Assembly (NCBI GenBank): GCA_900696645.1
Contig: CAADGV010000007.1
Span: 259,029-323,028, forward strand
Reading direction: 5' to 3'
Length of the DNA: 64,000 nucleotides
Source: an uncultured Chlorobiota bacterium
GTDB lineage: Bacteria; Bacteroidota; Ignavibacteria; UBA10030; UBA6906
In this document: positions 1 through 64,000 of the stretch, piece by piece
Position numbering within the stretch: position 1 is the stretch's first letter
Layout of the letters: each line of letters begins with the position of its first letter
Made by a program: the position numbers and the translations under genes
The notes under the pieces: generated by a model
Seen by the model: the letters and a program-made list of their open reading frames with translations, nothing else
Told to the model about the DNA's origin: nothing
The model's database searches: none

Positions 1-1029
1 CGTCTGTTCATTCAGCCGGGTGTGAGGCTTGATGTGTATCCCTTCTTGAAAAAGACTGTACATGTGTCGCCCCGCATCAACATTTCCTACAAGCTGAATG
101 AACTGACAACACTGCGTGCCGCGTACGGAACTTACTATCAATCGCCGGGAATGGAGAAGCAGAATTTTCAGGCTCCCATCACGTACAACAAGCAGGCATT
201 TGCATCGCTTGTGCCGGAAGAAGCCCGGCATGTGATTCTTGGATTTGACAGAATGGTTTCGCCTGCGTGGCAATTCAAACTGGAAGGATATTACAAGAGG
301 TTCAGGAATGTGATTGCAGCGGAGAAGTTGACCGGCTCCCGGTGGTATTCCCAACCCACGGGCGACAGCGTCCGAAGCGTTCGCGGTTGGACGACCCCCG
401 TCAAGATTCCCAGTGATTCCCTTACATCCGTTCCTGTCAATGATGCGACAGGCCGGTCCTACGGCTTTGAAGTGATGCTCCAGAAAATCAGCGGCCAGCC
501 GACAGACAGGTTAGCTGGATGGGTGAGTTATGCGTTGTCGTATGCCGAACGTGACCGTGATGGAGTACGGTCGCCGTTTCTGTTCGATCAACGTCATGCA
601 ATGAATGTTGTTGGCAACTACCGGTTCGCTGATGCCTGGGATGTCGGCATACGGTACACGCTTCGCTCCGGCAGGCCGTACGCAATCGCATTGGGCGTCA
701 AACCGAGAGTCGTTGTGGCAACAATCAACGGCGTCGAAACTCCGGTATTGCAAACCGATTCGCGGGAAAGGGTTGTTCTTGATGTTGATTACGAACGCGA
801 CAGGTTCTCAGGCAGACTCGATCTGTATCAATCACTTGATGTCCGACTGACAACATATCCCTCGTGGTGGGGTTTGCGGTGGGCGTTTTATCTGGATGTG
901 CAGAACGTGCTCAACAGAAAGAACGTTCAAAACCAGAACTACTTTGTTGACGAATCGGGCTCTCTGCGCACGCGAACACTAAACGGCATTCCGATCTTTC
1001 CCTCGCTCGGATTCAGCATCAATTTCTGA
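1..1029 (+). CDS. TonB-dependent outer-membrane receptor, C-terminal part (5' end outside window)
   Basis: The reading frame is open from the first base, so the gene begins upstream of the window; about 342 residues remain. They are rich in alternating aromatic/polar strands (for example RAAYGTYYQSPG, EGYYKRF, RYTLRSGRPYA) and end in the strand SLGFSINF with a terminal Phe, as expected for the last strand of an outer-membrane beta-barrel. The motif DVQNVLNRKNVQNQN matches the penultimate region of TonB-dependent receptors. By family it would import a siderophore, glycan or similar ligand; the substrate cannot be read from this fragment. The plug and N-terminal domains are not visible. Confidence 0.85.
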   Translation, partial: RLFIQPGVRLDVYPFLKKTVHVSPRINISYKLNELTTLRAAYGTYYQSPGMEKQNFQAPITYNKQAFASLVPEEARHVILGFDRMVSPAWQFKLEGYYKRFRNVIAAEKLTGSRWYSQPTGDSVRSVRGWTTPVKIPSDSLTSVPVNDATGRSYGFEVMLQKISGQPTDRLAGWVSYALSYAERDRDGVRSPFLFDQRHAMNVVGNYRFADAWDVGIRYTLRSGRPYAIALGVKPRVVVATINGVETPVLQTDSRERVVLDVDYERDRFSGRLDLYQSLDVRLTTYPSWWGLRWAFYLDVQNVLNRKNVQNQNYFVDESGSLRTRTLNGIPIFPSLGFSINF

Positions 1030-1031
1030 AG

Positions 1032-1050
1032 CACTCGCACGAATGCGGTG
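1032..1050 (+). terminator. possible terminator hairpin after the receptor gene
   Basis: CAC-(T)-CGCA pairs with TGCG-GTG around a CGAA tetraloop: seven base pairs with one bulged T, starting 3 bp after the receptor stop codon. There is no run of T after it, so intrinsic termination is only a possibility. Confidence 0.3.
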
Positions 1051-1164
1051 TTGCTTCATCTGCTGCAAATTTCTACCTTTGAACAGCAAAATTCCGGGTT
1101 CGTCCGCCTGCGCCGAAGATCATCAACCTAACTCACGTTTTCTCACATATTTCGGAGAGAGAAA

Positions 1165-2385
1165 TTGTACCTGAAGATTCTTGCCATTCTGTTGATATCG
1201 TTTGTTGTCACGGTATGTTCTGATTCAAAGAAAGAAATTCAATCCGAGGCAGCACAATCCGGTACAGAGCCTGCGTCCCCGTTTCTCATTGTTGATACGC
1301 ACGTTGATGTTCCGTATCGCCTTCAGGAGAAAATGGAGGATATTTCCGTTCGGACACCCGGAGGCGATTTCGATTATCCGCGTGCCAAAGAAGGCGGATT
1401 GAACGTTCCGTTTATGTCCATCTACGTTCCGGCATCGTATGAAGAGAAGGGGGGCGGCAAGAAGTTTGCAGACCGGCTGATTGATATGGTGGAGAAGTTC
1501 GCAACCGACGCGCCAGACAAGTTCGCGGTTGCGCATTCCGTTGCAGACGTCAGAAAACATGTGTCGAACGGGCTCATAGCCCTTGCGATGGGGATGGAAA
1601 ACGGAACGCCGATTGAAGGAAAACTGGAGAATCTTAGACATTTTCATCGACGGGGAATCCGGTACATCACGCTTGCGCATTCACGCAACAATCACATTTG
1701 CGATTCGTCGTACGATCCAAAACGAACGTGGAATGGTTTGAGCCCGTTCGGAAAGCAGGTTGTTGAAGAGATGAACCGTCTCGGCATCATGATCGACGTA
1801 TCGCATATTTCCGACAGCGCTTTCTATCAAGTTCTCCGGTATACAAAGGGGCCGGTGATAGCATCGCATTCATCGTGCAGGCATTTCACGCCGGGATGGG
1901 AACGCAACATGAGCGATGAGATGATAGTTGCATTGGCAAAGAACGGCGGAGTTATCCAGATCAATTTCGGATCGGAGTTTCTGCGGGATGATGTTCGTAA
2001 GCGGTCGGAGGAACGCCGTACAGCGCTGAACAAATACTACGAAGAACACAAGCTCAAGCGAACAGATGCTGAGGCTGTCGCTTACGCAAGAAAATTCAGG
2101 GAAGAAAATCCGCCCTTGTTTGCCGATGTTACGGATGTAGTGGCTCACATCGATCATGTTGTCAAACTCGTCGGCGTTGATTATGTCGGCCTCGGCTCCG
2201 ATTTCGATGGTGTCGGCGACTCGCTTCCGACCGGATTGAAGGATGTTTCCCAGTATCCCAACCTTATCGGTGAGCTTCGAAAGTCAGGATATTCCGAAAC
2301 GGACATCAGAAAGATTTGCGGAGAGAACACAATGCGCGTATGGTCGGAAGTGGAGGCTCTGGCACGTTCGCTTCAATCCCGATAG
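1165..2385 (+). CDS. membrane dipeptidase (peptidase family M19)
   Basis: Zinc-dependent dipeptidase of the renal-dipeptidase family, 406 residues, close to the usual family size. Visible metal and active-site motifs are THVD (His46, Asp48), the AMGMENG segment with the bridging Glu, SHSSCRHF, and GLGSDFDGV near the C-terminus. The N-terminus is hydrophobic with Cys18 (VVTVC), so it is exported; the lipobox is imperfect and lipid anchoring is uncertain. The TTG start is chosen because GGAGAG lies a few bases upstream and the next Met is well inside the mature protein. It probably hydrolyses dipeptides in the periplasm. The kinase gene starts 6 bp downstream, so the two may be co-transcribed. 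Confidence 0.9.
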   Translation: MYLKILAILLISFVVTVCSDSKKEIQSEAAQSGTEPASPFLIVDTHVDVPYRLQEKMEDISVRTPGGDFDYPRAKEGGLNVPFMSIYVPASYEEKGGGKKFADRLIDMVEKFATDAPDKFAVAHSVADVRKHVSNGLIALAMGMENGTPIEGKLENLRHFHRRGIRYITLAHSRNNHICDSSYDPKRTWNGLSPFGKQVVEEMNRLGIMIDVSHISDSAFYQVLRYTKGPVIASHSSCRHFTPGWERNMSDEMIVALAKNGGVIQINFGSEFLRDDVRKRSEERRTALNKYYEEHKLKRTDAEAVAYARKFREENPPLFADVTDVVAHIDHVVKLVGVDYVGLGSDFDGVGDSLPTGLKDVSQYPNLIGELRKSGYSETDIRKICGENTMRVWSEVEALARSLQSR

Positions 2386-2391
2386 CGTGAT

Positions 2392-3966
2392 GTGAAAACA
2401 CCTGCAAACCCTGCACGCCTTGCAATAATCCTGCTGTTGCTGGTTCTTGTGCCTGCACTGATGTTCACAGTATACGAACTGACATCTCTCAGCACGACGG
2501 AACAGTTGCTGGACGAAATCTACACACGCCAGCTTGACGCGATTCTTTTTTCCGTAAACCAACATGCCTGGGATGTTGTCAACAGTTGGGCGAATACAGT
2601 TGCGCAACGCCTCGAAAGCAGTCCGGATTCAGTGCTTCGCTTGCTTGGCACGCAGGAATCCGCAGTAACGGCACTGTTCTATGCAGACTCCCTCGGCAGA
2701 ATTCTTCATCTCTCACGCAAAGCCGACAGTTCAATGAGGCAGCTTGTAGATTCTGCTGATCTTGCCGGCGTGCTTTCCCGCCAATCAGAGTATTTCCAAC
2801 GACTTACGCGCTACGTCAGAAGCGGCTACCGGAAGCTTGAACCGATCAATGCGGAAAACCCACGATGGAATAAGCAACACGTTATTGTAGCGTTTGCGCT
2901 GCCGGAACAACAAGAAGCATTGACAGCCGGTTTCGTAATTCATGCTGACGCGTTTATTCGAATGGTGATCGGCCCTAAACTTCTTGATGTTGCAGGAAAC
3001 GAATTTGTACTGGGTGTTCTTGCAAAGGAGAACGCAGAGCCTATTGCCAGCACGAGCCCCGTTTCTGCCGCGGAACTTAAGCAGCAAAGGAGTCTGTGGC
3101 TTTTTCCGGATCATAGGCTGGGCATCCGTTTGAAGGGAACAACTGTTGCGGATATTGTCCGTGGGAGAACTACGCAGAACACTATTCTCATCATCCTTCT
3201 CAATCTCGTCTTGCTTGCCGGAGTGTGGTTTGTGTACAGAACGGTTCGTCGTGAGATGGAACTCGTCCGGCTGAAGTCGGATTTTGTTTCGAATGTTTCT
3301 CACGAATTGCGGACGCCGCTTGCACTGATTCGCATGTTTGCGGAAACCCTGGAGATGGGGAGAATTCGAGGCGATGAGAAGAAAATGGAGTACTACAGCA
3401 CGATCGTGAAGGAATCGGAACGGTTGACGCGACTTGTAAACAACATCCTCGACTTCTCCAGAATGGAGGCGGGCAAGAAGCAGTACAACTTCGGGGAAAC
3501 CGACATTAATACTGTTGTTGATAGTGTGGTCAATACATACAGTTACCATCTGCAGAATCATGGCATCGAGCCGGTTGTCCGCCTTGCCGAAGGGCTGCCG
3601 GTCATTAAAGCAGACTCCGAGGCAGTAACGGAAGCCGTTATCAATCTGATTGATAATGCCATCAAGTACAGTAAAGATGAAAAGTTCCTGCGTCTTGAGA
3701 CGAAGATGGTCAAGTCAGGGATTGCAGTCGAAGTTGAGGATCACGGTACCGGGATTGCAGCCGAACATCAGAAGAAAATCTTCGATACATTCTATCGTGT
3801 TTCGGCAGGACTCGTTCATAATACAAAGGGAAGCGGCCTCGGACTTTCTCTCGTGAAACATATTATGGACGCCCACGGCGGAAATGTACAGCTCGAAAGC
3901 ACAGTCGGCAAGGGAAGCACGTTCAGGCTTGTGTTCCCGACAGAAACTTTCCAAACGAAAAACTGA
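2392..3966 (+). CDS. membrane-bound sensor histidine kinase
   Basis: Inner-membrane sensor kinase of 524 residues. A first membrane segment (residues ~9-29) and a second (~264-283) enclose a periplasmic sensor region of about 230 residues with no domain I can name. The cytoplasmic part has a HisKA domain with NVSHELRTP (phospho-acceptor His304), then a HATPase_c domain with NLIDNAIKYS, DHGTGI and GSGLGLS. The start is GTG just after the dipeptidase stop. The response regulator follows 9 bp downstream, so the pair forms a standard two-component system. The signal is unknown. Confidence 0.9.
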   Translation: MKTPANPARLAIILLLLVLVPALMFTVYELTSLSTTEQLLDEIYTRQLDAILFSVNQHAWDVVNSWANTVAQRLESSPDSVLRLLGTQESAVTALFYADSLGRILHLSRKADSSMRQLVDSADLAGVLSRQSEYFQRLTRYVRSGYRKLEPINAENPRWNKQHVIVAFALPEQQEALTAGFVIHADAFIRMVIGPKLLDVAGNEFVLGVLAKENAEPIASTSPVSAAELKQQRSLWLFPDHRLGIRLKGTTVADIVRGRTTQNTILIILLNLVLLAGVWFVYRTVRREMELVRLKSDFVSNVSHELRTPLALIRMFAETLEMGRIRGDEKKMEYYSTIVKESERLTRLVNNILDFSRMEAGKKQYNFGETDINTVVDSVVNTYSYHLQNHGIEPVVRLAEGLPVIKADSEAVTEAVINLIDNAIKYSKDEKFLRLETKMVKSGIAVEVEDHGTGIAAEHQKKIFDTFYRVSAGLVHNTKGSGLGLSLVKHIMDAHGGNVQLESTVGKGSTFRLVFPTETFQTKN

Positions 3967-3975
3967 ATCACAATC

Positions 3976-4659
3976 ATGACAAAAATTCTTGTTGTTGAAG
4001 ACGAACCGACGATGCAAGTCGGCCTGAAAGACAATCTCGAATTTGAAGGATACGACGTGAACGTCGTGAATAACGGGAAGTCGGGATTGGATGAACTCAC
4101 GAACAACACGTATGATCTTGTTGTGCTCGATGTGATGCTTCCACAGATGTCCGGCTTTGATGTATTGAGAAAAGCCCGTGAAAAGGGGGTCGGTACGCCG
4201 GTCATCATGTTGACGGCGAAGGGGGAAGAGATCGACAAGGTTCTTGGCTTGGAACTCGGTGCCGATGACTACGTTACGAAACCGTTCAGCCTCCGCGAGT
4301 TGATTGCCCGCGTGAAAGCAGTATTACGAAGGCAACAATCAGGCGGTCAGGCTTCTTCTGTTCGGATGAAGCTCGGTGACGCGGAAATTGATTTCTCAGC
4401 ATACACCGCAACACGCGGCGGCAAAGAAGTTGCGATGACCCCGAAGGAATTCGACATCTTGAACTTCCTCTGGCAGCATCGCAACACTGTGGTTAGCCGC
4501 GATCAACTCCTCACAAATGTGTGGGGATATGATGAATCTATCAGTACGCGCACGGTTGATAATTTTGTTCTCAAGCTGCGCCAAAAACTTGAAACCGATC
4601 CGGCGCATCCCCGACACATCATCACCATTCACGGGACAGGATATAAGCTGATTGTGTAA
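3976..4659 (+). CDS. OmpR/PhoB-family response regulator
   Basis: 227 residues: an N-terminal receiver with the acidic pair EDE, phospho-acceptor Asp52 in VVLDVMLP, and the conserved Lys in DYVTKPF. A C-terminal winged-helix DNA-binding domain follows, with MTPKEFDILNFL, the recognition-helix region TRTVDNFVLKLRQKLE and the terminal GTGYKL hairpin. It is the cognate partner of the kinase just upstream. Proteins of this family bind tandem direct half-sites about 10-11 bp apart. Such arrays occur 42 bp downstream of this gene and again before the gene at 5372, making those two genes its likely targets (inference). Confidence 0.92.
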   Translation: MTKILVVEDEPTMQVGLKDNLEFEGYDVNVVNNGKSGLDELTNNTYDLVVLDVMLPQMSGFDVLRKAREKGVGTPVIMLTAKGEEIDKVLGLELGADDYVTKPFSLRELIARVKAVLRRQQSGGQASSVRMKLGDAEIDFSAYTATRGGKEVAMTPKEFDILNFLWQHRNTVVSRDQLLTNVWGYDESISTRTVDNFVLKLRQKLETDPAHPRHIITIHGTGYKLIV

Positions 4660-4700
4660 GAAACAGCAATCCGTTGCATCATCACATCCTGTTTCAGTCG

Positions 4701-4750
4701 TGACATTCTTTTACAATTGCTGACGCTGTTTGGACATCTTCCACAATTCC
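4701..4750 (+). promoter_or_regulatory. putative response-regulator operator, five half-sites with ~10-bp spacing
   Basis: Five related half-sites lie on one face of the helix: TGACA at 4701, TTACA at 4711, TGACG at 4721, GGACA at 4732 and CCACA at 4741. The first half-site is 111 bp before the start codon at 4812. The same pattern with the same spacing recurs at 5264. The layout fits binding by an OmpR/PhoB-type regulator, probably the one encoded just upstream. The motif is read directly from the sequence; the binding protein is inferred. Confidence 0.5.
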
Positions 4751-4811
4751 TGCCCGTAGATTAGGGCAGAGTTTCCAAGTAAGCAATTCACCAAACCCCA
4801 AGGAGGATGTC

Positions 4812-5255
4812 ATGAAAACGAACAAGATAGCCTACGCAGTGTTGGTAATCTCAACACTTTCAGTTGCAGCCTTTTCCCAGACTAATTCCAACTCGTACTT
4901 CTCAGTGCCGAATTCTATCCGAGAATCGAATCTGTCGAAGGCCGAGAAGCAGTATTTCAGTTGCCTGAAATCGGTTAACGACGGCGTTGTTGAGTCTGCA
5001 CTTGCCCACGTTGCAATGCTGAAACTGATGAACCCGGACAGGGATTTTGCATCGGTTGCACCCGTGGTTGATATGGTTGCCGGCAAAAACTCATCTCCGG
5101 AGATTCGCTACAAGGCTTATCTGGTAAGCAATGTACTCCGGAATCCCGAATTGTTCTCCGGGGATACGCGGACAGACTATGAGTCGCCGGACGAGTTGTT
5201 TTCTGTGTTGGCAAGCAGAATGAGCGCCTTGATAGCCAGCTCGATCGAGAAGTAG
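4812..5255 (+). CDS. small secreted protein of unknown function
   Basis: 147 residues, not assigned to a family. It begins with a clear signal peptide (Lys-rich n-region, hydrophobic core, cleavage probably at AFS-Q near residue 22), so the mature ~125-residue protein is periplasmic or outer-membrane. The mature part is mostly helical with an AHVAMLKLMNPD segment that could be a helical-repeat unit. A strong Shine-Dalgarno (AAGGAGG) lies just ahead of the ATG. It sits between two copies of the half-site array and directly after a two-component system, so it is probably controlled by that system. Confidence 0.75.
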   Translation: MKTNKIAYAVLVISTLSVAAFSQTNSNSYFSVPNSIRESNLSKAEKQYFSCLKSVNDGVVESALAHVAMLKLMNPDRDFASVAPVVDMVAGKNSSPEIRYKAYLVSNVLRNPELFSGDTRTDYESPDELFSVLASRMSALIASSIEK

Positions 5256-5263
5256 GTTGTTGG

Positions 5264-5299
5264 TGACATCTTTTTACAATCAATGACCGGAAAGCGACA
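5264..5299 (+). promoter_or_regulatory. second copy of the putative response-regulator operator
   Basis: Half-sites TGACA (5264), TTACA (5274), TGACC (5284) and CGACA (5295) repeat the first array with identical offsets of 0, +10, +20 and +31. The first half-site is 108 bp before the ATG at 5372, against 111 bp for the first array, so both pattern and position relative to the gene are conserved. This argues for one shared regulator of the genes at 4812 and 5372. Confidence 0.5.
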
Positions 5300-5371
5300 C
5301 CCCTATGTCTGAAATATTGTATCATTCTAATAACCGAATTGACGTACAAGCAGATAGAATCTGAAACCATC

Positions 5372-6409
5372 ATGAAGTGGAAGATCATATACGGATCGAT
5401 TTGTTTCTTGATACTCACGCTCACAACGGCGAACACTCATGCACAAGAGGTTCGACTACTTCATGACTTGAGGGGGAACTGGAAGTTCGAGTTGGGTGAT
5501 GCAAAACAGCGGGCAGAGACTGCATTTGATGATAGTAAGTGGGAAACAATTTACGCTCCGGCAAAGTGGGAAGATGAAGGTTTTCCGGGGTATGACGGAT
5601 ATGCCTGGTATCGTAAGCGCTTCCGGGCAGAAGCGGATTGGAAAGACAAGTCGCTGTATCTTCGTCTCGGACGCATTGACGATGTTGATCAGGTGTATGT
5701 GAACGGAAAGTTCGTCGGATCAACGGGGGCTTTTCCTCCGGCGTACGAAACGGCATACTATACGGAACGCGAGTACTATCTTCCGACGTCCTACTTGAAC
5801 ATTGCCGGTGAAAATGTGATTGCCGTTCGTGTGTACGATGATCAACTCGGCGGCGGCATGTATGAAGGAAGGCTGGGGATATACGAAGACGTTGCAGCGC
5901 TGACACCTGAGATTCAGCTTGAGGGTGAATGGCGATTCCTGACGGGAGATGATATGTCGTGGAAGGATGCACACTTCAACGATAACGGCTGGCCAAGAAT
6001 CAACGTACCGGGATTTTGGGAGCCTCAAGGCTATGCAGATTACGACGGATATGCATGGTACAGAGTACGTTTTCGTGTTCCAACGGGAATGGGCGGCAAG
6101 CGGCTGATACTCTTACTCGGAATGATTGACGATTTCGACGAGACGTATCTCAACGGCAAGCTCGTCGGCAAAACGGGTACGATGGGTGAGAACGTTCGCA
6201 ATTCAAATGCCTGGCAGGAGATGCGTTCCTACACAATTCCCTCCGGCACTCTCATCGAAGGTGGAGAAAATGTCCTCGCTGTTCGTGTGTTTGATGGCTA
6301 CAGGGATGGAGGAATATACCGGGGCCCGATTGGTATCGTTACCAGGGAGAAATATATGAAGTGGAGAAATTCGTCAAAGCGAGATTGGTTTGATTGGATT
6401 TTCAGATGA
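5372..6409 (+). CDS. secreted protein with two tandem glycoside-hydrolase-2-type sugar-binding domains
   Basis: 345 residues from the ATG at 5372, chosen because it opens a good signal peptide (MKWKIIYGSICFL..., cleavage near THA-Q). The mature protein is two copies of one jelly-roll module, roughly residues 30-165 and 180-330. Shared landmarks are GNWKF/GEWRF, YDGYAWYR, the VYVNGKFVG/TYLNGKLVG loop and GENV(I/L)AVRV(Y/F)D. This is the galactose-binding-like fold seen at the N-terminus of beta-galactosidases and in some carbohydrate esterases. No catalytic barrel or esterase domain follows, so the protein probably binds, rather than cleaves, glycans. The preceding half-site array suggests two-component control. 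Confidence 0.75.
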   Translation: MKWKIIYGSICFLILTLTTANTHAQEVRLLHDLRGNWKFELGDAKQRAETAFDDSKWETIYAPAKWEDEGFPGYDGYAWYRKRFRAEADWKDKSLYLRLGRIDDVDQVYVNGKFVGSTGAFPPAYETAYYTEREYYLPTSYLNIAGENVIAVRVYDDQLGGGMYEGRLGIYEDVAALTPEIQLEGEWRFLTGDDMSWKDAHFNDNGWPRINVPGFWEPQGYADYDGYAWYRVRFRVPTGMGGKRLILLLGMIDDFDETYLNGKLVGKTGTMGENVRNSNAWQEMRSYTIPSGTLIEGGENVLAVRVFDGYRDGGIYRGPIGIVTREKYMKWRNSSKRDWFDWIFR

Positions 6410-6417
6410 ATGACGGA

Positions 6418-7374
6418 TTATCTCATAACCATCTGAAATGTTCCCGCCATTTCCATAAGATATGCAACGCCGAGATGTAGAATGACTCCGCCATAGATTG
6501 AGTTTGTTCGATATGAGATAACACCTAAAACCATCCCTCCAACAATCGATCCGATAGCCTCTCCCATCGGCTTCTGAAAATGAATGAATGCATACACTAC
6601 CACCATCGGCAGAATCGCCCCCGAACCGAGGTAGCGGACAAACGCCATTACCAGAAATCCCCGAAAAATCAATTCTACAAAAATAAAATCCACTCCGTAG
6701 CAAACCTCAAAGAATCCGACAAGCAAGGCCTTCTCTATGCCGACGGCATTTGCAGGCAATCCGAACTTGAACCTGGGATAAGCCGACTGAAAGTCCGCGC
6801 CGAAGGAAGCAGCAAGAACTACCGGAACGAGAAAAAGCAATATGGCGAAGTATGTTTTCAGGTTGATGTTGGATGAACTGAAACCATAGAAACGAGAACG
6901 AGTTCTATCGTTTACATACCAGTACAGGGCAAGCGGGATGATGATGCCAAGTCCCGGCAACAGGTTGGAGGCGTATCGCGCATAATACCAGAGATACGGC
7001 AGCGTGATTTCAGCAAACGATGACGGAGATTGTCTGACGACATATGCAGGAACGTTGTGCAGCGTGATGTAGAGAGCAAGCAAAGCAAAGCCAAATGTGG
7101 TAAGTAAATAGAAATTCTTCTCGCGCAAGAACGCCCGCTCACCTGCAAAAACTGCGTGCAAACAAACAGTCACACCATAGGGGATGATGTAGAAGAGAAA
7201 GTAGAAAACAAACTGGTGAAACGGATGGGCCAGCGTTCGAAGGGCGGCAACTTCTGCATCAAGCCCATAGTTAATTGCAAAGCACAAAGCCAGAAAGATG
7301 CCGGTAGAGACAAACAGCCGGGCATTCCATTGTTCAGCGAAGTATTCCTGCAAATACGAGAAAATGCGTTTCAT
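6418..7374 (-). CDS. CPBP-family (Rce1/Abi-type) integral membrane protein, possibly non-catalytic
   Basis: 318 residues with about eight hydrophobic segments. The C-terminal half matches the CPBP family: ELIFRGF (motif 1), AFIHF with His265 (motif 2) and VILHLGVA with His300 (motif 3). In active members motif 1 reads EExxxR; here it is Val233-Glu234-xxx-Arg238, so the first glutamate, generally regarded as catalytic, is replaced. It may therefore have lost protease activity, or may use Glu234. It converges on the gene at 5372 with only 8 bp between stop codons. The target is unknown. Confidence 0.75.
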   Translation of the reverse strand: MKRIFSYLQEYFAEQWNARLFVSTGIFLALCFAINYGLDAEVAALRTLAHPFHQFVFYFLFYIIPYGVTVCLHAVFAGERAFLREKNFYLLTTFGFALLALYITLHNVPAYVVRQSPSSFAEITLPYLWYYARYASNLLPGLGIIIPLALYWYVNDRTRSRFYGFSSSNINLKTYFAILLFLVPVVLAASFGADFQSAYPRFKFGLPANAVGIEKALLVGFFEVCYGVDFIFVELIFRGFLVMAFVRYLGSGAILPMVVVYAFIHFQKPMGEAIGSIVGGMVLGVISYRTNSIYGGVILHLGVAYLMEMAGTFQMVMR

Positions 7375-7485
7375 GTATCAGAGAACGTGTTATTCGGATG
7401 ATTATGATGAACCATAATAATGAACGGCATGTCAAATTGAAAGCGGCATGATGCGATTTCCCTTTTCGTATGATTTTGTTATCTT

Positions 7486-10464
7486 GTGTCAGCGCAATTC
7501 ATCCGGTTTGCTGCTTTCATGACCATCTCATCACTCACCCTGCGCCTGCGACGAAGGCTCATCGTTTGCCTCTGCATCTCCGGTGCAGCGGGCCACATTG
7601 CTATTGCCGCCGGCGGCAGAATTTCCGGCAGAATAACTGATGCCGGATCCCAAGAACCGCTGGTCGGCGTCACTGTAGTTCTCAAGAATACTCTGCGCGG
7701 CACAATCACCGATTCACAAGGGAATTACTCCCTCGAAGAAATCCAGCCGGGCAGCCACACAATCCAAGTTACGCATGTAGGATACGGAAGTGTATTGCGA
7801 AAGATCCGGGTTGGAGTATCCGAAACAACCACAGTTGATTTTTTTCTGGTTGAGAAGGAAGTGGAATTCTCTGACGAGGTGATTGCATATTCACCTGTCG
7901 TTGACCCGGGGCGCACAACTCCCAAAACAACTCTGACCAGGGGTGATATCGGGAGTCTTCCCCTCCGCTCTCAAGAATCCGCTTTGGTCGTTAGTCCCTC
8001 CGTCTATAGGGGATTCATCCGGGGCGGACGGCAGTATGAGACGAAGACCTTGATAGAAGGCGTGGATGTTACGGACCAATTTCACGCGGCTGCAAGCGAT
8101 CAAGCTTCCGTAACTCCCTATATGGTGTACAACGCAATCATGCGACAGTCACAGGCGAACCGCTCGTCACTTGTCAGCCTGAATGCGTTATCGGTTGACG
8201 AGACAAATGTTTTAGCGGGAACTACAAGCTCGGAGTACGGAAGCGCTACAGGCGGGGTCATCGAGTACAATCTTCAGGCTCCTGCGCCGGACTGGACAGC
8301 GAGAGTGAATGTGAGCCTGAGTCAGTTTGGCCTTAAGCATGCAGGTCCGCGAATCTACAATGATGATTCAATCTATGCTCGTGAACGTGCCGGGTTGTTT
8401 GGCAAACATACCGCCGCCGACTCTACGAAAGCAAGACTGTACACCTACACGCCCGGAAAATACTCATACGGGGAACGGCCTGCTTTCGATGCCGAGTTTT
8501 CGTTAGGCAAAGGGTTCGATGAAGGGGGAGTGTTTTTTACAACACGCTTTTTCAATTCGCATGGCAGATTGCCGAATGAATTTACCAGAAGAATCAATTC
8601 CACGGCAAGGATGAACCTCCAGCCTGTTGAAGATATGAATCTCACAGGTTTGCTGATTGTGGAGGACAGGGGGCGCATTTTAGGTTGGAAGAACCGGGAT
8701 TATGCCGACGATTTCCGCTATTTTCTCGAAGGCGTGCCGAAATGGGATGGAGTGAACGTTGTCGGCAGCGTGAAGTTCTCCCATGTTCTCACATCGAATT
8801 TGTTCTATGAAGTTCAGGCGAGTTTTGTGCGTGACCTGATGCGGCGGGGCTTCTCCGACGACAATAATGACGGCATCATCTCGCTTGATGAAGACGGCGA
8901 CTTTCTCACCTTCGGAGATACCGCTCAGGTTAACAGATACATGGCAGCCAATGACGGAACCCAGTTCGAGAAATTCTTCACGCCAAAACCGCGTAACGAG
9001 ATCGGAAGCGAGACAACGCTGGGTAGTAACATTCCCTGGAAACTTGCCCGCCCTGGTATCTTTTATGAACGGTTCGTGAATTCTGTTTTCACTCTGAAAG
9101 GTGATGTGTCGAGCCGGCTTTCCGGCAGTCATCAGCTAAAGGCAGGAATGCAGTTTCGATTTCACAATCTTGCACGGACACTCCGTGCTGCCTATATCGG
9201 CGGTGTGTTTCCGCAATACAAGAACTATGTGGAAGAAATGTGGAACATCAAGCCGAAAGAGTACGGCGTGTATGCTGAAGACAGAATAGAGTTTGAAGGG
9301 TTGATACTGAATCTTGGATTTCGTCTTGACGTTCTGGATCTCTCTGCCGGCGACTACGCAGACTATTTTGCACCGTTTCGTGATGACACGACGTTGGTGA
9401 ACGGTGGTGTCACGGATCTCCGGCGGCTTCCCGTTCGAGCTGAAAATGCTTCATCGAAAATATTCTTCTCTCCACGGCTTGGCGTTTCACATCCGATAAG
9501 TGATAAGGCGGCGCTGTACTTTTCGTTCTCGCGTCAGCAGCAGTCGCAACCATTTTCGAGGCTGTACAGCAACTATAACGACTTCGGCAACCCGTCGCTT
9601 CCCGTCGTAACCCGCACGAATCAGGATCCGATCCGTTCCACCAACTATGATCTGGGAATTCAATGGATGTTTGCGGACAACTACGGCATTGACATCAACG
9701 CGTACTACAAAGACATAGAAAACTACGGAACGATCATGTTTTCGGTAACACCGCGATCTCCGTGGCGCGGGTACAACATAAGCACGAATTTCGGCTATGC
9801 CGACTCGCGCGGTGTGGAGTTCACGCTTCGCTCGAATCCGACGCCGGTTCTTGAGTGGCTTACATTGGGAGGAAGAATATCCTACTCTTACAGTTACATC
9901 AAGCAAGCTGTGTATGCCGGAGGCAATGTCACGACATTCTCAACAGCGAGCGATAGCGCCCGCTACAACGGTCAACTGCCTTTTGATGACATCCGTTCAT
10001 TTAATACCATCGAACGCAATGTGTTGGGGGGAAGCAGTACGCTGACGGGCGGCTACGATCGGACCCACAGAATTGCCTTCAATCTCCTTTTCCGATTTCC
10101 GCACGGCATATCATTGTCCGGCGTCGGGACGTTTCAAAGCGGATTCTATTATCCGCTGACGCTCGGTGACCCTCGTGCACGCGAACTTGGCGTAGCTCCA
10201 TGGAACAAACGGGTTGATTTGCGAGTTGAACAAGTCTTTACCATCGAAAGTATTGCCCGCATCGTTCTGTATGTTGATATCATGAATGCATTCAATTGGA
10301 CGAACATTGTTGCCTACAATTCTTCAACGCTCGGACAGGAAGCGTGGGAAAAATTCGGTGACCCGACGGGCGGAACGAAAATCAATCGTGCAGTTACACA
10401 GGACGGGTCAATGGTGTACGATATTCCTCGTGAATTCTATTTTGGTGTGAATGTCATTTTCTGA
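7486..10464 (+). CDS. TonB-dependent receptor with carboxypeptidase-regulatory-like N-terminal domain
   Basis: 992-residue outer-membrane receptor. After a signal peptide there is a carboxypeptidase-D regulatory-like domain (GRISGRITDAGSQEPLVG...GNYSLEEI..G.H.I.V.HVGY), a plug region (~130-260) containing the GGRQYETKTLIEGVDV segment, and a long beta-barrel ending in DIPREFYFGVNVIF. This layout is usual in Bacteroidota-type receptors. An ATG at 7519 gives a cleaner signal peptide and may be the true start; neither candidate has a good Shine-Dalgarno. The secreted protein downstream begins 1 bp after this stop and may act with it. The ligand is unknown. Confidence 0.88.
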   Translation: MSAQFIRFAAFMTISSLTLRLRRRLIVCLCISGAAGHIAIAAGGRISGRITDAGSQEPLVGVTVVLKNTLRGTITDSQGNYSLEEIQPGSHTIQVTHVGYGSVLRKIRVGVSETTTVDFFLVEKEVEFSDEVIAYSPVVDPGRTTPKTTLTRGDIGSLPLRSQESALVVSPSVYRGFIRGGRQYETKTLIEGVDVTDQFHAAASDQASVTPYMVYNAIMRQSQANRSSLVSLNALSVDETNVLAGTTSSEYGSATGGVIEYNLQAPAPDWTARVNVSLSQFGLKHAGPRIYNDDSIYARERAGLFGKHTAADSTKARLYTYTPGKYSYGERPAFDAEFSLGKGFDEGGVFFTTRFFNSHGRLPNEFTRRINSTARMNLQPVEDMNLTGLLIVEDRGRILGWKNRDYADDFRYFLEGVPKWDGVNVVGSVKFSHVLTSNLFYEVQASFVRDLMRRGFSDDNNDGIISLDEDGDFLTFGDTAQVNRYMAANDGTQFEKFFTPKPRNEIGSETTLGSNIPWKLARPGIFYERFVNSVFTLKGDVSSRLSGSHQLKAGMQFRFHNLARTLRAAYIGGVFPQYKNYVEEMWNIKPKEYGVYAEDRIEFEGLILNLGFRLDVLDLSAGDYADYFAPFRDDTTLVNGGVTDLRRLPVRAENASSKIFFSPRLGVSHPISDKAALYFSFSRQQQSQPFSRLYSNYNDFGNPSLPVVTRTNQDPIRSTNYDLGIQWMFADNYGIDINAYYKDIENYGTIMFSVTPRSPWRGYNISTNFGYADSRGVEFTLRSNPTPVLEWLTLGGRISYSYSYIKQAVYAGGNVTTFSTASDSARYNGQLPFDDIRSFNTIERNVLGGSSTLTGGYDRTHRIAFNLLFRFPHGISLSGVGTFQSGFYYPLTLGDPRARELGVAPWNKRVDLRVEQVFTIESIARIVLYVDIMNAFNWTNIVAYNSSTLGQEAWEKFGDPTGGTKINRAVTQDGSMVYDIPREFYFGVNVIF

Positions 10465-10465
10465 T

Positions 10466-12925
10466 ATGCGAACTGTTGTCGTCATACTGTTTCTGATTGT
10501 GTTGGGAATATCATTCTCATTCTCGCAATCGTCTCTCGTTCCTGCTAACGGCGCCGGGATTATGGTGGGTGGCGAACTGTGGGATTCGTTTCACCCGCCG
10601 AATGGGGGAGCGTTATACGTCGAAGCAAACCAACCTGTTATTGCGAACATCCTCCGGATGGGGAATGTCGATCGAACCTGGTCAACGCCCACACACATGT
10701 GGCCCGGTGGTTGGACAAACGGCAACTTCTGGGGGAAGAATACGTGGCTCACGGAATTTAATCCCGATTCGACGTGGAACCCTCCTGCGATAGGCGGCCA
10801 GCCGAACCCCGCTTACAAAGCAACATCGGGCGGGCACTATGCGTTTGGCGCATATAAGTCAACTGTCGTCGGTGCTAACGATCCCAATCGTAACTACACT
10901 ACTGAAACGCGCTGGGTAGATCCTGACAAACGTCATCACGCAATTTACGACGCTGGTTGGCCTACCAATATCGGCGTTGATGTGAAGATCAAGGTTCATC
11001 AATTCTCCCTCAATTGGAACAACTTCAACGACTTCATCATTGTTGAATTCACCCTTAAGAACACGGGCATTCTCGATATGAATGCCGACGGCGTTGCTGA
11101 ACGAACAGGCAACATTATCCGGGCGCTTACGCTCATGGTGAATGGCGAATTCATGTGTTCATACAATCTCGGCCGTTCAGCCGGACGTTCGAACCGCTTC
11201 GGCGCAACCCGGGCCATCGGCTATATTGGCGATAACGACCCGAACGGCTCGCCGTGGGATATGATGGTTGGATTTCCCGGAGAAAGCGGCGCCGGTCTGA
11301 AAGACATGGGCTTGAATGATTTTCCCCTTCGTTTCTATACGGATGTGTGGAGCGGTTGGAGTTGGCTTGCAGTGAAGCAGGGGGACAGCAGTTCTGATTC
11401 CCTGCATCTGCTTGCTGACAAGCAGACGTTGTACGGCACGCATCCGATTGGTAGCGGAAGCCGGAGAGGTTGGTTCACTTCCGGCGGACAAGGCCGCGGC
11501 TTGAATGTTCGAGAATTCAGCCACAACGATCCGCGAAGCATTCACACGGCGGCAATGGGAGTGTGGTATCGTGATGGAGGCAAAACCAGAGACGATTCCA
11601 ATCCGTTGCGCCTTGACCCGAATCCTGAGTTCTTTGCAGGCGGAACGACAGGCAATCCAACCACGTTCATTCCCAAATCAAATCCTTCGCGGCCGCACGG
11701 TGACCGGAAACTCTTTTCGGACGAAAGCCCTGCCGCTTTTGAGGTGAACTCGTATGAGCCGGGCTGGACAAAAGGTTTCAGCGCCCCGAACAACTTTGAT
11801 GGCGATATGTTCAGTGGTGTGGGACCATTTTCACTTCAAGTCGGGGAGAGCATAACAGTTGTATGGGCCGAAGCGGGTGGTTTCCGATTGCAAGGGATTC
11901 AAAATGCAATTGCCGCGGCACGATGGGCGTTTGAGAACGGGTACGACGTTCCCGAACCGCCACCTGTACCCGATATGCTGGTCGAGAATACGCTCACGAA
12001 ATCCGTGAAGATTCGTTGGGACGATCGTGCAAATGCGCATCCCCGCTTTGCGGGCTACAAAATCTACAAGGCATCGCTCGCCAAGCAGATCAATTGGCTT
12101 GAGACCGGAATGCGCGGGTTGGATTTGTACTGGATGAACACAACCCCCGGTGCCACACCGCAGAGCTTGCTTTCCTCCGTCAATCCGAATTTTACCGCGC
12201 AGAGTTTTGTCGAGGGGCGGAACGGTGTGCCCGATTCGTGGGGGCCGTATGAACTTGTTGCGATAGTTCCGGCTGCACAGTTGGGATCTGTAACTGATCC
12301 TTCGTCGAACGGCTATGCGTACTCATGGGAAGACAAGCAGGTGGATCTTGGTTTCAAGTATTGGTACTACGTTGCTGCATATACTCACGAGGTGCCGCCC
12401 GTGGATTTGGGACCATCCTATTCAGGATTGAACAACCCGGCAACAAACACGCTTGAAACATCGAACCTGAACCGCAATGGCGCAAGCGGGCTGTGGATGG
12501 ATACGTATCCGTTTGCGGATTTGAACAGTTTCTTCCCGAAAACGGCTGCAGGTCAGAAAGCTATAGGCGCCGGGTTCGTTGTGAAGTCTGCTGTTTCGGA
12601 ACCCGCTAAACTTGCAAGCGGAGCGGCCCGGATTTCCGTCAAGCCCAATCCCTACAAAAAGAAAGCGCTCTTCGACAGCGCAGTTGATCCGTTCGACCAC
12701 AAAGTTACTTTCTACAATCTGCCCGCAAGGGCGAAGATAACCGTACTTGATGTGTCAGGTCAAATTATCAAAGAAATTCCCTTTGAAAGCAACGATCCGA
12801 ACAACGGAAGCGTGTTCTGGGATTTGTTTTCAAAAGATGGAATCGAAGTAGCAAGCGGCCTTTACGTGTACGTTGTAGAATATGACGGCGGGAAGCACGT
12901 CGGCTATTTGTCGATTTTGAGATGA
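10466..12925 (+). CDS. large secreted protein with C-terminal FlgD-like Ig / sorting-type domain
   Basis: About 819 residues from the ATG at 10466, placed one base after the receptor stop and opening a good signal peptide (cleavage near FSFSQ). An ATG at 10451 in the same frame is also possible. The long central part (~30-500) has no domain I recognise. Residues ~500-690 resemble a fibronectin-like region (VKIRWDD, GYKIYKASL). The C-terminus has KPNPYKKKALF..., ITVLDVSGQII and ASGLYVYVVEYDGG, the Ig-like module found on many secreted FCB-group proteins, often as a type IX sorting signal. Coupling to the receptor gene suggests a surface complex. Function unknown. Confidence 0.75.
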   Translation: MRTVVVILFLIVLGISFSFSQSSLVPANGAGIMVGGELWDSFHPPNGGALYVEANQPVIANILRMGNVDRTWSTPTHMWPGGWTNGNFWGKNTWLTEFNPDSTWNPPAIGGQPNPAYKATSGGHYAFGAYKSTVVGANDPNRNYTTETRWVDPDKRHHAIYDAGWPTNIGVDVKIKVHQFSLNWNNFNDFIIVEFTLKNTGILDMNADGVAERTGNIIRALTLMVNGEFMCSYNLGRSAGRSNRFGATRAIGYIGDNDPNGSPWDMMVGFPGESGAGLKDMGLNDFPLRFYTDVWSGWSWLAVKQGDSSSDSLHLLADKQTLYGTHPIGSGSRRGWFTSGGQGRGLNVREFSHNDPRSIHTAAMGVWYRDGGKTRDDSNPLRLDPNPEFFAGGTTGNPTTFIPKSNPSRPHGDRKLFSDESPAAFEVNSYEPGWTKGFSAPNNFDGDMFSGVGPFSLQVGESITVVWAEAGGFRLQGIQNAIAAARWAFENGYDVPEPPPVPDMLVENTLTKSVKIRWDDRANAHPRFAGYKIYKASLAKQINWLETGMRGLDLYWMNTTPGATPQSLLSSVNPNFTAQSFVEGRNGVPDSWGPYELVAIVPAAQLGSVTDPSSNGYAYSWEDKQVDLGFKYWYYVAAYTHEVPPVDLGPSYSGLNNPATNTLETSNLNRNGASGLWMDTYPFADLNSFFPKTAAGQKAIGAGFVVKSAVSEPAKLASGAARISVKPNPYKKKALFDSAVDPFDHKVTFYNLPARAKITVLDVSGQIIKEIPFESNDPNNGSVFWDLFSKDGIEVASGLYVYVVEYDGGKHVGYLSILR

Positions 12926-12934
12926 GGTGAACAC

Positions 12935-13186
12935 ATGACGATAACCATTCATCCTCATGCACATCAAAGAATGGCAGAAAGAGGGGCAACAGAAGAAGAG
13001 GTGAGGGCAACTATCGGAATGGGAGAGCGGTTCCCGGCAAAATTTGGGCGTACGGGCTTTCGCAGGAATTTTCCGTTTGGACGGCAATGGCGGGGCAAGG
13101 TCTATGAGACTAAACAAATCGAAGCTTACGCAGTTAGCGATAACGATGGATGGGTTGTAATTACGATTGTAACCAAGTATTTTTGA
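12935..13186 (+). CDS. DUF4258-like small protein
   Basis: 83 residues. The pattern HPHAHQRMAERGATEEEV near the N-terminus followed by beta-strands ending in GWVVITIVTKYF fits the DUF4258 family, small proteins with a RelE-like look that often sit next to a partner gene. GAGGTG precedes the ATG at suitable spacing. The DUF2283-like gene follows 17 bp downstream, a recurrent pairing. A toxin/antitoxin-like role is sometimes proposed for such pairs; nothing in this sequence shows it. Confidence 0.65.
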   Translation: MTITIHPHAHQRMAERGATEEEVRATIGMGERFPAKFGRTGFRRNFPFGRQWRGKVYETKQIEAYAVSDNDGWVVITIVTKYF

Positions 13187-13203
13187 GATAGAAGGAGAGA
13201 GAC

Positions 13204-13440
13204 ATGAAACTCACATATGATCCGCGTTACAATATTGCGTACATCCATTTTCGTGAAAAGGGCACAGAGGTGGAGACGATTAAGATCAGCGATGAACTTG
13301 TGATTGATCTCGCGCCTGACGGTTCTGTGTACGGAATCGAGCTCTTGAATGCGAACGAGCAGATACGAATCGGAGATGATGGAAAGTTCCTTCTTGTAAA
13401 TGGAGCTACAGGTAAACAAGAAGTACTCACATTTGGGTAA
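13204..13440 (+). CDS. DUF2283-like small protein
   Basis: 78 residues. MKLTYDPRYNIAYIHF, then VETIKISDELVIDLAPDGSVYGIELLNA, is the compact beta-rich DUF2283 pattern. AAGGAGAG sits before the ATG. It is probably in one transcript with the DUF4258-like gene upstream and may be its partner. Molecular function unknown. Confidence 0.7.
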   Translation: MKLTYDPRYNIAYIHFREKGTEVETIKISDELVIDLAPDGSVYGIELLNANEQIRIGDDGKFLLVNGATGKQEVLTFG

Positions 13441-13449
13441 GGCATCGCG

Positions 13450-14481
13450 TTGCTGGGACTCTTGATACGATATCGTCAGTGTTCTGTTCTGTTGCTGATC
13501 CTGTTGACGATTCAACCGGGGTTTTCTCAAACCCGTAAAGGAGGCCTTACCGGCGCCGCATTTCTCAAAGTCGGGGTCGGAGCAAGAGCAGTGGGTCTCG
13601 GTTCGGCAGCAACTGCCCTGACGGGAGATGTAAACCAGATGTTCTGGAATCCCGCCGGAATTGCCCTGCAGCCCGGTGATGCCCTCGTACAGGCGACGTT
13701 TGGCTACAACAAGTGGATTGCAGGCCTCGGCCATCACAGTGCTGCGGTTTCATACAACTGGGAGAATGTCGGAACGTTCGGGGTGGGATTTATTTCGTTC
13801 GGAATATCCGGCATCCCCGCCGACAGGGATGTGCCGGTTGATCCGGCGCTGATTCAATTTCAAGTTGACCGGAATACGTCGGCAACATACGACTATCGGG
13901 ATGTTGCATTTCAACTCAGCGTTGCACGCTATTTCACGGACAGGCTCTCGCTTGGCATTACGGCGAAAATCGTCTCCCAGTCAATCGACGGGCTGAGTAC
14001 AGGGGCGCTTGCTTTCGATGCAGGATCGGTGTATGCAATCGGAGTATTGGACTGGAAGATTGCGGCGCGGTTCAGCAATCTCGGCTCGGATTTGAAATTC
14101 TATGACATCGCATACGGCCTGCCGCTTTCATTCAGCATCGGCACGGCACTCTCTCCCCTCAAGTCGGACGAGCATGAACTGATGCTTGCTCTTGATGCAG
14201 TAAAACCCCAGGACGGGCCGCAGTATTTTTTCAGCGGCGTCGAGTACACGTTCATGAACGTGGTTTCCGTTCGGGGAGGGTGGAAGTTCAACTACTCCGG
14301 AACGGATGACGGCGGCAACTCATCCCGTTCAGCCATCAACAGCACAATCGAGGGATTGTCCGTTGGTGCCGGCGTACGGACAACAGTTCAGGGATTCGAT
14401 ATCGGCGTGGACTATTCGTTCACGAAGATGGAATTGCTGAGTGCCGCACACCGCTTTTCACTTCAGTTGGGAATGAAGTAG
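13450..14481 (+). CDS. PorV/PorQ-family outer-membrane beta-barrel protein
   Basis: 343 residues starting at TTG, with a signal peptide ending near GFSQ. The segment GAAFLKVGVGARAVGLGSAATAL..DVNQMFWNPAGIA is the hallmark N-terminus of PorV/PorQ family barrels (FadL-like fold), and the protein ends in a beta-strand (AHRFSLQLGMK). In Bacteroidota, PorV is a partner of the type IX secretion machinery; in Ignavibacteria such proteins are numerous and their roles vary. Its position after a secreted protein with a sorting-type C-terminus fits an export or surface role, which is inference. Confidence 0.82.
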   Translation: MLGLLIRYRQCSVLLLILLTIQPGFSQTRKGGLTGAAFLKVGVGARAVGLGSAATALTGDVNQMFWNPAGIALQPGDALVQATFGYNKWIAGLGHHSAAVSYNWENVGTFGVGFISFGISGIPADRDVPVDPALIQFQVDRNTSATYDYRDVAFQLSVARYFTDRLSLGITAKIVSQSIDGLSTGALAFDAGSVYAIGVLDWKIAARFSNLGSDLKFYDIAYGLPLSFSIGTALSPLKSDEHELMLALDAVKPQDGPQYFFSGVEYTFMNVVSVRGGWKFNYSGTDDGGNSSRSAINSTIEGLSVGAGVRTTVQGFDIGVDYSFTKMELLSAAHRFSLQLGMK

Positions 14482-14497
14482 AACGGCAAGGGGCAAG

Positions 14498-14905
14498 CTA
14501 ATTCAACCTGCTTCCCGCCTGCCGCAACTGCTGAATCACCGCAACAAGCTTGTCGCCATCTATCGGCTTCTGCAAGAATGCATCAATTCCGGCCGCAATG
14601 ATTTCTTTCGATGAATAGAATTGTGAGTATGCCGTTACCATAATGATCGGGAACCCGGGGCGTTCCTTCTTGGCCTTTCGGGAAAACTCGATCCCGTTCA
14701 TCTTCGGCATGTCAAGATCGACAATTGCCATATCGGGCAGGTCGGTGTTCATGAGTTCGAGGGCTTGCTCGCCGTTTCCCGCCTCGATAATATCGTACTT
14801 GTTGGAAGCAAGGAGATGTCTGAGGGCGACGCGAAACTCTTCATTATCATCGATGAGGAGAATCTTCAGTTCAGGTTTCATGGCATTTGTGTTTTGTGAG
14901 TTCAT
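14498..14905 (-). CDS. single-domain response regulator (receiver only)
   Basis: 135 residues consisting of one CheY-like receiver: acidic pair Asp19-Asp20, phospho-acceptor Asp63 in IVDLDMPKMNG, and Lys113 in FLQKP. There is no output domain. The start at 14905 is supported by GGGGGA a few bases ahead; an internal Met (MKPELK) is an alternative. It lies 15 bp after the aminotransferase gene on the same strand, so the two are probably co-transcribed. The cognate kinase is not identifiable here. Confidence 0.85.
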   Translation of the reverse strand: MNSQNTNAMKPELKILLIDDNEEFRVALRHLLASNKYDIIEAGNGEQALELMNTDLPDMAIVDLDMPKMNGIEFSRKAKKERPGFPIIMVTAYSQFYSSKEIIAAGIDAFLQKPIDGDKLVAVIQQLRQAGSRLN

Positions 14906-14920
14906 GATTCCCCCGGTGGT

Positions 14921-16123
14921 TTAGTACAGTTGTTGAATAGCTTCCTGAGTTGCAGAAATCGCAAGCTCAATGTCAGTTGCAGAATTATAGAAATGCGGCG
15001 CATAGCGGAGCTTGCCATCCCGCAACGCGATAGCCATATCCCGGCGTTCGAGTTGCCGGAACACAGATTCGGCATTCATCCCTTGACCGAGTTCAATGGT
15101 TACAATCCCCGCCCGCTTGTTCATGCCGCCCGGCGTTATAACCCTCACGCCGTCAATCGAGCGGAGGCCGTCAAGAAGCAACTGCGTCAAGGTGAGGATG
15201 TGCCCCTCGATTTCTTCGAGGCCGAATTCCAGCAGCGTAGAGAGAGCTGCCTCCATTCCCCACAAGGATGGGATATTCTTCGTTCCTCCTTCAAATCGTC
15301 TCGCCGATGAGGCCAAGGATTGTCCGTAGTCAAAGAAATTCCACGGCTCCTCAACGGCAAGCCAGCCAACGTGTGCCGGTTGAATTTTGGACTGAAGCTC
15401 TTCTGTAAGATAAAGCCAGCCCGATCCGTGCGGGCCCATCTGCCATTTCTGGCATCCCGCTGCGAGAGCGTCAATCTTCATGCTCTGAACATCCAAACGA
15501 ACAGCGCCAACAGCCTGAATTCCATCTACCACAAACACAATCCCCTTCTCCCTGCAAAGCGAACCGATTGCTGCAAGGTCGGCACGGTATCCGGTGAGAA
15601 ATTGAACGGCACTCAGCGCCACCAGTTTTGTCTTCTCGGAAATCGAATCAGCGATCAACTGGGGGGTTGGGTGCCCTTTACCTTTCGGGATGACATCGAT
15701 TTCGACGCCCAAACGCTTCAAATTGAGATATGGCCACACATTCGCCGGAAACTCATCCTCATGCAAAAGAACCCTGTCCCCGCTCTTCCACGTCAACCCC
15801 GAAGCAACAACATTCAAGGGGTCCGAGGTGTTGGTCAAAAGGGCTATGCGCTCGGTTGATTCGGCATGTATCAGAACTCTTACCCGTTCTCTGCATTCTG
15901 CGATTTTCGGTACATCAAGAGACAAGTACGTATCAATGGCCCCTTCGGAGCGTTGCTGCAAGTGTAACGTGATCGCATCAACGACACGGGTTGAGAGGGG
16001 GGATGTTCCTGCATGATTTAGATATATCTTGCCGGTTCTTGTATGGGGGAACAGGGCTCTGGCTTCTGCCAGAACTTTCTCAGGAAGCAACTCCGTTTTT
16101 TCTTGCTCAAAAACCGCGTGCAT
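14921..16123 (-). CDS. class-V-type PLP-dependent aminotransferase
   Basis: 400 residues with the fold type I signature: YLNHAGTSPLS near the N-terminus, Asp200 in VFVVDGIQAVGA (binds the pyridine nitrogen), and Lys226 in AAGCQKWQMGP as the probable Schiff-base lysine. It belongs to the group containing isopenicillin-N epimerase, kynureninase-like and cysteine-desulfurase-like enzymes; the substrate is not predictable from sequence alone. The downstream receiver gene is an unusual neighbour. It is divergent from the large glycosyltransferase gene. Confidence 0.82.
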   Translation of the reverse strand: MHAVFEQEKTELLPEKVLAEARALFPHTRTGKIYLNHAGTSPLSTRVVDAITLHLQQRSEGAIDTYLSLDVPKIAECRERVRVLIHAESTERIALLTNTSDPLNVVASGLTWKSGDRVLLHEDEFPANVWPYLNLKRLGVEIDVIPKGKGHPTPQLIADSISEKTKLVALSAVQFLTGYRADLAAIGSLCREKGIVFVVDGIQAVGAVRLDVQSMKIDALAAGCQKWQMGPHGSGWLYLTEELQSKIQPAHVGWLAVEEPWNFFDYGQSLASSARRFEGGTKNIPSLWGMEAALSTLLEFGLEEIEGHILTLTQLLLDGLRSIDGVRVITPGGMNKRAGIVTIELGQGMNAESVFRQLERRDMAIALRDGKLRYAPHFYNSATDIELAISATQEAIQQLY

Positions 16124-16207
16124 AGGGCGTAGTGATGGTTAATTGTGAGTGAGGCGAACTGAATCATTAAAGTTACGCAAATTTTGAATTTCGTTTGTTT
16201 CTCTAAG

Positions 16208-16308
16208 GACCTCACGCTAAATCCCTCTCCTGAGAGGAGAGGGCCTTTATCGAAACCTCGCTCAAATCTCCCTCCTCCTCTTAGGAGAAGGGGCCGGGAG
16301 ATGAGGTC
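16208..16308. repeat. ~100-bp palindromic repeat element (REP/MITE-like)
   Basis: The outer ends are a 7-bp inverted repeat, GACCTCA (16208-16214) and TGAGGTC (16302-16308). Inside is a perfect 9-bp hairpin, CCCTCTCCT/AGGAGAGGG with a 3-nt loop (16223-16243), and a second weaker hairpin (CTCCT...AGGAG, ~16276-16286). Such CCTCTCC...GGAGAGG palindromes are common dispersed repeats in several phyla. It lies in the divergent gap 16124-16563 between the aminotransferase and the glycosyltransferase fusion. Otherwise I see no gene or clear promoter there. Confidence 0.6.
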
Positions 16309-16563
16309 GGTATCAAGAATAGAAGCGCCTTTGGGTTTTGCGTAACATCAGTGAATCAGTTCGGATGCTCCTCAACCCTCAAAAAATACCAAGTTGGGGG
16401 AGCAGAAGCAAAGGAATTGTAGTGTCTGCGCGATTCGCGACCAGATGACCAATATTGTTCACCTGAGTTTGTCACTACTGCCGAACTCCACTTCGAAATG
16501 GTGTTCTTTTCGGGCATGATCCTTGAGTGAGTGCAGTCGACCAATCCCCCGTCAGGGAAGGGT

Positions 16564-19500
16564 ATGCTCATACGGATACCGGCTGCGAATGCTGAGCATT
16601 GTACAGTTGCGGAATTCGCCGGATTTTTCTGGAAACAATCACAGCAGGGAAGTATGCAATATGTGAAAGCGTTAGCCGACCACTTGACGCCGCGACATCA
16701 TCGTTTTGTTGAGGCATTTTTGTTGAAATACTCAGATGCCGGCAATCCACATTTCGTTGCGGATGCATATCGTCAGATATTGAAGAGGGGTATTGAGGCG
16801 GTTTCGTATGTAGATGACCTGATGGTCCTGTATGGTGGATACGATCGGCGTCAGTTTCTATACGACATGTTGCGCTCGAATGAATTCTGCGCATTACAGC
16901 GTCGGGGTGAGGATCCGATCCAGGAACCTGAAGGCGTGAAACCACAGCTGCATCGTCCGCCCATCTCGCAACTCGAACAATACCAGGACATATGGGTCAA
17001 GGGAAAAGTGGAAAAGAAGGGTGTGCGAGAGTGCGAGGATCGGTTTGAGATTATTCAATCCTTCTGCAAGCAGTATACGAGGCCATTTACGATTCTGGAT
17101 ATCGGGGCAAACCTCGGGTATTTTTCACTCCGCCTTACAGAGGTTTTCGATTGCACGGCAGTTGCTGTAGAGGGAATCTACGGCGAGTGGACCCATGAGG
17201 TATTGAAGAAGAATGAAAATCAACGCGTGATCCTCCTTCAGAAAGTGATATCGCTGGAAGGTCTGTGCGCGCTTGCAGCCGTCGAACATTTCGATGTTGT
17301 GCTTGCTCTGAGTGTCATTCATCATCTCGAAGGAAGCTTTGATGAATCGCTCAACGTTCTACGCTCGCTTGGCGATCACCTGATACTTGAGCTTCCGTAT
17401 GAAGCGAATGCGTGCGGGCAGGAGGTTGTAACCAGCGTGCTGAATGCCACATTGCCGGAAGATGCTCAGATACTAGGCTACGGAAAGAGCCATCTGATGG
17501 ACGGCGAAAGACCAATCATGTTACTCTCGCAGCCAAAACAGTCCATTGCCCGTTCGTATCTTGGTACCCCACGAACAGACCTGCACGTTACGATTACGAG
17601 TACATTTGACGAGAAGAAGGTCAGGTTTCACACGAAGGAGGAGGAGCGTACGTGGGCTCGCGGAATAAATCTGCAAACATATTTATGGTTTAAGGGAGTA
17701 TATCCCTCCATGTCACGGATTGCCGACCTGTTGGCTGCCAAAAGGTTGCCGCAGGTGAGTCATCGCGACATTCAGCCTTGGAATGTGCTCGTACAAGGTG
17801 ATGATGTCGAACTGATTGACGCAAATGATCCGAATCATGCCTATGATTTTCCTGACACAAAGTGTCTTGAGAGATTGTTGTGGCTACTCAGAGCGGATTC
17901 CTCCGGTTCACCGGAAGTGACGATGCCACCCGCGTCCCTGCAACTCACCGAACAACCACTATGGCGTCAGGCAGCCCCTGTCTCCAGCGACGTCGGTCCG
18001 CAGGCGGCTGTTGCAGCAGTGTTGAACAATGCCGATCGCCTTATTCAGGCCGGAAAGCTTGAACAGGCTGTCGCCGAATTGCAGAAAGGCTTTCAGTATT
18101 TCCGTGAAGCGGCAAAGCTCCATTTCCGATTGTATGAAGTAATGAAGGCACAGGGTCAGACGGAACGTGCAGAGGTTGAATTCGCTACCGCCTTCTTCTG
18201 TGACCCCTCTCTCGCAGAAGTTCACAACGAATTTGGGGTGAGAGCCTTTGAGAAGGGGAACATCGCGTTAGCGCTCAGGAACTTTGAGCGCGCCGTGCAA
18301 TTCGACCGCAGGTGTGTTGCCGCGCAGAAGAATCTCAGTGATCTTTATGTGAACGAGGGAAGGCCGGAAGACGCTGTACGGCATCTTCAAGCAGTTCTCG
18401 AATATTCACCTGATGATGTTGAGGCACTTGCCGGCCTCGGCTATGTTTGCGTACAGATGAAATCAATTGATGACGCGATGTTCTTTTTCAATCGTGTAAT
18501 TGCAATTCGTCCGGATCACCCCGAGGTCTTGCAAATCCTCCGTCTGCTTGATGCACAGCAGAACAAAGGAACGGCCGCTGTGACTCAAGTATCCGGGCAG
18601 GAAGTGGTATCTTCAGAAGTTGTATGGGCTGCCCCGTTCTTCAATCCCAGCGGCTATGCAAGCGAGGCCATCAATTTCGTTCTCCCGCTTGAGCGTCGCC
18701 TTGCGTTGAAAATCTTCCACCATAACCACATCGTTTCCAAGGAGTTCATTCGTGAGCTTCCCGTTTCAGTGCGGGAATCGCTTGACAGGATGCAGAACAG
18801 AAAGGTAAAGCCAGAAGGATTCATCTTCGTTTCACACAATCCCGCACACGGCTTTGTGAAGCCCCCCGAAGCGAAATATGTCATCGGCCGAACAATGTTC
18901 GAAACGGACCGCATCCCGCACGATTGGGTTGTCAAATGCAACGAAATGGATGAAGTGTGGGTCCCGACGGACTTCAACATGCAGACATTTGCCAGATGCG
19001 GAGTTGAGAAACAGAAACTTAAAAAGATTCCCGGGTCAGTCGATGTTCATATGTTCGACCCCCGAATTACCGAACCACTTCCGCTCGAAGAACGAAAGGG
19101 GTTCAACTTCCTTGCGGTGTTCGAATGGTCCGAGAGAAAGGGTTATGATGTTCTGCTGAAAGCATATTTCAGCGAATTCCATTCGTCGGATGATGTCGCT
19201 CTGTACTTACGCACGTACCTTATGGGACGTACGGATGCGGATGATTGCGATGAAATTCTGGAGAGAATCCGTGCCGTTGCACAGGAATTGGGAAAGAACT
19301 CGGACGAATTGCCGGCGATCCGTATCCTGAACAAGCAGGTGCCGCTCACAATGTTACCAATGTTGTACAAAGCGGTGGATGCCTTTGTTGCACCGAGCCG
19401 GGGGGAAGGATGGGGTCGTCCGCACATGGAGGCGATGGCGATGGAGTTGCCATGCATAGCGACAAACTGGAGTGGCAACACGGAATTCATGAACGAAAGC

Positions 19501-21342
19501 AACTCATATCCTTTACGGATTGAAGGGTTGAGATCTGTGCGTAAGATGGAGATTCCGATTTATGTGGGTCACAAGTGGGCCGAGCCGTCTGTGAAACACT
19601 TGCGTCAGCTGATGCGTCACGTTCAGCAACACCGTGAGGAGGCAAGACAAAAGGGTGTTCAGGCACGCAGGGACGTCGTTGAGAAATACAGTCAAGAAAA
19701 AGTCGCCGGGCTGGTGATGGAACGTATTGTGGCAATTCAAGAGACGCTCTCCGGCGATGCAGCAGTAAGGAAGAAGCCTTCGGTTGCTTGGGAAGGTACC
19801 CCTTTCGCGCATCACTCTCTTTCGTTGATTAACCGCGAACTATGTGTGGAGCTTCTCTCGAATGGATATGAACTGTCCATTGTTCCATTCGGGGAAGATC
19901 ATTTCAAACCGGGGAAGAAAAATCGCTTTGCGCGACTGCACTCAAAACGAAACAAATTGCTTCCATCGGTTGATGTTCACGTTCGCCACCACTGGCCGCC
20001 GAACCTGACTCCGCCCGAGGAAGGGCGCTGGGTTGTGATGCAGCCGTGGGAATTCGGCAGCCTGCCAAAATCCTGGGTTGAGGCTTTCGCATCGCAAGTA
20101 GATGAGGTGTGGGCGTACACCGAATACGTTCGTCAGGTATATGTCAGCAGTGGAATTCCGGCAAATCGCGTCCATATTGTGCCGCCGGGCTTTGACCCGG
20201 AGACGTTTCATGCTGGCGTAAAGCCGCTGAAACTGAAGACGAAGAAGCAGTTCAAGTTTCTGTTCGTTGGAGGAACGATTTATAGAAAGGGAATCGACAT
20301 TCTCCTGGAAACATACACTCAAACATTCACTAGTACTGATGATGTGTGTCTTGTTATCAAGGACATGGGGGGAGATTCATTCTACAAGGGTCAGACGTTT
20401 CGTGATGTTATTCTCGAACTCCGGAAGAAACCCGGGATGCCGGAGATTGAATACATCGATAAGATTCTCTCTGAACACGAACTTGCCGGACTCTACACTG
20501 CATGCAACGTACTCGTTCATCCGTATCGGGGCGAGGGATTCGGCATGCCGATTCTTGAATCAATGGCGTGCGGAACTCCGGCGATTGTCACACAGGGCGG
20601 CGCGGCTCTCGATTTCTGCAATCGGGAGAACAGCATTCTCGTTTCGGCAAGCAGACTCCAGCTCCCTTCAAAATTCATCGGTCACGATGAAACCGTTGAT
20701 TTCCCGTGGCTGCTTGAAGTCAACAAGAAGGAACTTGCAGAGAAGATGGCATTTGCAATGCAACATGTTGACGATCTTCAGACTCTTGGGAAACAGGCAA
20801 GCGAGGACGCGCATAGTAACTGGACATGGAGGCACGCCGCCGCAAAGTGCCGTCAACGAATAGGTGAGTTGTCGAAGAAACCAATTGTCCGTTTCTCACA
20901 ACAACCACCCGGCAATGAGTACATGCAGGAGAAACTCGGGAAGTCTCTCGCTTTGTTCAGGCTCGGTAGGTTCAAGGACTCTCTCGCAGAGCTGCTTGAC
21001 CCGGGACCAAAGGTCAGTGAAAATGTTTCACAGGCAATCCAAACAGATCAGGCCAATCTCAAGGGTGCATGCTATCTCCGTCTCAACGATTTAGAGAAAG
21101 CGAAAGTGAGTTTTGAAGAGGCCCTGAATCTGACACCGGATTCATCGGAAGCTTGCGCAGGATTGGGTGAAGTGTTCTACTTGCTTGGGAAGGACAAGGA
21201 GGCGAAGATTATGTTTGAGTATGCTGTTGTGTATGATGAAGAGAATGTAATGGCTGTAAACGGCCTTGCCAAGGCGAACGAGAATCTTGGTTTGCCTTCT
21301 GATGAAAACTCTCTTGTTCAATACGTGACAGTAAACAAATAA
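16564..21342 (+). CDS. giant multidomain glycosyltransferase: methyltransferase / kinase-like / TPR / GT4 / GT4 / TPR
   Basis: About 1592 residues; the ATG at 16564 is preferred because AGGGAAGG precedes it, and a GTG at 16531 is possible. Numbering from that GTG: DUF4214-like segment (~55-120); SAM methyltransferase with ILDIGANLGYF (188-198); kinase-like stretch with HRDIQPWN (411-418) and LIDAND (428-433) but a short N-lobe; TPR repeats (~495-680); a GT4 glycosyltransferase with its E-x7-E pair at Glu959/Glu967; a second with Glu1335/Glu1343; C-terminal TPRs (~1455-1590). The methyltransferase-kinase order recalls the O-antigen terminator WbdD. Position just before a GT2 gene and two flagellins suggests flagellin or surface glycan glycosylation (inference). 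Confidence 0.82.
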   Translation: MLIRIPAANAEHCTVAEFAGFFWKQSQQGSMQYVKALADHLTPRHHRFVEAFLLKYSDAGNPHFVADAYRQILKRGIEAVSYVDDLMVLYGGYDRRQFLYDMLRSNEFCALQRRGEDPIQEPEGVKPQLHRPPISQLEQYQDIWVKGKVEKKGVRECEDRFEIIQSFCKQYTRPFTILDIGANLGYFSLRLTEVFDCTAVAVEGIYGEWTHEVLKKNENQRVILLQKVISLEGLCALAAVEHFDVVLALSVIHHLEGSFDESLNVLRSLGDHLILELPYEANACGQEVVTSVLNATLPEDAQILGYGKSHLMDGERPIMLLSQPKQSIARSYLGTPRTDLHVTITSTFDEKKVRFHTKEEERTWARGINLQTYLWFKGVYPSMSRIADLLAAKRLPQVSHRDIQPWNVLVQGDDVELIDANDPNHAYDFPDTKCLERLLWLLRADSSGSPEVTMPPASLQLTEQPLWRQAAPVSSDVGPQAAVAAVLNNADRLIQAGKLEQAVAELQKGFQYFREAAKLHFRLYEVMKAQGQTERAEVEFATAFFCDPSLAEVHNEFGVRAFEKGNIALALRNFERAVQFDRRCVAAQKNLSDLYVNEGRPEDAVRHLQAVLEYSPDDVEALAGLGYVCVQMKSIDDAMFFFNRVIAIRPDHPEVLQILRLLDAQQNKGTAAVTQVSGQEVVSSEVVWAAPFFNPSGYASEAINFVLPLERRLALKIFHHNHIVSKEFIRELPVSVRESLDRMQNRKVKPEGFIFVSHNPAHGFVKPPEAKYVIGRTMFETDRIPHDWVVKCNEMDEVWVPTDFNMQTFARCGVEKQKLKKIPGSVDVHMFDPRITEPLPLEERKGFNFLAVFEWSERKGYDVLLKAYFSEFHSSDDVALYLRTYLMGRTDADDCDEILERIRAVAQELGKNSDELPAIRILNKQVPLTMLPMLYKAVDAFVAPSRGEGWGRPHMEAMAMELPCIATNWSGNTEFMNESNSYPLRIEGLRSVRKMEIPIYVGHKWAEPSVKHLRQLMRHVQQHREEARQKGVQARRDVVEKYSQEKVAGLVMERIVAIQETLSGDAAVRKKPSVAWEGTPFAHHSLSLINRELCVELLSNGYELSIVPFGEDHFKPGKKNRFARLHSKRNKLLPSVDVHVRHHWPPNLTPPEEGRWVVMQPWEFGSLPKSWVEAFASQVDEVWAYTEYVRQVYVSSGIPANRVHIVPPGFDPETFHAGVKPLKLKTKKQFKFLFVGGTIYRKGIDILLETYTQTFTSTDDVCLVIKDMGGDSFYKGQTFRDVILELRKKPGMPEIEYIDKILSEHELAGLYTACNVLVHPYRGEGFGMPILESMACGTPAIVTQGGAALDFCNRENSILVSASRLQLPSKFIGHDETVDFPWLLEVNKKELAEKMAFAMQHVDDLQTLGKQASEDAHSNWTWRHAAAKCRQRIGELSKKPIVRFSQQPPGNEYMQEKLGKSLALFRLGRFKDSLAELLDPGPKVSENVSQAIQTDQANLKGACYLRLNDLEKAKVSFEEALNLTPDSSEACAGLGEVFYLLGKDKEAKIMFEYAVVYDEENVMAVNGLAKANENLGLPSDENSLVQYVTVNK

Positions 21343-22926
21343 ATGAAAATGACAACGGCGCATTCAAAGACACAGAGTAAACAAGATCGAGGGAGTAGGC
21401 TTTCACTCTCAATGATCGTAAAGAATGAAGAAAAGTTTCTGCCCGACTGTCTCGAAAGTGTGAAAGGCCTTATTGATGAAATCGTAATCGTTGACACAGG
21501 TTCGACCGATGCAACGAAAGAGATTGCGGCTCGTTACGGAGCACGTATAATTGATTTTAACTGGATCGGCGATTTTTCGGCTGCGCGGAACCACGCACTT
21601 GAGCAGTGTACGGGCGACTGGGTGCTGTATCTTGATGCAGATGAACGACTTACAGACAATCAAGAGAATCTGCTGCGCAAGCTCATCACGGCAGGCGGTG
21701 TTGACGCGTACAATGTCATCATCGAAAATCCACACTCGCTGCAACAAGGGAACTTCAACCAGGAGAACTCTTATCCGAGACTGTTCAGGAGATTGCCCGG
21801 AGTGAAGTTCGAGGGAAAAGTGCATGAGCAAGTCTGGCCCTCATTGATGCGACTGAAGCTAACCGTGAAGCAATCGTCGCTTGCTATTCAACACCTCGGT
21901 TATGGTCAAGGGTATGATGTCGTCAAACAAAAAGCGGAACGGAACCTTGAACTGTTAAAGAACCAGCTTGCCGCGGACCCGGATGATGCGTATGCACAGT
22001 TCCAAACAGGTAACTCGCTTGTTATACTGCAACGCTACGATGAAGCAAGGCCTGCACTTGAGCTTGCTCTTGAGAACAGCAAACTTGACGTGACCAATAG
22101 GGCTTCCTGTTACAACCTGCTTGCCGAGATCGAAGTAAAACGGGGGAACCTTGACGCGGCAGTCGAACTCTGCCTGAAATCTCTTCAACTTGCTCCCAGA
22201 CAATTGATGGCGCATTGGTTTCTTTCACTCATGTATTTCGATTTGAAGCTATTTGCCAAAGCAGTTGAGCAGTTGAGTACAATCGAGGAGTTGATTCCGG
22301 TTCCGGCGGCTCAGCGTTCAAATCAGGTTGCCTCCGATCTTCATCTCAGAATGGAAGATGTCAAGAAGCGGATGGCAATAACATACGAGGCGGCGGGGGA
22401 ATTCAAGAAAGCCCTCATACAGTATTCGAATGTTGTTGAACTGACTAAAGCGCAAGACGGATTGGCGGGACTCCTTAAATGTGCAGAGCAGGTTGAGGAT
22501 TCCCGTTTCGTGATTGAGACATTGGGGCATCTTACAAGAACAAATTCAGCCAGCGTCGAACTCTTCCTCCCGCTTGCATGGTATTACCGGAAAGTGAATG
22601 ACTTGGATTCTGCCATCAACTTCATAGACAAGGCAATCCGTGCCCAGCCTGCAAACAGCAAAGCATATGCCTTTGCGGTTCGCTGGAAGATGGATACGGG
22701 GGATGTTCAATCCGCAGAGAAGACTCTCGAATTGGCAGAGGAGAAAGGGATTCGGGATTTTGAGTTGCACAAGGCGGGCTTGCAACTTTTTCTGCAAAGG
22801 GGAGATGTGAATGCCGCGTTTCATCATCTTGAACTGATGTCGCAAACCACTGATGCTGATCTTACACCGATCAGGAATCGGCTTGCAGCGCTCGCGGAAA
22901 AGATATCGGCTGTATCATCTCCCTGA
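21343..22926 (+). CDS. GT2-family glycosyltransferase with TPR repeats
   Basis: 527 residues starting immediately after the stop of the giant glycosyltransferase, so translation is probably coupled. The N-terminal ~230 residues are a GT-A glycosyltransferase: SMIVKNEEKFL, DTGSTDAT (nucleotide-sugar binding), FSAARNHAL and the metal-binding DADER. From ~200 on there are TPR-like helical repeats (AYAQFQTGNSLVILQRYDEA, LLAEIEVKRGNLDAA). This GT2-TPR layout is seen in SunS-like S/O-glycosyltransferases and in flagellin glycosylation loci. The next genes are the flagellins, so they are the likely acceptors. Confidence 0.85.
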   Translation: MKMTTAHSKTQSKQDRGSRLSLSMIVKNEEKFLPDCLESVKGLIDEIVIVDTGSTDATKEIAARYGARIIDFNWIGDFSAARNHALEQCTGDWVLYLDADERLTDNQENLLRKLITAGGVDAYNVIIENPHSLQQGNFNQENSYPRLFRRLPGVKFEGKVHEQVWPSLMRLKLTVKQSSLAIQHLGYGQGYDVVKQKAERNLELLKNQLAADPDDAYAQFQTGNSLVILQRYDEARPALELALENSKLDVTNRASCYNLLAEIEVKRGNLDAAVELCLKSLQLAPRQLMAHWFLSLMYFDLKLFAKAVEQLSTIEELIPVPAAQRSNQVASDLHLRMEDVKKRMAITYEAAGEFKKALIQYSNVVELTKAQDGLAGLLKCAEQVEDSRFVIETLGHLTRTNSASVELFLPLAWYYRKVNDLDSAINFIDKAIRAQPANSKAYAFAVRWKMDTGDVQSAEKTLELAEEKGIRDFELHKAGLQLFLQRGDVNAAFHHLELMSQTTDADLTPIRNRLAALAEKISAVSSP

Positions 22927-23105
22927 AGAAGTCGGACGTCCGTCTAAGTCGCCCTGCAGAAAATGACTGCATGTTTGTAAAAAGGGAACACTGGCGCATC
23001 CAATTGGCCTCGATTGGAGGGTGCGCGATGATCCTTTTTGTAGCTATTACACGCCTGATACCTCTAACTTCTTGCCCAGCATCAAGTAACAGACACAACG
23101 GGCGC

Positions 23106-23132
23106 TAAAGAGTTTTCTACAAATTCCGATAA
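23106..23132 (+). promoter_or_regulatory. sigma-28 (FliA) promoter of flagellin 1
   Basis: TAAA (23106-23109), a 15-bp spacer, then TCCGATAA (23125-23132). The sigma-28 consensus is TAAA-N15-GCCGATAA, so only one base differs. Expected transcription start is ~23140, giving a ~75-nt leader. The same layout precedes flagellin 2. Confidence 0.85.
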
Positions 23133-23167
23133 CACTTCCAGAACAATTATGTTCATAGTTCATGAGA

Positions 23168-23206
23168 GGGCACGGACGCCCGATCGTATCAACATTCTTA
23201 CAAGGA
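23168..23206 (+). promoter_or_regulatory. candidate CsrA-binding leader of flagellin 1
   Basis: GGGC (23168-23171) pairs with GCCC (23178-23181), presenting the loop ACGGAC. A second GGA sits in ACAAGGAGG at the Shine-Dalgarno (GGA 23204-23206), 30 nt further on. A loop ANGGA plus ACARGGA over the ribosome-binding site is the classic CsrA arrangement, known from the Bacillus subtilis hag leader. No csrA or fliW is in this window. Confidence 0.5.
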
Positions 23207-23213
23207 GGTAACT

Positions 23214-24041
23214 ATGCCGTTTACAGGTGGTGCTAGAATAAACACCAATATTTCAGCTATGAATGCGGTGAATGCGCTGAACAGCATCAATCGCGATCTG
23301 GGTATGCACCAGGAACGTCTCGCCACAGGCCGACGCATCAATTCATCGGCAGATGACCCGTCGGGTTATATGATTTCCAAGAAAATGGAAGGTCGTATTC
23401 GCTCGATGAGTTCGGCAATCGATAACGTCGGAGATGCATCTTCCACGTTAGGTGTTGCTGAGGGTTCTTATCAGAAGATAGCTGATCTGTTGGTGCAAAT
23501 CAAAGAGAAGCAGACACGGTTCATCAATGGGGCATTCGGAAGTGATGAGAAAAGTGCCATTGCCACGGAGATTGCGGCGTTGGCATCGGAGATTGATGAC
23601 ATTGTTGCCAACAACAAGTTCAACGGAGTGCAACTGCTCAACGGTACGTACTCCGAGGATTTTCAGGTTGGCGAGTCAAGCGCGGAGTTGTTCAATGTAT
23701 CGTTCAGCGCAAGCGTCTCCTCGGCTTCTCTACTTGGCACGGCAGCAGGAAGCATTACCAGTGCGAATGTCGTTGGTTTGACTGTTGACACGGGCATTGG
23801 GACTGTGAACTCTGCGATCGGCGCAATCGGGGCATCGCTGAATCGTCTTTCGGCGAAGGAAGAAAACCTGAACAACGCCATCACGAACACAGAAGCGGCG
23901 AAAAGCCGTATCTTTGATGCTGATATAGCAAAGGAACAGATCCAAGCTGCAAAACTCCAAATCTTGCAGCAGACAGCTACATCGATGCTGGCGCAGGCAA
24001 ATCAAGCGCCGCAGGTGTTCTTGTCTCTCTTCCGAAGCTAA
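23214..24041 (+). CDS. fliC: flagellin 1
   Basis: Structural subunit of the flagellar filament, 275 residues. It has the conserved D0/D1 ends: INTNISAMNAVNALNSINRDLG and LATGRRINSSADDPSGY at the N-terminus, AAKSRIFDADIAKEQIQAAKLQILQQTATSMLAQANQ at the C-terminus. The variable D2/D3 region is absent and replaced by a short Ser/Ala-rich stretch (~165-195), as in other short flagellins. It is roughly 85% identical by eye to the next gene. It is transcribed from a sigma-28 promoter, has a strong Shine-Dalgarno and is followed by its own terminator. The Ser/Thr-rich centre is a plausible glycosylation zone given the upstream transferases. Confidence 0.96.
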   Translation: MPFTGGARINTNISAMNAVNALNSINRDLGMHQERLATGRRINSSADDPSGYMISKKMEGRIRSMSSAIDNVGDASSTLGVAEGSYQKIADLLVQIKEKQTRFINGAFGSDEKSAIATEIAALASEIDDIVANNKFNGVQLLNGTYSEDFQVGESSAELFNVSFSASVSSASLLGTAAGSITSANVVGLTVDTGIGTVNSAIGAIGASLNRLSAKEENLNNAITNTEAAKSRIFDADIAKEQIQAAKLQILQQTATSMLAQANQAPQVFLSLFRS

Positions 24042-24064
24042 GCCAACCAACCGGCGTATTGACG

Positions 24065-24102
24065 AGGGAGGTGTTCGAAAGCGCACCTCCCTGTCAGTTT
24101 TT
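24065..24102 (+). terminator. Rho-independent terminator after flagellin 1
   Basis: AGGGAGGTG (24065-24073) pairs perfectly with CACCTCCCT (24084-24092) across a 10-nt loop, followed within a few bases by TTTTT. It separates the two flagellin transcripts. Confidence 0.85.
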
Positions 24103-24149
24103 AGTGATTTCGGGATGAAAAAAAGCCGTTTTACTGGCGGCTATAACGA

Positions 24150-24164
24150 TGGCAAACAGGTTGC
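24150..24164 (+). promoter_or_regulatory. possible sigma-54 promoter upstream of flagellin 2
   Basis: TGGCAA-N5-TTGC with GG (24151-24152) and GC (24163-24164) separated by exactly 10 bp. One base departs from TGGCAC. It lies ~60 bp upstream of the sigma-28 promoter of the same gene, so flagellin 2 may have two promoters; flagellin 1 lacks an equivalent. It could be a chance match. Confidence 0.4.
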
Positions 24165-24208
24165 TACCTAAGTCTTTGAAACTCAACCCGTTACCAATCG
24201 GAAGCGGC

Positions 24209-24235
24209 TAAAGATTCAGCACATACCTCCGATAA
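24209..24235 (+). promoter_or_regulatory. sigma-28 (FliA) promoter of flagellin 2
   Basis: TAAA (24209-24212), 15-bp spacer, TCCGATAA (24228-24235). It shares the CTAAAGA start with the flagellin 1 and fliL promoters. Expected leader length is ~72 nt, nearly the same as for flagellin 1. Confidence 0.85.
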
Positions 24236-24265
24236 TAGTAACAGAGCAGCCAATGCTCAAGTAAA

Positions 24266-24307
24266 CGGGCAAGGAAGCCCGACCAACACATACACAAACT
24301 ACAAGGA
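24266..24307 (+). promoter_or_regulatory. candidate CsrA-binding leader of flagellin 2
   Basis: CGGGC (24266-24270) pairs with GCCCG (24277-24281) around the loop AAGGAA. A second GGA lies in ACAAGGAGG at the Shine-Dalgarno (24305-24307), 32 nt downstream. The stem sequence and the loop GGA match the flagellin 1 leader while the flanking bases differ, which argues for selection on the structure. Confidence 0.5.
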
Positions 24308-24314
24308 GGTAGTC

Positions 24315-25139
24315 ATGCCACTTACCAGTGGAGCAAGAATCAATACCAACGTTGCCGCGATGAATGCGTTGCAGTCTTTGAACGCCATCAACCGTGACCT
24401 CGGTATGCACCAGGAACGTCTTGCGACCGGCAAGCGCATCAACAGTGCAGCGGATGATCCGTCAGGATACGTGATTTCCAAGAAAATGGAAGGCCGTATC
24501 CGTTCGATGAATTCTGCGCTGGACAACGTCGGTGATGCACAGTCGACTTACGGCGTCGCGGAAGGCGCCTATCAGAAGATTGCTGATCTGCTTGTTCAGA
24601 TCAAAGAGAAGCAAACCCGCTTCATCAACGGCGCATTCGGTGCCGATGAGAAGGATGCTATCGCAACCGAAATCAAGGCCCTCGCCAGCGAAATCGACGA
24701 CATCGTCTCGACCACAAAGTTCAATGGTGTCTCTCTGTTGGACGGCCAATACTCAGAGAGCTTCCAGGTTGGTGAAGGTTCCTCGGAAACGTTCAGTGTC
24801 ACATTCAGTGCAAGCGTCTCCTCAGCTTCATTGCTTGGCACGGCGGCCGGCAGCATCACTTCCGCCAACGTTTCGGGTCTCACAGTGGACACCGGACTTG
24901 GAACGGTGAACAGCTCGATCGGTACGATTGGTGCCTCGTTGAATCGCCTCTCCGCAAAAGAAGCGAATCTCAACACGGCAATTACGAATACCGAAGCAGC
25001 GAAAAGCCGCATCTTTGACGCTGACATTGCGAAGGAGCAAATCAAGGCTGCGAAGTTGCAGATCCTTCAGCAAACGTCAACATCAATGTTGGCACAGGCG
25101 AACACCTCGCCGCAGGTTTTCCTGTCACTGTTTCGATGA
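24315..25139 (+). CDS. fliC: flagellin 2
   Basis: Second filament subunit, 274 residues, same D0/D1-only layout as flagellin 1. Conserved ends are INTNVAAMNALQSLNAINRDLG and RIFDADIAKEQIKAAKLQILQQ. Differences from flagellin 1 concentrate in the N-terminal helix, around residues 135-165 and in scattered helix-surface positions; the central SASVSSASLLGTAAGSITSANV block is identical. It has its own sigma-28 promoter, leader hairpin, Shine-Dalgarno and terminator, so it can be dosed separately. Two flagellins may form distinct filament segments, or be a recent duplication. Confidence 0.96.
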   Translation: MPLTSGARINTNVAAMNALQSLNAINRDLGMHQERLATGKRINSAADDPSGYVISKKMEGRIRSMNSALDNVGDAQSTYGVAEGAYQKIADLLVQIKEKQTRFINGAFGADEKDAIATEIKALASEIDDIVSTTKFNGVSLLDGQYSESFQVGEGSSETFSVTFSASVSSASLLGTAAGSITSANVSGLTVDTGLGTVNSSIGTIGASLNRLSAKEANLNTAITNTEAAKSRIFDADIAKEQIKAAKLQILQQTSTSMLAQANTSPQVFLSLFR

Positions 25140-25161
25140 CGGAACATTGACATGGTGAACG

Positions 25162-25190
25162 AGGAGCGGCGCCCCGTAAGGCGCCCTCCT
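25162..25190 (+). terminator. terminator hairpin after flagellin 2
   Basis: AGGAG-c-GGCGCC pairs with GGCGCC-CTCCT around a CCGTAA loop: eleven base pairs with one bulged C. The T-tract after it is poor (GATTTCTC), so termination may be partial, allowing read-through into fliS. Confidence 0.65.
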
Positions 25191-25253
25191 GATTTCTCGA
25201 TGTGAAACAGGATGTAACATAGCACAAACCCTAACTAACGAAAGCACCGATAC

Positions 25254-25613
25254 ATGCAGGCAGCACAACAGCAACCGTTTCCGACAATGGAGAGATCATA
25301 CGTTGGAGTCAGGGTAAACTCGGCGTTAAATTCATACCGGAACGAACAGTTGGCGAATCTCTCCCCCGTTGAGGTGATTCACAAGTTGTACGGCGTGGCC
25401 ATTCAGGCAATCAAAAAAAATGATCAGCAGTTGGCGAACCGTGCAATCAACGAGCTTATTGCAGGGTTGAATTTCGAGCATCAGGAAATTGCTTTAAGCT
25501 TATACAGACTTTATCAGTACTCGAAACATTGTCTTCGGCAGGGCAAGCCGGCAGATGCGATGGAAGTATTGGAAGAATTGCGTTCCGCTTGGGTCGAAGC
25601 ATTCAAATTGTAA
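25254..25613 (+). CDS. fliS: flagellin export chaperone FliS
   Basis: 119 residues, the usual FliS size and all-helical. It shows the family pattern: Tyr-x2-EQLANLSPVEVIHKLYGVAIQAI, a central INELIAGLNFEH..IALSLYRLYQY helix and a C-terminal VLEELRSAWVEAF helix. FliS binds the C-terminal D0 helix of flagellin in the cytoplasm and prevents premature polymerisation. It lies directly after the flagellins and before fliD, the standard arrangement. Confidence 0.85.
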   Translation: MQAAQQQPFPTMERSYVGVRVNSALNSYRNEQLANLSPVEVIHKLYGVAIQAIKKNDQQLANRAINELIAGLNFEHQEIALSLYRLYQYSKHCLRQGKPADAMEVLEELRSAWVEAFKL

Positions 25614-25646
25614 TGTGAGGCGGGCGGACAAAGAGGAGATGCAGTA

Positions 25647-27086
25647 ATGGCGACAATCAGTACGGTTACGAACCAACAGATCGAGTCTCTCGTTCAGCAG
25701 TATCGGTACAGCATCAGCAACCCGATAACATTGCTGCAGAACCGTCAGACTTCGCTGAACACGCGCCTGAACGTTCTCTCCGAACTGAAGTCGAAGATGA
25801 CTGCGTTGAACAACCTTGCCAAAGGGTTGAAGGCATCGGGCACAACGTCGAAGTTCAACGCGTTCACTGTCGAGAGTTCACTCGGTTCGGTGGCTACAGG
25901 CACTGCAACCGGTACGGCCTCTGCAGGAACCCACTCGCTGCTTGTTACTCAACTGGCGAAGCAGGACAAGGCTATTTCTGCACAACTTTCGAGTTTAGCG
26001 ACAACGATTGTAGGAACGGAGGGTGCCGGGCAAAAGACCATCAGCATTACTGTAAACGGCAGTTCTGTGAATGTCGATTTTGAGTTGGATGCGGGCGACA
26101 CGAACAGCGTAGTACTGAATAAACTGGCTGCGGCTGTAAATGCATCGGGTGGTGATGTGTCGGCGGGTGTTGTTTCCGATACACAGGGCACAAGCAGACT
26201 GGTTTTCACAAGCAAAAAAACCGGGTCCGACCAGGCTGTAAGTTTGGCGGATGTATCGGGGAGCGTGCTTGACACGATAGGCCTTGGGGCCACCGTTATG
26301 GCGGACCGAACGGCTTCCACTGCAACCGGCGGCGGGTTTCTCTATTCTTCGACCGGCCTTCTTGACGCAAAGTTCAAGTTGGACGGCATCGACATCATAC
26401 GCGGAACGAATTCCATTACCGATGTACTTTCCGGCGTCACTCTCGAACTGAAGGGCGTACAATCTCCCACAGATACGCCGCTGACCTTGACTGTCAGCTC
26501 GGACAAATCATCCATCAAGTCAACCGTTCAGGACTTCATCAAGGCGTACAACGATGTTCTCAGCTTTCTCAATGCAAAAACGTCTGTAAACCCAGAGAAC
26601 AAGACGAGGGAGATTCTGGCAAGCGACCAGGTTTTCAAAGGCTTGCGAATGAACATGCGTTCGCTGATTGGTAGTCCTGTGAGCAGTGTGGCAACCGGGA
26701 ATCCGTCGTTGCTGGCAGAGATCGGGATAACAGCAGCATCCGACGGAACGTTGAGCATCAGCAATGCGGCCACGTTTGACAATGCTCTTGCGAGCAACGT
26801 CCGGAAGGTTGCCGATCTATTCAACTCGACCGACGGTGTAGCGGGACGCATGAACGCATTGCTGGAATCCTTTACTTCAACAGGCGGTCAGTTGGAAATT
26901 GCCCAGAACGGAACGAGAGACCAACTGTCAGGCATCAAGTCGGCGTTGACGCGGAACCAAACGCAAATTGATGCAAGGGTTGCATCATTCAGGAAACAAT
27001 ACGAAGCATTGTACAATGCCATGACAAGAATTTCGCTGCAGTCACAGACTGTAACGAATCTGTTAAACCAACTATACGGCTACTAA
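25647..27086 (+). CDS. fliD: flagellar filament cap protein FliD (HAP2)
   Basis: 479 residues, usual size. The N-terminal NPITLLQNRQTSLNTRLNVLSELKSKM coiled region and the C-terminal helical part (TRDQLSGIKSALTRNQTQIDARVASFRKQYEALYNAM...LLNQLYGY) are the conserved FliD ends; the centre is beta-rich. FliD caps the growing filament and drives flagellin insertion. AGAGGAG precedes the ATG, 33 bp after fliS. Confidence 0.93.
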   Translation: MATISTVTNQQIESLVQQYRYSISNPITLLQNRQTSLNTRLNVLSELKSKMTALNNLAKGLKASGTTSKFNAFTVESSLGSVATGTATGTASAGTHSLLVTQLAKQDKAISAQLSSLATTIVGTEGAGQKTISITVNGSSVNVDFELDAGDTNSVVLNKLAAAVNASGGDVSAGVVSDTQGTSRLVFTSKKTGSDQAVSLADVSGSVLDTIGLGATVMADRTASTATGGGFLYSSTGLLDAKFKLDGIDIIRGTNSITDVLSGVTLELKGVQSPTDTPLTLTVSSDKSSIKSTVQDFIKAYNDVLSFLNAKTSVNPENKTREILASDQVFKGLRMNMRSLIGSPVSSVATGNPSLLAEIGITAASDGTLSISNAATFDNALASNVRKVADLFNSTDGVAGRMNALLESFTSTGGQLEIAQNGTRDQLSGIKSALTRNQTQIDARVASFRKQYEALYNAMTRISLQSQTVTNLLNQLYGY

Positions 27087-27096
27087 AGCCGGGAGG

Positions 27097-27471
27097 ATGA
27101 TCAACATGTCAATCTCCCCTCAAATATCAACCGCTGTTGGGACGATGCCCCCGTTGTCGACAACGATCGCATATGCCGGACAATCCGGTATGTACGAACC
27201 CTTGGTTCGCCGTGACCCGAAAGTCGAGGAACGACGGACAGAGGTATCAGAAAAAGAGGCCCGACAACTGGCTCAGGATCTTAATGATGCGTTGCGGCCG
27301 TTCAACACCGAATTGAGTTTCACGGTAGACAAAGACACGGAAAAGGTGGTCATCAAGATTGTGGACAGCGAAACGCAGGAAATTGTGCGGCAGATTCCTG
27401 CAGAAGATACCCTGCGGCTGGCCTCACGCATCAAGCAGTTGTTGGGGCTTCTTGTGGACGGGAACGCATGA
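27097..27471 (+). CDS. flaG: FlaG-family protein
   Basis: 124 residues. The C-terminal ~75 residues match FlaG: LAQDLNDALRPFNTELSFTVDKDTEKVVIKIVDSETQEIVRQIPAEDTLRLASRIKQLLGLL. FlaG proteins influence filament length in several species; the mechanism is not settled. GGGAGG precedes the ATG, and the next gene overlaps its end by 4 bp, so they are translationally coupled. Confidence 0.88.
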   Translation: MINMSISPQISTAVGTMPPLSTTIAYAGQSGMYEPLVRRDPKVEERRTEVSEKEARQLAQDLNDALRPFNTELSFTVDKDTEKVVIKIVDSETQEIVRQIPAEDTLRLASRIKQLLGLLVDGNA

Positions 27472-27818
27472 TGGCTGAATGTCTCGAAAAACTCAGCACC
27501 GGATTCCGTGCGCTCCTGAAGGTGACTGAATCGCTTTGCGATTGTGTCGAGAATGGCGATGTCCTGATGTTATCAGACTTGATAGAAGAGCGGGGACAGC
27601 TTCTCCGCCATCAGAATCTGTTGACTGATGAGTGGAGGAGACTCTACTCCGGGCAGAATGACGCCGAAGCGGCATTGTCTCCTTTGCACTCATTGCTTGA
27701 GTCCGTAAAACGAGAGGATGATAGGTTGGTCCGTTGTCTTGCGGACAAAAAGGCTGAACTTTCGGAGAAACTACACCATGCACAGAATGAAAAACTATTA
27801 CTTGTATATTCACGGTAG
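27468..27818 (+). CDS. FliT/FlgN-like flagellar export chaperone (tentative)
   Basis: 116 residues, entirely helical with heptad-like patterns, overlapping flaG by 4 bp (ATGA). Size, composition and position (fliS-fliD-flaG-here) are those of FliT, the chaperone of FliD; FlgN-type chaperones of hook-associated proteins look similar. No family-specific motif is visible, so the assignment rests mainly on context. Confidence 0.55.
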   Translation: MMAECLEKLSTGFRALLKVTESLCDCVENGDVLMLSDLIEERGQLLRHQNLLTDEWRRLYSGQNDAEAALSPLHSLLESVKREDDRLVRCLADKKAELSEKLHHAQNEKLLLVYSR

Positions 27819-27827
27819 GAGATTGGT

Positions 27828-28088
27828 ATGGCGATAGACAAAATAGGTTTTCGTGCTCCGGTCCCCTCCGTCACAGAAACGGCGAAAGCAAAAGAGCGGA
27901 GACTGGGCCAATCTGAAGGTGGAGATCGGATCGAGCTTTCTAAAGAAGCGAAATCGATGTTTGCAGCCAAACAGGCCAAGCAAACGGATGAAATCCAAGA
28001 GAAAGTCAGGAACGGCTTCTATTTCTCTCCGAAAGTTACCGAGAAGGTCGTGGATGGACTCATCCGGGATCTGAAAACTCCTCGTTGA
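27828..28088 (+). CDS. FlgM-like anti-sigma-28 candidate
   Basis: 86 residues. The N-terminal half is low-complexity and probably disordered. The C-terminal half, DRIELSKEAKSMFAA...DEIQEKVRNGFYFSPKVTEKVVDGLIRDL, resembles the sigma-binding helices of FlgM (D-x-V-x-LS-x-A, then ...I..G.Y....VA..LI..). FlgM holds FliA inactive until the hook is finished and FlgM is exported. Encoding it beside filament genes fits, and fliA is at 60741. The similarity is weak, so the call is tentative. Confidence 0.5.
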   Translation: MAIDKIGFRAPVPSVTETAKAKERRLGQSEGGDRIELSKEAKSMFAAKQAKQTDEIQEKVRNGFYFSPKVTEKVVDGLIRDLKTPR

Positions 28089-28226
28089 TACCTCAAAACA
28101 GGCACTTCCGGCCCCAGTCGGACACATGACGTGCCTCACGCGCGGCCGTACCCACGGTTGCTTTTCGAGCCCCTTTCCGTATATTTTACGGTGTCTGTTT
28201 AGCAAAATGACTCGGGGGACGCTGTT

Positions 28227-28901
28227 GTGAAATCCACTGAAAAAATATCCGTTCTGATTGCCGACGATCATACGATTGTCCGGCACGGGCTTGTCTCCTT
28301 GCTATCCTTGAGTGAAGAGTTTGAGATTGTCGGTGAAGCTGAGAATGGCCGCGATGCCGTAGAGCTTGCTCTGGCGAAAAATCCGAATGTTGTGCTCATG
28401 GATATCGGGATGCCGATTCTGAATGGCTTGGAGGCTACCCGCCAGATTCGAAAACTTGCTCCTCATATCAAAGTCCTTATTCTCTCAGGCTACGATAACG
28501 ACGAGTATATTTTGCAGGTAATACACACAGGTGCAAACGGGTACATTCTGAAGAATAGCATGCTGGATGACTTGTACACGGCCATCCGGTCTGTACAGCG
28601 AGGGCAGGCATTTTTCAGCCCTGCGGTTTCAAAAGTAATCGTTGATAGCTATGTAACGCGGCCATCGGATCGTACCGGGCCGGCTCAAAAGTCCACTCGT
28701 CCTCTTACCTCCAGGGAACGGGAAATCCTGCAACTTATCGCCGAAGGTCATCTTCATCATCAAATTGCTGAGCGCTTGAAGATCAGCGTCCGAACGGTTG
28801 ACACTCACCGCAACAACATCATGAAGAAGCTCGACTTGCACGACACTGCGAGCCTTGTGACGTACGCCATCAAAAACGGCATCCTCATCATGCAGCGGTA
28901 G
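28227..28901 (+). CDS. NarL/FixJ-family response regulator
   Basis: 224 residues: receiver with Asp13-Asp14 and phospho-acceptor Asp59 (VLMDIGMP), then a LuxR-type helix-turn-helix (LTSREREILQLIAEGH...IAERLKISVRTVDTHRNNIMKKL). The start is GTG with GGGGGA ahead of it. No kinase is directly coupled; the sensor kinase at 29095 is ~190 bp downstream and could be its partner. The targets are unknown, with flagellar or signalling genes the obvious candidates by position. Confidence 0.92.
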   Translation: MKSTEKISVLIADDHTIVRHGLVSLLSLSEEFEIVGEAENGRDAVELALAKNPNVVLMDIGMPILNGLEATRQIRKLAPHIKVLILSGYDNDEYILQVIHTGANGYILKNSMLDDLYTAIRSVQRGQAFFSPAVSKVIVDSYVTRPSDRTGPAQKSTRPLTSREREILQLIAEGHLHHQIAERLKISVRTVDTHRNNIMKKLDLHDTASLVTYAIKNGILIMQR

Positions 28902-28967
28902 TTCTCTCGCTGCCTGCATCCTCTTCCTCTCTTTTTCTCTGTGTTGCTCTTGCCCTAAGCAATCTTG

Positions 28968-29004
28968 GGCGCAAGATTACGTTGTGTTCTGGCGCAAGAT
29001 ACGC
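28968..29004 (+). repeat. direct repeat in the leader of the sensor kinase gene
   Basis: GGCGCAAGAT is followed by TACG at 28968-28981 and by ACG at 28991-29003, about 23 bp apart. The first copy is also part of an inverted repeat (AATCTTG...CAAGATT, 28961-28978). A further pair, TTGTTCAA, occurs twice 26 bp apart at ~29046-29080. Repeats of this kind before a regulatory operon suggest a regulator-binding region; no regulator can be named. Confidence 0.4.
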
Positions 29005-29094
29005 TGATTGTCGTATTGTGCACAGGTGACAACTATTGTACATTTGTTCAAAATACAATTTGCCAACACTTGTTCAATATTGCGCACACGATTC

Positions 29095-30765
29095 ATGTCA
29101 ACAAACGCTACCAGTCAAACGATCGACGCTGTTCATATCCTGCCAACTCCGTTTCGGGTTCTTGTTGTTGACGATATGCCCGAGAATCTGGCTCTTCTGA
29201 CCGAGGTTTTCTCGACGCAAGGGTTCACAACGTTGGGTAGTGAATCCGGGGCAGAAGCTCTTCAACTTCTCGGACAGAATGACATCCACCTCATTGTCGC
29301 GGATGCTATGATGCCATCCATGGATGGTTTCCAGTTATGCAGGGAGGTGAAGCAAAACCCCGCTTATGCCAGCATTCCTTACATCATCTACACAGGCCAC
29401 TACGTTGATGTTGAAGACCAACTCTTTGCGAAAAGTATCGGAGTTGACGCCTATGTGATGAAATTTGACGGTTTGTCGACGCTGATGGAAACCGTGAACG
29501 ACCTTTGCCAAAGCCGTTATGGAACGCCGTTTTCGAATAGTGATGTGGACAAACCCAATACTTCTGCAGCGCCTACTGTTGATGCACGGGAATTCCTCGA
29601 ACGGCATCATGCCGTTATTGTCCGGAAACTCGAGGAGAAGATGCAAGAGCTGGAAATGTATGCGGAAACACTGGCACAAAAGAATCGCGAAATCCAATTT
29701 TCAGAGTCTCGCTACCGCAATCTATTTGAGAGGGCAGGTATCGGAATCTTCATTCTCGACAAAGAGGACGGGAAGGTATTGGATGTGAATGCCGAGGGTC
29801 TTTCTCTTCTCGGATACACAAAGGAAGAACTTGCCGCGATTGAGCCGCTCTCGTTCGTTCAGGATAGCGCAACCGCCAAGGCGATTCTTCAATCAGGGGC
29901 GTTTCTCTCAAAAGAAACCGTTTTCAAGCGACGTGACGGTCATACGGTGGATGTCGATCTTGGGGCCGGCCCATTCTCTGAACAGATCGACAAGCGAATT
30001 ATGGTGTACGTGCTCGACATAACTGAACAGAAGAAGATGAGGCAACAACTCATTCAGTCTGAAAAGATGGCATTTATGGGGCGCCTTGCAGCAAGCATTG
30101 CCCACGATATTCGCAATCCTCTTGCCGCAATTACACTAAATCTGCAGTATCTGGCCAAGCGCTTACCTGCTGATTTTCCCGATCGTGGTGCGCTGAATTT
30201 TGCTATCGAAGGATCTCAGCGGATTGGGAAGATCATTGAGAACACGCTGAATCTTGCACGTATCACGCCTCCTGTGGTGAAGCCCGAGCAGATTAACAAT
30301 ATTGTTTCGCAGGCGCTTATGTTTCTTAAGTCGTCGATTTCGCAACGCAATATCTCGGTGGAGACTAACCTCGCATCCGATTTACCGCTGATTGATATTG
30401 AGGCGAAACAGATCGAGCAGGTCATTCTGAACATCATACAGAATGCTATTGACTGCTCTCCCGAGAAATCCACAATTCAGATTTCAACATGTCTGATCGA
30501 AAATCTAAACTCTCACTCCGAATCGTCGCACAATGTTGCTGTTGTTATTCTTGACCGTGGCCCCGGCCTTTCACCCGAACAGATGAAGCGTTTGTTCGAG
30601 CCTTTTGAAACAACAAAACGGGGCGGGACCGGGCTCGGCCTGGCACTCTCGAAGCAGATTATGGATAAACATCGGGCCGAAATTCGTATTGAGCCGGCAG
30701 TTGGTGGGGGCACGATTGCCAGACTTATTTTTCCGGTTACATTAACCAAGAACGGAGATAACTGA
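29095..30765 (+). CDS. sensor histidine kinase with N-terminal receiver and PAS domain
   Basis: 556 residues from the ATG at 29095, preferred over an upstream in-frame start whose extra 29 residues match no domain. Order: receiver (phospho-acceptor Asp70 in IVADAMMPSMDG), a charged helical linker (~165-205), a PAS domain (SRYRNLFERAGIGIFILDKE...DVNAEGLSLLGYT), HisKA with SIAHDIRNPLAAI (His337), and HATPase_c (NIIQNAIDCS, DRGPGLS, GGTGLGLAL). It is cytoplasmic. The NtrC-type regulator gene starts 5 bp after it, so they very likely form a pair like FlrB/FlrC or AtoS/AtoC. Confidence 0.9.
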   Translation: MSTNATSQTIDAVHILPTPFRVLVVDDMPENLALLTEVFSTQGFTTLGSESGAEALQLLGQNDIHLIVADAMMPSMDGFQLCREVKQNPAYASIPYIIYTGHYVDVEDQLFAKSIGVDAYVMKFDGLSTLMETVNDLCQSRYGTPFSNSDVDKPNTSAAPTVDAREFLERHHAVIVRKLEEKMQELEMYAETLAQKNREIQFSESRYRNLFERAGIGIFILDKEDGKVLDVNAEGLSLLGYTKEELAAIEPLSFVQDSATAKAILQSGAFLSKETVFKRRDGHTVDVDLGAGPFSEQIDKRIMVYVLDITEQKKMRQQLIQSEKMAFMGRLAASIAHDIRNPLAAITLNLQYLAKRLPADFPDRGALNFAIEGSQRIGKIIENTLNLARITPPVVKPEQINNIVSQALMFLKSSISQRNISVETNLASDLPLIDIEAKQIEQVILNIIQNAIDCSPEKSTIQISTCLIENLNSHSESSHNVAVVILDRGPGLSPEQMKRLFEPFETTKRGGTGLGLALSKQIMDKHRAEIRIEPAVGGGTIARLIFPVTLTKNGDN

Positions 30766-30770
30766 ATACA

Positions 30771-32201
30771 ATGTCAAGGGGGAAAATTTTAATCGTCGAC
30801 GACGAGGCAATACTTACTGAGAGCTTACAGAACATTCTGTCGTCAACGGGATATGATGTGACATCGTGTCTTCAAGGGGAGGAGTTTCTCTCCATGCTAA
30901 CGTCTGTAAATCCGGATCTCATTCTACTCGACATCTTCATGGGGAAAGTGAACGGCCTTCAGTTATTGCGGAAGATGAAGGAGGAGGGCAACGACATCCC
31001 CGTTCTTATGATGACCGGACATGCCGATGTCGGCCTTGCTGTTGAGGCCATGAAGGAAGGCGCCTTGGACTTTGTGCTGAAGCCCTTCGAGCTTGCACAT
31101 CTCAGCGTGCTGATAGAGAAGGCGATGGAGCAATCGCAGTTGAAGCGAAAAGTCAAGGTCTTGCAGTCAGAGCTTGAAGAGCAGCGACAGCGCAGCGGAA
31201 TCATAGGAAAAAGCCCGGCACTTCACAGAGTTCTCGATACGGCAGAGAAGCTTGCACAAAGCGACAACACAACAGTTCTGTTGGAGGGTGAGAGCGGCAC
31301 CGGGAAAGAGTTGTTGGCACGTTTTATCTACCAAAAAAGCCCGCGTGCCGATAAGGCATTTATCACGGTGAACTGCGGCGCGATTCCGAAAAACCTTGCC
31401 GAGAGTGAGTTCTTCGGGTACGAAAAGGGAGCGTTCACCGGTGCGACTGATAAAATGCGTCAGGGGAAATTCGAGCTTGCAGACGACGGAACAATCTTCC
31501 TCGATGAAATCGGCGAGCTATCATTGGACATGCAGGTGAAACTGCTTCGTGTTCTCGAAGATCGCCGGTTCTACCGGTTAGGCGGAACACGGGAATTGAG
31601 TGTGAATGTTCGCGTCATTGCAGCATCCAACAGAGATCTTGCACGGGAGGTACAGGAGGGAAGATTCCGTGAAGATCTGTTCTATCGCTTGAATGTTGCG
31701 TCAGTCAAAGTTCCTCCGTTGCGGGAACGCATTGAGGATATCGGGGTTATCTCGTATGCCTTCCTTCAGGAATTCAGCAAGAAATTCAGCAAGGAAACAC
31801 CGAAGCTGTCCGATGATGCGCTTTCACTGTTGCAGAGTCTTCAATGGAAGGGCAACATTCGAGAACTGCGAAACGCCATCGAGCGTGTTGTGTTGCTCAC
31901 CAGCGGACCGCTGCTCACGGTTGAACATTTCGCTTTTCTGGATGACGGGCTGGCAAAAACCGTGAATGGCGGCGGGAACGGGAAGGCATATCGCCTGGAA
32001 ATCCCGAGTTCGGGAGTGTCGATGGGTCAGGTGGTGAGAGATCTGATTCTAAAAACACTCGTTATCACGAACGGCAACCAGGTTCATGCTGCAAAAATTC
32101 TCGGCCTTACGCGATCGAAACTTCGATATAGAATGGATCAATTAGGCATTCACCCTGATCAGCGAAGTTACCGGATAGAGGAGAATGAAGTTGTAGACTA
32201 A
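30771..32201 (+). CDS. NtrC-family sigma-54-dependent response regulator
   Basis: 476 residues: receiver with Asp54 (LILLDIFMG), a linker, an AAA+ domain with Walker A GESGTGKE (~172), the sigma-54-contacting GAFTGA loop (~220) and Walker B (TIFLDEIGEL), and a Fis-type helix-turn-helix (NQVHAAKILGLTRSKLRYRMDQLGI). An intact GAFTGA means it can activate sigma-54 promoters. Sigma-54 type promoters are present before flgB, before 34696 and possibly before flagellin 2, so it is a good candidate for the flagellar master activator (inference). Confidence 0.94.
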   Translation: MSRGKILIVDDEAILTESLQNILSSTGYDVTSCLQGEEFLSMLTSVNPDLILLDIFMGKVNGLQLLRKMKEEGNDIPVLMMTGHADVGLAVEAMKEGALDFVLKPFELAHLSVLIEKAMEQSQLKRKVKVLQSELEEQRQRSGIIGKSPALHRVLDTAEKLAQSDNTTVLLEGESGTGKELLARFIYQKSPRADKAFITVNCGAIPKNLAESEFFGYEKGAFTGATDKMRQGKFELADDGTIFLDEIGELSLDMQVKLLRVLEDRRFYRLGGTRELSVNVRVIAASNRDLAREVQEGRFREDLFYRLNVASVKVPPLRERIEDIGVISYAFLQEFSKKFSKETPKLSDDALSLLQSLQWKGNIRELRNAIERVVLLTSGPLLTVEHFAFLDDGLAKTVNGGGNGKAYRLEIPSSGVSMGQVVRDLILKTLVITNGNQVHAAKILGLTRSKLRYRMDQLGIHPDQRSYRIEENEVVD

Positions 32202-32326
32202 GCGACAGTTCGTATGCAAGGCTGATCGGATGTGGAGAATATGTGTGCGAGGGGGAGGAAGTAACCGCGGCCTCGCGCAGTTGCACAGATTCTAAATCAA
32301 TCCTGCACAACGGATAGCCTGACACT

Positions 32327-32764
32327 ATGAACACAAGCGAATCAGCTATTGGACGTCAAGCCTTCGCAGCACTGCCGTCAAACGAACAGACTGAGGTGAA
32401 GAAACTCATCCTCATTGTTGACGATGAGCCAGTCATGCAAGAGCTGGGAAGGGACATTCTCGAAGAACACGGATATCGTGTGCTGGTGGCTTCTGACGGT
32501 CTGGAAGCTCTGGATATGTACAGACAATACGGTAGCGAAATTGATCTGGTAGTCCTTGACATGCTGATGCCGCGATTGGATGGCGGGCAAACGTATATCG
32601 AGATGAAGAAGATGAATGTCGATATCAAAGCCTTTTTCTGTACAGGATATACGCCAACCGAAGTAATCGGCCCTCTGTTGGCGGCAGAATCCTTGCGCTC
32701 TTTGCAGAAGCCTTTCCGTCCAACAGAGTTCGTAGGCATAGTCCGCGATGTACTTTCTTCGTGA
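32327..32764 (+). CDS. single-domain response regulator
   Basis: 145 residues: a ~22-residue lead followed by one receiver with Asp32-Asp33, phospho-acceptor Asp78 (VVLDMLMPRLDG) and Lys in SLQKPFRP. No output domain. It stands alone after the NtrC-type gene with a 125-bp gap. It probably relays phosphate within the surrounding signalling island or acts through protein contacts. Confidence 0.85.
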   Translation: MNTSESAIGRQAFAALPSNEQTEVKKLILIVDDEPVMQELGRDILEEHGYRVLVASDGLEALDMYRQYGSEIDLVVLDMLMPRLDGGQTYIEMKKMNVDIKAFFCTGYTPTEVIGPLLAAESLRSLQKPFRPTEFVGIVRDVLSS

Positions 32765-33091
32765 AATCGAGCCGACCACGTCGTTCTCAGGATTGAATTC
32801 CTGAGCTGTTTCGCTTTGCCCATCTCTGCCGACATGGCGAAAAAAAATCTTACTTGTAGAACTGCGTTTAACGTTTCTTCATTTCCGTTTGTTTTTACTG
32901 CAGTCTCTTCATCAGAACCCTTTCATGAAACCCAAGAATCACAAGGAAAACTATGCGGGAATGCGCTTGGTGATGCTTGGTATATTCTTTGAGCAATAGG
33001 AAGGTTTGAAACCGCCACCGGGCGCAGGGCAGTTACGTTTGGCGCTGTAAAGACGCGTGACCCTTCCAAACACGAAACGTGGTGATATAGT
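32765..33091 (+). other. 327-bp gene-free spacer with one hairpin
   Basis: The only structure seen is CTCAGGA (32786-32792) pairing with TCCTGAG (32799-32805) across a 6-nt loop, 21 bp after the preceding stop codon and followed by a moderately T-rich stretch; it could end the upstream transcript. I found no sigma-54 or sigma-28 motif, no tRNA-like fold and no convincing small gene in the rest. Confidence 0.4.
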
Positions 33092-34471
33092 ATGCCGGAG
33101 CTGACAGATCAGCTTGTTATCACACTTCAAACACATATGGATCCGGTACATCGTGTGAATGCCGCCGAGCAGCTTTCCTTTGATCCCTCAATGCGTTCAA
33201 CAAAGGCGCTCGTAGCGGCACTTCACGACAACAATGAATCCGTGCGTTCAGCGGCTGCGCGGTCTCTTGCAACCATTGGTAGTAGTGATGTGGCAAGAAT
33301 GGTCGCTCCACTGCTCGAACGTGAGAGTATGCGGCAATTGGCTTGTGACGTATTCAGCCAAATCGGGCATTGCGCAGTTACGCCGCTGGAGCCATATCTT
33401 TACCACCCTGATCACGAGGTGAGGAATGCCGCGATCGAGATTCTTGGCCGCATCAAACACAGAGATGCCGCAACGGCCATTATTCCTTTGCTGTATCACG
33501 ATGACCCTGATGTGGTTCTTGCGGTTGTTGAGACATTAGCAAATCAAGAACAAGAAGTCTCCGTATCGCATCTTGAGCAGGTATACGAGAAGGAGGAGTA
33601 TGCCCGGCCCGCCATTGCGGAGGCACTTGGAAAAATCGGCGGTTCGGAAGCAAGCCGCGTGCTGTTCAACAGCTTTCAATCCGGAATGTCAACCGGCTCA
33701 ACCGACCCGATGGTACTCTTTCGCATCATTGAGGCGCTCGCACGCATCGGCAATCCTGAGGCTATAGCGTTGCTCAGCCATCATTTGCCTGATGCTTACG
33801 GAAAAATGCGCCAAACAATTCTGGCCGCAATAATTTGGCTCTGTGACAAGTCCGGTTTGCCGCTCGATATTCCCGGTGCTACCACACACGACCTCATTGC
33901 AATTCTCAATGATACAGATGTCAGGGTCCGGCTCAACGCTGTGCAGAAGCTTTCAGATGTGGGGGATTCGGATGTTACCAAGGCATTTTTGAGTGCCTTA
34001 GGCGGTTCAGCGTATTTAGACGCTGTTTTGTTTGGATTGTTAGAGCGACGAAAGGACACTCTGCCGGTTGTGCTGGAAATGTTGAGAACCGATCATTCTC
34101 CAATGAAGCGTGAAATGTTCATCCTCCTCAAAACCCTTGTGCTGAATCAGATATCAAATTCTTCTTCGCAAGTCTTGCAGAATGACGCAAACACCCTATT
34201 TACCAAAGCGACTGAGCAATGGCTTTGCATTGAGGATGAATCGAAGCAACTGATTCTCGAAACATTGTTTCTGCTTGACAGGCAACGGACATTCAGTTTC
34301 TTGGAGGAACTTCTCGCAATACCGGATCCATGGGTTAGAACAAAAACCATTGAGGTTCTCGGCAAGTTCAACGATCGGGATGTTTTGGAGCTTGTGGCGC
34401 GACAGGCAAGCGATGAAGATGAAACCGTTCGCTCAACTGTCGAATGGATATTGGAAGCAAGCGCCAGATGA
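33092..34471 (+). CDS. HEAT-repeat protein
   Basis: 459 residues made largely of HEAT/PBS-lyase-type helical pairs, for example ALVAALHDNNESVRSAAARSLATIG, VTPLEPYLYHPDHEVRNAAIEILGRI, and near the end VRTKTIEVLGKFNDRDVLELVARQA. There are roughly ten repeats. There is no signal peptide or membrane segment, so it is cytoplasmic. Such scaffolds mediate protein-protein contacts; the partner is unknown, though its place between single receivers and the HDOD/hybrid-kinase cluster suggests a signalling role. Confidence 0.82.
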   Translation: MPELTDQLVITLQTHMDPVHRVNAAEQLSFDPSMRSTKALVAALHDNNESVRSAAARSLATIGSSDVARMVAPLLERESMRQLACDVFSQIGHCAVTPLEPYLYHPDHEVRNAAIEILGRIKHRDAATAIIPLLYHDDPDVVLAVVETLANQEQEVSVSHLEQVYEKEEYARPAIAEALGKIGGSEASRVLFNSFQSGMSTGSTDPMVLFRIIEALARIGNPEAIALLSHHLPDAYGKMRQTILAAIIWLCDKSGLPLDIPGATTHDLIAILNDTDVRVRLNAVQKLSDVGDSDVTKAFLSALGGSAYLDAVLFGLLERRKDTLPVVLEMLRTDHSPMKREMFILLKTLVLNQISNSSSQVLQNDANTLFTKATEQWLCIEDESKQLILETLFLLDRQRTFSFLEELLAIPDPWVRTKTIEVLGKFNDRDVLELVARQASDEDETVRSTVEWILEASAR

Positions 34472-34645
34472 ACCTGACCGGCCCGCAACCCGGACCGGAC
34501 ATTGATTCCCATCTTAGTGGCACCGAAAGAAGCCAGGTGGCTAGTATTGTACAGCGTTTCTTCTTCTGATCCGCCCACCCGTGATATTCTCTGCACTTTC
34601 TCTGCACATCTCGCCGGTTTTCAGTTGGTTTCCTGTGTGTTGTAA

Positions 34646-34660
34646 TGGCATGTAGTTTGC
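34646..34660 (+). promoter_or_regulatory. sigma-54 promoter of the 34696-38965 signalling cluster
   Basis: TGGCATG-TAGT-TTGC, with GG (34647-34648) and GC (34659-34660) exactly 10 bp apart; only one base of the core departs from TGGCACG-N4-TTGC. The predicted start is ~34672, about 24 bp before the ATG at 34696. It would drive the tightly packed genes that follow. Confidence 0.65.
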
Positions 34661-34695
34661 CGCAACGGTTGTGAAACAACAGGTGAACTGACTAC

Positions 34696-34923
34696 ATGCA
34701 TGTACCCGGGTTCTTCAAGCGGTGCTCACTGTGCGGCACGGAGTGGACTTCAAAAGAAGATTTCCTTGCCGACAGGGATGTTCAACTCCAGGGATATCAG
34801 TGGGATAGTGTACGTGTGAAGAACGGCATGCCTTCCGAAGGAATGCTGGTTTTTACCCATCGTACAACAGCGTGTGGAACGTCAATCACCATTTCAGCAC
34901 GTCAATTCCGCAGAGAAAAATAG
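34696..34923 (+). CDS. small cysteine-containing protein, unknown function
   Basis: 75 residues. The N-terminus has CSLCGTEWTSKEDF, a CxxC knuckle as in zinc ribbons, and a single further Cys lies at TACGTS, so a complete four-Cys site is not present in one chain. A related one-CxxC arrangement is common in small response-regulator-associated proteins, but I cannot name this family. It is the first gene after a good sigma-54 promoter and is 27 bp before the next gene. Confidence 0.6.
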   Translation: MHVPGFFKRCSLCGTEWTSKEDFLADRDVQLQGYQWDSVRVKNGMPSEGMLVFTHRTTACGTSITISARQFRREK

Positions 34924-34950
34924 CGGATTGTTACATTCATCGGACTTCTA

Positions 34951-35298
34951 ATGGGCAGACTCAACTTAGACGAAATCTCACCCGGAATGATCCTCGCTTC
35001 CGACGTATTGGACAGGAGCGGAAGAGTACTACTGAAAACCGGTCTCCAGGTAACCGAAAAACACCTGACAATCCTCAAACAGTGGGGGATAACCGATGCG
35101 GATATTCTTGGCGTAGACCGTGACGAAATCAACGCAAAGACTATCGAGAGCTTTGACAAAGATGTTCTGACCGCATGTGAGACGGAGAAGCGTGAGTTGT
35201 TTCATCATGCAGATATGGCTCACCCGATCAATCAGGAACTCTTTCGGCTTTCCGTGCTTCGTTCAATGAAGAGAAAGGCAGGGGTTGCCACAACATGA
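34951..35298 (+). CDS. stand-alone HD-GYP-type N-terminal domain protein
   Basis: 115 residues. LDEISPGMILASDVLDRSGRVLLKTGLQVTEKHLTILKQWGI resembles the conserved module that precedes HD-GYP domains in cyclic-di-GMP phosphodiesterases (L..l.pGM.la.dv....GrvLL..G..lte..l..L..wgi). Here it stands alone with a short helical tail. Its stop overlaps the start of the HDOD gene (ATGA), so the two products are made together and may work as a split two-domain unit. No enzymatic residue is visible. Confidence 0.65.
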   Translation: MGRLNLDEISPGMILASDVLDRSGRVLLKTGLQVTEKHLTILKQWGITDADILGVDRDEINAKTIESFDKDVLTACETEKRELFHHADMAHPINQELFRLSVLRSMKRKAGVATT

Positions 35299-36137
35299 TA
35301 ACGAGTCCAAGTGATCTGCTGAAAGGTTACGTCGAACTCTCTTCTCTTCCGACAGTATTCATACGCATTAATGAGGCTGTCAACAATCCGCGTTCATCCA
35401 TGAACGATATCGGAAAAATTATCAGCGAGGATGCCGGACTTACGGCACGCCTGCTCATGGTGGTCAACAGCGCCTTCTTCAACTTTCCGCAGCGGATTGA
35501 ATCGATTACAAAAGCCATTGGAATTGTCGGGACCCAACAGCTGCGCGATCTGGCGCTTGCAACGTCCATTATCAAGCTCTTCAAGGGCATCCCGTCCGAT
35601 TTGGTGGATATGGAGAAATTCTGGAAGCACAGCGTCGCAGTCGGAATTGCGGCAAGAACGCTCGCTACGCTTCACAGGGAGGCAAACATCGAGCGGTTCT
35701 TTGTTGCAGGCATCCTTCACGATATCGGCCGGCTTGTGATGTATGTGAAGATTCCCGATCTCTCCCGCGAGGCATTGCTACGCGCAAGAAAGAACAACCA
35801 ACTGCTGTATGTAACTGAAACGGAAGTGATTGGCTTCGATCATGCTGCAGTCGGGCGCGCCCTCATGCAAATCTGGAAACTCTCGGCCTATCAGGAGGAA
35901 GTTGTAGGATTTCATCATAACCCCGGTCTTGCTACCCGATTTCCGGTCGAAACAGCCATCGTGCATGTTGCTGATATTCTTGCCCACGGCATGGGCTTCG
36001 GAAGCAGCGGTGAACAATACGTTCCGCCGCTAAATGCTGAAGTGTGGGAACGTCTTTCATTGCAGGTAAGCGTTCTTGCCCCGGCATGTGAACAGATTGA
36101 CCGCCAGTTTGATGATGCGGTGAAGATTATTCTTTAG
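35295..36137 (+). CDS. HDOD-domain protein
   Basis: 280 residues. The HDOD pattern is clear: LPTVFIRINEAVNNPRSSMNDIGKIISEDAGLTARLLMVVNSAFFNFPQRI, then KAIGIVGTQQLRDLALATSI, AGILHDIGRLVMY and VGFHHNP. HDOD domains resemble HD hydrolases but usually lack full catalytic sites; here HD is retained in LHDIG. They often act as signalling adaptors and are frequent near chemotaxis and flagellar genes. It is translationally coupled to the preceding gene and followed within 9 bp by the hybrid kinase. A related HDOD gene lies at 61588. Confidence 0.88.
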   Translation: MITSPSDLLKGYVELSSLPTVFIRINEAVNNPRSSMNDIGKIISEDAGLTARLLMVVNSAFFNFPQRIESITKAIGIVGTQQLRDLALATSIIKLFKGIPSDLVDMEKFWKHSVAVGIAARTLATLHREANIERFFVAGILHDIGRLVMYVKIPDLSREALLRARKNNQLLYVTETEVIGFDHAAVGRALMQIWKLSAYQEEVVGFHHNPGLATRFPVETAIVHVADILAHGMGFGSSGEQYVPPLNAEVWERLSLQVSVLAPACEQIDRQFDDAVKIIL

Positions 36138-36146
36138 ACGAAGCAC

Positions 36147-38393
36147 ATGAATCCGCAGAATTCACATCACCAAATCCACGCACCGCTTTCCGTTGAGGTT
36201 GTGGATCAGATGAAAAATCTCGAGGAGCGTATTGTCTACCTTGAGGAGGTAAACCGCTGGAATCTCGATGCCCTTGATATCGTTGCCTCGATGGGCGATT
36301 TGCACACAACTGCCCATGTGGATTGGGAGGCGCAGGAGATTCTCGGTGCAACGCGGCAGTATGTTCTTCGCCTCATGCGTTTCCACACTGTGGCATTTCT
36401 GATGGTGAACGATGAGACTGCCGAGTTTGATATTGTTGACTGTGAGCCCGCGGATCAGAGGTCGGCCATTCAGAAGGAGATAGCGCACCAAACAACTCAG
36501 GGAACATTTGCGTGGGCGCTGAACAACAACCGGGCGGTGACGTTCGGTATGCAGCAGTCCGGACATTCGTTGATGCTGCATCCCATCGCAACTCGCGACC
36601 GGGTACTTGGAATGTTCGTCGGTGTGTTGGATGAACGAACCGGACAGGTTGTTGATGGAACTTTGAACCTTCTGTCGATTCTTCTCCTTATTACTGCCAA
36701 CACGCTTGAAAACTCAGCCCTGTACCGCAAAATCAATGAACACAACAAGAACCTTGAGGCCTTGGTTCAGGAGAGAACAAGGGAACTTGAACAGGCTGTG
36801 CACGAGGCACAGGCAGCCACATTAGCGAAGAGTCAGTTTCTTGCGAACATGAGTCATGAAATCCGTACACCCATGAACGGCGTGCTCGGCCTTGCTGAAC
36901 TCCTTCTCGATACCGATTTGGATTCCGTGCAGAGGGATTACGCTCAAACAATTCACTCAAGCGGCGACTCTCTTCTGACCATCATTAACGACATTCTCGA
37001 CTTCTCCAAGATTGAAGCGAACAAGATGTCGCTTGAGCGCATTGACTTCGATCTACACCAGATAGTCGGTGATACCGTGGATTTGTTCGCCCGCAAAGCG
37101 GAGACGCGAGGAGTGCGTGTTGTCGGGATTGTCAATGATAATGTTCCGATTGCCGTTAAGGGCGATCCGGTTCGACTGCGCCAGATCATATCAAACCTTC
37201 TCGGCAACGCCGTGAAGTTTACAAATAACGGAAATATTGTTGTACGGGCGGAATGTGAGGAAGGGCAAGGTCCGGGAATTCGCGTCCGGTTTACCGTAAG
37301 CGATTCGGGTATAGGAATTCCCGAAGAGATTCAGAAAACACTGTTTCAGCCCTTCACACAAGCCGATGGCTCAACAACCCGCAAGTACGGCGGCAGCGGT
37401 CTTGGGCTTGCGATATGCAAACAACTCGTCGAGCTCATGGGCGGAACGATTGGCGTTGCGAGCGAGGCCGGGAGGGGGAGTACATTCTGGTTCTCGGTTG
37501 TATTCGAGAAACCGTCGTCGAGTATCGTGTCAACTGTTGAGGTGGGGAAAACATCCAAGCCCAAAGCAAACCTCACACTTCCGCATGGTATTCAGGTTCT
37601 TCTTGTGGAAGACAACGTCGTTAATCAAAAAGTGGCGATGCGGATGCTGCAGAAGATGGGCTGTGTGCCCGATGTTGCCTCGAACGGGCGGGAGGCTGTC
37701 GAGGCTGTTGCAAACAAAGTGTATGATGTCGTTCTGATGGATTGCATGATGCCAGAAATGGATGGGTTCGATGCGACAATCGCGATTCGAAAATCCGAGC
37801 AGCCGGGACGTCGCACCATTATCTTGGCTATGACGGCGAGCATTCTGCAGAGTGAACAAGATCGCTGTTTCAGCGTCGGTATGGATGATTACGTGGCAAA
37901 GCCTGTCAGAATGGGTCTGCTGCACTCCGTTATTTCGAAACATCTTGAGGAAAGAGAAAAATCAATCGGGCATTCGCCGACTGAAGAACAGATCGCCATC
38001 CCATTCTCGAACGCTCCTGAATCTGGCATCAACGATATTCTTGAAAAATCAAGGCTTGAAGAGCTGTACGAACTCAGCGATGGAGCGGACGCATTGCTTG
38101 TTGAGTTGCTCGAGATGTTTCGTGTTGATGGACCCGCCCGGCTTGAGGAATTGCGGGCAGCAGTTGCCGCGAACGACATGATTGCAACGCGCATGGCCGC
38201 GCATGCCCTTAAAGGAAGCAGCAGAAATCTCGGAGCGACCCAACTTGCCGAATACTGTCACGAACTTGAGTCTGCGTCTCAACGGGGGGCAATTCCGAAT
38301 GCCGAGGAACTTCTGGCAAGTATTGAGAACGAAATCACGCGAGTTATGCGCGTTAGTGAACAGTTTCAATCCAATGAAAGGACTACTTCATGA
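36147..38393 (+). CDS. hybrid histidine kinase: GAF / HisKA / HATPase / receiver / Hpt
   Basis: 748 residues, cytoplasmic. Order: short coiled lead, GAF-like sensor (~45-195), a second coiled segment, HisKA with [12 protein letters not shown] (His237), HATPase_c ([25 protein letters not shown]), receiver with Asp532 ([13 protein letters not shown]), and a C-terminal Hpt domain with [12 protein letters not shown] (His686). This is a complete four-step phosphorelay in one chain. The receiver gene at 38390 overlaps its stop and is the likely final acceptor or partner. Confidence 0.93.
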
Positions 38394-38965
38394 AGATACT
38401 GACAGCCGACGATGATGCCGGCTCAAGAGCAATTCTGTCACGTGTCCTCAAATCCCTCGGCCACGACGTTGTTGAAACAAAGGATGGAAATGAAGGCTGG
38501 GGAACCTACCGCGTCGGTAATTTTCAGCTTGTCATCTCTGATTGGATGATGCCCGGCATGAACGGCATTGAGTTTTGCAAACTGGTTCGGCAAGATACCC
38601 GGCCGAAGTACACATACATCATCCTTCTTACGTCGTTGGAAGGCAAGGAAAAGTATCTCGAGGGAATGGAAGCAGGTGCTGATGACTTCATCAGCAAGCC
38701 GTTTGATCGTGACACGCTTGCTGCCCGGCTTCGTGTAGCGGAACGCATACTCAGCCTTCAGGCGGAAGTGAAGCAACTTGAGGGATTGTTACCCATTTGC
38801 GCCTACTGCAAGAAAATCAAAGATGACGAAAACCATTGGCAGCATATGGAGAGTTACATCTCACGACGAACGGAAGCGAACTTTTCCCATGGTATTTGTC
38901 CGGATTGCTATCAAAAACACATGGTCCCGCAATTGCAAGAACTTCGTAAGATACGCAATGGTTGA
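38390..38965 (+). CDS. response regulator with C-terminal CxxC...CxxC tail
   Basis: 191 residues overlapping the hybrid kinase by 4 bp (ATGA). Receiver: DDD at 7-9, phospho-acceptor Asp51 ([13 protein letters not shown]), Lys in DDFISKPF. A short coiled segment leads to a ~55-residue tail with [18 protein letters not shown] and [13 protein letters not shown], a recurrent module with two CxxC pairs that could bind a metal. It lies 167 bp before the flgB promoter region. The output of the tail is unknown. Confidence 0.88.
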
Positions 38966-39070
38966 GAGTTCTCTGCAGATGCGCGATAGTAGCCACCCCG
39001 CGCCTTCGCATTCCGGTTGCGCGTTTCATGTTTGCGGCTTTTGGGAGCCACACAAGCAATCCGGGAATCT

Positions 39071-39085
39071 TGGCACTGGGGTTGC
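39071..39085 (+). promoter_or_regulatory. sigma-54 promoter of the flgB flagellar operon
   Basis: TGGCAC-TGGGG-TTGC with GG (39072-39073) and GC (39084-39085) exactly 10 bp apart, followed by A: a full match to TGGCAC-N5-TTGCA. The predicted start is ~39097, 36 bp before the flgB ATG. It implies class II control by an NtrC-type activator, one of which is encoded at 30771. Confidence 0.8.
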
Positions 39086-39132
39086 ACGTCAGTGCCCTGA
39101 ATACTGTATTGTGATTGAAAAGGGAATGTGTT

Positions 39133-39561
39133 ATGCGACTTTTTGATTCGACCAATATCCCTCTGTTGGGCAAGGCCCTCGATGTCTATGCCCTGCGGCA
39201 GAAAGTTATCGCATCCAATCTGGCTAACATCACCACGCACGGGTACAAGAGCCAGAACGTCTCGTTCGAAGAGCATCTTGCGTCTGCATCGCAGGATTCA
39301 GCCGTGAAAGGGGCAACCACGAACGACAAGCACATCAAAGTAGGTGGCGCAACCGCGATGGTCGATGTTCAGCCTCAAGTTCACGACACTGCGCGCAACA
39401 ATCCTCCGAAATACAACGAAATGTCAAGCGGCTTCAATGACGTGGATATTGATATGGAGATGGCCGAGCTGGCAAAGAATCAAATACGCTTCAAGTTCGG
39501 TTCACGGCTGTTGGGCGATACATTCAAGGGGATTCAAAAGGCTATTCGAGGTACGTTATGA
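39133..39561 (+). CDS. flgB: flagellar basal-body rod protein FlgB
   Basis: 142 residues from the ATG at 39133, chosen because MRLFDSTNIPLLGKALDVYALRQKVIASNLANITTHGYK matches the FlgB N-terminus and AGGGA precedes it; an in-frame TTG at 39115 would add six residues. C-terminal MEMAELAKNQIRFKF..RLL is the conserved rod helix. FlgB is a proximal rod subunit in the periplasm, exported by the type III apparatus. First gene of the main flagellar run; overlaps flgC by 4 bp. Confidence 0.94.
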   Translation: MRLFDSTNIPLLGKALDVYALRQKVIASNLANITTHGYKSQNVSFEEHLASASQDSAVKGATTNDKHIKVGGATAMVDVQPQVHDTARNNPPKYNEMSSGFNDVDIDMEMAELAKNQIRFKFGSRLLGDTFKGIQKAIRGTL

Positions 39562-40055
39562 AAGTTGAGAAACTCTTTGCCGGACTCAACGTGAGTGCGC
39601 AGGGTTTGAGTGCGCAACGAAAACGCATGAACGCGATTGCCAACAATATCGCCAATGCAGAAACAACCCGAACCGAAGACGGAACCCCCTACCGGCGGAA
39701 GATGGTGACTGTTGAGTCTGCTTCCGGTCAGCCGTTTACCGATACGTTCCATAAGACCGGACTGCAACTTGACACGACCAATGCATCACATCTATCACCC
39801 GGTGGATTCCAGTTCAGAGCAGAAGGGAACCTCCCCGGCAGTGTGGAAGCCGCTGAAGCGGAAGACTCGTCCGACTTCAAATTGATTCACGATCCCACAC
39901 ATCCTGATGCGGACGAGAACGGCTATGTGAAAATGCCGAACGTCAACATTATCACTGAAATGGTCGACATGATGTCTGCCTCCCGTGCATACGAGGCAAA
40001 TATCACGGTTATCAATGCACAAAAGCAAATGGCAAAAGACAGCCTGGAGATTTGA
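39558..40055 (+). CDS. flgC: flagellar basal-body rod protein FlgC
   Basis: 165 residues, slightly longer than the usual ~140. N-terminal LNVSAQGLSAQRKRMNAIANNIANAETTRTEDGTPYRRK and C-terminal PNVNIITEMVDMMSASRAYEANITVINAQKQM are hallmark rod-protein ends. The start overlaps the flgB stop (ATGA), which couples their translation. It assembles with FlgB, FlgF and FliE in the proximal rod. Confidence 0.95.
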   Translation: MKVEKLFAGLNVSAQGLSAQRKRMNAIANNIANAETTRTEDGTPYRRKMVTVESASGQPFTDTFHKTGLQLDTTNASHLSPGGFQFRAEGNLPGSVEAAEAEDSSDFKLIHDPTHPDADENGYVKMPNVNIITEMVDMMSASRAYEANITVINAQKQMAKDSLEI

Positions 40056-40057
40056 CG

Positions 40058-40354
40058 ATGAAGGTTACAGATATTCGCAGCACACCGGCTCAACTGCCGG
40101 TTCAAAAAAAGAACACACGGCCTGCCGGTGAAGAATCGTTCGAAGCTACGCTGAAGAATATTCCGGCAGAAGCAACGCGTGCGGGTGAGACAAAGCAAAC
40201 ACTTTCACCGGCAGCACTCACGCAGCCGGAACAAGCTTTCTTTGCGCGGCTGTTCCCCGATGCCGCGGACGAAGTGCGGTCGTACAATCCATACCGGCGT
40301 GATCAGACTTCGCTTACGGTACAACTCGGAATTATTGTTGACAGACGAGGATAA
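40058..40354 (+). CDS. small unknown protein between flgC and fliE
   Basis: 98 residues from the ATG at 40058. It is polar and probably mostly disordered in the first half (MKVTDIRSTPAQLPVQKK), with a more structured stretch EQAFFARLFPDAADEVRSYNPYRR near the end. I do not recognise a family. It sits tightly between flgC (2 bp) and fliE (5 bp), so it is co-expressed with proximal rod parts and may be an accessory rod or export factor. Confidence 0.7.
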   Translation: MKVTDIRSTPAQLPVQKKNTRPAGEESFEATLKNIPAEATRAGETKQTLSPAALTQPEQAFFARLFPDAADEVRSYNPYRRDQTSLTVQLGIIVDRRG

Positions 40355-40359
40355 GGCAT

Positions 40360-40659
40360 ATGCAGGAACTTCAATTACTCCCCGAACTGAGCGGGACACG
40401 CAATCACAATTCGGTGAACAAGCTTCTCAAGGAAGCAAACACTTCCTTCAGCGATACGCTCAACCAGGCTGTTCGTGATGTGAATACATTGCAGGGCGAG
40501 GCAGGGAAAGCGGTTCAACGCATGGTGAGCGGCGAGGAAACGGATATTCATAACGTCATGATTGCCGTCGAGAAGGCAAAGACAAGCTTCGAGTTGCTGA
40601 TGGAAGTCCGCAACAAGACCATTGAGGCGTACAGGGAAATCATGAGGATGCAGGTATAA
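40360..40659 (+). CDS. fliE: flagellar hook-basal body protein FliE
   Basis: 99 residues, usual size. SFSDTLNQAVRDVNTLQGEAGKAVQRMVSGEETDIHNVMIAVEKAKTSFELLMEVRNKTIEAYREIMRMQV is a clear FliE C-terminal pattern. FliE links the FliF MS-ring to the rod. It lies 1 bp before fliF. Confidence 0.94.
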   Translation: MQELQLLPELSGTRNHNSVNKLLKEANTSFSDTLNQAVRDVNTLQGEAGKAVQRMVSGEETDIHNVMIAVEKAKTSFELLMEVRNKTIEAYREIMRMQV

Positions 40660-40660
40660 C

Positions 40661-42271
40661 ATGGCCGAGTTTCCCCAGCAAGTCCGCTCACAGCTGATCG
40701 ATCTGACGCGACGTCTATCCATTGCGCAGAAAGTTGCCCTGGGCGCCGTTACGTTTGGCGTTATCGTCGGACTCATCGTCCTAGTCACATTTGTGAACCG
40801 TCCGACGTATGGCACGCTCTTCAGCAATCTTGCGCCACAGGATGCTTCCAAGATTGTGGAGAAGCTGCAAGAGAAGAAAGTCGAATACAAATTGGAGGAC
40901 AACGGAAAAACAATTGTCGTTCCGAAAGATAAGATTTACGATGTTCGTCTTGCTTTAGCCGGCGAAGGTCTGCCACAATCGAGCATTGTCGGATACGAGA
41001 TTTTTGACAGGACAAACCTTGGTGTTTCCGATTTCGTTCAGAAAGTCAATTATCGCCGTGCCTTGGAAGGCGAAATTGCCCGAACCATTCTTCAGATTGA
41101 GGAAGTGGAAGGGGCCCGCGTTCACATTGTTGTGCCGGAAAAGGCTCTCTTCAAGGATGATGAAAAGCCGACGACTGCATCAATTGTGTTGAAGCTGAAG
41201 TCGGGGAAGCCGCTACGTCGTGAAAATGTTCAAGGCATTGTTCATCTCGTGTCCAGCAGCATAGAAGGCCTTGATCCATCCAATGTTACGATTGTTGATT
41301 CACGCGGTACAATGCTTTCCGATGTTGAGAAGGGAAATTCGCTTGCAGCGAGAACATCCACACAATATGAACTGCAACAACGGGTTGAGAACTATCTCTC
41401 ACAAAAGGCGCAAACACTGCTGGAGGGAGTTGTAGGTCCGGGAAATGCACGCGTTCAGGTTTCGGCAGAGCTTGATTACCGGCAGGTGGAACGAACCCTC
41501 GAGCAGTACGACCCCGATAAGACGGTTGTTCGCAGCGAACAGGTAACCGAGGAGAAGTCTGTTGTGAACGATTCGTCGTCCCCCTCCACCCGGAATAACA
41601 CCGTGACGAACTACGAGGTGAATAAATCAATCGAACATATCATCGAAAATGTTGGTGGAATCAAGCGGCTCACCATTGCGGGGATCGTCAACGATGTTCC
41701 CCGTCAGGTGGAAAAGGAAGGGCAGACGGTCACGGAGTTTCAATCCCGAAAACCGGAAGAAATGAACCAACTCGCTGAAATTGTCAAGCGTGCGGTTGGG
41801 TTTGATGAGAAGCGGAACGATGAAGTCACCCTTGTGAATTTGCCTTTTGGCGGCAACGTCGAAAGTGAAGGCTTCCTCTACAAGGATGCACCGGGGAATA
41901 ACTGGACTGAGATATTGCAGGACGATTCGTACGGCAAGTTGCTAATGCTTCTTGCTATGCTTGGCGCAGTGGGGATGATGTGGGTGCTGTTGAGCAAGTT
42001 TCGCGGCAGCAGTGATCCTGAATTAGAGGAGATGCTTGGTACCCGCGTTGATGTTCTTTCCGGCAATGCAGGAAAGTTGGGGGCGGCGCCATCGCAGCAA
42101 GGTGCTCTCGCAGGAAGAAGTCAACGCAGGCAACTTGCTGCTGCAGGTAACACGCTCCTCTCGGATGAAGCGCAGATTCGCGAAGAGCGACAGCAGCGCA
42201 TAGCCGAGTATATTGCCAACCGACCCAAAGAGGCCGGAAGGTTGCTGAAAGTATGGTTGGTGGACAACTGA
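40661..42271 (+). CDS. fliF: flagellar MS-ring protein FliF
   Basis: 536 residues, usual size. Two membrane segments (~22-45 and ~420-440) flank the large periplasmic ring-building region with YGTLFSNLAPQDASKIVEKLQE, LPQSSIVGYEIFD and RALEGEIARTILQIEEVEGARVHIV. The cytoplasmic C-terminal tail ends in the FliG-binding helix (PKEAGRLLKVWL). It forms the inner-membrane MS ring on which the rotor and export gate are built. Confidence 0.96.
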   Translation: MAEFPQQVRSQLIDLTRRLSIAQKVALGAVTFGVIVGLIVLVTFVNRPTYGTLFSNLAPQDASKIVEKLQEKKVEYKLEDNGKTIVVPKDKIYDVRLALAGEGLPQSSIVGYEIFDRTNLGVSDFVQKVNYRRALEGEIARTILQIEEVEGARVHIVVPEKALFKDDEKPTTASIVLKLKSGKPLRRENVQGIVHLVSSSIEGLDPSNVTIVDSRGTMLSDVEKGNSLAARTSTQYELQQRVENYLSQKAQTLLEGVVGPGNARVQVSAELDYRQVERTLEQYDPDKTVVRSEQVTEEKSVVNDSSSPSTRNNTVTNYEVNKSIEHIIENVGGIKRLTIAGIVNDVPRQVEKEGQTVTEFQSRKPEEMNQLAEIVKRAVGFDEKRNDEVTLVNLPFGGNVESEGFLYKDAPGNNWTEILQDDSYGKLLMLLAMLGAVGMMWVLLSKFRGSSDPELEEMLGTRVDVLSGNAGKLGAAPSQQGALAGRSQRRQLAAAGNTLLSDEAQIREERQQRIAEYIANRPKEAGRLLKVWLVDN

Positions 42272-42308
42272 GAACCGGGTTCGTGCGGATCAAACAACAA
42301 TTCATAAC

Positions 42309-43346
42309 ATGAGAAAAGATAGTTCAACTCCGGCACTTGGTACAAAGACACAGAGTAACAAGCAGAAGGCAGCACTCTTGCTGTTGTCATTGGATCTTGG
42401 AACGGCAACAACGCTCATGCGGACGCTGACGCAGGCCGAAATCGAGGATCTTACGGTGGAAATCACCCGTTTGAAAGGTATTCCATCAGCTGAGACAGAT
42501 AAGGTGATGGAAGAGTTTCAATCACTCATCAAAGCGCAGGAATATCTTGTTGATGGCGGCGCCGACCAGGCGCGCTCACTCTTGGAAAAATCATTGGGGA
42601 ACGAACGTGCTGCTTTCACGCTTGACCGCGTGAAGGCGGCGACAACACTGCGAGGATTCAACAATCTCAAGAAGGCAGACGCTTATCAAGTTGCCAATTT
42701 CCTGCAAAAGGAACATCCGCAGACCATTGCATTGATACTCTCGAATCTCCGGCTCGAACAAACCGCCGAAGTGTTGAGCCAGCTTCAGCCTGATTTGAGA
42801 AATGATGTGATCTTTAGAATGGCAACCTTGGGCAAGGTAGCGCCGTCACTTATCGCGGAAATGGAGCAAGCACTGGAAGCCGTTGCACAAACCGATATAA
42901 CAGCGAGTATAAGCGCACTGGGCGGCCCGAAGTCGGTGGCCTCCGTTCTGAATCGTGTCGGGACGGAGAAGGCGAAGGAGATCATGGAACACCTCGAGAT
43001 TCGTGAACCGCAACTTGCATCCGAAATAAAAAGCCTGATGTTCTTGTTTGAAGACATTATCTATGTTGACGACAGGGGCATTCAACGTGTATTGCGTGAG
43101 GTCGATAAGAAAGATCTCGCATTGGCACTCAAAGTTGTTGACGATCAACTGAAAACAAAAATCCTGTCCAACATGTCCGAGCGGGCGCAGGAACTGTTGC
43201 GCGAAGAGTTGCAATATATGGGACCGGTGCGTCTGAAAGAGGTTGAGGCAGCTCAAGCACGCATCATTGCGGTGGTGAAGAAACTGGAAGAAACAGGTGA
43301 GATTATCATCGCGGGAAGAGGCGGAACGGAGGAACTCGTTGTTTAG
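42309..43346 (+). CDS. fliG: flagellar motor switch protein FliG
   Basis: 345 residues, usual size. N-terminal KQKAALLLLSLDLGTATTLMRTLTQAEIEDLT, middle EHPQTIALILSNLRLEQTAEVLSQLQPDLRNDVIFRMA, and C-terminal FLFEDIIYVDDRGIQRVLREVDKKDLALALK, which carries the charged helix that contacts the stator. It sits on FliF and generates torque. The fliH gene starts inside its last codons. Confidence 0.96.
   Translation: MRKDSSTPALGTKTQSNKQKAALLLLSLDLGTATTLMRTLTQAEIEDLTVEITRLKGIPSAETDKVMEEFQSLIKAQEYLVDGGADQARSLLEKSLGNERAAFTLDRVKAATTLRGFNNLKKADAYQVANFLQKEHPQTIALILSNLRLEQTAEVLSQLQPDLRNDVIFRMATLGKVAPSLIAEMEQALEAVAQTDITASISALGGPKSVASVLNRVGTEKAKEIMEHLEIREPQLASEIKSLMFLFEDIIYVDDRGIQRVLREVDKKDLALALKVVDDQLKTKILSNMSERAQELLREELQYMGPVRLKEVEAAQARIIAVVKKLEETGEIIIAGRGGTEELVV
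43328..43341 (+). promoter_or_regulatory. fliH: ribosome-binding site that fixes a TTG start for fliH
   Basis: GGAGG (43328-43332), a 6-base spacer and TTG (43339-43341), all inside the 3' end of fliG. The resulting 8-bp overlap is more plausible than the 50-bp overlap implied by an upstream start at 43297. Confidence 0.7.
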
Positions 43347-44049
43347 AACTGTCAAAATTCACACCCCGGCGGGCCGTGTGCGCCTGCTGGATCGGAACGG
43401 CCGCCGCCGGACGATATTGCCGTTTGCCCCGTTTCCTGATGAATCGGTTCAGGTACAGCGACCCGAGGCCACCCCTGAAGTTGAACAGGCTCCGGTTCAG
43501 GTTGCAGAGTCGGATACGTTTGACATCGAGCAACGGTTGAATGATGAATACAAAGCGGGATTTGAAGAGGGAAGACGATTCACAGAAAAATCCCTGCGTG
43601 ATGAGTTGACTACGCAGTTGGCTAAGAATCACGCTGTCGTAGAGCAACTTACCGGAAACATTATACGCGAGTACGAGCGATTGCAACGTGAGGCCGAGCG
43701 GGGTGTTGTTGCGCTTGCACTCGGTATCGCCGAAAGAATCGTGAAACGTGAAGTTAGGTTGGACAATGAAATGGTTGTGCGGCAAATCCATGAAGCAACA
43801 AAACGGATTATTGGCGTTGAAAGGATCAAGATTCGGGTGAATCCGGCTGATGAAGAATTCGTGAGGGAGCACCGTACCCAGATTCTCGCTTCGAGCGATG
43901 CCGTACGCGATGTTGCTGTAGAACGTGACGAAACGATTGAACGGGGCGGCTGCATTCTTGAAAGCGAATCGGGGAATGTTGATGCACTCATTGCAACCCA
44001 ACTGGAACGCATCGGTCTGGCCCTGCTTGGCGATCAAACGAAGGAATAA
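43339..44049 (+). CDS. fliH: flagellar export ATPase regulator FliH
   Basis: 236 residues from the TTG at 43339. The N-terminal ~70 residues are variable; then a long coiled coil (DIEQRLNDEYKAGFEEGRRFTEKSLRDEL...EYERLQREAERGVVALALGIAERIVKREV) and a C-terminal globular part (IKIRVNPADEEFVREHR, ERGGCILESESGNVDALIATQLERI) typical of FliH. FliH binds and restrains the FliI ATPase and docks export substrates. It overlaps fliI by one base. Confidence 0.92.
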   Translation: MFRTVKIHTPAGRVRLLDRNGRRRTILPFAPFPDESVQVQRPEATPEVEQAPVQVAESDTFDIEQRLNDEYKAGFEEGRRFTEKSLRDELTTQLAKNHAVVEQLTGNIIREYERLQREAERGVVALALGIAERIVKREVRLDNEMVVRQIHEATKRIIGVERIKIRVNPADEEFVREHRTQILASSDAVRDVAVERDETIERGGCILESESGNVDALIATQLERIGLALLGDQTKE

Positions 44050-45386
44050 TGGCATCAGCAAGTCAACATATCGAATCCGGCAGATTTGAGCCGTACTTCA
44101 CAAGACTGCATCACGCCGATGTCGTGAAAGTAAACGGACGCGTGTCGCAGGTAATCGGCCTTGTTATCGAATCGACAGGCCCCAACTGCTTTCTCGGTGA
44201 AGTGTGTAACGTAAAAGCACGCAACGGCGAAGATCTTTGTATGGCAGAAGTTGTCGGGTTTAGGGGAAATCGTGTGTTGTCGATGGTGCTGGGCGATGCC
44301 GGCCGCGTGAGCCCCGGAAGTGAGATTGTTGCAACAGGCCATCCGCTGACGGTTCCGGTGAGCAATAAGTTGCTCGGCCGCGTCATCGATGGTATGGGGA
44401 GACCCATTGACGGCAAGGGGCCGATTGATGCCGTCGAGAGACGCTCAATACATGCAACTCCGCCGAGTCCGCTTGAGCGAAAACGCATAACAAAACCAAT
44501 CGCAACGGGTATCCGGTCAATCGATACGTTGAAGACATGTGGTATTGGACAACGGGTTGGAATTTTTGCGGGGAGCGGTGTAGGAAAAAGCGTGACGTTA
44601 GGCATGATTGCCCGCTATGCAAGCTCGGACGTAAATGTCATTTGTCTTGTTGGCGAGCGGGGGCGCGAGGTGGGAGAATTTCTAGACAAAGAGCTTGGCG
44701 AAGAGGGGCTCCGCCGGTCAATTGTAGTTGTGGCTACAAGCGATCAGGCTGCTCTCATCCGAATCAAGGCGGCGTTCATGGCAACAACAATAGCGGAATA
44801 TTTCCGCGACCAGGGGTTGAATGTCGTTCTCATGATGGATTCGCTTACGCGGCTGGCAATGGCGCAACGTGAGGTCGGCCTTGCGATCGGTGAACCGCCG
44901 ACAACGAAGGGATACACTCCATCCGTATTTGCCATGCTGCCGAAGCTTCTTGAACGGGCGGGGAACGCAAAGAAGGGAAGCATTACGGGGTTGTACACCG
45001 TGCTGGTTGAGGGGGACGATATGAATGAGCCTGTCGCGGATAGCGTGCGCTCCATCCTCGACGGGCATATCGTTCTCTCACGACGGCTTGCTTCGGCGGG
45101 ACATTATCCCGCGGTGGATGCATTGGAAAGTGTCAGTCGTGTTATGCCCGCAATTACTACCGGCGAGCATCAACGGGCGGCTGCACGCATGCTCGATCTG
45201 ATGGCAACCTATCGCGAGGCAGAGGACTTGATTAACATCGGAGCGTATGTAAAGGGAAGCAACCCGAAAATTGATGAATCTCTGAAAATGCGTGAGATGA
45301 TCCGGGCATTTCTCCGACAGCAATCGGATGAGCATGAGGATCTCGACACCAGCATCAGCTTGTTACGTGAAATGATGATGGTATAA
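44049..45386 (+). CDS. fliI: flagellar type III export ATPase FliI
   Basis: 445 residues, usual size. F1-ATPase-beta-like with Walker A GIFAGSGVGKS (Lys180), Walker B VVLMMDSLTRLAMAQREVGLAIGEPP, and C-terminal MREMIRAFLRQQ. It is a cytoplasmic hexamer that energises loading of export substrates, regulated by FliH and FliJ encoded on either side. Its ATG overlaps the fliH stop. Confidence 0.97.
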   Translation: MASASQHIESGRFEPYFTRLHHADVVKVNGRVSQVIGLVIESTGPNCFLGEVCNVKARNGEDLCMAEVVGFRGNRVLSMVLGDAGRVSPGSEIVATGHPLTVPVSNKLLGRVIDGMGRPIDGKGPIDAVERRSIHATPPSPLERKRITKPIATGIRSIDTLKTCGIGQRVGIFAGSGVGKSVTLGMIARYASSDVNVICLVGERGREVGEFLDKELGEEGLRRSIVVVATSDQAALIRIKAAFMATTIAEYFRDQGLNVVLMMDSLTRLAMAQREVGLAIGEPPTTKGYTPSVFAMLPKLLERAGNAKKGSITGLYTVLVEGDDMNEPVADSVRSILDGHIVLSRRLASAGHYPAVDALESVSRVMPAITTGEHQRAAARMLDLMATYREAEDLINIGAYVKGSNPKIDESLKMREMIRAFLRQQSDEHEDLDTSISLLREMMMV

Positions 45387-45398
45387 TCCGGAGCAAGA

Positions 45399-45827
45399 AT
45401 GGCAAAACCAGCGTCGCGGTTCAAGACAGTTGTGCGTGTAAAGAAGCAGCAGGAGAAAATTGCCCAGCAGCAGTTGGTGCAGATTGAACATGCACATCTG
45501 AAAGAGCGCGAGGAACTCCTTCGCCTTCATGAAACAAGGGAAGAAGCCGTCGATGGGTCTCTGCACCAAGGCAGGACGCGGGCGACCGACCTGCAAATGC
45601 AGAGGGCGTTTATTGTCAAGCTGAACGGGCAGATTCATCAACAGTCGTCCAAAGTTAACGACATACTTGTGAAAGCGAATGCCAAGCGCGAGGAACTGAC
45701 AGAACGTGCACGCGCCCGTCAGATCGTTGAAAAGCTTGAAGAAAAGAAATCTGTTGAAGCGGCAAAAACTCTTGATCGCAAGGAGCAGGAAAATACTGAT
45801 GAAGTCGCAAACCGAAGGTCCAGGTAA
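45399..45827 (+). CDS. fliJ: flagellar export chaperone FliJ
   Basis: 142 residues, almost entirely coiled coil (VKKQQEKIAQQQLVQIEHAHLKEREELLRLHETREEAV...). Sequence conservation in FliJ is low; size, the long antiparallel coil and the position directly after fliI support the call. FliJ forms the stalk of the export ATPase. Confidence 0.85.
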   Translation: MAKPASRFKTVVRVKKQQEKIAQQQLVQIEHAHLKEREELLRLHETREEAVDGSLHQGRTRATDLQMQRAFIVKLNGQIHQQSSKVNDILVKANAKREELTERARARQIVEKLEEKKSVEAAKTLDRKEQENTDEVANRRSR

Positions 45828-45836
45828 CATACGATC

Positions 45837-46403
45837 ATGTCCGGCACAAAACAATACATAATCATCTTTCTCTCATCCCTCGCATCGGTCACGACACTTA
45901 TGGTCTTGACGGCAATGGTGGAACCGAGGTTCTTTTCTCTCGTTCCCGGCACGTTTCCGCCCGATTCAACTCAGCAGCACCGTGCCGGAATATCGGATTC
46001 AATCGCAACTTCCGGCTATTCAATGACCTCGATGGGTGATAGTTCCGCTCCAACTCCCCGACGGCCCGACACGGCTAATGTACAAGCGACCACTGTTGCA
46101 GCGAATGGAGGGATAAACCAACTACCTGAGAAAGTGAAGGGAACCGTTTCGGAACTCAAGGGTAATACATCGATGACAATACCGGCACCGTTGGACACAC
46201 TGGAAGAGGCGGAGCTGAGGAAGATGGTGCAGATCTTTGAATCGATGGAGCCCGAGGTTGCCGCCAGAATTTTGATGAAAATGGATGAACAGGCTATTAG
46301 CAAGGTCATTGCGAGAATGAAAAGCCGTCAAAGTGCAAAGATCCTCGCGACATTGGATCCGGAACAAGCTGCTCGAATACTGAAAGGGAAGAGAAACTCA
46401 TGA
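45837..46403 (+). CDS. motE: MotE-like flagellar protein (MgtE_N-type domain)
   Basis: 188 residues. An N-terminal membrane segment (~8-28, IIIFLSSLASVTTLMVLTAMV), a low-complexity Ser/Thr/Pro-rich linker, and a C-terminal helical domain MVQIFESMEPEVAARILMKMDEQAISKVIARMKSRQSAKILATLDPEQAARIL, which matches the MgtE N-terminal/MotE pattern. MotE-type proteins act as chaperones for the stator or basal body and commonly sit between fliJ and fliK, as here. It overlaps fliK by 4 bp. Confidence 0.82.
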   Translation: MSGTKQYIIIFLSSLASVTTLMVLTAMVEPRFFSLVPGTFPPDSTQQHRAGISDSIATSGYSMTSMGDSSAPTPRRPDTANVQATTVAANGGINQLPEKVKGTVSELKGNTSMTIPAPLDTLEEAELRKMVQIFESMEPEVAARILMKMDEQAISKVIARMKSRQSAKILATLDPEQAARILKGKRNS

Positions 46404-48220
46404 TTGGATTACTGCAAGGTTTGTTTTCCGGTACGGTGAAGCTGCCGGTAACGTCGTCGGAGAAATGCGGCGAGGATCGGGTAGAGGCTGCTTACACTGA
46501 ACCTGCTGAAGAAGGAACATCATTTTTTGCTATGCTGGTTCAGTTGTTTACTCCTCAATCCTCAAAGCAAGCGGAAGTCGTTGGAATCGTGACAGTGGAA
46601 ACTACTGACGAAATGTTTTCTTACGCGACAATGCCGGAAGGCAATGAGCAAAGAGGTGAAGTGTCATCCAACGTCCGATCGCTCGATACGCTCGTGGCGA
46701 AGATGACACCCGTTGTGTCGACAAGCGAAAGTGTTGAACCGACATCCGGGATTGTGGATGCTCCTCAAGCATCGAACACTCAGGTCGGGTACCGGCGTGC
46801 CCAGAGTTCTGCTCAATCTCACCTTGTTGATAACGGGGAACAACGTGAACAGAGAGCGCCTGTTGTTCATGGGGTCGGACAGATGCATCGCGCAACAGAT
46901 CTACAAAAGCCCGCGGCTATGCAAAACAATACCGGGCCTCAACCCGATCCGACAGTTCGATCGGATCATGATGTTTCGCAGGAATCGCCAACTCAAAACG
47001 TAGTCATGGGCGGCCCAAATAGCAGACCTGCAACGGAGATTATTGAGCGAAGAAGTGAAGGATTTCCCCTCAATTGGAACAAAACCGGATCAAGCGAGAT
47101 TGTCAGGGATTCTGTACGGGAAACCGGAAGACAAGAGGTTGCCGAAGGATTGCGGACCCTGTCACCCGAGGTTGGCAGACCCTCCGTTCGGGAAGCCGGA
47201 AGTCAAGGAGTTGCTGAAGAGTTACAGATTCTGACCAACAAATTCTCAACCGTTGGGATTCTGAAGAGGGAAACACCGGAGAGTACTGCCCGAATGAATA
47301 TTCCGGCTGAGTATTCTGAAGATATCTCCACTGACGAAACAGAACGAGTTCAAACTCGAGATGGTGAGAATACTAATCATGAAAACAAGGCTGGGCTACA
47401 ACAATCACCATCACGCAGTAATCTGCAGGCTGTGAAGCAGGCAGGCGTCGATCAGGCGCAGATAGATCAGCCTTCTGTGATGATTCCGGAGCCGGTATCG
47501 CCTAACAAAGCAAATCCGGTCAATCTTCCGGGACAGCCAACAGTGGGCGTTGCAGAGACAAAATTTGCGAAGGAAGATTCCGAGGCAAACACAGAAAATG
47601 ATACACAGCTCGACCCCGGCCTTCAAGAGAAAGGCAAAACGCCACCAGAAGCAAAGAGTGTGCAGGCTTCAAATCAAGATATGAGACCTGAAGTCGTAGG
47701 CCGGCCTGTTTCTGCCGAGTTCCAACAGATACCGATTCACAGCAGGCCGGACACGCCAAACTCATTTCAGGCTGCTGAAAAGCCGTATGTTCCGGTTCAA
47801 CTTCCCCGGGATTTCGCGCAGAATCTCATGGTACGAATCTCGGATGAGTTGAAAGCACATATCGAAGGGAAATCATCGGAAGTGCGAGTCGTGATGAAGC
47901 CGGAATCGATGGGACAGTTGTCCCTCCGCGTTGCAATGGAGGACGGAAGACTTGTTGCGATCATGGATGTGAGCAAGACGGCTGTAAAGATCGCGCTGGA
48001 GGCCCAGTTGCCTCAATTGCGTGAGGCGCTTGCAGCACAAGGAATCAATGTCGAACGATTCGATATTCTATCGGGATCAACAACTCAGTTTGAGCGTCAT
48101 GGTGAGGGCAGCGCCTTTCATCGGCAGCAGCACTCCCGGCGTCAGATGGATGTGGATGTAGCCGAACGGTACGATACCGTGAAGTATCTCGGCTACAACA
48201 CGGTCGAATACATTATCTAA
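46400..48220 (+). CDS. fliK: hook-length control protein FliK
   Basis: 606 residues, long for the family. The first ~460 residues are low-complexity, Gln/Ser/Pro-rich and poorly conserved, as expected for a molecular ruler. The C-terminal ~100 residues form the Flg_hook/export-switch domain: LKAHIEGKSSEVRVVMKPESMGQLSLRVAMEDGRLVAIMDVSKTAVKIALEAQLPQLREALAAQGI. Two adjacent 24-residue repeats lie at ~238-285. FliK measures the hook and switches export specificity through FlhB. Confidence 0.88.
   Translation: MIGLLQGLFSGTVKLPVTSSEKCGEDRVEAAYTEPAEEGTSFFAMLVQLFTPQSSKQAEVVGIVTVETTDEMFSYATMPEGNEQRGEVSSNVRSLDTLVAKMTPVVSTSESVEPTSGIVDAPQASNTQVGYRRAQSSAQSHLVDNGEQREQRAPVVHGVGQMHRATDLQKPAAMQNNTGPQPDPTVRSDHDVSQESPTQNVVMGGPNSRPATEIIERRSEGFPLNWNKTGSSEIVRDSVRETGRQEVAEGLRTLSPEVGRPSVREAGSQGVAEELQILTNKFSTVGILKRETPESTARMNIPAEYSEDISTDETERVQTRDGENTNHENKAGLQQSPSRSNLQAVKQAGVDQAQIDQPSVMIPEPVSPNKANPVNLPGQPTVGVAETKFAKEDSEANTENDTQLDPGLQEKGKTPPEAKSVQASNQDMRPEVVGRPVSAEFQQIPIHSRPDTPNSFQAAEKPYVPVQLPRDFAQNLMVRISDELKAHIEGKSSEVRVVMKPESMGQLSLRVAMEDGRLVAIMDVSKTAVKIALEAQLPQLREALAAQGINVERFDILSGSTTQFERHGEGSAFHRQQHSRRQMDVDVAERYDTVKYLGYNTVEYII
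47111..47254 (+). repeat. 72-bp tandem duplication inside fliK
   Basis: Two in-frame units of 24 codons begin at 47111 (SVRETGRQEVAEGLRTL) and 47183 (SVREAGSQGVAEELQIL). The copies have diverged at several positions, so the duplication is not recent. It lies in the ruler part of FliK. Confidence 0.7.
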
Positions 48221-48243
48221 CAACTAATCAGAAAGGAGACACT

Positions 48244-48930
48244 ATGCCGATCTACCAGGCGACAGCAGTCGGTCCGCCGCAAATTGGTACATCGACGGTG
48301 AACAAAGGGGCTATGGGAAAGGATGACTTTCTCAGGCTTCTCACAAACCAGCTCCGCTTCCAGGATCCGATGAACCCGATGAAGGGGGCGGATTTTGCGG
48401 CGCAGTTGGCGCAGTTCAGCTCGGTTGAGCAGCTTAGCAACATCAGCGCTTCGCTGGAATATAGCATCAACGCAAACTATGTGTTGACGCAGGCAATCAA
48501 CAACGGCCTTTCAGCGGGATTCGTCGGGAAGGAAGTACGCGCAAGCGGCGATACGTTTACTCTGGCTGAGGCGGGTGACGGACTTCGGAGCGCAAAGCTG
48601 GGCTATTCGCTCGGATCGTCAGCAAGTTCCGTTACCGTCAAGATCAAGAATGAACGGGGAGAAGTTGTTCGCACGATGCAGCTTTCGGGCACGAGCAAGG
48701 GCGATAATTCATTCACGTGGGACGGGTTGGATGACGGAGGCGTTGACGTTCCCGGAGGCAAGTACACGTTTTCCATCGAAGCCAAAGATTCAGCCAACAA
48801 GAACATCGATGCGTCTACGTTCTTCTTCGGGAGGGTCTCTTCAGTCCGTTTTACCGCTGAGGGGACGAAGTTCGTCATCAATGGTCAGGAAGTATTCCTC
48901 GGCAATATTCTGGAAATCCTGGAGGGATAA
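48244..48930 (+). CDS. flgD: flagellar hook capping protein FlgD
   Basis: 228 residues. N-terminal GKDDFLRLLTNQLRFQDPMNPMKGADFAAQLAQFSSVEQLSNI is the conserved hook-cap region; the C-terminal part is the FlgD Ig-like/Tudor module (VTVKIKNERGEVVRTMQLSG...FTWDGLDDGGVDVPGGKYTFSI). FlgD caps the growing hook and is removed later. AAAGGAG precedes the ATG. Confidence 0.95.
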   Translation: MPIYQATAVGPPQIGTSTVNKGAMGKDDFLRLLTNQLRFQDPMNPMKGADFAAQLAQFSSVEQLSNISASLEYSINANYVLTQAINNGLSAGFVGKEVRASGDTFTLAEAGDGLRSAKLGYSLGSSASSVTVKIKNERGEVVRTMQLSGTSKGDNSFTWDGLDDGGVDVPGGKYTFSIEAKDSANKNIDASTFFFGRVSSVRFTAEGTKFVINGQEVFLGNILEILEG

Positions 48931-48933
48931 GTC

Positions 48934-49320
48934 ATGGCAGAAACAGTAAACGGTATCAATGTTCCGTTCCTGCCGGTAGGCGGGGTTGACGGGCTGAAGC
49001 AAAAACCGTCGATTCAACTTCCGGTTGAGCGATCGTTCGAAGCGATCTTTCAGAAGGAACTGAGCGAAGTCAAGTTCTCTAAACATGCACAGGAACGCCT
49101 GAACGAGCGCAATATCCAACTTGATCAACATGACCTGTCTCATCTTCACAATGCCATCGAACTGGCAGAGAAGAAGGGCTCACACGATTCGTTGGTGTTG
49201 CTGCGCGACATGGCGTTCATCGTGAGCGTGAAGAACAGAACGGTTGTAACGGCAATGCACGGTGAAAACATGAAGGCGAATGTTTTCACGAACATTGACA
49301 GTGCAGTAATAGCTGGGTAG
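48934..49320 (+). CDS. conserved flagellar operon protein (TIGR02530-like)
   Basis: 128 residues. FQKELSEVKFSKHAQERLNERNIQL, then a helix and AFIVSVKNRTVVTAM near the C-terminus, is the pattern of the small flagellar operon protein found between flgD and flgE in many bacteria. Its biochemical role is not established in this sequence. The HAxxRLxERxI segment resembles the DUF4258 motif of the gene at 12935. Confidence 0.8.
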   Translation: MAETVNGINVPFLPVGGVDGLKQKPSIQLPVERSFEAIFQKELSEVKFSKHAQERLNERNIQLDQHDLSHLHNAIELAEKKGSHDSLVLLRDMAFIVSVKNRTVVTAMHGENMKANVFTNIDSAVIAG

Positions 49321-49335
49321 TACAGTAACTAACAC

Positions 49336-49362
49336 GGGCTGGTCCTCGGCACGAGGAGGCCC
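49336..49362 (+). other. hairpin between the flgD/orf transcript and flgE
   Basis: GGGC (49336-49339) and TCCTCG (49343-49348) pair with CGAGGA (49352-49357) and GCCC (49359-49362) around a GCA loop. No T-run follows, so it may be an RNA-processing or stability element rather than a terminator. It could help set the higher level of flgE. Confidence 0.35.
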
Positions 49363-49424
49363 CCGGTTGAGCCGAACGACAGAGGCTTGGCCAGAACAAC
49401 ATATCATCATAAGGGGGTACAAAT

Positions 49425-50711
49425 ATGTCACTCTACACGTCTCTTTTTTCGGGCGTTTCGGGCTTGCGTAATCATCAGGTAATGCTCAACGTCATCGGAA
49501 ACAACATTTCCAACGTCAACACCATCGGGTACAAATCAGCGCGTACCACTTTTGCTGAGATGTTCTCGCAAACCCGGCTGAGCGCTTTTCGTCCCGCAGG
49601 CGAAAGCGGCGGAATCAATCCACAGCAGATTGGCCTCGGTGCTTCGGTAGGTTCGGTGGATACGATGTTCACGCAGGGTAATTTTGAGGCATCAGGTTCT
49701 GCAACAGATCTTGCAATTGCCGGCGGAGGGTTCTTCGTCGTGAGGCAAGACGGACAGAAGTTCTATACGCGGGTTGGCAATTTTTCGTTTGATGCAGTCG
49801 GCAATATGGTGTTGCCCGGTAACGGGGCAATTCTTCAGGGAAAACTTGCGAATCCCGACGGAACCATTCCACCCAATGCATCCATTCAGAATCTGAAGCT
49901 TTCGCTCGATATGAAAGCGCCGCCCAAGGCTACAACATTTGCGAAGTTGGCCGGAAACCTCGACAGCCGCGCTGTGCAAGATACGGAAGTGCATTCAACG
50001 ATCCAGATATATGATTCTCTCGGCAATTCACACACTGTCGAAATCAAATTCACCAAAACAGCTAATGCGAACGAGTGGACATGGGAAGCCTCGATTCCGA
50101 CGGGCGGTACGCCGCCAGACCCCATGACGATTGCAAGCGGCGGCTCGGGCACTATCACGTTTGATAGCAACGGCGCATTGCTTGATTTCCAATATGCCGG
50201 TGGCGCAACAGCGTTGACGGTTGACCCTAACAACGGCGCCGGCATGGGCCAGAGAATCGACCTTACGCCCGGCAGGGTGGGAGAATTTTCCGGCATTACA
50301 CAAACAGCGCAGAATTCCCTCGTCAACATGCGCGATCAGGATGGCTATGTATCGGGAACGCTGGAGAATATTGCTGTCGATAAGACGGGCAGGATTCAGG
50401 GCAAGTTCTCGAACGGAACAATCATCACGCTCGGACAAATTATGCTGGCTGAGTTTAACAACCCGGGCGGGTTGAGCAAGGTGGCCGAGGGTATGTACAG
50501 CGCTTCCGGTAATTCCGGGGAACCGATTCTCCTCATTGCAGGCGAGGGGTCCAACTCCACGATCAACGGCGGCGCACTCGAACAGTCCAACGTTGATCTC
50601 GCAGAGGAATTCACCAAAATGATCGTCGCACAACGCGGATACCAATCAAATGCGCGCATCATTACGACTACGGATGAAATTCTTCAGGAGACGGTGAATC
50701 TGAAGCGCTAA
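49425..50711 (+). CDS. flgE: flagellar hook protein FlgE
   Basis: 428 residues, usual size. N-terminal LYTSLFSGVSGLRNHQVMLNVIGNNISNVNTIGYKSARTTFAEMFSQT and C-terminal ALEQSNVDLAEEFTKMIVAQRGYQSNARIITTTDEILQETVNLKR are the conserved hook/rod ends; the centre contains FVVRQDGQKFYTRVGNFSFDAVGNMV. It forms the hook outside the cell. AAGGGGG precedes the ATG and a strong hairpin follows. Confidence 0.96.
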   Translation: MSLYTSLFSGVSGLRNHQVMLNVIGNNISNVNTIGYKSARTTFAEMFSQTRLSAFRPAGESGGINPQQIGLGASVGSVDTMFTQGNFEASGSATDLAIAGGGFFVVRQDGQKFYTRVGNFSFDAVGNMVLPGNGAILQGKLANPDGTIPPNASIQNLKLSLDMKAPPKATTFAKLAGNLDSRAVQDTEVHSTIQIYDSLGNSHTVEIKFTKTANANEWTWEASIPTGGTPPDPMTIASGGSGTITFDSNGALLDFQYAGGATALTVDPNNGAGMGQRIDLTPGRVGEFSGITQTAQNSLVNMRDQDGYVSGTLENIAVDKTGRIQGKFSNGTIITLGQIMLAEFNNPGGLSKVAEGMYSASGNSGEPILLIAGEGSNSTINGGALEQSNVDLAEEFTKMIVAQRGYQSNARIITTTDEILQETVNLKR

Positions 50712-50941
50712 TCCTTAGAATCCGGGGCGGCCGTCAGGTCGCTCCGGAATTCATTGTATCCAGAGGCCTTGAACAACTTCGCGCGCTGCAGTAACCTCTT
50801 ACGCGTTATCGTGTAGCTCGTGCTCACCGGGTTCTTCAAGTTCCGCAATACGCGCGGCAAAACATCCACGTGGCCGATAATAGCCACCAGGGATTTCTCT
50901 TGTCCTTTCCCTTCATGCAAATCCTGCCCAAATCTCTGCAA
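50708..50941 (-). CDS. candidate antisense ORF between flgE and fliL, low confidence
   Basis: 77 codons on the minus strand in the 322-bp gap 50712-51033, otherwise free of genes. The translation is not obviously random: GHVDVLPRVLRNLKNP...ITRKRLLQRAKLFKASGYNEF reads as a basic helical protein. I do not recognise it, and it has no convincing Shine-Dalgarno. It may be a decayed remnant, a small antisense gene or chance. Confidence 0.25.
   Translation of the reverse strand: MQRFGQDLHEGKGQEKSLVAIIGHVDVLPRVLRNLKNPVSTSYTITRKRLLQRAKLFKASGYNEFRSDLTAAPDSKD
50721..50748 (+). terminator. strong hairpin terminator after flgE
   Basis: TCCGGGGCGGCC (50721-50732) pairs with GGTCGCTCCGGA (50737-50748): twelve pairs including two G-U, with a GTCA tetraloop, 10 bp after the flgE stop. 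The tail ATTCATTG is only moderately T-rich. It separates flgE from fliL, which has its own sigma-28 promoter. Confidence 0.65.
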
Positions 50942-50954
50942 TCTGACGCCACAC

Positions 50955-50981
50955 TAAAGATTTTCGAAAAGATACCGATGG
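50955..50981 (+). promoter_or_regulatory. sigma-28 (FliA) promoter of the fliL operon
   Basis: TAAA (50955-50958), a 15-bp spacer and ACCGATGG (50974-50981). The CTAAAGA context and spacing equal those of the two flagellin promoters; the -10 departs from GCCGATAA at three positions. The predicted start is ~50989, 45 bp before the fliL ATG. If used, fliA at the end of this run would be autoregulated. Confidence 0.55.
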
Positions 50982-51033
50982 CATACGGTTTGACCTCTCT
51001 GCTTGCAGTATTATTCAATAACGAAGAACTATC

Positions 51034-51576
51034 ATGGCAGACGAGAAACCCACAACTGAACAGCCCGCAGAAACAACCGAAAGCAAAAAGGATGGTCTCG
51101 GAAAGAGGATTTTGATATTCGGCATTCCTGTTTTCCTCGTGCAGTTTATCGTTGTCTATTTCCTGGTGGCGAAGTTCATCGTTCCGAGTACAGGCCACAA
51201 GCAAACTGAAACCGCTGTGGAGCAGTCGGGTCACGAGAGGGAGAATACGAAAACCGACAAAGAGGAAGCCAGAGAGCAGCATATCTATGCGGTCAAAGAT
51301 CTCATCATCAATCCGGCAGCAACAAACGGTCAACGCTACCTCCTCACAACGATAGCGTTCGACCTGAGCAGCAACGATGCATTGAAGAATCTGGAAAAGA
51401 AGGAGATGGCTGTGCGTGATGCTCTTAACTCGATACTCACGAGCAAAACGATGGAACAGTTGATTGATGTCTCGAAGCGCGAGAGTTTGCGCGAAGAGAT
51501 TGCCGGAAAGGTAGCGCATCTCGTGGATCGCGGAACGCTTCAGAGTGTGTACTTCAGTAAATATATCATCCAATAA
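51034..51576 (+). CDS. fliL: flagellar basal body-associated protein FliL
   Basis: 180 residues. A Lys/Glu-rich lead, one membrane segment (~28-50, ILIFGIPVFLVQFIVVYFLVA), and a periplasmic domain with VKDLIINPAATNGQRYLLTTIAFDLSS and LRDALNSIL..KTMEQL-like helices typical of FliL. FliL rings the stator and helps it engage. First gene of the fliL-fliA run. Confidence 0.88.
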   Translation: MADEKPTTEQPAETTESKKDGLGKRILIFGIPVFLVQFIVVYFLVAKFIVPSTGHKQTETAVEQSGHERENTKTDKEEAREQHIYAVKDLIINPAATNGQRYLLTTIAFDLSSNDALKNLEKKEMAVRDALNSILTSKTMEQLIDVSKRESLREEIAGKVAHLVDRGTLQSVYFSKYIIQ

Positions 51577-51586
51577 GAAACGGCAC

Positions 51587-52594
51587 ATGGCGGGCATACT
51601 CTCACAACAAGAAATTGACAGTCTTCTTTCAGGAATGACAAAGCAAGACGAGGCGACGGAAACGAATCCCGGGGCGGATCGAGAGGTTCTTCCTTTCGAT
51701 TTCCAGATTCCGAGCCGGATTTCGAAACGGCAACTGCAGGCGTTGAACGCCGTGTATGTAACATTTGCGGAGGCGTTCGGCTCGTACCTCCTGTCAAGCT
51801 TGCAGGCACGGGTCTCGATGAGTGTAACGGATGTGCAGCAAATGTTTTACTCGCAATATCTTGCCTCCACGGCAAAGCCGAGCTGCTTGTATGTTTTCCG
51901 GATGGGCGAATCCGAGGCACAGGGCGTTCTGGAATTAAGCCCGTCGCTGGTGCTTGCGGTTATTGCACGAATGCTCGGGGGAACTGCCGATCCGAATCTT
52001 CCTCCTCGCTCGATCACGAAGATTGAACAGAACATCACCCGCGGAATTGTTCTCCGTGCTCTTGCCGATATGGATCGTGCCTGGGCGACAATCATCGACC
52101 GGAAATTCGTGCTGGAACGTTATGAAACTGAAGGCGACTTTCTCCAGATTGCTCCGGCAAGTGAAGTTGTTCTGGTCGTATCGTTCGAACTATCAATCGA
52201 CGGGCAGCCGTATGCAATGAACATCTGCCTTCCAACGTTCGCCTTTGAAGACATTCTTGCCAAACTCCACGTTCAACATTCTGCCGGTGTGGATTCGAGT
52301 CATGGCCATACCGAATCCCGCGTCGTCGTTATGAAGACATTGGAAACCACGAAAATCCCTCTCGTGTGCGTGCTTGGCGATACGACTCTAACAGTAAAAC
52401 AATTGATGAATCTGGAGCCCGGCGACGTGTTACTCACGGATACTACGACAGCCAGCGATCTCCGGATCGAACTTGGAGGCACAACGCGGGCGCTCGGAAA
52501 ACCGGGAATCTCCAACGGACGGGCGGCAGTGAAGCTAACTCAAATAATGTCAGATACCATTAATCAGGAAGAAGGTCAACATGGAACAAATTAA
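51587..52594 (+). CDS. fliM: flagellar motor switch protein FliM
   Basis: 335 residues from the ATG at 51587, chosen because MAGILSQQEIDSLLSGM carries the conserved N-terminal EIDxLL peptide that binds phospho-CheY. The middle domain has SQYLASTAKPSCLYVFRM and LGGTADPNLPPRSITKIEQNITRGIVLRALADMDRAW; the C-terminal SpoA domain starts ~260. It is a C-ring component controlling rotation direction. It overlaps fliN by 14 bp. Confidence 0.95.
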   Translation: MAGILSQQEIDSLLSGMTKQDEATETNPGADREVLPFDFQIPSRISKRQLQALNAVYVTFAEAFGSYLLSSLQARVSMSVTDVQQMFYSQYLASTAKPSCLYVFRMGESEAQGVLELSPSLVLAVIARMLGGTADPNLPPRSITKIEQNITRGIVLRALADMDRAWATIIDRKFVLERYETEGDFLQIAPASEVVLVVSFELSIDGQPYAMNICLPTFAFEDILAKLHVQHSAGVDSSHGHTESRVVVMKTLETTKIPLVCVLGDTTLTVKQLMNLEPGDVLLTDTTTASDLRIELGGTTRALGKPGISNGRAAVKLTQIMSDTINQEEGQHGTN

Positions 52595-53027
52595 GGATGA
52601 AGAGATCCTGAAATTTCCTCCGCGTCAACAGGAAGCTGAGAAAGCGAAGGAGCAAACAGAAGGTGAAGCCCGCCTGTTTCCTTATGCTACCGGGGATGTG
52701 GAAATGCAGAAGGCAAGCTTTCAACCGTTGGATCAGACGGCTGAACCCGGCTCGGGTGATCGGGACAAAAAGCTTGACCTGATTATGGGCATCAATCTGT
52801 CGGTCTCCGTTGAACTCGGCCGGACGAACCTTGAGATTCGACGAATTCTGGACATGAAGCGCGGCTCAATCATCGAGTTCGACAGAATGGCCGGCGAGCC
52901 TGTTGATATTGTTGTCAACGGAACAAAGATGGCCGAAGGCGAAGTTGTTGTCATCGACAAGCATTTTGCCATCCGCGTGACGAGCCTCGTCGGGACAGAG
53001 GAACGCATAAAGGGGCTGGGTTCCTGA
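52581..53027 (+). CDS. fliN: flagellar motor switch protein FliN
   Basis: 148 residues. After a ~65-residue charged N-terminus comes the SpoA domain: LDLIMGINLSVSVELGRTNLEIRRILDMKRGSIIEFDRMAGEPVDIVVNGTKMAEGEVVVIDKHFAIRVTSL. FliN forms the base of the C-ring with FliM and binds FliH. The start overlaps fliM and the stop overlaps fliO. Confidence 0.95.
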   Translation: MEQIKDEEILKFPPRQQEAEKAKEQTEGEARLFPYATGDVEMQKASFQPLDQTAEPGSGDRDKKLDLIMGINLSVSVELGRTNLEIRRILDMKRGSIIEFDRMAGEPVDIVVNGTKMAEGEVVVIDKHFAIRVTSLVGTEERIKGLGS

Positions 53028-53428
53028 TGGAGTGGATTGTGGTGAAGTCTCTTCTCTCGCTCGGCGCAGTCATTCTGCTGATGATCGGCGTTGTGTTCGT
53101 GATGAAGAAATATGTGTACGGACGCCAATCCTCATCATCGCAAATCGTTGAGATGAAGGTGATTGGAACGTTGATGATTCAGCCCAAACGCTCAGTCAGC
53201 GTGATCAAAGTAATGGACAAAATTCTTGTGATTGGACTGTCGGAAGACGGGATGCAATCACTGGGCGAAATTAGTGATGCAAAAAGTCTGAGCCGGATCG
53301 ACGAACGGCTTGCCGGTGAGTCTGCACAAGGCGGTTGGTTTACAAGAAAACCCTCGCAATCCGCGTCCGTTTCATTTGCGGAGGCGCTAAAGGCGCAAAT
53401 CAGCAAAGTGGCAACGAAAGGGGCCTGA
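53027..53428 (+). CDS. fliO: flagellar biosynthesis protein FliO
   Basis: 133 residues. One N-terminal membrane segment (~5-27, VKSLLSLGAVILLMIGVVFVMK) followed by a small cytoplasmic beta-rich domain (VIGTLMIQPKRSVSVIKVMDKILVIGLSEDGMQSLGEI). FliO helps assemble the FliP ring of the export gate. Conservation is low but size, topology and the fliN-fliO-fliP order are diagnostic. It overlaps both neighbours by one base. Confidence 0.88.
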   Translation: MEWIVVKSLLSLGAVILLMIGVVFVMKKYVYGRQSSSSQIVEMKVIGTLMIQPKRSVSVIKVMDKILVIGLSEDGMQSLGEISDAKSLSRIDERLAGESAQGGWFTRKPSQSASVSFAEALKAQISKVATKGA

Positions 53429-54180
53429 TGACGAGAAAGCTGCTGCTCCTCATTCTTGCGTGTGTTCTTGTCGCGGGCGAGCTATATGCGCAGAGCAAGC
53501 CTATGCCTCTTCCAAAACTCTCGGTGGAGGTGGGCAAGACGGCGAATCCGGAGGATGTGTCCATCACGCTACAGATTTTGTTCTTGATGACCATTCTTTC
53601 ACTTGCCCCGGCGCTTCTGATTCTGACTACAGCATTCACACGTATCATTGTAGTGTTCCATTTCCTGAAACAGGCAATGGGAACAACACAGATGCCTCCT
53701 TCACAGGTTCTCATCGGGCTGTCATTATTTCTGACATTCTTCGTAATGGCTCCGACTTGGAACAAGGTGAATAATTCAGCTCTTCAGCCCTATTTCCAGA
53801 AGAAAATAACTCTCGAGGAAGCATACGACAAAGGCGTTGAACCCATTCGTGAGTTCATGTTCAAACAAACGCGAGAGGAAGACTTGGGATTGTTCCTGCG
53901 TCTCTCAAATCTCGACAAGCCCAAGAGCCGTAACGATGTGCCAACGTATGCGCTCATTCCGGCGTATGCCATCAGCGAGTTACGTGTGGGGTTTCAGATA
54001 GGGTTCATGCTCTTCATTCCCTTCATCATTATCGATATGGTAGTGGCAAGTATTCTTATGTCGATGGGTATGATGATGCTGCCGCCGGCAATGATTTCGA
54101 TGCCATTTAAGATTCTGTTGTTTGTGCTGATTGATGGATGGCATCTCGTAGTGAAATCGTTGATGCAGAGCTTCCAGTAA
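53428..54180 (+). CDS. fliP: flagellar export gate protein FliP
   Basis: 250 residues from the ATG at 53428, which overlaps the fliO stop and opens a signal peptide (MTRKLLLLILACVLVAGELYA). The family core follows: LQILFLMTILSLAPALLILTTAFTRIIVVFHFLKQAMGTTQMPPSQVLIGLSLFLTFFVMAP and IGFMLFIPFIIIDMVVASILMSMGMMMLPPAMISMPFKILLFVLIDGW. Five copies form the export gate core in the inner membrane. Confidence 0.96.
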   Translation: MTRKLLLLILACVLVAGELYAQSKPMPLPKLSVEVGKTANPEDVSITLQILFLMTILSLAPALLILTTAFTRIIVVFHFLKQAMGTTQMPPSQVLIGLSLFLTFFVMAPTWNKVNNSALQPYFQKKITLEEAYDKGVEPIREFMFKQTREEDLGLFLRLSNLDKPKSRNDVPTYALIPAYAISELRVGFQIGFMLFIPFIIIDMVVASILMSMGMMMLPPAMISMPFKILLFVLIDGWHLVVKSLMQSFQ

Positions 54181-54189
54181 GGAGATGAT

Positions 54190-54459
54190 ATGACTGTTGA
54201 ATTTGTAGTCCACCTGTTCCGTGAGACATTCTTCACCGCACTGCTTGTAGCGGCGCCTGTTCTTCTGGCCTCGTTGCTTGTAGGTTTGTTTATCTCCGTG
54301 TTGCAGGCTGCAACATCTATTCAAGAGTTCACGCTGACGTTTGTTCCGAAACTCATCGCTATCGCTGTCATTCTCGTCTTAACCCTGCCGTGGATGATTG
54401 ATACGCTGCTCGGATTCACTATCGGCCTCTTCCAGCAAATCCCGACAATAGCACACTAA
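54190..54459 (+). CDS. fliQ: flagellar export gate protein FliQ
   Basis: 89 residues, usual size, with two membrane helices (~15-38 and ~50-72) and the pattern LLVAAPVLLASLLVGLFISVLQAATSIQEFTLTFVPKLIAI. FliQ packs around FliP/FliR in the export gate. AAGGAG lies before the ATG. Confidence 0.96.
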   Translation: MTVEFVVHLFRETFFTALLVAAPVLLASLLVGLFISVLQAATSIQEFTLTFVPKLIAIAVILVLTLPWMIDTLLGFTIGLFQQIPTIAH

Positions 54460-54473
54460 CGGAAGCAAGAACA

Positions 54474-55241
54474 ATGGAAGTATACGTTTCCCAGCTTCTT
54501 CTCTTTCTCCTGCTGTTCGTGCGTATCACGTCGTTAGTTGTTGTTGCGCCGGTATTGGGACATCAGGGCATTCCGGTGCAGGTCAAGGTAGCATTCGGCC
54601 TGTTCTTTTCGTTTGTCTTGTACCCCGTAACTGCGGGTGATGCACCGCCTGTGACAACAGAGTTCTTGCCGTTTGTATTGCTCATTCTTCATGAAGCGGC
54701 AGCCGGAATCCTGATCGGATTTGCAACCGGTTTGTTGTTTGCGGGCGTCCGGTATGCGGGCGAGTTGATTTCGCTTGAGACGGGCCTTTCGGCTGCATCT
54801 ATGTTCGATCCTGAGGCAGGCAAAAGTACGTCGGTGATCAGCGAATTGATGTACTTGATGATGCTTATGGTGTTCCTCCTTTTGAACGGACATCATTTTG
54901 TGCTTGAGGCGCTCTATCTGAGCTATACGGCAATTCCCATCGGCGGATTGACACTCTCTGCCGCAGCCTTCGACGAGATGTTGAAGCTCACAGGGTTCAT
55001 TTTCATTGTTGCGGTGAAACTGGCGGCCCCGGTTATGGTTGCGATGTTCCTCATCAGCGTTGCGCTTTCGATTCTCTCCCGCGTGATGCCGCAGATGAAC
55101 ATCTTCATGGTGGCGTTTCCGCTGAAAATCGGTGCGGGGTTCTTTGCAATCATGACGGCAGCTCCGTTGCTGGTGTTCGTGTTCAAAAAGCTGCTTGCAA
55201 CGTTTGAGGCCAACTTGCTTGAATTGATCAGGGTATTGTAA
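54474..55241 (+). CDS. fliR: flagellar export gate protein FliR
   Basis: 255 residues with about six membrane segments. Landmarks are LLLFLLLFVRITSLVVVAPVLGHQGIPVQVKVAFGLFFSFVLYP, EAAAGILIGFATGLLFAGVRYAGELI and MPQMNIFMVAFPLKIGAGFFAI. FliR completes the FliP5-Q4-R1 gate. It is 3 bp before flhB. Confidence 0.95.
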   Translation: MEVYVSQLLLFLLLFVRITSLVVVAPVLGHQGIPVQVKVAFGLFFSFVLYPVTAGDAPPVTTEFLPFVLLILHEAAAGILIGFATGLLFAGVRYAGELISLETGLSAASMFDPEAGKSTSVISELMYLMMLMVFLLLNGHHFVLEALYLSYTAIPIGGLTLSAAAFDEMLKLTGFIFIVAVKLAAPVMVAMFLISVALSILSRVMPQMNIFMVAFPLKIGAGFFAIMTAAPLLVFVFKKLLATFEANLLELIRVL

Positions 55242-55244
55242 GAG

Positions 55245-56339
55245 ATGGCAGAATTCGATTCATCGGCTGAAGAAAAAACCGAACCAGCGAGTCAAAAGAA
55301 GAAAGATGATACGCGCAAGAAGGGAAGCGTTGCCAAGTCAACCGACTTGAACTCGGCGGCTGTTCTGGTGTTCGGCCTGCTGGTGCTGTATTTGGGAGGC
55401 TCAACCGTTGCGCTGAAGCTTGCGGCAATCGGGCGTTCCGTATTCTCGAATGTCGGGCAGGTTGAGCTCAGCACCGCCAACCTGCATTTCATTCTTCGGG
55501 AGGGGATTGTTTCGTTCGCGTTGATTCTGGCGCCGTTGCTGCTTGCGGTGATGGTGGTCGGTTTGATCTCGAATGTTGCCCAGGTTGGACTGTTGTTCGC
55601 GTGGGAGCCGTTACGGCCAAAATTCACGAAGCTCAATGTTCTCAAAGGGCTGAAGCGCATTCTGGCATCAAAACACTCCATCGTTGAAGTGATGAAAGGC
55701 TTGCTAAAGATATCCGTAATTGCAACAGTTGCTTACGGTTCAATGCATGATGTGGTGTCCGAATCCCTCTCTTTGGCAGACGGCACAGTGAGCGGAATTG
55801 TCGGGTTCATGTCGGTTGCGTCGGTAACTGTTGGTTTGAAAGTCGGGCTCGCTTTCTTTGTCATTGCAGCGGCAGATTACGCTTTCCAGCGATTTGAATT
55901 CGAGAAGAAGTTGCGCATGACGAAGCATGAAGTAAAGGAAGAGATGAAACAGGCCGAGGGCGATCCGCTGATCAAGGGACGCATCAGAACGATCCAGCGT
56001 CAGATTGCCTATCGCCGCATGATGCAGGATGTTCCTAAAGCAGACGTCGTGGTTACAAACCCGACACACTTTGCAGTCGCCATCAAGTACGAAATGGGAA
56101 AAATGGGAGCACCGAAAGTCGTTGCAAAAGGTGTTGATCTCATCGCGCAGCGCATCAAGAGTATCGCTCAGGAAAACAATGTCCCGATTGTCGAGGACAA
56201 GCCACTCGCGCAAATGCTGTACAAAACGGTTGAAGTAGGCGAGGAAATCCCGGAAAAACTGTTCCAAGTTGTCGCACAGGTGCTGGCATATGTATATCGC
56301 CTGCGCGAATCACGAAAGTCAATGTTCAGTGTGAACTAA
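55245..56339 (+). CDS. flhB: flagellar export switch protein FlhB
   Basis: 364 residues. N-terminal TEPASQKKKDDTRKKGSVAKSTDLNSA, four membrane segments, then the cytoplasmic domain with the self-cleaving NPTH motif (residues 272-275, VVVTNPTHFAVAIKY) and PIVEDKPLAQMLYKTVEVGEEIP. FlhB gates the switch from hook to filament substrates, signalled by FliK. All key residues are present. Confidence 0.96.
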   Translation: MAEFDSSAEEKTEPASQKKKDDTRKKGSVAKSTDLNSAAVLVFGLLVLYLGGSTVALKLAAIGRSVFSNVGQVELSTANLHFILREGIVSFALILAPLLLAVMVVGLISNVAQVGLLFAWEPLRPKFTKLNVLKGLKRILASKHSIVEVMKGLLKISVIATVAYGSMHDVVSESLSLADGTVSGIVGFMSVASVTVGLKVGLAFFVIAAADYAFQRFEFEKKLRMTKHEVKEEMKQAEGDPLIKGRIRTIQRQIAYRRMMQDVPKADVVVTNPTHFAVAIKYEMGKMGAPKVVAKGVDLIAQRIKSIAQENNVPIVEDKPLAQMLYKTVEVGEEIPEKLFQVVAQVLAYVYRLRESRKSMFSVN

Positions 56340-56342
56340 ACG

Positions 56343-58436
56343 ATGGAATCAGCGATTCACAACAGAGGGTTTCTCGACTCGGCGCCAATGAAGATGCTGA
56401 GCAAGAACTCCGACTTCGTCCTTGCGGGCGGTGTGATACTCATTCTCGCAATGATGATCATTCCATTACCGCCGTTGATGCTGGACGTGTTGCTTGCAAC
56501 GAACATCACCATCGCCATACTCATTCTGACGGTGTCGATGTACATCACGCATCCATTGGAACTGTCGGTGTTTCCCGGTCTGCTTCTTATACTCACCATT
56601 TTCCGTTTGTCGCTCAATGTCGCTTCGACACGCTTGATTCTGGGTGAAGGATATGCAGGTGAAGTGATCAATGCGTTTGGCGTATTCGTGGTTCAGGGAA
56701 ACTACGTAGTCGGGTTCATCATCTTCATTATTCTCGTCATCATTCAATTCATCGTTATTGTGAAAGGTGCCGGACGCATTGCGGAAGTAGCAGCACGCTT
56801 TACTCTCGATGCAATGCCCGGCAAGCAAATGGCGATTGACGCCGATATGAATGCAGGCCTTATCACGGAAGATCAGGCCCGGCAACGTCGTCGAGAAATT
56901 GCCCGTGAAGCTGAGTTTCATGGAGCAATGGATGGCGCAAGCAAGTTCGTGAAGGGTGATGCAATCGCCGGGCTCTTGATCAACCTTGTCAACATTGTAG
57001 GCGGGTTTGTGATTGGTATCGTACAACGGGGAATGCCGTTCACGGATGCTCTGCAAAACTACACGTTACTAACGGTGGGTGACGGGCTCGTGTCGCAGAT
57101 TCCCGCACTCATTGTATCAACGGCCGCCGGTATGATTGTGACACGCAGCGCGTCGGGGACTGCGCTTGATATTGAAATGCGAACGCAACTATTGGGGAAA
57201 CCGAAACCGTTATTGATTGTTTCAGGAGCGTTGGGACTTTTTGCCATCGTTCCCGGCCTTCCAACGATTCCGTTCCTGTTGCTTGCCGGGCTTACCGGAT
57301 CGATAGGATTCGTCAATATGCGCGATAGCAAACATGCTGCGCTTGAGAAAGCGAAACCGTCAACTCCTGCAACTCCTAAACAAGAGCAGATAGAGGATTA
57401 TCTCCAAGTTGACCCGTTAGAGGTGGAAATCGGATACGGGCTGATTTCTCTGGTTGATGAGACACAGGGTGGGGATTTGTTCAATCGCATAACGAATCTC
57501 CGTAAACAACTTGCGATGGATTTGGGGATTATCATCCCTCCGGTCCGTGTACGAGATAATCTTCAACTCGATCCCAATCAATATGTCATCAAGATCCGCG
57601 GGAATGTAGTTGTAACGAACACTCTGATGGTTGATCGTCTGCTTGCGATGAACCCCGGTATTGTTGGTGAAGAACTCAAGGGTATTGCCGCGAAAGAGCC
57701 TGCATTTGGTTTATCGGCTCTCTGGATAGGCTCGCACGAGCGTGATCATGCTGAGATGGCAGGCTATACGGTGGTGGAGCCGGCAGCGGTTCTCTCTACA
57801 CATCTGCAGGAAGTATTGCGTCGCAATTGCGACAAGATTCTTGGCCGGCAAGAGACGAAGAAATTAATCGAGAATCTAAAGAAGGAATATCCGGCCATTG
57901 TTGAAGAAATCAATCCGGAATCGCTTCCGTTCGGTACAATCCAAAAAGTGCTGCAGAATCTGTTGCGGGAAGGAATTCCGGTAAGGGACCTTGTCACTAT
58001 TCTTGAGTCGCTATGTGACTATGCGAAGGTGACGAAGAATGTCGACGTACTGACAGAGTATGTCCGCCATTCCCTCTCGGATACAATTGCCCGGATGTAT
58101 AAAGACGGAAAGGGGGTGCTGCACGCAATTGCGATGGACCCGCGGCTTGAGCATGTCATCACCAATGCGCTGCAACATCAGCGCGAAAGCAGTCCAAGTC
58201 TCGGTCTGGCGCCCGAGATAATCGAAGAAATACAAAAAAGCCTGACGACAAACGTCGAAATGATGATGGGGGCGGGATATCAGCCGGTCGTTCTATGTGT
58301 TGCCACCGTCAGGCCGTATTTCTATCGCTTGATTCGAACATCGTTCCCGAACGTTGCAGTCTTGTCGTTTACGGAACTGCCGCCCGAAACAGAAATTGAA
58401 TTCATAGGAAAACTGGAGGTAAGCAATGCGGATTAA
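56343..58436 (+). CDS. flhA: flagellar export protein FlhA
   Basis: 697 residues, usual size. The N-terminal half has about eight membrane helices and the conserved loop GRIAEVAARFTLDAMPGKQMAIDADMNAGLITEDQARQRR. The C-terminal half is the cytoplasmic ring domain (YLQVDPLEVEIGYGLISLVD..., PVRVRDNLQLDPNQYVI). FlhA docks chaperone-substrate complexes and conducts protons for export. It overlaps flhF by 11 bp. Confidence 0.97.
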   Translation: MESAIHNRGFLDSAPMKMLSKNSDFVLAGGVILILAMMIIPLPPLMLDVLLATNITIAILILTVSMYITHPLELSVFPGLLLILTIFRLSLNVASTRLILGEGYAGEVINAFGVFVVQGNYVVGFIIFIILVIIQFIVIVKGAGRIAEVAARFTLDAMPGKQMAIDADMNAGLITEDQARQRRREIAREAEFHGAMDGASKFVKGDAIAGLLINLVNIVGGFVIGIVQRGMPFTDALQNYTLLTVGDGLVSQIPALIVSTAAGMIVTRSASGTALDIEMRTQLLGKPKPLLIVSGALGLFAIVPGLPTIPFLLLAGLTGSIGFVNMRDSKHAALEKAKPSTPATPKQEQIEDYLQVDPLEVEIGYGLISLVDETQGGDLFNRITNLRKQLAMDLGIIIPPVRVRDNLQLDPNQYVIKIRGNVVVTNTLMVDRLLAMNPGIVGEELKGIAAKEPAFGLSALWIGSHERDHAEMAGYTVVEPAAVLSTHLQEVLRRNCDKILGRQETKKLIENLKKEYPAIVEEINPESLPFGTIQKVLQNLLREGIPVRDLVTILESLCDYAKVTKNVDVLTEYVRHSLSDTIARMYKDGKGVLHAIAMDPRLEHVITNALQHQRESSPSLGLAPEIIEEIQKSLTTNVEMMMGAGYQPVVLCVATVRPYFYRLIRTSFPNVAVLSFTELPPETEIEFIGKLEVSNAD

Positions 58437-59673
58437 GAAATTTACCGGTGCCACACTGAAAGCTGCAACGGATGTGATGAGAAGCGAATTGGGGGAGGAT
58501 GCGATTATTCTGAACACGAGAACTGTTCCCAAGGGCGGCGTGCTCAACTTTCTTCGAAAGGATGAGTTTGAGATTACTGCTGCCATTGATGAAGAAGCGG
58601 TTGCAGAATCGGATTCGGATTTCCCGCGACACTTGGCCCGCGCAGGCATCAGCCCGACGGCATCGAAAACGTCTGGCGGCGAGAACACATTTGCAAGTCT
58701 GCAAAAAGTAGCCAAGCAGTTCGAACATCGGACCCGTGAGCGGCATCCGGGAAGGGTGGGCGTTCAATCTGCGAACAGCCTGGCCGAGTATCATGATTTG
58801 AAGGGGGAGGTCGAGCATTTACGAAGTGTGGTTGAGGAAATTGCTGTTCATCTCAAGTACAGCAAAATGCCGACCCTGCCCGAACACCTGAAAAGCGCGT
58901 ATGCAAGACTTGTCGAGCAGGATGTTAATGAACACCTTGCATCGGAACTCGTCCAAAGCGCGTATCGCTCGTTGGGCGAAGACCGCCTCGGAAACAAGAA
59001 AGATGTCGAGATGCATCTGTTACGTACTCTTTCCGGAATGTTCAAGACGTTGCCGCCGGCAACATCCTCGAAAAAGCCCCGGATCATCGCCTTGGTGGGC
59101 CCGACCGGAGTCGGGAAAACAACAACAGTGGCAAAGCTCGCTGCCATTCACAAGCTTATCCACAAACAAAGCGTTGCATTGGTTTCTGCGGACACGTATC
59201 GAATCGGCGCGATTGAGCAGTTGAGAACCTTCGCGACGATTGCCGACATCCCGATGGAGGTGGTGTATAAGCCCGCCGAGATGAAATCCGCTCTATCATC
59301 TTTCAAAGGAAAGGATGTTGTCTTCATCGACACAGTTGGAAGAAGCCAACGAATGAAGAAAGAGATCAATGAATTGGCAAAGTTCGTAAGCGCTGCGAAT
59401 CCTCAGGAAGTTCATCTTGTTCTCAACACTTCAACTCACGGCCGGGCGTTGGAGGAGATACTCGAGCGGTTCAAGACCGTTACTCCGAACCGGATCATCT
59501 TTTCGAAACTCGACGAGGCTGTAACATTTGGCCAAATGGTCAATATTGCACATGCATCCGGCATTCCGATCTCCTATATCACCACAGGACAAAACGTTCC
59601 TGATGATATCAAAGTGGCAAGCAATGTGCATCTTGCACAGATGGTATACACCGGAGAACTGACGAATGCTTGA
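58426..59673 (+). CDS. flhF: SRP-type GTPase FlhF
   Basis: 415 residues. N-terminal MRIKKFTGATLKAATDVMRSELGEDAIILNTR, variable B-region, then NG domain with G1 ALVGPTGVGKTTTVAKLAA (~222-240), VSADTYRIGAIEQLRTFA and DTVGRSQRMKKEI. FlhF places the flagellum, often at the pole, and works with FlhG, whose gene overlaps its end by 8 bp. Confidence 0.95.
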   Translation: MRIKKFTGATLKAATDVMRSELGEDAIILNTRTVPKGGVLNFLRKDEFEITAAIDEEAVAESDSDFPRHLARAGISPTASKTSGGENTFASLQKVAKQFEHRTRERHPGRVGVQSANSLAEYHDLKGEVEHLRSVVEEIAVHLKYSKMPTLPEHLKSAYARLVEQDVNEHLASELVQSAYRSLGEDRLGNKKDVEMHLLRTLSGMFKTLPPATSSKKPRIIALVGPTGVGKTTTVAKLAAIHKLIHKQSVALVSADTYRIGAIEQLRTFATIADIPMEVVYKPAEMKSALSSFKGKDVVFIDTVGRSQRMKKEINELAKFVSAANPQEVHLVLNTSTHGRALEEILERFKTVTPNRIIFSKLDEAVTFGQMVNIAHASGIPISYITTGQNVPDDIKVASNVHLAQMVYTGELTNA

Positions 59674-60505
59674 CCAGGCAACACGCCTACGAGAAATAGC
59701 GGAGAAGAATTGCAGCAGGAACTCTGCAATGAAGCCGCATATCATCACCGTTGCCAGCGGCAAGGGGGGCGTGGGAAAGAGTACTGTGGCGCTGAATCTT
59801 GCGTTGCGTTTGGCGGAACTTGGCAGCACATCGCTCTTGCTTGATGCGGACGAGAATCTGGGTAACATCGATGTGATGGCGGGGATTTCACCGAAGCTAC
59901 GGCTTGGCGACATCCTTCGGGGAGAGAAGGATATTGAAGACGTTATCATGCCGGTTACGAAAAACTTCAGCATTCTGCCGGGCAATTCCGGCGAGCGCGA
60001 GTATCCGTTGATGACGTTAGAGAAGCAGAAAGAATTACTCAATGATATCGCTGATCTGGATCGACACTACGACTACCTGGTCATTGATACGTCGGCAGGA
60101 ATAGGAGAGGATATCATCAACTTCGCAGTTCGTTCACACGAAACACTTGTTATTACCAGTCCCGAGCCGACAGCGATAATGGACGCCTATGCATTAATCA
60201 AAATGGTTACACTCGCTGACGAATTTGTTCCTTTGAAAGTCGTGATCAATACAGCACGGACGCCGGCCGAAGCCGATGATGCTGCAATGAAATTGCAAAC
60301 GGCTGTGAACCACTTTTTGAAGAAGCATCTTCATTATCTCGGCTCAATCCCGTACGACATCAGCGTTACAAGAGCGGTAACACGGCAATCGCCGGTTTTG
60401 AAGGAATTTCCCCTCTGCGGCGCATCACTTTCGATGAACATGCTCGCAGGTCGTATTGCAGAGCAGGCTGCACATCTGAAAACACGGAGGGTTCGTATAG
60501 CATGA
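59666..60505 (+). CDS. flhG: MinD-like ATPase FlhG
   Basis: 279 residues. The N-terminus MLDQATRLREIAE carries the DQAxxLR helix that stimulates FlhF GTPase. Next is the deviant Walker A ASGKGGVGKST (30-40) and LDADENLGNIDVM. FlhG limits flagellar number and counteracts FlhF. The C-terminal ends in a short basic tail rather than a long amphipathic helix. It overlaps flhF and the next small gene. Confidence 0.95.
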   Translation: MLDQATRLREIAEKNCSRNSAMKPHIITVASGKGGVGKSTVALNLALRLAELGSTSLLLDADENLGNIDVMAGISPKLRLGDILRGEKDIEDVIMPVTKNFSILPGNSGEREYPLMTLEKQKELLNDIADLDRHYDYLVIDTSAGIGEDIINFAVRSHETLVITSPEPTAIMDAYALIKMVTLADEFVPLKVVINTARTPAEADDAAMKLQTAVNHFLKKHLHYLGSIPYDISVTRAVTRQSPVLKEFPLCGASLSMNMLAGRIAEQAAHLKTRRVRIA

Positions 60506-60744
60506 ACAAGCTCATTTTTCAAATCGGGGTTCTGGGTTTTTGCGTTGCCACGGTCATTTTTGGCGGAAGTGGCGGATCGGTGATGGAGATTGTTTCCCGA
60601 TCGTTCATTGTTTTTGTCGGGATCGTGCTTGCCGCAACGGCAATTGTACTGGTTGGCGGGATGATGATCCAGAGGAATATCGTCGACTCCCAACCATCTG
60701 AAAAAGAGTCGACAACCCAGGTTCCGAACAACACGACAACATGA
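60502..60744 (+). CDS. small two-helix membrane protein between flhG and fliA
   Basis: 80 residues with two hydrophobic segments (~5-22 and ~31-53) and a polar, Thr/Asn-rich C-terminal tail. No family recognised. It overlaps flhG by 4 bp (ATGA) and fliA by 4 bp, so it is tightly co-translated with a placement factor and the sigma factor. It may be a membrane accessory for either; function unknown. Confidence 0.65.
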   Translation: MNKLIFQIGVLGFCVATVIFGGSGGSVMEIVSRSFIVFVGIVLAATAIVLVGGMMIQRNIVDSQPSEKESTTQVPNNTTT

Positions 60745-61508
60745 ATACGGCGATGAACGAAACAGCGACTGAAACCTTATGGGAAGAATACTCCCGGACC
60801 CGGTCGCTTGATGTGAAACGAAAACTGGTCACGGAATACAGTGGCGTAGTGAAGTTTGTCGTCAGCAAGTTCCGCGGGTATTCCCGGCAGTCAACTGCGG
60901 TGATCAATGAAGAGGACCTGTTGCAGCTCGGAATGATCGGGCTCTTGGACTCGATCGACAGATTTGATCCCTCGCGGGGAGTGAAATTCGAGACGTATGC
61001 GATTACACGCATTCGCGGCACAGTACAGGATGAATTGCGGAAGCTCGACTGGGTGCCCCGTTCTGTACGAGAGAAAGTTCGCACACTCGACAAGGTAACA
61101 CAAAAAATCGAATGCAATAACACACTCGCGGGCTCGACGAAACATATCGCGGAAGAACTGCAAATGTCCGTTGACGAGTATATCCACATGCTCCATGAAA
61201 CACGAAGCGCTACCCCTGAAGCGATCACGTTCGGAGCAGGCACGGAAGAATCGTTGGAAAACAGCATCGCCGATGATGATATCGATCCTGCGGAACGAAT
61301 GGGCAACGAACAGGTAAAGGAAATGCTCGTGACTATTGTGGAGAACTTACCGTCGCAGGACAGGCTCGTGATAGCGCTGTATTATTATGAAGAACTGACA
61401 TTCAAGGAAATCGCCAATGTGCTGCGGCTTTCTGAGTCGAGAGTGTTTCAGAAACATGCGGCCATTCTCGAACGATTGAGAAACAAGGTAAGCACGCTCG
61501 TGTCGTAA
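60741..61508 (+). CDS. fliA: flagellar sigma factor FliA (sigma-28)
   Basis: 255 residues, usual size. Region 2 is INEEDLLQLGMIGLLDSIDRFDPSRGVKFETYAITRIRGTVQDELRKLDWVPRSVR; region 4 is LVIALYYYEELTFKEIANVLRLSESRVFQKHAAILERLR. It directs RNA polymerase to TAAA-N15-GCCGATAA promoters, which are found before both flagellins and, less perfectly, fliL. Being at the end of the fliL run, it may boost its own expression. A FlgM-like candidate is at 27828. Confidence 0.96.
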   Translation: MNTAMNETATETLWEEYSRTRSLDVKRKLVTEYSGVVKFVVSKFRGYSRQSTAVINEEDLLQLGMIGLLDSIDRFDPSRGVKFETYAITRIRGTVQDELRKLDWVPRSVREKVRTLDKVTQKIECNNTLAGSTKHIAEELQMSVDEYIHMLHETRSATPEAITFGAGTEESLENSIADDDIDPAERMGNEQVKEMLVTIVENLPSQDRLVIALYYYEELTFKEIANVLRLSESRVFQKHAAILERLRNKVSTLVS

Positions 61509-61587
61509 CTCCGGGCCGCCCTTGATCAGATGCAACACATGAAAACGATATTCAGTCACAGACGTTGTACTGACATTTAGGGACCAC

Positions 61588-62463
61588 ATGGCATCACCGC
61601 AATTTATACGGGACAAGGTACAAACCATCATTCAATTGCCGACACTTCCGGCTGTTGCCCAGGAGGTTGTGGAAATGGTTGAAAATCCCAAAACATCAGC
61701 CTCACGTCTGGGCAGAGTGATTGAAGCAGATCAGGCCCTGACGGGGAAGGTCTTGAAAATTGCCAACTCGGCATTCTACGGCTTCCCGAAGCAGATCGCT
61801 ACCGTGGACTTCGCGATTATCGTTCTCGGGTTTGATGCACTGAAGGAGATTGTCATCAGTATTTCGCTCGTCAGCGCCCTGCAGAAAAAGGGCGACGCAA
61901 CGTTCGATGCTCACCGGTTTTGGGATCACTCAATCTATAGCGGCGTAATTGCGCGCCGGCTCGCCCGTGATCTCGGCTACAGGGTCAGCGGCGAAGTGTT
62001 CGTTGGGGGGCTTCTCCATGACATGGGGATCTCAGCCTTGCACCAGTATTTTCGAAATGAGTACGATGAAATTCAACAGCGGGCCGAATCTTCCGGTCTT
62101 CCCTTTATTGAAGCTGAACGCGAAGTCCTTGGCGTTACTCATGCCGATATAGGCGGCTGGCTTGCCGAGCGGTGGAACTTCCCCAATCATCTCGTCGAAG
62201 CGATCTTCAAACACCACGAGCCGCTGGAAGCGAAAGAGAATCCGGATCTTGTCAGCATTATCCATTGTGCAGACGTGTTGGCAAATACTCTGTGCGGGTC
62301 GCCGATGCAGTACGAAGAGGGGTTGACATTCCACCCGGACGTGTTGCACAGGCTTCATCTCGACGATCCGGGATTGCTTGACCGGTATGTCGAAAATTAT
62401 CGTTCGATCATTGCATCGGATATTACACAATTCAAGAGTATGTTCGGTGCTGCGCGAGACTAA
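61588..62463 (+). CDS. HDOD-domain protein
   Basis: 291 residues: LPTLPAVAQEVVEMVENPKTSASRLGRVIEADQALTGKVLKIANSAFYGFPKQI, FGGLLHD-type HD motif (VGGLLHDMGISAL), ALHQYF and FKHHEPLEA. It is a clear paralogue of the HDOD protein at 35295, with the HD pair and later His residues kept. Such proteins often couple c-di-GMP or phosphorelay signals to motility. TAGGGA lies before the ATG. The kinase gene follows 1 bp later. Confidence 0.9.
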   Translation: MASPQFIRDKVQTIIQLPTLPAVAQEVVEMVENPKTSASRLGRVIEADQALTGKVLKIANSAFYGFPKQIATVDFAIIVLGFDALKEIVISISLVSALQKKGDATFDAHRFWDHSIYSGVIARRLARDLGYRVSGEVFVGGLLHDMGISALHQYFRNEYDEIQQRAESSGLPFIEAEREVLGVTHADIGGWLAERWNFPNHLVEAIFKHHEPLEAKENPDLVSIIHCADVLANTLCGSPMQYEEGLTFHPDVLHRLHLDDPGLLDRYVENYRSIIASDITQFKSMFGAARD

Positions 62464-62464
62464 T

Positions 62465-63847
62465 ATGAACCATCCCTCACATCAAAAAGCCAGACTACGA
62501 CGCAATCGCCTGCAGTTGCTTGACAATGCTGCTCCGCAGTTTGAATCGTTCATGGAGAGTCGCGAACAATACATTTCAGCGCTGGAAGAGACGATCGATC
62601 TGCTCAAACGCAATCATCTGCAGGCAACGGAAAACAATGCTGCTATCCGTACCTCGCTTGACGAAATGCTGGCAATGCAGCAACTCTCCAACAGTATCAG
62701 CACGGCATTGGAGCCGGAAGAGATTGTCGGAACGCTCGTGCATCTCACGCGGCAGGTTCTTCCTGTGCTTGAAATGAATGTGTTTCTGTTCGAGCGGGAA
62801 TCGGGTTCTCTCTTGCCGTTTTCGAAGCGATCCTCACAGGAGTTCATCAACGTTGCCCGGAAGCAGGTTGAGGCGGGAATTGTGGATTGGGTGATAGCGG
62901 AACAACGGACAGCATTGTTTCCCGACCTTGATGTGATTGGCGCGGGTACGCAACAGAGAATTCTTGTGATCGTACCGCTCTTCATGCGCAACGAGGCACT
63001 TGGCGTCTTCATGATTCAGTCGCCGAAATCGCACGAGGAAATTTCAAACCATGACATCCAGCTCTTGAGCGTTTTGGCGCATCAGGCTGCGGTGGGTATC
63101 GAGAACTGGCGGACATTTGATCGCATTGTCTCATTGAACAAAGAGTTGAAGGAATCGCAGGCACAGACGATGCACGCCGCAAAGCTCGCTGCCATCGGCG
63201 AGTTGGCAGCGAGTATTGTGCATGAGATCAAGAATCCGATACAGGTTATTATGATGCACATGGAAATGGTGCAGCGCGGGAAGCCGCTTCCCGGATGGCA
63301 CGACCTTCTTGCGCAGCAAGTCAAGCGTCTCTCGGAGATGACCCGGCGGCTGATGAACTTCGCCCGCAATGCTTCGGAAGAGCCGAGAATGGAAGAAATC
63401 AATGTGAATAGGGCTATAGAAGAAACCGTTGCCATGGTTCAGCATGAATACCGGAACTCGATGATAGAAATCACTACTGCGTTGCGCCCTGATCTTCCTC
63501 CGGTAGTCGGTAACATCAACACGCTCCAGCAGGTGTTCCTTAATCTGTTAATCAATGCGCGGGATGCAATGCACAAAGGCGGAATGATAACAATCTCGAC
63601 AGAGTCTTCGGGGTTTCACGTGATTGCAAAGTTCGCCGATTCCGGAGCGGGGATTGACAAACACCATCTTGACAAGATTTTTATGCCGTTTTTCACAACG
63701 AAGGGCGAAGGAAGCGGAACCGGCCTTGGCCTATCCATCTGCAGAAAAATCATCAGTGACCACAAAGGGGAAATCAAAGTGGAGAGTGAAGTAGGGAAGG
63801 GGACGACATTCACGATATTTCTCCCTATGCGAAGGAGAGTTGTATGA
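62465..63847 (+). CDS. GAF-domain sensor histidine kinase
   Basis: 460 residues from the ATG at 62465, one base after the HDOD stop; earlier in-frame starts lie inside the HDOD gene. Coiled lead, GAF sensor (~80-225, EIVGTLVHLTRQVLPVLEMNVFLFER), HisKA with SIVHEIKNPIQVI (His253), HATPase_c (FLNLLINARDAM, DSGAGIDKHH, GTGLGLSICRKI). No membrane segment: a soluble kinase. No receiver is adjacent in the window; partners could be the orphan receivers at 14498, 32327 or elsewhere. Confidence 0.92.
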   Translation: MNHPSHQKARLRRNRLQLLDNAAPQFESFMESREQYISALEETIDLLKRNHLQATENNAAIRTSLDEMLAMQQLSNSISTALEPEEIVGTLVHLTRQVLPVLEMNVFLFERESGSLLPFSKRSSQEFINVARKQVEAGIVDWVIAEQRTALFPDLDVIGAGTQQRILVIVPLFMRNEALGVFMIQSPKSHEEISNHDIQLLSVLAHQAAVGIENWRTFDRIVSLNKELKESQAQTMHAAKLAAIGELAASIVHEIKNPIQVIMMHMEMVQRGKPLPGWHDLLAQQVKRLSEMTRRLMNFARNASEEPRMEEINVNRAIEETVAMVQHEYRNSMIEITTALRPDLPPVVGNINTLQQVFLNLLINARDAMHKGGMITISTESSGFHVIAKFADSGAGIDKHHLDKIFMPFFTTKGEGSGTGLGLSICRKIISDHKGEIKVESEVGKGTTFTIFLPMRRRVV

Positions 63848-64000
63848 GACGACTGCCGGTATTGGTAATTCTGCTTCTCGCGCCGTATGTAAGTATTGTG
63901 GCGCAATCGCATTCGCAACAAGCGAAACACGAGTCTTCAAGTCGTGCTGAAATCAAATCGCCGGCACGCACAAACTCGTCGCAGGTGGCGGAGAATGTTG
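63844..64000 (+). CDS. secreted protein, N-terminal fragment (runs off the window)
   Basis: The ATG overlaps the kinase stop (ATGA). The 52 visible residues begin with a signal peptide (MRRLPVLVILLLAPYVSIVAQ) followed by a polar Ser/Gln/Lys-rich stretch. The remainder lies outside the window and no family can be assigned. Confidence 0.7.
   Translation, partial: MRRLPVLVILLLAPYVSIVAQSHSQQAKHESSSRAEIKSPARTNSSQVAENV

Follow-up and report, generated by a model that had tools for sequence, protein, structure and literature searches.

A single gene beside the flagellin genes of an uncultured Chlorobiota bacterium encodes a 1603-residue protein that joins, from N to C terminus, a weak DUF4214-like stretch, a methyltransferase, a compact kinase-like domain, a TPR block, two GT4 glycosyltransferase domains and a second TPR block (table 1). 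On balance, we lean toward the reading that this fusion is a modular, cytoplasmic flagellin-glycosylation megaenzyme that acts before export and caps the glycan with methyl-phosphate. The gene lies in the window, the whole 64,000-nucleotide stretch of DNA that was analyzed, and its frame of 1603 codons is uninterrupted by stops. Matches to Pfam and PDB bear out the order of domains in one chain that had been read from the sequence; the domains named there hold, and the weak DUF4214-like stretch had been left out. The start proposed earlier is an in-frame ATG inside a longer frame that opens with a GTG, and no clear ribosome site is visible by eye at either start.

Table 1. Features of the fusion gene and of the flagellar genes downstream, in window coordinates.
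Feature	Position	Strand	Basis or remark
Fusion gene, 1603 aa	16531..21342	+	GTG start 16531; in-frame alternative ATG 16564
DUF4214-like stretch, residues 63-121	16717..16893	+	Pfam E 0.01, below cut-off
WbdD-type SAM methyltransferase domain, residues 143-337	16957..17541	+	Sequence and fold matches
Compact kinase-like domain, residues 338-455	17542..17895	+	K362, H411-R-D413, N418, D430
TPR block 1, residues about 490-690	17998..18600	+	Pfam
GT4 domain a, residues 694-1075	18610..19755	+	Pfam; E-x7-E from E959
GT4 domain b, residues 1080-1450	19768..20880	+	Pfam; E-x7-E from E1335
C-terminal TPR signature, residues 1455-1603	20893..21339	+	Marks flagellin-locus giants in the class
GT2 (SunS-like) + TPR gene, likely partner transferase	21343..22926	+	Pfam/NCBIfam
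Flagellin 1, likely acceptor	23214..24041	+	Pfam
Flagellin 2, likely acceptor	24315..25139	+	Pfam
FliS, flagellin chaperone	25254..25613	+
FliD, filament cap	25647..27086	+	Pfam
FlaG	27097..27471	+	Pfam

Pfam places TPRs at residues about 500-680 and 1480-1590. Both GT4 domains score above the Pfam cut-off (best E 1e-30) and fit the criteria for retaining GT4 (GT-B) enzymes; domain b is 29% identical to domain a, and the E-x7-E pairs originally described as intact are present in both. The fusion gene is single-copy in its own genome, where further matches are to GT4 or TPR segments only, and the fused form occurs in a single genome of the class sample. G+C content is even along the gene, with no compositional sign of recent transfer. 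Upstream, the intergenic stretch 16210-16320 of the window holds a CTCTCCTGAGAGGAGAG-like inverted repeat region.

Location of the fusion gene at a flagellin locus is conserved in relatives. The GT2-TPR gene begins at the base directly after the fusion gene, and the flagellin genes come next. In a sister species of the same genus, gene order at this slot is the same and both flanks match. Between the aminotransferase gene and the GT2-TPR/flagellin genes, the sister slot encodes a 2803-residue protein (L036, 9268-17679) whose C-terminal half (GT4-GT4-TPR) is 70-72% identical to that of the fusion and whose N-terminal half is different. The methyltransferase-kinase pair of the fusion, hereafter the capping module, is missing from two genomes of the genus. 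The swap of N-terminal halves on a conserved GT4-GT4-TPR half suggests a route to diversity in flagellar sugars between close species. The sister N-terminal half contains a nucleotidyltransferase-like stretch (by eye), a complete Pkinase domain (E 4e-10), TPR, GT2 and further GT4 domains. A kinase common to the two N-terminal halves was considered and rejected; because the alignment is limited to the HRD...LID core (E 6e-4, one pair), the sister kinase is treated as a different domain.

Across the class, a profile of the C-terminal TPR has matches in 58 of 294 genomes. Homologues of FliC, FliS or FliD are within about 10 kb in 33 of the 40 loci examined, and a GT2-TPR match is present in 39; seven of the 40 lack a flagellin gene in the stretch read, some of which end at contig ends. 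In contrast, when loci were picked by GT4-pair similarity alone, only 2 of 20 had a flagellin gene in the stretch read. Therefore, the C-terminal TPR, not GT4 generally, marks this class of flagellin loci. The flagellin association noted in the original prediction thus extends to relatives, both in these loci and in gene order of the sister species, and homologues are not consistently found in O-antigen or capsule loci without flagellins.

The methyltransferase is of the WbdD type. Its match in Pfam and NCBIfam is weak, and WbdD is the only significant PDB sequence match to residues 131-480 (E 2e-6), improving to E 3e-14 when a profile of the module is used; the alignment covers the methyltransferase and, weakly, the HxDxxPWN motif. 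An AlphaFold2 model of residues 143-453 built with 11 sequences (pLDDT 83.8, pTM 0.87) is nearest to WbdD in both Foldseek (E 1e-11; next family, E 3e-6) and VIA-align (Z 19.1, rmsd 2.8, 188 residues; next family, Z 14.6). Together, the PDB match, the fold match and the motif uphold the earlier assignment of a WbdD-type order of methyltransferase and kinase. In WbdD, the phosphate is no longer methylated after any of the substitutions H132A, H133A, R203A and Y16F, and a sulfate/phosphate pocket is lined by R31, R36, C33 and H197 (PMC3482155). By alignment, the methylation residues Y16, H132, H133 and R203 correspond to Y151, H264, H265 and R327 of the fusion, and the pocket residues R31, C33, R36 and H197 to R166, C168, R171 and H321, with the mapping counted by hand from the alignments, in which chain numbering differs by 13 from that of the paper. 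Because both sets are conserved, methylation of a phosphate, not of a plain hydroxyl, is predicted, and judged from these residues, methyl-phosphate is the best prediction for the product of the capping module.

Residues 338-455 probably form a real, compact kinase-like domain, predicted from conserved residues and modeling to be active. The domain has ∼118 residues, with HRDIQPWN at 411-418 and LID at 428-430, and Pfam yields only a weak APH match (E 0.026). The N-lobe, already suspected to be short, is about half normal size; helix C is absent from the predicted model, which has three short strands, a helix at the hinge, the HxD loop and a last helix. This part was modeled separately (pLDDT 76.5) because VIA matches to the whole model were confined to the methyltransferase. 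A check of the fold had been proposed for residues 340-460. Kinases account for every one of the 50 best matches in both Foldseek and VIA, but scores are weak (best Foldseek E 0.019, best Z 7.1) and in a range that a common arrangement can also give. Compared to WbdD, the kinase is not full-size and only the HxDxxPWN...LID core aligns, weakly. Nevertheless, K362, H411, D413, N418 and D430 (window protein numbering) are invariant down to about 25% identity in 19 aligned sequences, all from viral contigs except the window protein. A decayed kinase was rejected because of this invariance of the Lys, HxD, Asn and DFG-like Asp.

Judged by sequence, the nearest relatives of the capping module are phage rather than O-antigen genes. 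Scans of viral contigs (IMG/VR phages) yielded 16, then 30 loci, in which the whole module is mostly a free-standing gene of about 310 codons, 37-54% identical to the module of the fusion over its whole length (best 50-54%). The phage methyltransferase-kinases (A1/A2 family) share with the fusion the EQYQDIWV start, R-x4-R, HH, RGINLxTF, HxDxxxxN and ID. A single-sequence scan of 84,980 species genomes found no relative of the module, a profile scan of species genomes picked up no more than two short MAG contigs, one each from Dependentiae and Verrucomicrobia, and a plasmid search gave no match. Other matches across the class are, where read, plain methyltransferases without a kinase; those of L087 and L089 (G568 and G595) are of the same type and stand behind a ParB-like stretch (by eye), adjoining glycosyltransferase genes. 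Both MAG relatives have a signal-peptide-like start, and HRDLLPWN is kept in the Dependentiae copy (L119, 1310-2827) and the HxD motif lost in the Verrucomicrobia copy (L120, 1447-2433).

As in the fusion, methyltransferase and kinase adjoin glycosyltransferases in mycobacteriophages LittleE and Tweety and in the phages of IMG/VR loci L103-L134. In the phages, however, they are in separate genes, located at the capsid (LittleE and L104) or elsewhere, and the kinase N-lobe of the mycobacteriophages is fuller. In L103, L104 and L108, the module gene comes after a glycosyltransferase gene, with the head-tail connector downstream. In L104, where the module gene spans 4357-5280, the major capsid gene stands first in the run (PHROGs). 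Phage L117 also encodes a GT4 that resembles each of the two GT4 domains in the fusion. The order in LittleE is capsid, glycosyltransferase, kinase, methyltransferase-glycosyltransferase, more glycosyltransferases and head-tail connector; in Tweety, it is kinase, methyltransferase and glycosyltransferase in a row. The methyltransferases of these two phages belong to the same family as that of the module (E 1e-25, small set), and their kinases match the module in the HRD core only. Capsid and tail tube of mycobacteriophages are reported to carry glycans (PMC12619734, citing Freeman et al. 2023). In the phage group L106 and L109-L116, the methyltransferase-kinase, at 4995-5933 in L106, is away from capsid genes; one neighbor is a gene whose 1123-residue product resembles DNA polymerase by eye, and the other, on the opposite side, is RecA-like. 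In a tree of the module, the window sequence is surrounded by phage sequences: 14 of them stand beside it (85/97), and others branch outside. This placement favors transfer from phage to bacterium, short of proof because the tree is arbitrarily rooted and the window sequence sits on a long branch.

Characterized systems share parts of this architecture. WbdD (E. coli O9a/Klebsiella O3) is like the fusion in its N-terminal methyltransferase, the nearest by fold, followed by a kinase, and in the HxDxxPWN motif and the methylation and phosphate-pocket residues. But WbdD has a full-size kinase and a coiled-coil ruler with no transferases in the chain, whereas the fusion has TPRs and two GT4 domains (PMC3482155). 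The coiled-coil C terminus of WbdD recruits the polymerase, in a setting of O-antigen and ABC export (WbdA polymerase and Wzm/Wzt); the kinase of the fusion is followed by TPR and GT4 domains, in a setting of flagellar genes. Because of these differences in kinase size, coiled coil and export context, the fusion is not classed as WbdD. ORF6 of Klebsiella pneumoniae O7 likewise has a methyltransferase-kinase and two glycosyltransferases in one chain (MTase-kinase-GT2-GT2) and was shown to add methyl-phosphate; it differs in its AmiN-like kinase of 223 residues, carbohydrate-binding module, coiled coil, GT2 domains and O-polysaccharide context, as opposed to the GT4 domains, TPRs and flagellin locus of the fusion (PMC11231755). 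WsaE of Geobacillus stearothermophilus also joins a methyltransferase to two transferases and builds and caps the glycan of a self-assembling surface protein, as the fusion is predicted to do, but it is without a kinase, makes a 2-O-methyl cap and acts on a lipid-linked glycan exported by an ABC transporter (PMC2943079). Hence, the part of the original prediction that called the fusion to two transferases unusual has precedents in ORF6-O7 and, lacking the kinase, WsaE (PMC11231755; PMC2943079).

Flagellin glycosylation offers partial parallels. In Caulobacter, the TPR of FlmG binds flagellin in the cytoplasm and directs a GT-B transferase to it, and the same acceptor and TPR role is predicted for the fusion; FlmG has one transferase domain and is without a methyltransferase or kinase (PMC7591256). 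The Type A flagellin glycan of C. difficile and the b-type glycan of P. aeruginosa PAO1 have phosphate and methyl on a short glycan, as predicted here. Both, however, use a CDP donor and an N-methyltransferase to form a phosphodiester to N-methylated threonine, and no WbdD-type module is reported in the passages covered (PMC11833859). Our search of open-access papers turned up no flagellin glycosylation system with a reported WbdD-type methyltransferase-kinase, and the combination with two GT4 domains and TPRs beside flagellins is not found in the literature searched.

Other readings of the fusion were weighed against these data. It could make and cap an O-polysaccharide or other lipid-linked glycan that is ABC-exported, with flagellin neighbors that are incidental, as the activities of the closest characterized enzymes, WbdD and ORF6-O7, would suggest (PMC3482155; PMC11231755). 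Because the genome has two Wzt_C-type exporters elsewhere, this explanation stays alive, but we consider it quite improbable: the exporter genes are on contigs C21 and C24 and the window is on C7, none was found among the window proteins scanned, and the C-terminal half and C-terminal TPR follow flagellin loci across the class. The exporters (at about 46.7 kb of C21 and about 194 kb of C24) have ABC2 membrane partners close by, and the genome probably encodes two ABC-exported polysaccharides.

An active methyltransferase could also be paired with a pseudokinase that binds nucleotide or sugar, in which case the cap is a plain methyl or the phosphate comes from another enzyme. The reduced N-lobe, the lack of a predicted helix C and the weak fold scores are compatible with this. 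We regard it as unlikely given the invariant catalytic residues and the conserved phosphate pocket of the methyltransferase, and given that mycobacteriophages have a separate kinase gene adjoining a related methyltransferase. If the capping module had been inserted recently and neutrally, or if the assembly had wrongly joined phage to bacterial DNA, this would account for the module's presence in one genome only, its absence from the two of the same genus and its nearest relatives being phage genes. Yet the uninterrupted frame and even G+C, the flanks that both follow the order of the sister species and the retention of every catalytic residue at about 50% divergence from the closest phage copy make such an origin very unlikely.

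Returning to the flagellin-glycosylation megaenzyme, we propose that the neighboring GT2-TPR enzyme would place the first sugar on flagellin Ser/Thr and that the two GT4 domains of the fusion would lengthen the glycan. The kinase-like domain would phosphorylate the terminal sugar, and the WbdD-type methyltransferase would methylate this phosphate, a cap proposed to end glycan growth. The TPR blocks, chiefly the conserved C-terminal one, may hold flagellin or the partner enzyme, in the manner of FlmG. We infer these enzymatic steps, their order, the acceptor and the methyl-phosphate product from the domains, catalytic residues, flagellin context, module swapping and phage relatives. A methyl-phosphate cap predicts a shift of +93.98 Da (HPO3 + CH2) on flagellin glycopeptides, and D413A and R327A are predicted to knock out the phosphorylation and methylation steps separately. 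More tentatively, a phage cassette for capping virion glycans may have been captured by a bacterium and fused into its flagellin megaenzyme, at a locus where N-terminal modules are exchanged between species while the GT4-GT4-TPR base stays fixed; the kinase would then be active at the unusually small size of about 118 residues, and the product would be methyl-phosphate on flagellin glycans. If true, this would join O-antigen methyl-phosphate termination, flagellin glycosylation and phage virion glycosylation. The compact kinases of phages are candidates for a family of very small sugar kinases built on the protein-kinase plan.

Related slots in other genomes vary in organization. A further family member, found in a related slot next to flagellar-cluster regulators, has at least 3358 residues. 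Short TPR genes or repeats in tandem, numbering as many as five, also carry the C-terminal TPR signature close to the GT2-TPR gene in L170-L172, L174, L178 and further loci. By eye, asparagine-synthase-like proteins are in, or fused to, the glycosylation slot in L039 (15692-19327) and L037 (17400-17809); an S-layer glycan cluster likewise encodes a homologue of asparagine synthase, WsfA (PMC2943079).

Follow-up and report, generated by a model that had tools for sequence, protein, structure and literature searches.

A conserved, very probable sigma-54 promoter before the flagellar rod genes of an uncultured Ignavibacteria bacterium

We analysed a 64-kb stretch of DNA (the window) from an uncultured bacterium of the Ignavibacteria, in which a -24/-12 site lies directly before the flagellar rod gene flgB. 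Judged from the sequence, this site, P_flgB, is very probably a genuine sigma-54 promoter from which the rod genes are transcribed. We consider it likely that P_flgB is the working promoter of the flgB run, that a histidine kinase and its activator, acting through an upstream dyad together with RpoN, open it along with a promoter before fliL (P_fliL) and a third one at 34646, and that FliA then serves the flagellins. The initial annotation of this DNA had proposed the promoter; its upstream dyad, two further promoters and the conservation throughout the phylum go beyond that proposal.

Results

P_flgB and its surroundings

We found that TGGCACTGGGGTTGCA (TGGCAC-TGGGG-TTGCA, plus strand) matches the pattern TGGCAC-N5-TTGCA exactly and is the sole zero-mismatch match in the window. 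It also conforms to TGGCAC-N5-TTGCW, and its GG (39072-39073) and GC (39084-39085) show GG-N10-GC spacing. The near-perfect promoter with this exact spacing that had been described in the initial annotation is thus borne out by pattern match at 39071-39086. The flgB ATG at 39133, which is preceded by AAGGG and was taken instead of the TTG at 39115 in the first list of open reading frames, lies 46 nt downstream. A transcript would be expected to begin some 12 nt beyond the GC of the -12 element (about 39097) and thus about 36 nt before this ATG; the 36 bp to flgB given earlier holds for this predicted start. The flgB run (Table 1) is probably read as a single transcript. An inverted repeat, GGCACTG...CAGTGC, spans P_flgB in the window and in the relative G001.

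When P_flgB was compared with the second promoter, a class-specific 16-bp dyad resembling TGGCTAATATTAGCCA surfaced about 65-110 bp upstream of the sigma-54 site. P_flgB therefore has, by sequence, a candidate enhancer close by; the left half of the window's own flgB dyad is poor. This dyad is overlapped by a weak sigma-70-like site at 38962-38990. The overlap would suit an arrangement with two flgB promoters, in which sigma-54 gives a timed burst, a housekeeping promoter or read-through provides basal expression, and the dyad is maybe also a repressor site, but the weakness of the sigma-70-like site makes this arrangement unlikely.

Table 1. Promoter sites, putative enhancer dyads and genes located in the window.
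Feature	Coordinates	Strand	Details
Sigma-28 promoter-like site of flagellin 1	23106-23132	+	TAAA-N15-TCCGATAA; flagellin 1 at 23214-24041
Sigma-28 promoter-like site of flagellin 2	24209-24235	+	TAAA-N15-TCCGATAA; flagellin 2 at 24315-25139
Histidine kinase (REC-PAS-HisKA-HATPase), proposed activator partner	29008-30765	+	just upstream of activator; start may be 29095
NtrC-family activator (REC, AAA+ with GAFTGA, Fis-type HTH), proposed dyad binder	30771-32201	+	
Putative enhancer dyad of third promoter	34538-34553	+	TGGCTAGTATTGTACA; d = 108
Third sigma-54 promoter	34646-34661	+	TGGCATGTAGTTTGCC
Genes after third promoter: 75-aa Cys-rich protein, 115-aa ORF, HDOD protein, hybrid kinase with Hpt, response regulator	34696-38965	+	
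Putative enhancer dyad of P_flgB	38980-38995	+	TGCGCGATAGTAGCCA; 91 bp upstream of promoter's first base
Sigma-54 promoter P_flgB	39071-39086	+	TGGCAC-TGGGG-TTGCA; pattern match and conservation
flgB	39133-39561	+	TIGR01396 (NCBIfam FlgB equivalog), 92.5 bits, cut-off 59.05
Remainder of flgB run: flgC, 100-aa ORF, fliE, fliF, fliG, fliH, fliI, fliJ, mgtE-like, fliK, flgD, PF12611 ORF, flgE	39558-50711	+	
Putative enhancer dyad of P_fliL	50871-50886	+	TGGCCGATAATAGCCA; d = 108
Second sigma-54 promoter P_fliL	50979-50994	+	TGGCATACGGTTTGAC; kept in G001, G006, G007, G013, G029, G035
fliL	51034-51576	+	PF03748, 58.9 bits, cut-off 24.6
fliM, fliN, fliO, fliP, fliQ, fliR, flhB, flhA, flhF, flhG, 80-aa ORF, fliA	51545-61508	+	
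fliA (sigma-28)	60741-61508	+	TIGR02479, 209.5 bits, cut-off 189.6

Further putative sigma-54 promoters and sigma-28 sites

A matrix built from flgB dyads only, combined with the sigma-54 matrix, ranks the window sites at 50979 (33.0), 39071 (32.2) and 34646 (28.7) first; the next window site reaches 21.7, the best of 10 shuffles 23.8 and the reversed control 20.5. Sigma-54 sites stand at the rod, hook and export runs (P_flgB and P_fliL), fliA is present as the last gene of the run headed by P_fliL, and sigma-28 sites precede both flagellin genes, with their fixed bases unchanged in G001. The full flagellar gene set crosses the window and continues past its end with flgF, G, A, H, I, J, N, K and L, two motAB pairs and fliW.

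The 34646 promoter is kept in G001, G002 and G015, and orthologues of the 75-aa Cys-rich protein behind it (34696-34923; no Pfam family above cut-off) follow dyad and -24/-12 pairs in G029 and G051. By sequence, the genes after the pair in G029 look like a chemoreceptor and CheW. A further such pair (L244, the G000:C40:161492 region) stands directly before the gene for a 210-aa membrane protein, for which no Pfam family scored above cut-off.

Three candidates were rejected. A minus-strand open reading frame at 50836-51597 is an artefact antisense to fliL that had hidden this gene. A sigma-54-like match at 24150, before flagellin 2, is not kept in G001, and one in G001 itself (L183), ahead of the 16531 glycosyltransferase gene, was dropped because the alignment stops short of it in the window.

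The open reading frame at 60502-60744, between flhG and fliA, encodes an 80-aa protein that has two hydrophobic stretches and no Pfam family above cut-off. In Campylobacterota, FlgV occupies this position (PMC10655999).

One member of the window's family, G006 (L055, L248; 94% complete, 410 contigs), has no detected FlgC or FlhA. A single contig (G006:C193) encodes the C-terminal half of FliF, FliG, FliL, FliM, FliN, MotA and MotB, with a dyad and a sigma-54 site before fliL. These genes may represent a rotor-stator that lacks an export apparatus, or else a set that is decaying or incomplete. On the first view, the export and rod parts and FlhA appear to be lost from the set, with promoter and dyad still present before fliLMN.

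Conservation of the promoter and the dyad

We identified FlgC in 21 of the 60 genomes of the order set, which includes the window's own genome, and FlhA in the same 21. This patchy distribution suggests repeated loss of flagella. One locus (L045) was dropped for lack of upstream DNA, and the -24/-12 site precedes flgB in all 20 informative loci that remain. G001 retains an almost intact promoter within a stretch of 79% identity. The class set covers 43 loci, of 45 class-level matches listed, from other orders of the same class. Where the best match, or the match located together with the dyad, is taken as the site, it lies 395-580 nt before flgC in 42/43; in the exception (L217) the best match lies 828 nt before flgC. 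Among 20 hand-chosen loci from other classes of the phylum (of 37 matches listed), the site lies 409-514 nt before flgC in every case. The site therefore holds the same place in 82 of the 83 informative genomes of the phylum, and the conservation across relatives that had been named as a check on the promoter is found in order, class and other classes alike.

In 20/20 order loci, 43/43 class loci and 19/20 loci of other classes, the site was equalled by no more than 2 of 40 shuffles, counted with a sigma-54 matrix that was relaxed after the order and class sites were known. With the earlier, stricter matrix, p was at most 0.05 in 19/20 order loci and 16/23 class loci. In the order locus that was missed (L049) the true site lies outside the scanned stretch, and among the 23 class loci the flgB start is misplaced in L157 and L163 and uncalled in L158.

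For comparison, 71 control loci were scanned of 80 with titled records (the nine left out mostly had little upstream DNA; L132 and L128 had some). Some control loci duplicate loci of other sets at 100% identity (L046 = L074, L169 = L114). When the loci were grouped by phylum from their record titles, a score of at least 12 was reached by 1/42 loci from distant phyla (L135; mostly Bacillota, with Thermotogota, Spirochaetes and others) and by 19/24 from phyla of the FCB group. All five remaining control loci also scored at least 12. The FCB misses are both Krumholzibacteria loci (L082 and L094), Chitinivibrionales L093, one Zixibacteria locus (L122) and one Ignavibacteria locus (L116). In 5/42 distant loci, at most 2 of 40 shuffles scored as high as the site.

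The dyad was scored apart from the promoter. Each order locus and its genus were left out of training, and class loci were never used for it. In order members a 16-mer resembling TGGCTAATATTAGCCA lies 75-108 bp upstream of the site; p was at most 0.01 in 18/20 loci, and the dyad is weak or missing in L035 and L052. Among the class loci, p was at most 0.01 in 27/43 and at most 0.05 in 34/43, with most dyads at 65-68 bp; in the other nine p exceeded 0.05, though their genomes carry an orthologue of the activator. Outside the class the dyad was found in 1/20 loci. Together with the counts for the promoter, these scores indicate a -24/-12 site that is phylum-wide and a dyad that is characteristic of this class.

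The distances between dyad and promoter fall into groups near 66, 76, 90, 98 and 108 bp (Rayleigh test at 10.5 bp: R about 0.55-0.59, nominal p 0.0002-0.002). These statistics come from related sequences, thinned at genus level for the order set only, where 18 values stayed 18 because all differ, so helical phasing is a hint only. For the order set alone the peak lies at 11.5-12 bp, not 10.5.

A 49-72 aa open reading frame is the first gene after the promoter, before flgB, in 12/20 order loci (L036, L037, L039-L044, L046-L049). It encodes one hydrophobic stretch and a C-terminal end like DDSIGI or NDNPIGI. The frame is absent in the window's genus, and no Pfam family was found for the two examples tested.

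RpoN and the NtrC-family activator

The genome carries one intact copy of rpoN, with the activator-interacting, core-binding and DNA-binding domains all present, so that lack of rpoN, which the initial annotation had named as a ground for refuting the promoter, does not apply. We identified rpoN in 55/60 relatives of the order set, flagellated or not, and its presence alone therefore says little.

The NtrC-family gene that had been noted upstream is intact as well: the protein encoded at 30771-32201 has a receiver domain with the phospho-acceptor Asp, an AAA+ domain with GAFTGA and a Fis-type HTH. In relatives whose contigs reach so far, it belongs to a LuxR-regulator/kinase/NtrC block adjoining flagellin, fliS, fliD and flaG. 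Its orthologues separate clearly by score in the relatives search (at least 500 bits, against 380 for the next protein). GAFTGA occurs in 26/26 orthologues examined, and the recognition-helix stretch (GNQVHAAKILGLTRSKLRYRMDQLGI in the window) is near-identical in most of the 26, diverging more in G023, G028 and G038. The activator scores below the curated NCBIfam cut-offs for FlgR, FlbD, NtrC and AtoC, including 309.2 bits with FlgR (Campylobacter; NF049963) and 343.2 bits with FlbD (NF050807), each against a cut-off of 750.

Activator orthologues are nearly confined to flagellated genomes. They occur in 19/21 flagellated relatives of the order set (counting a partial one in G010) and in 3/39 relatives without FlgC (G003, G005, G006); none was found in flagellated G016 or in G033 (62% complete). 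A second set of 74 genomes gave orthologues in 43/43 flagellated class members, 1/11 FlgC-negative class members (G100) and 0/20 flagellated genomes outside the class. In 21 of the 43, no more than about 17 kb separates activator and flgC on one contig. With 43/43 inside the class and 0/20 outside it, the activator has the same range as the dyad and thus tracks it.

These distributions bear on whether a different NtrC-type protein drives flgB from a real sigma-54 site while the 30771 activator regulates something else. About 18 NtrC-type proteins match in the genome itself, so another one could bind the dyad, and G016 keeps flagella and the dyad although no close orthologue was found in it. 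In genomes outside the class the flgB site persists without the 30771 orthologue, which implies that other activators can serve that promoter. Within the class, the near-confinement of the orthologue to flagellated genomes, its position beside flagellin, fliS and fliD, and its shared range with the dyad stand against such a protein, which we regard as quite improbable.

Frequency of the motif

Across the whole genome (4.2 Mb, 46 contigs) TGGCAC-N5-TTGCA has two exact matches, the other one at G000:C12:66190-66205. With up to one mismatch there are 36/36 matches per strand, against 39/38 in a backwards control; with up to two mismatches the window holds 26, against 22.2 expected. The pattern TAGCCA-N62..92-TGGCAY-N5-TTG, which was written from P_flgB and P_fliL, matches these two in the genome and one place in the backwards control. 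Genome-wide motif counts equal their controls, and we rejected such counts as proof of a promoter. The motif alone lacks genome-wide enrichment, and position and conservation are therefore the evidence for P_flgB.

That the match is luck, with flgB read from a sigma-70-type promoter or by upstream read-through, is very improbable: counts at control level, a same-strand gene (38390-38965) ending 167 nt before flgB, the weak sigma-70-like site noted above (9/12) and the look-alike at 24150, itself probably due to chance, would all fit, but position-specific conservation across order, class and phylum, and the absence of a site of the same score from 41/42 distant loci, strongly disfavour it.

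Discussion

Promoter sites, dyads, intact rpoN and activator genes, their conservation and their co-occurrence are best explained by a flagellar cascade. The histidine kinase would phosphorylate the adjacent activator, which would then bind the 16-bp dyad about 90 bp upstream of P_flgB. By DNA looping the activator would contact the RpoN holoenzyme at P_flgB and P_fliL and promote open complex formation, and P_fliL and the 34646 promoter would be opened through the same dyad type. FliA made from the fliL run would subsequently transcribe the flagellins. We infer this order of expression, as well as one transcript per run.

A control circuit of the Vibrio/Campylobacter type thus appears, by its sequence elements, to exist in this branch too. 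The hierarchy of this kind suggested in the initial annotation stands as far as sites, rpoN, activator, fliA and sigma-28 sites are concerned. Family membership does not, since the activator falls outside the curated FlgR and FlbD families, and 'Vibrio/Campylobacter-like' therefore describes how the circuit would work.

We lean slightly towards the view that the flagellated members of the phylum, and perhaps the wider FCB group, inherited sigma-54 control of flgB from their ancestor, and that the class holding the Ignavibacteria exerts it through a single dedicated, previously undescribed pair of kinase and activator and through a helix-phased dyad of 16 bp. Conservation of the site opens an old question to testing: early flagellar genes may have been under sigma-54 from the start, with later loss in other lineages, or may have come under it more than once. 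The dyad provides a defined DNA target for a named activator, and Stygiobacter electus (strain record, L106) and Melioribacter roseus are cultured relatives.

Flagellar genes under sigma-54 are described in several phyla (Francke, 2011, PMC3162934; Carrera-Reyna, 2025, PMC12316311), and the latter cites the flagellar hierarchy of V. cholerae; the words 'Ignavibacter' and 'flgB' are absent from the main texts of both. M. roseus is reported to be flagellated and motile (PMC3534657), and the searched text of that paper does not mention sigma-54 or rpoN. We found no open-access paper joining Ignavibacteria, flagella and sigma-54, and the open-access papers searched deal little or not at all with flagellar control in the Bacteroidota/FCB branch. 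The kind of circuit is already known; its presence in this branch and the enhancer look new.

Circuits of this type are known from Vibrio, Pseudomonas and Campylobacter. The Vibrio cholerae cascade runs from FlrB/FlrC through sigma-54 to FliA, and FleS/FleR is the Pseudomonas counterpart. Like these systems, the one described here combines a kinase and an NtrC-type regulator with sigma-54 basal body genes, a sigma-28 flagellin and FlhF/FlhG. It differs from them in its phylum, in a kinase with an N-terminal REC domain and in a 16-bp TGGC...GCCA dyad.

In Campylobacter and Helicobacter the cascade is FlgS/FlgR, sigma-54 and FliA. Here too, one kinase-regulator pair would feed sigma-54 rod and hook promoters, with sigma-28 for flagellin. 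Unlike in that cascade, the regulator reaches 309 bits against the 750 of the FlgR model, fliA lies in a sigma-54-headed run and the dyad is upstream. In Caulobacter, FlbD acts at ftr elements. The two systems share an NtrC-type flagellar activator, a dyad enhancer and sigma-54 promoters; they differ in that the activator described here reaches 343 bits against the 750 of the FlbD model, the dyad is another one and the partner kinase is adjacent.
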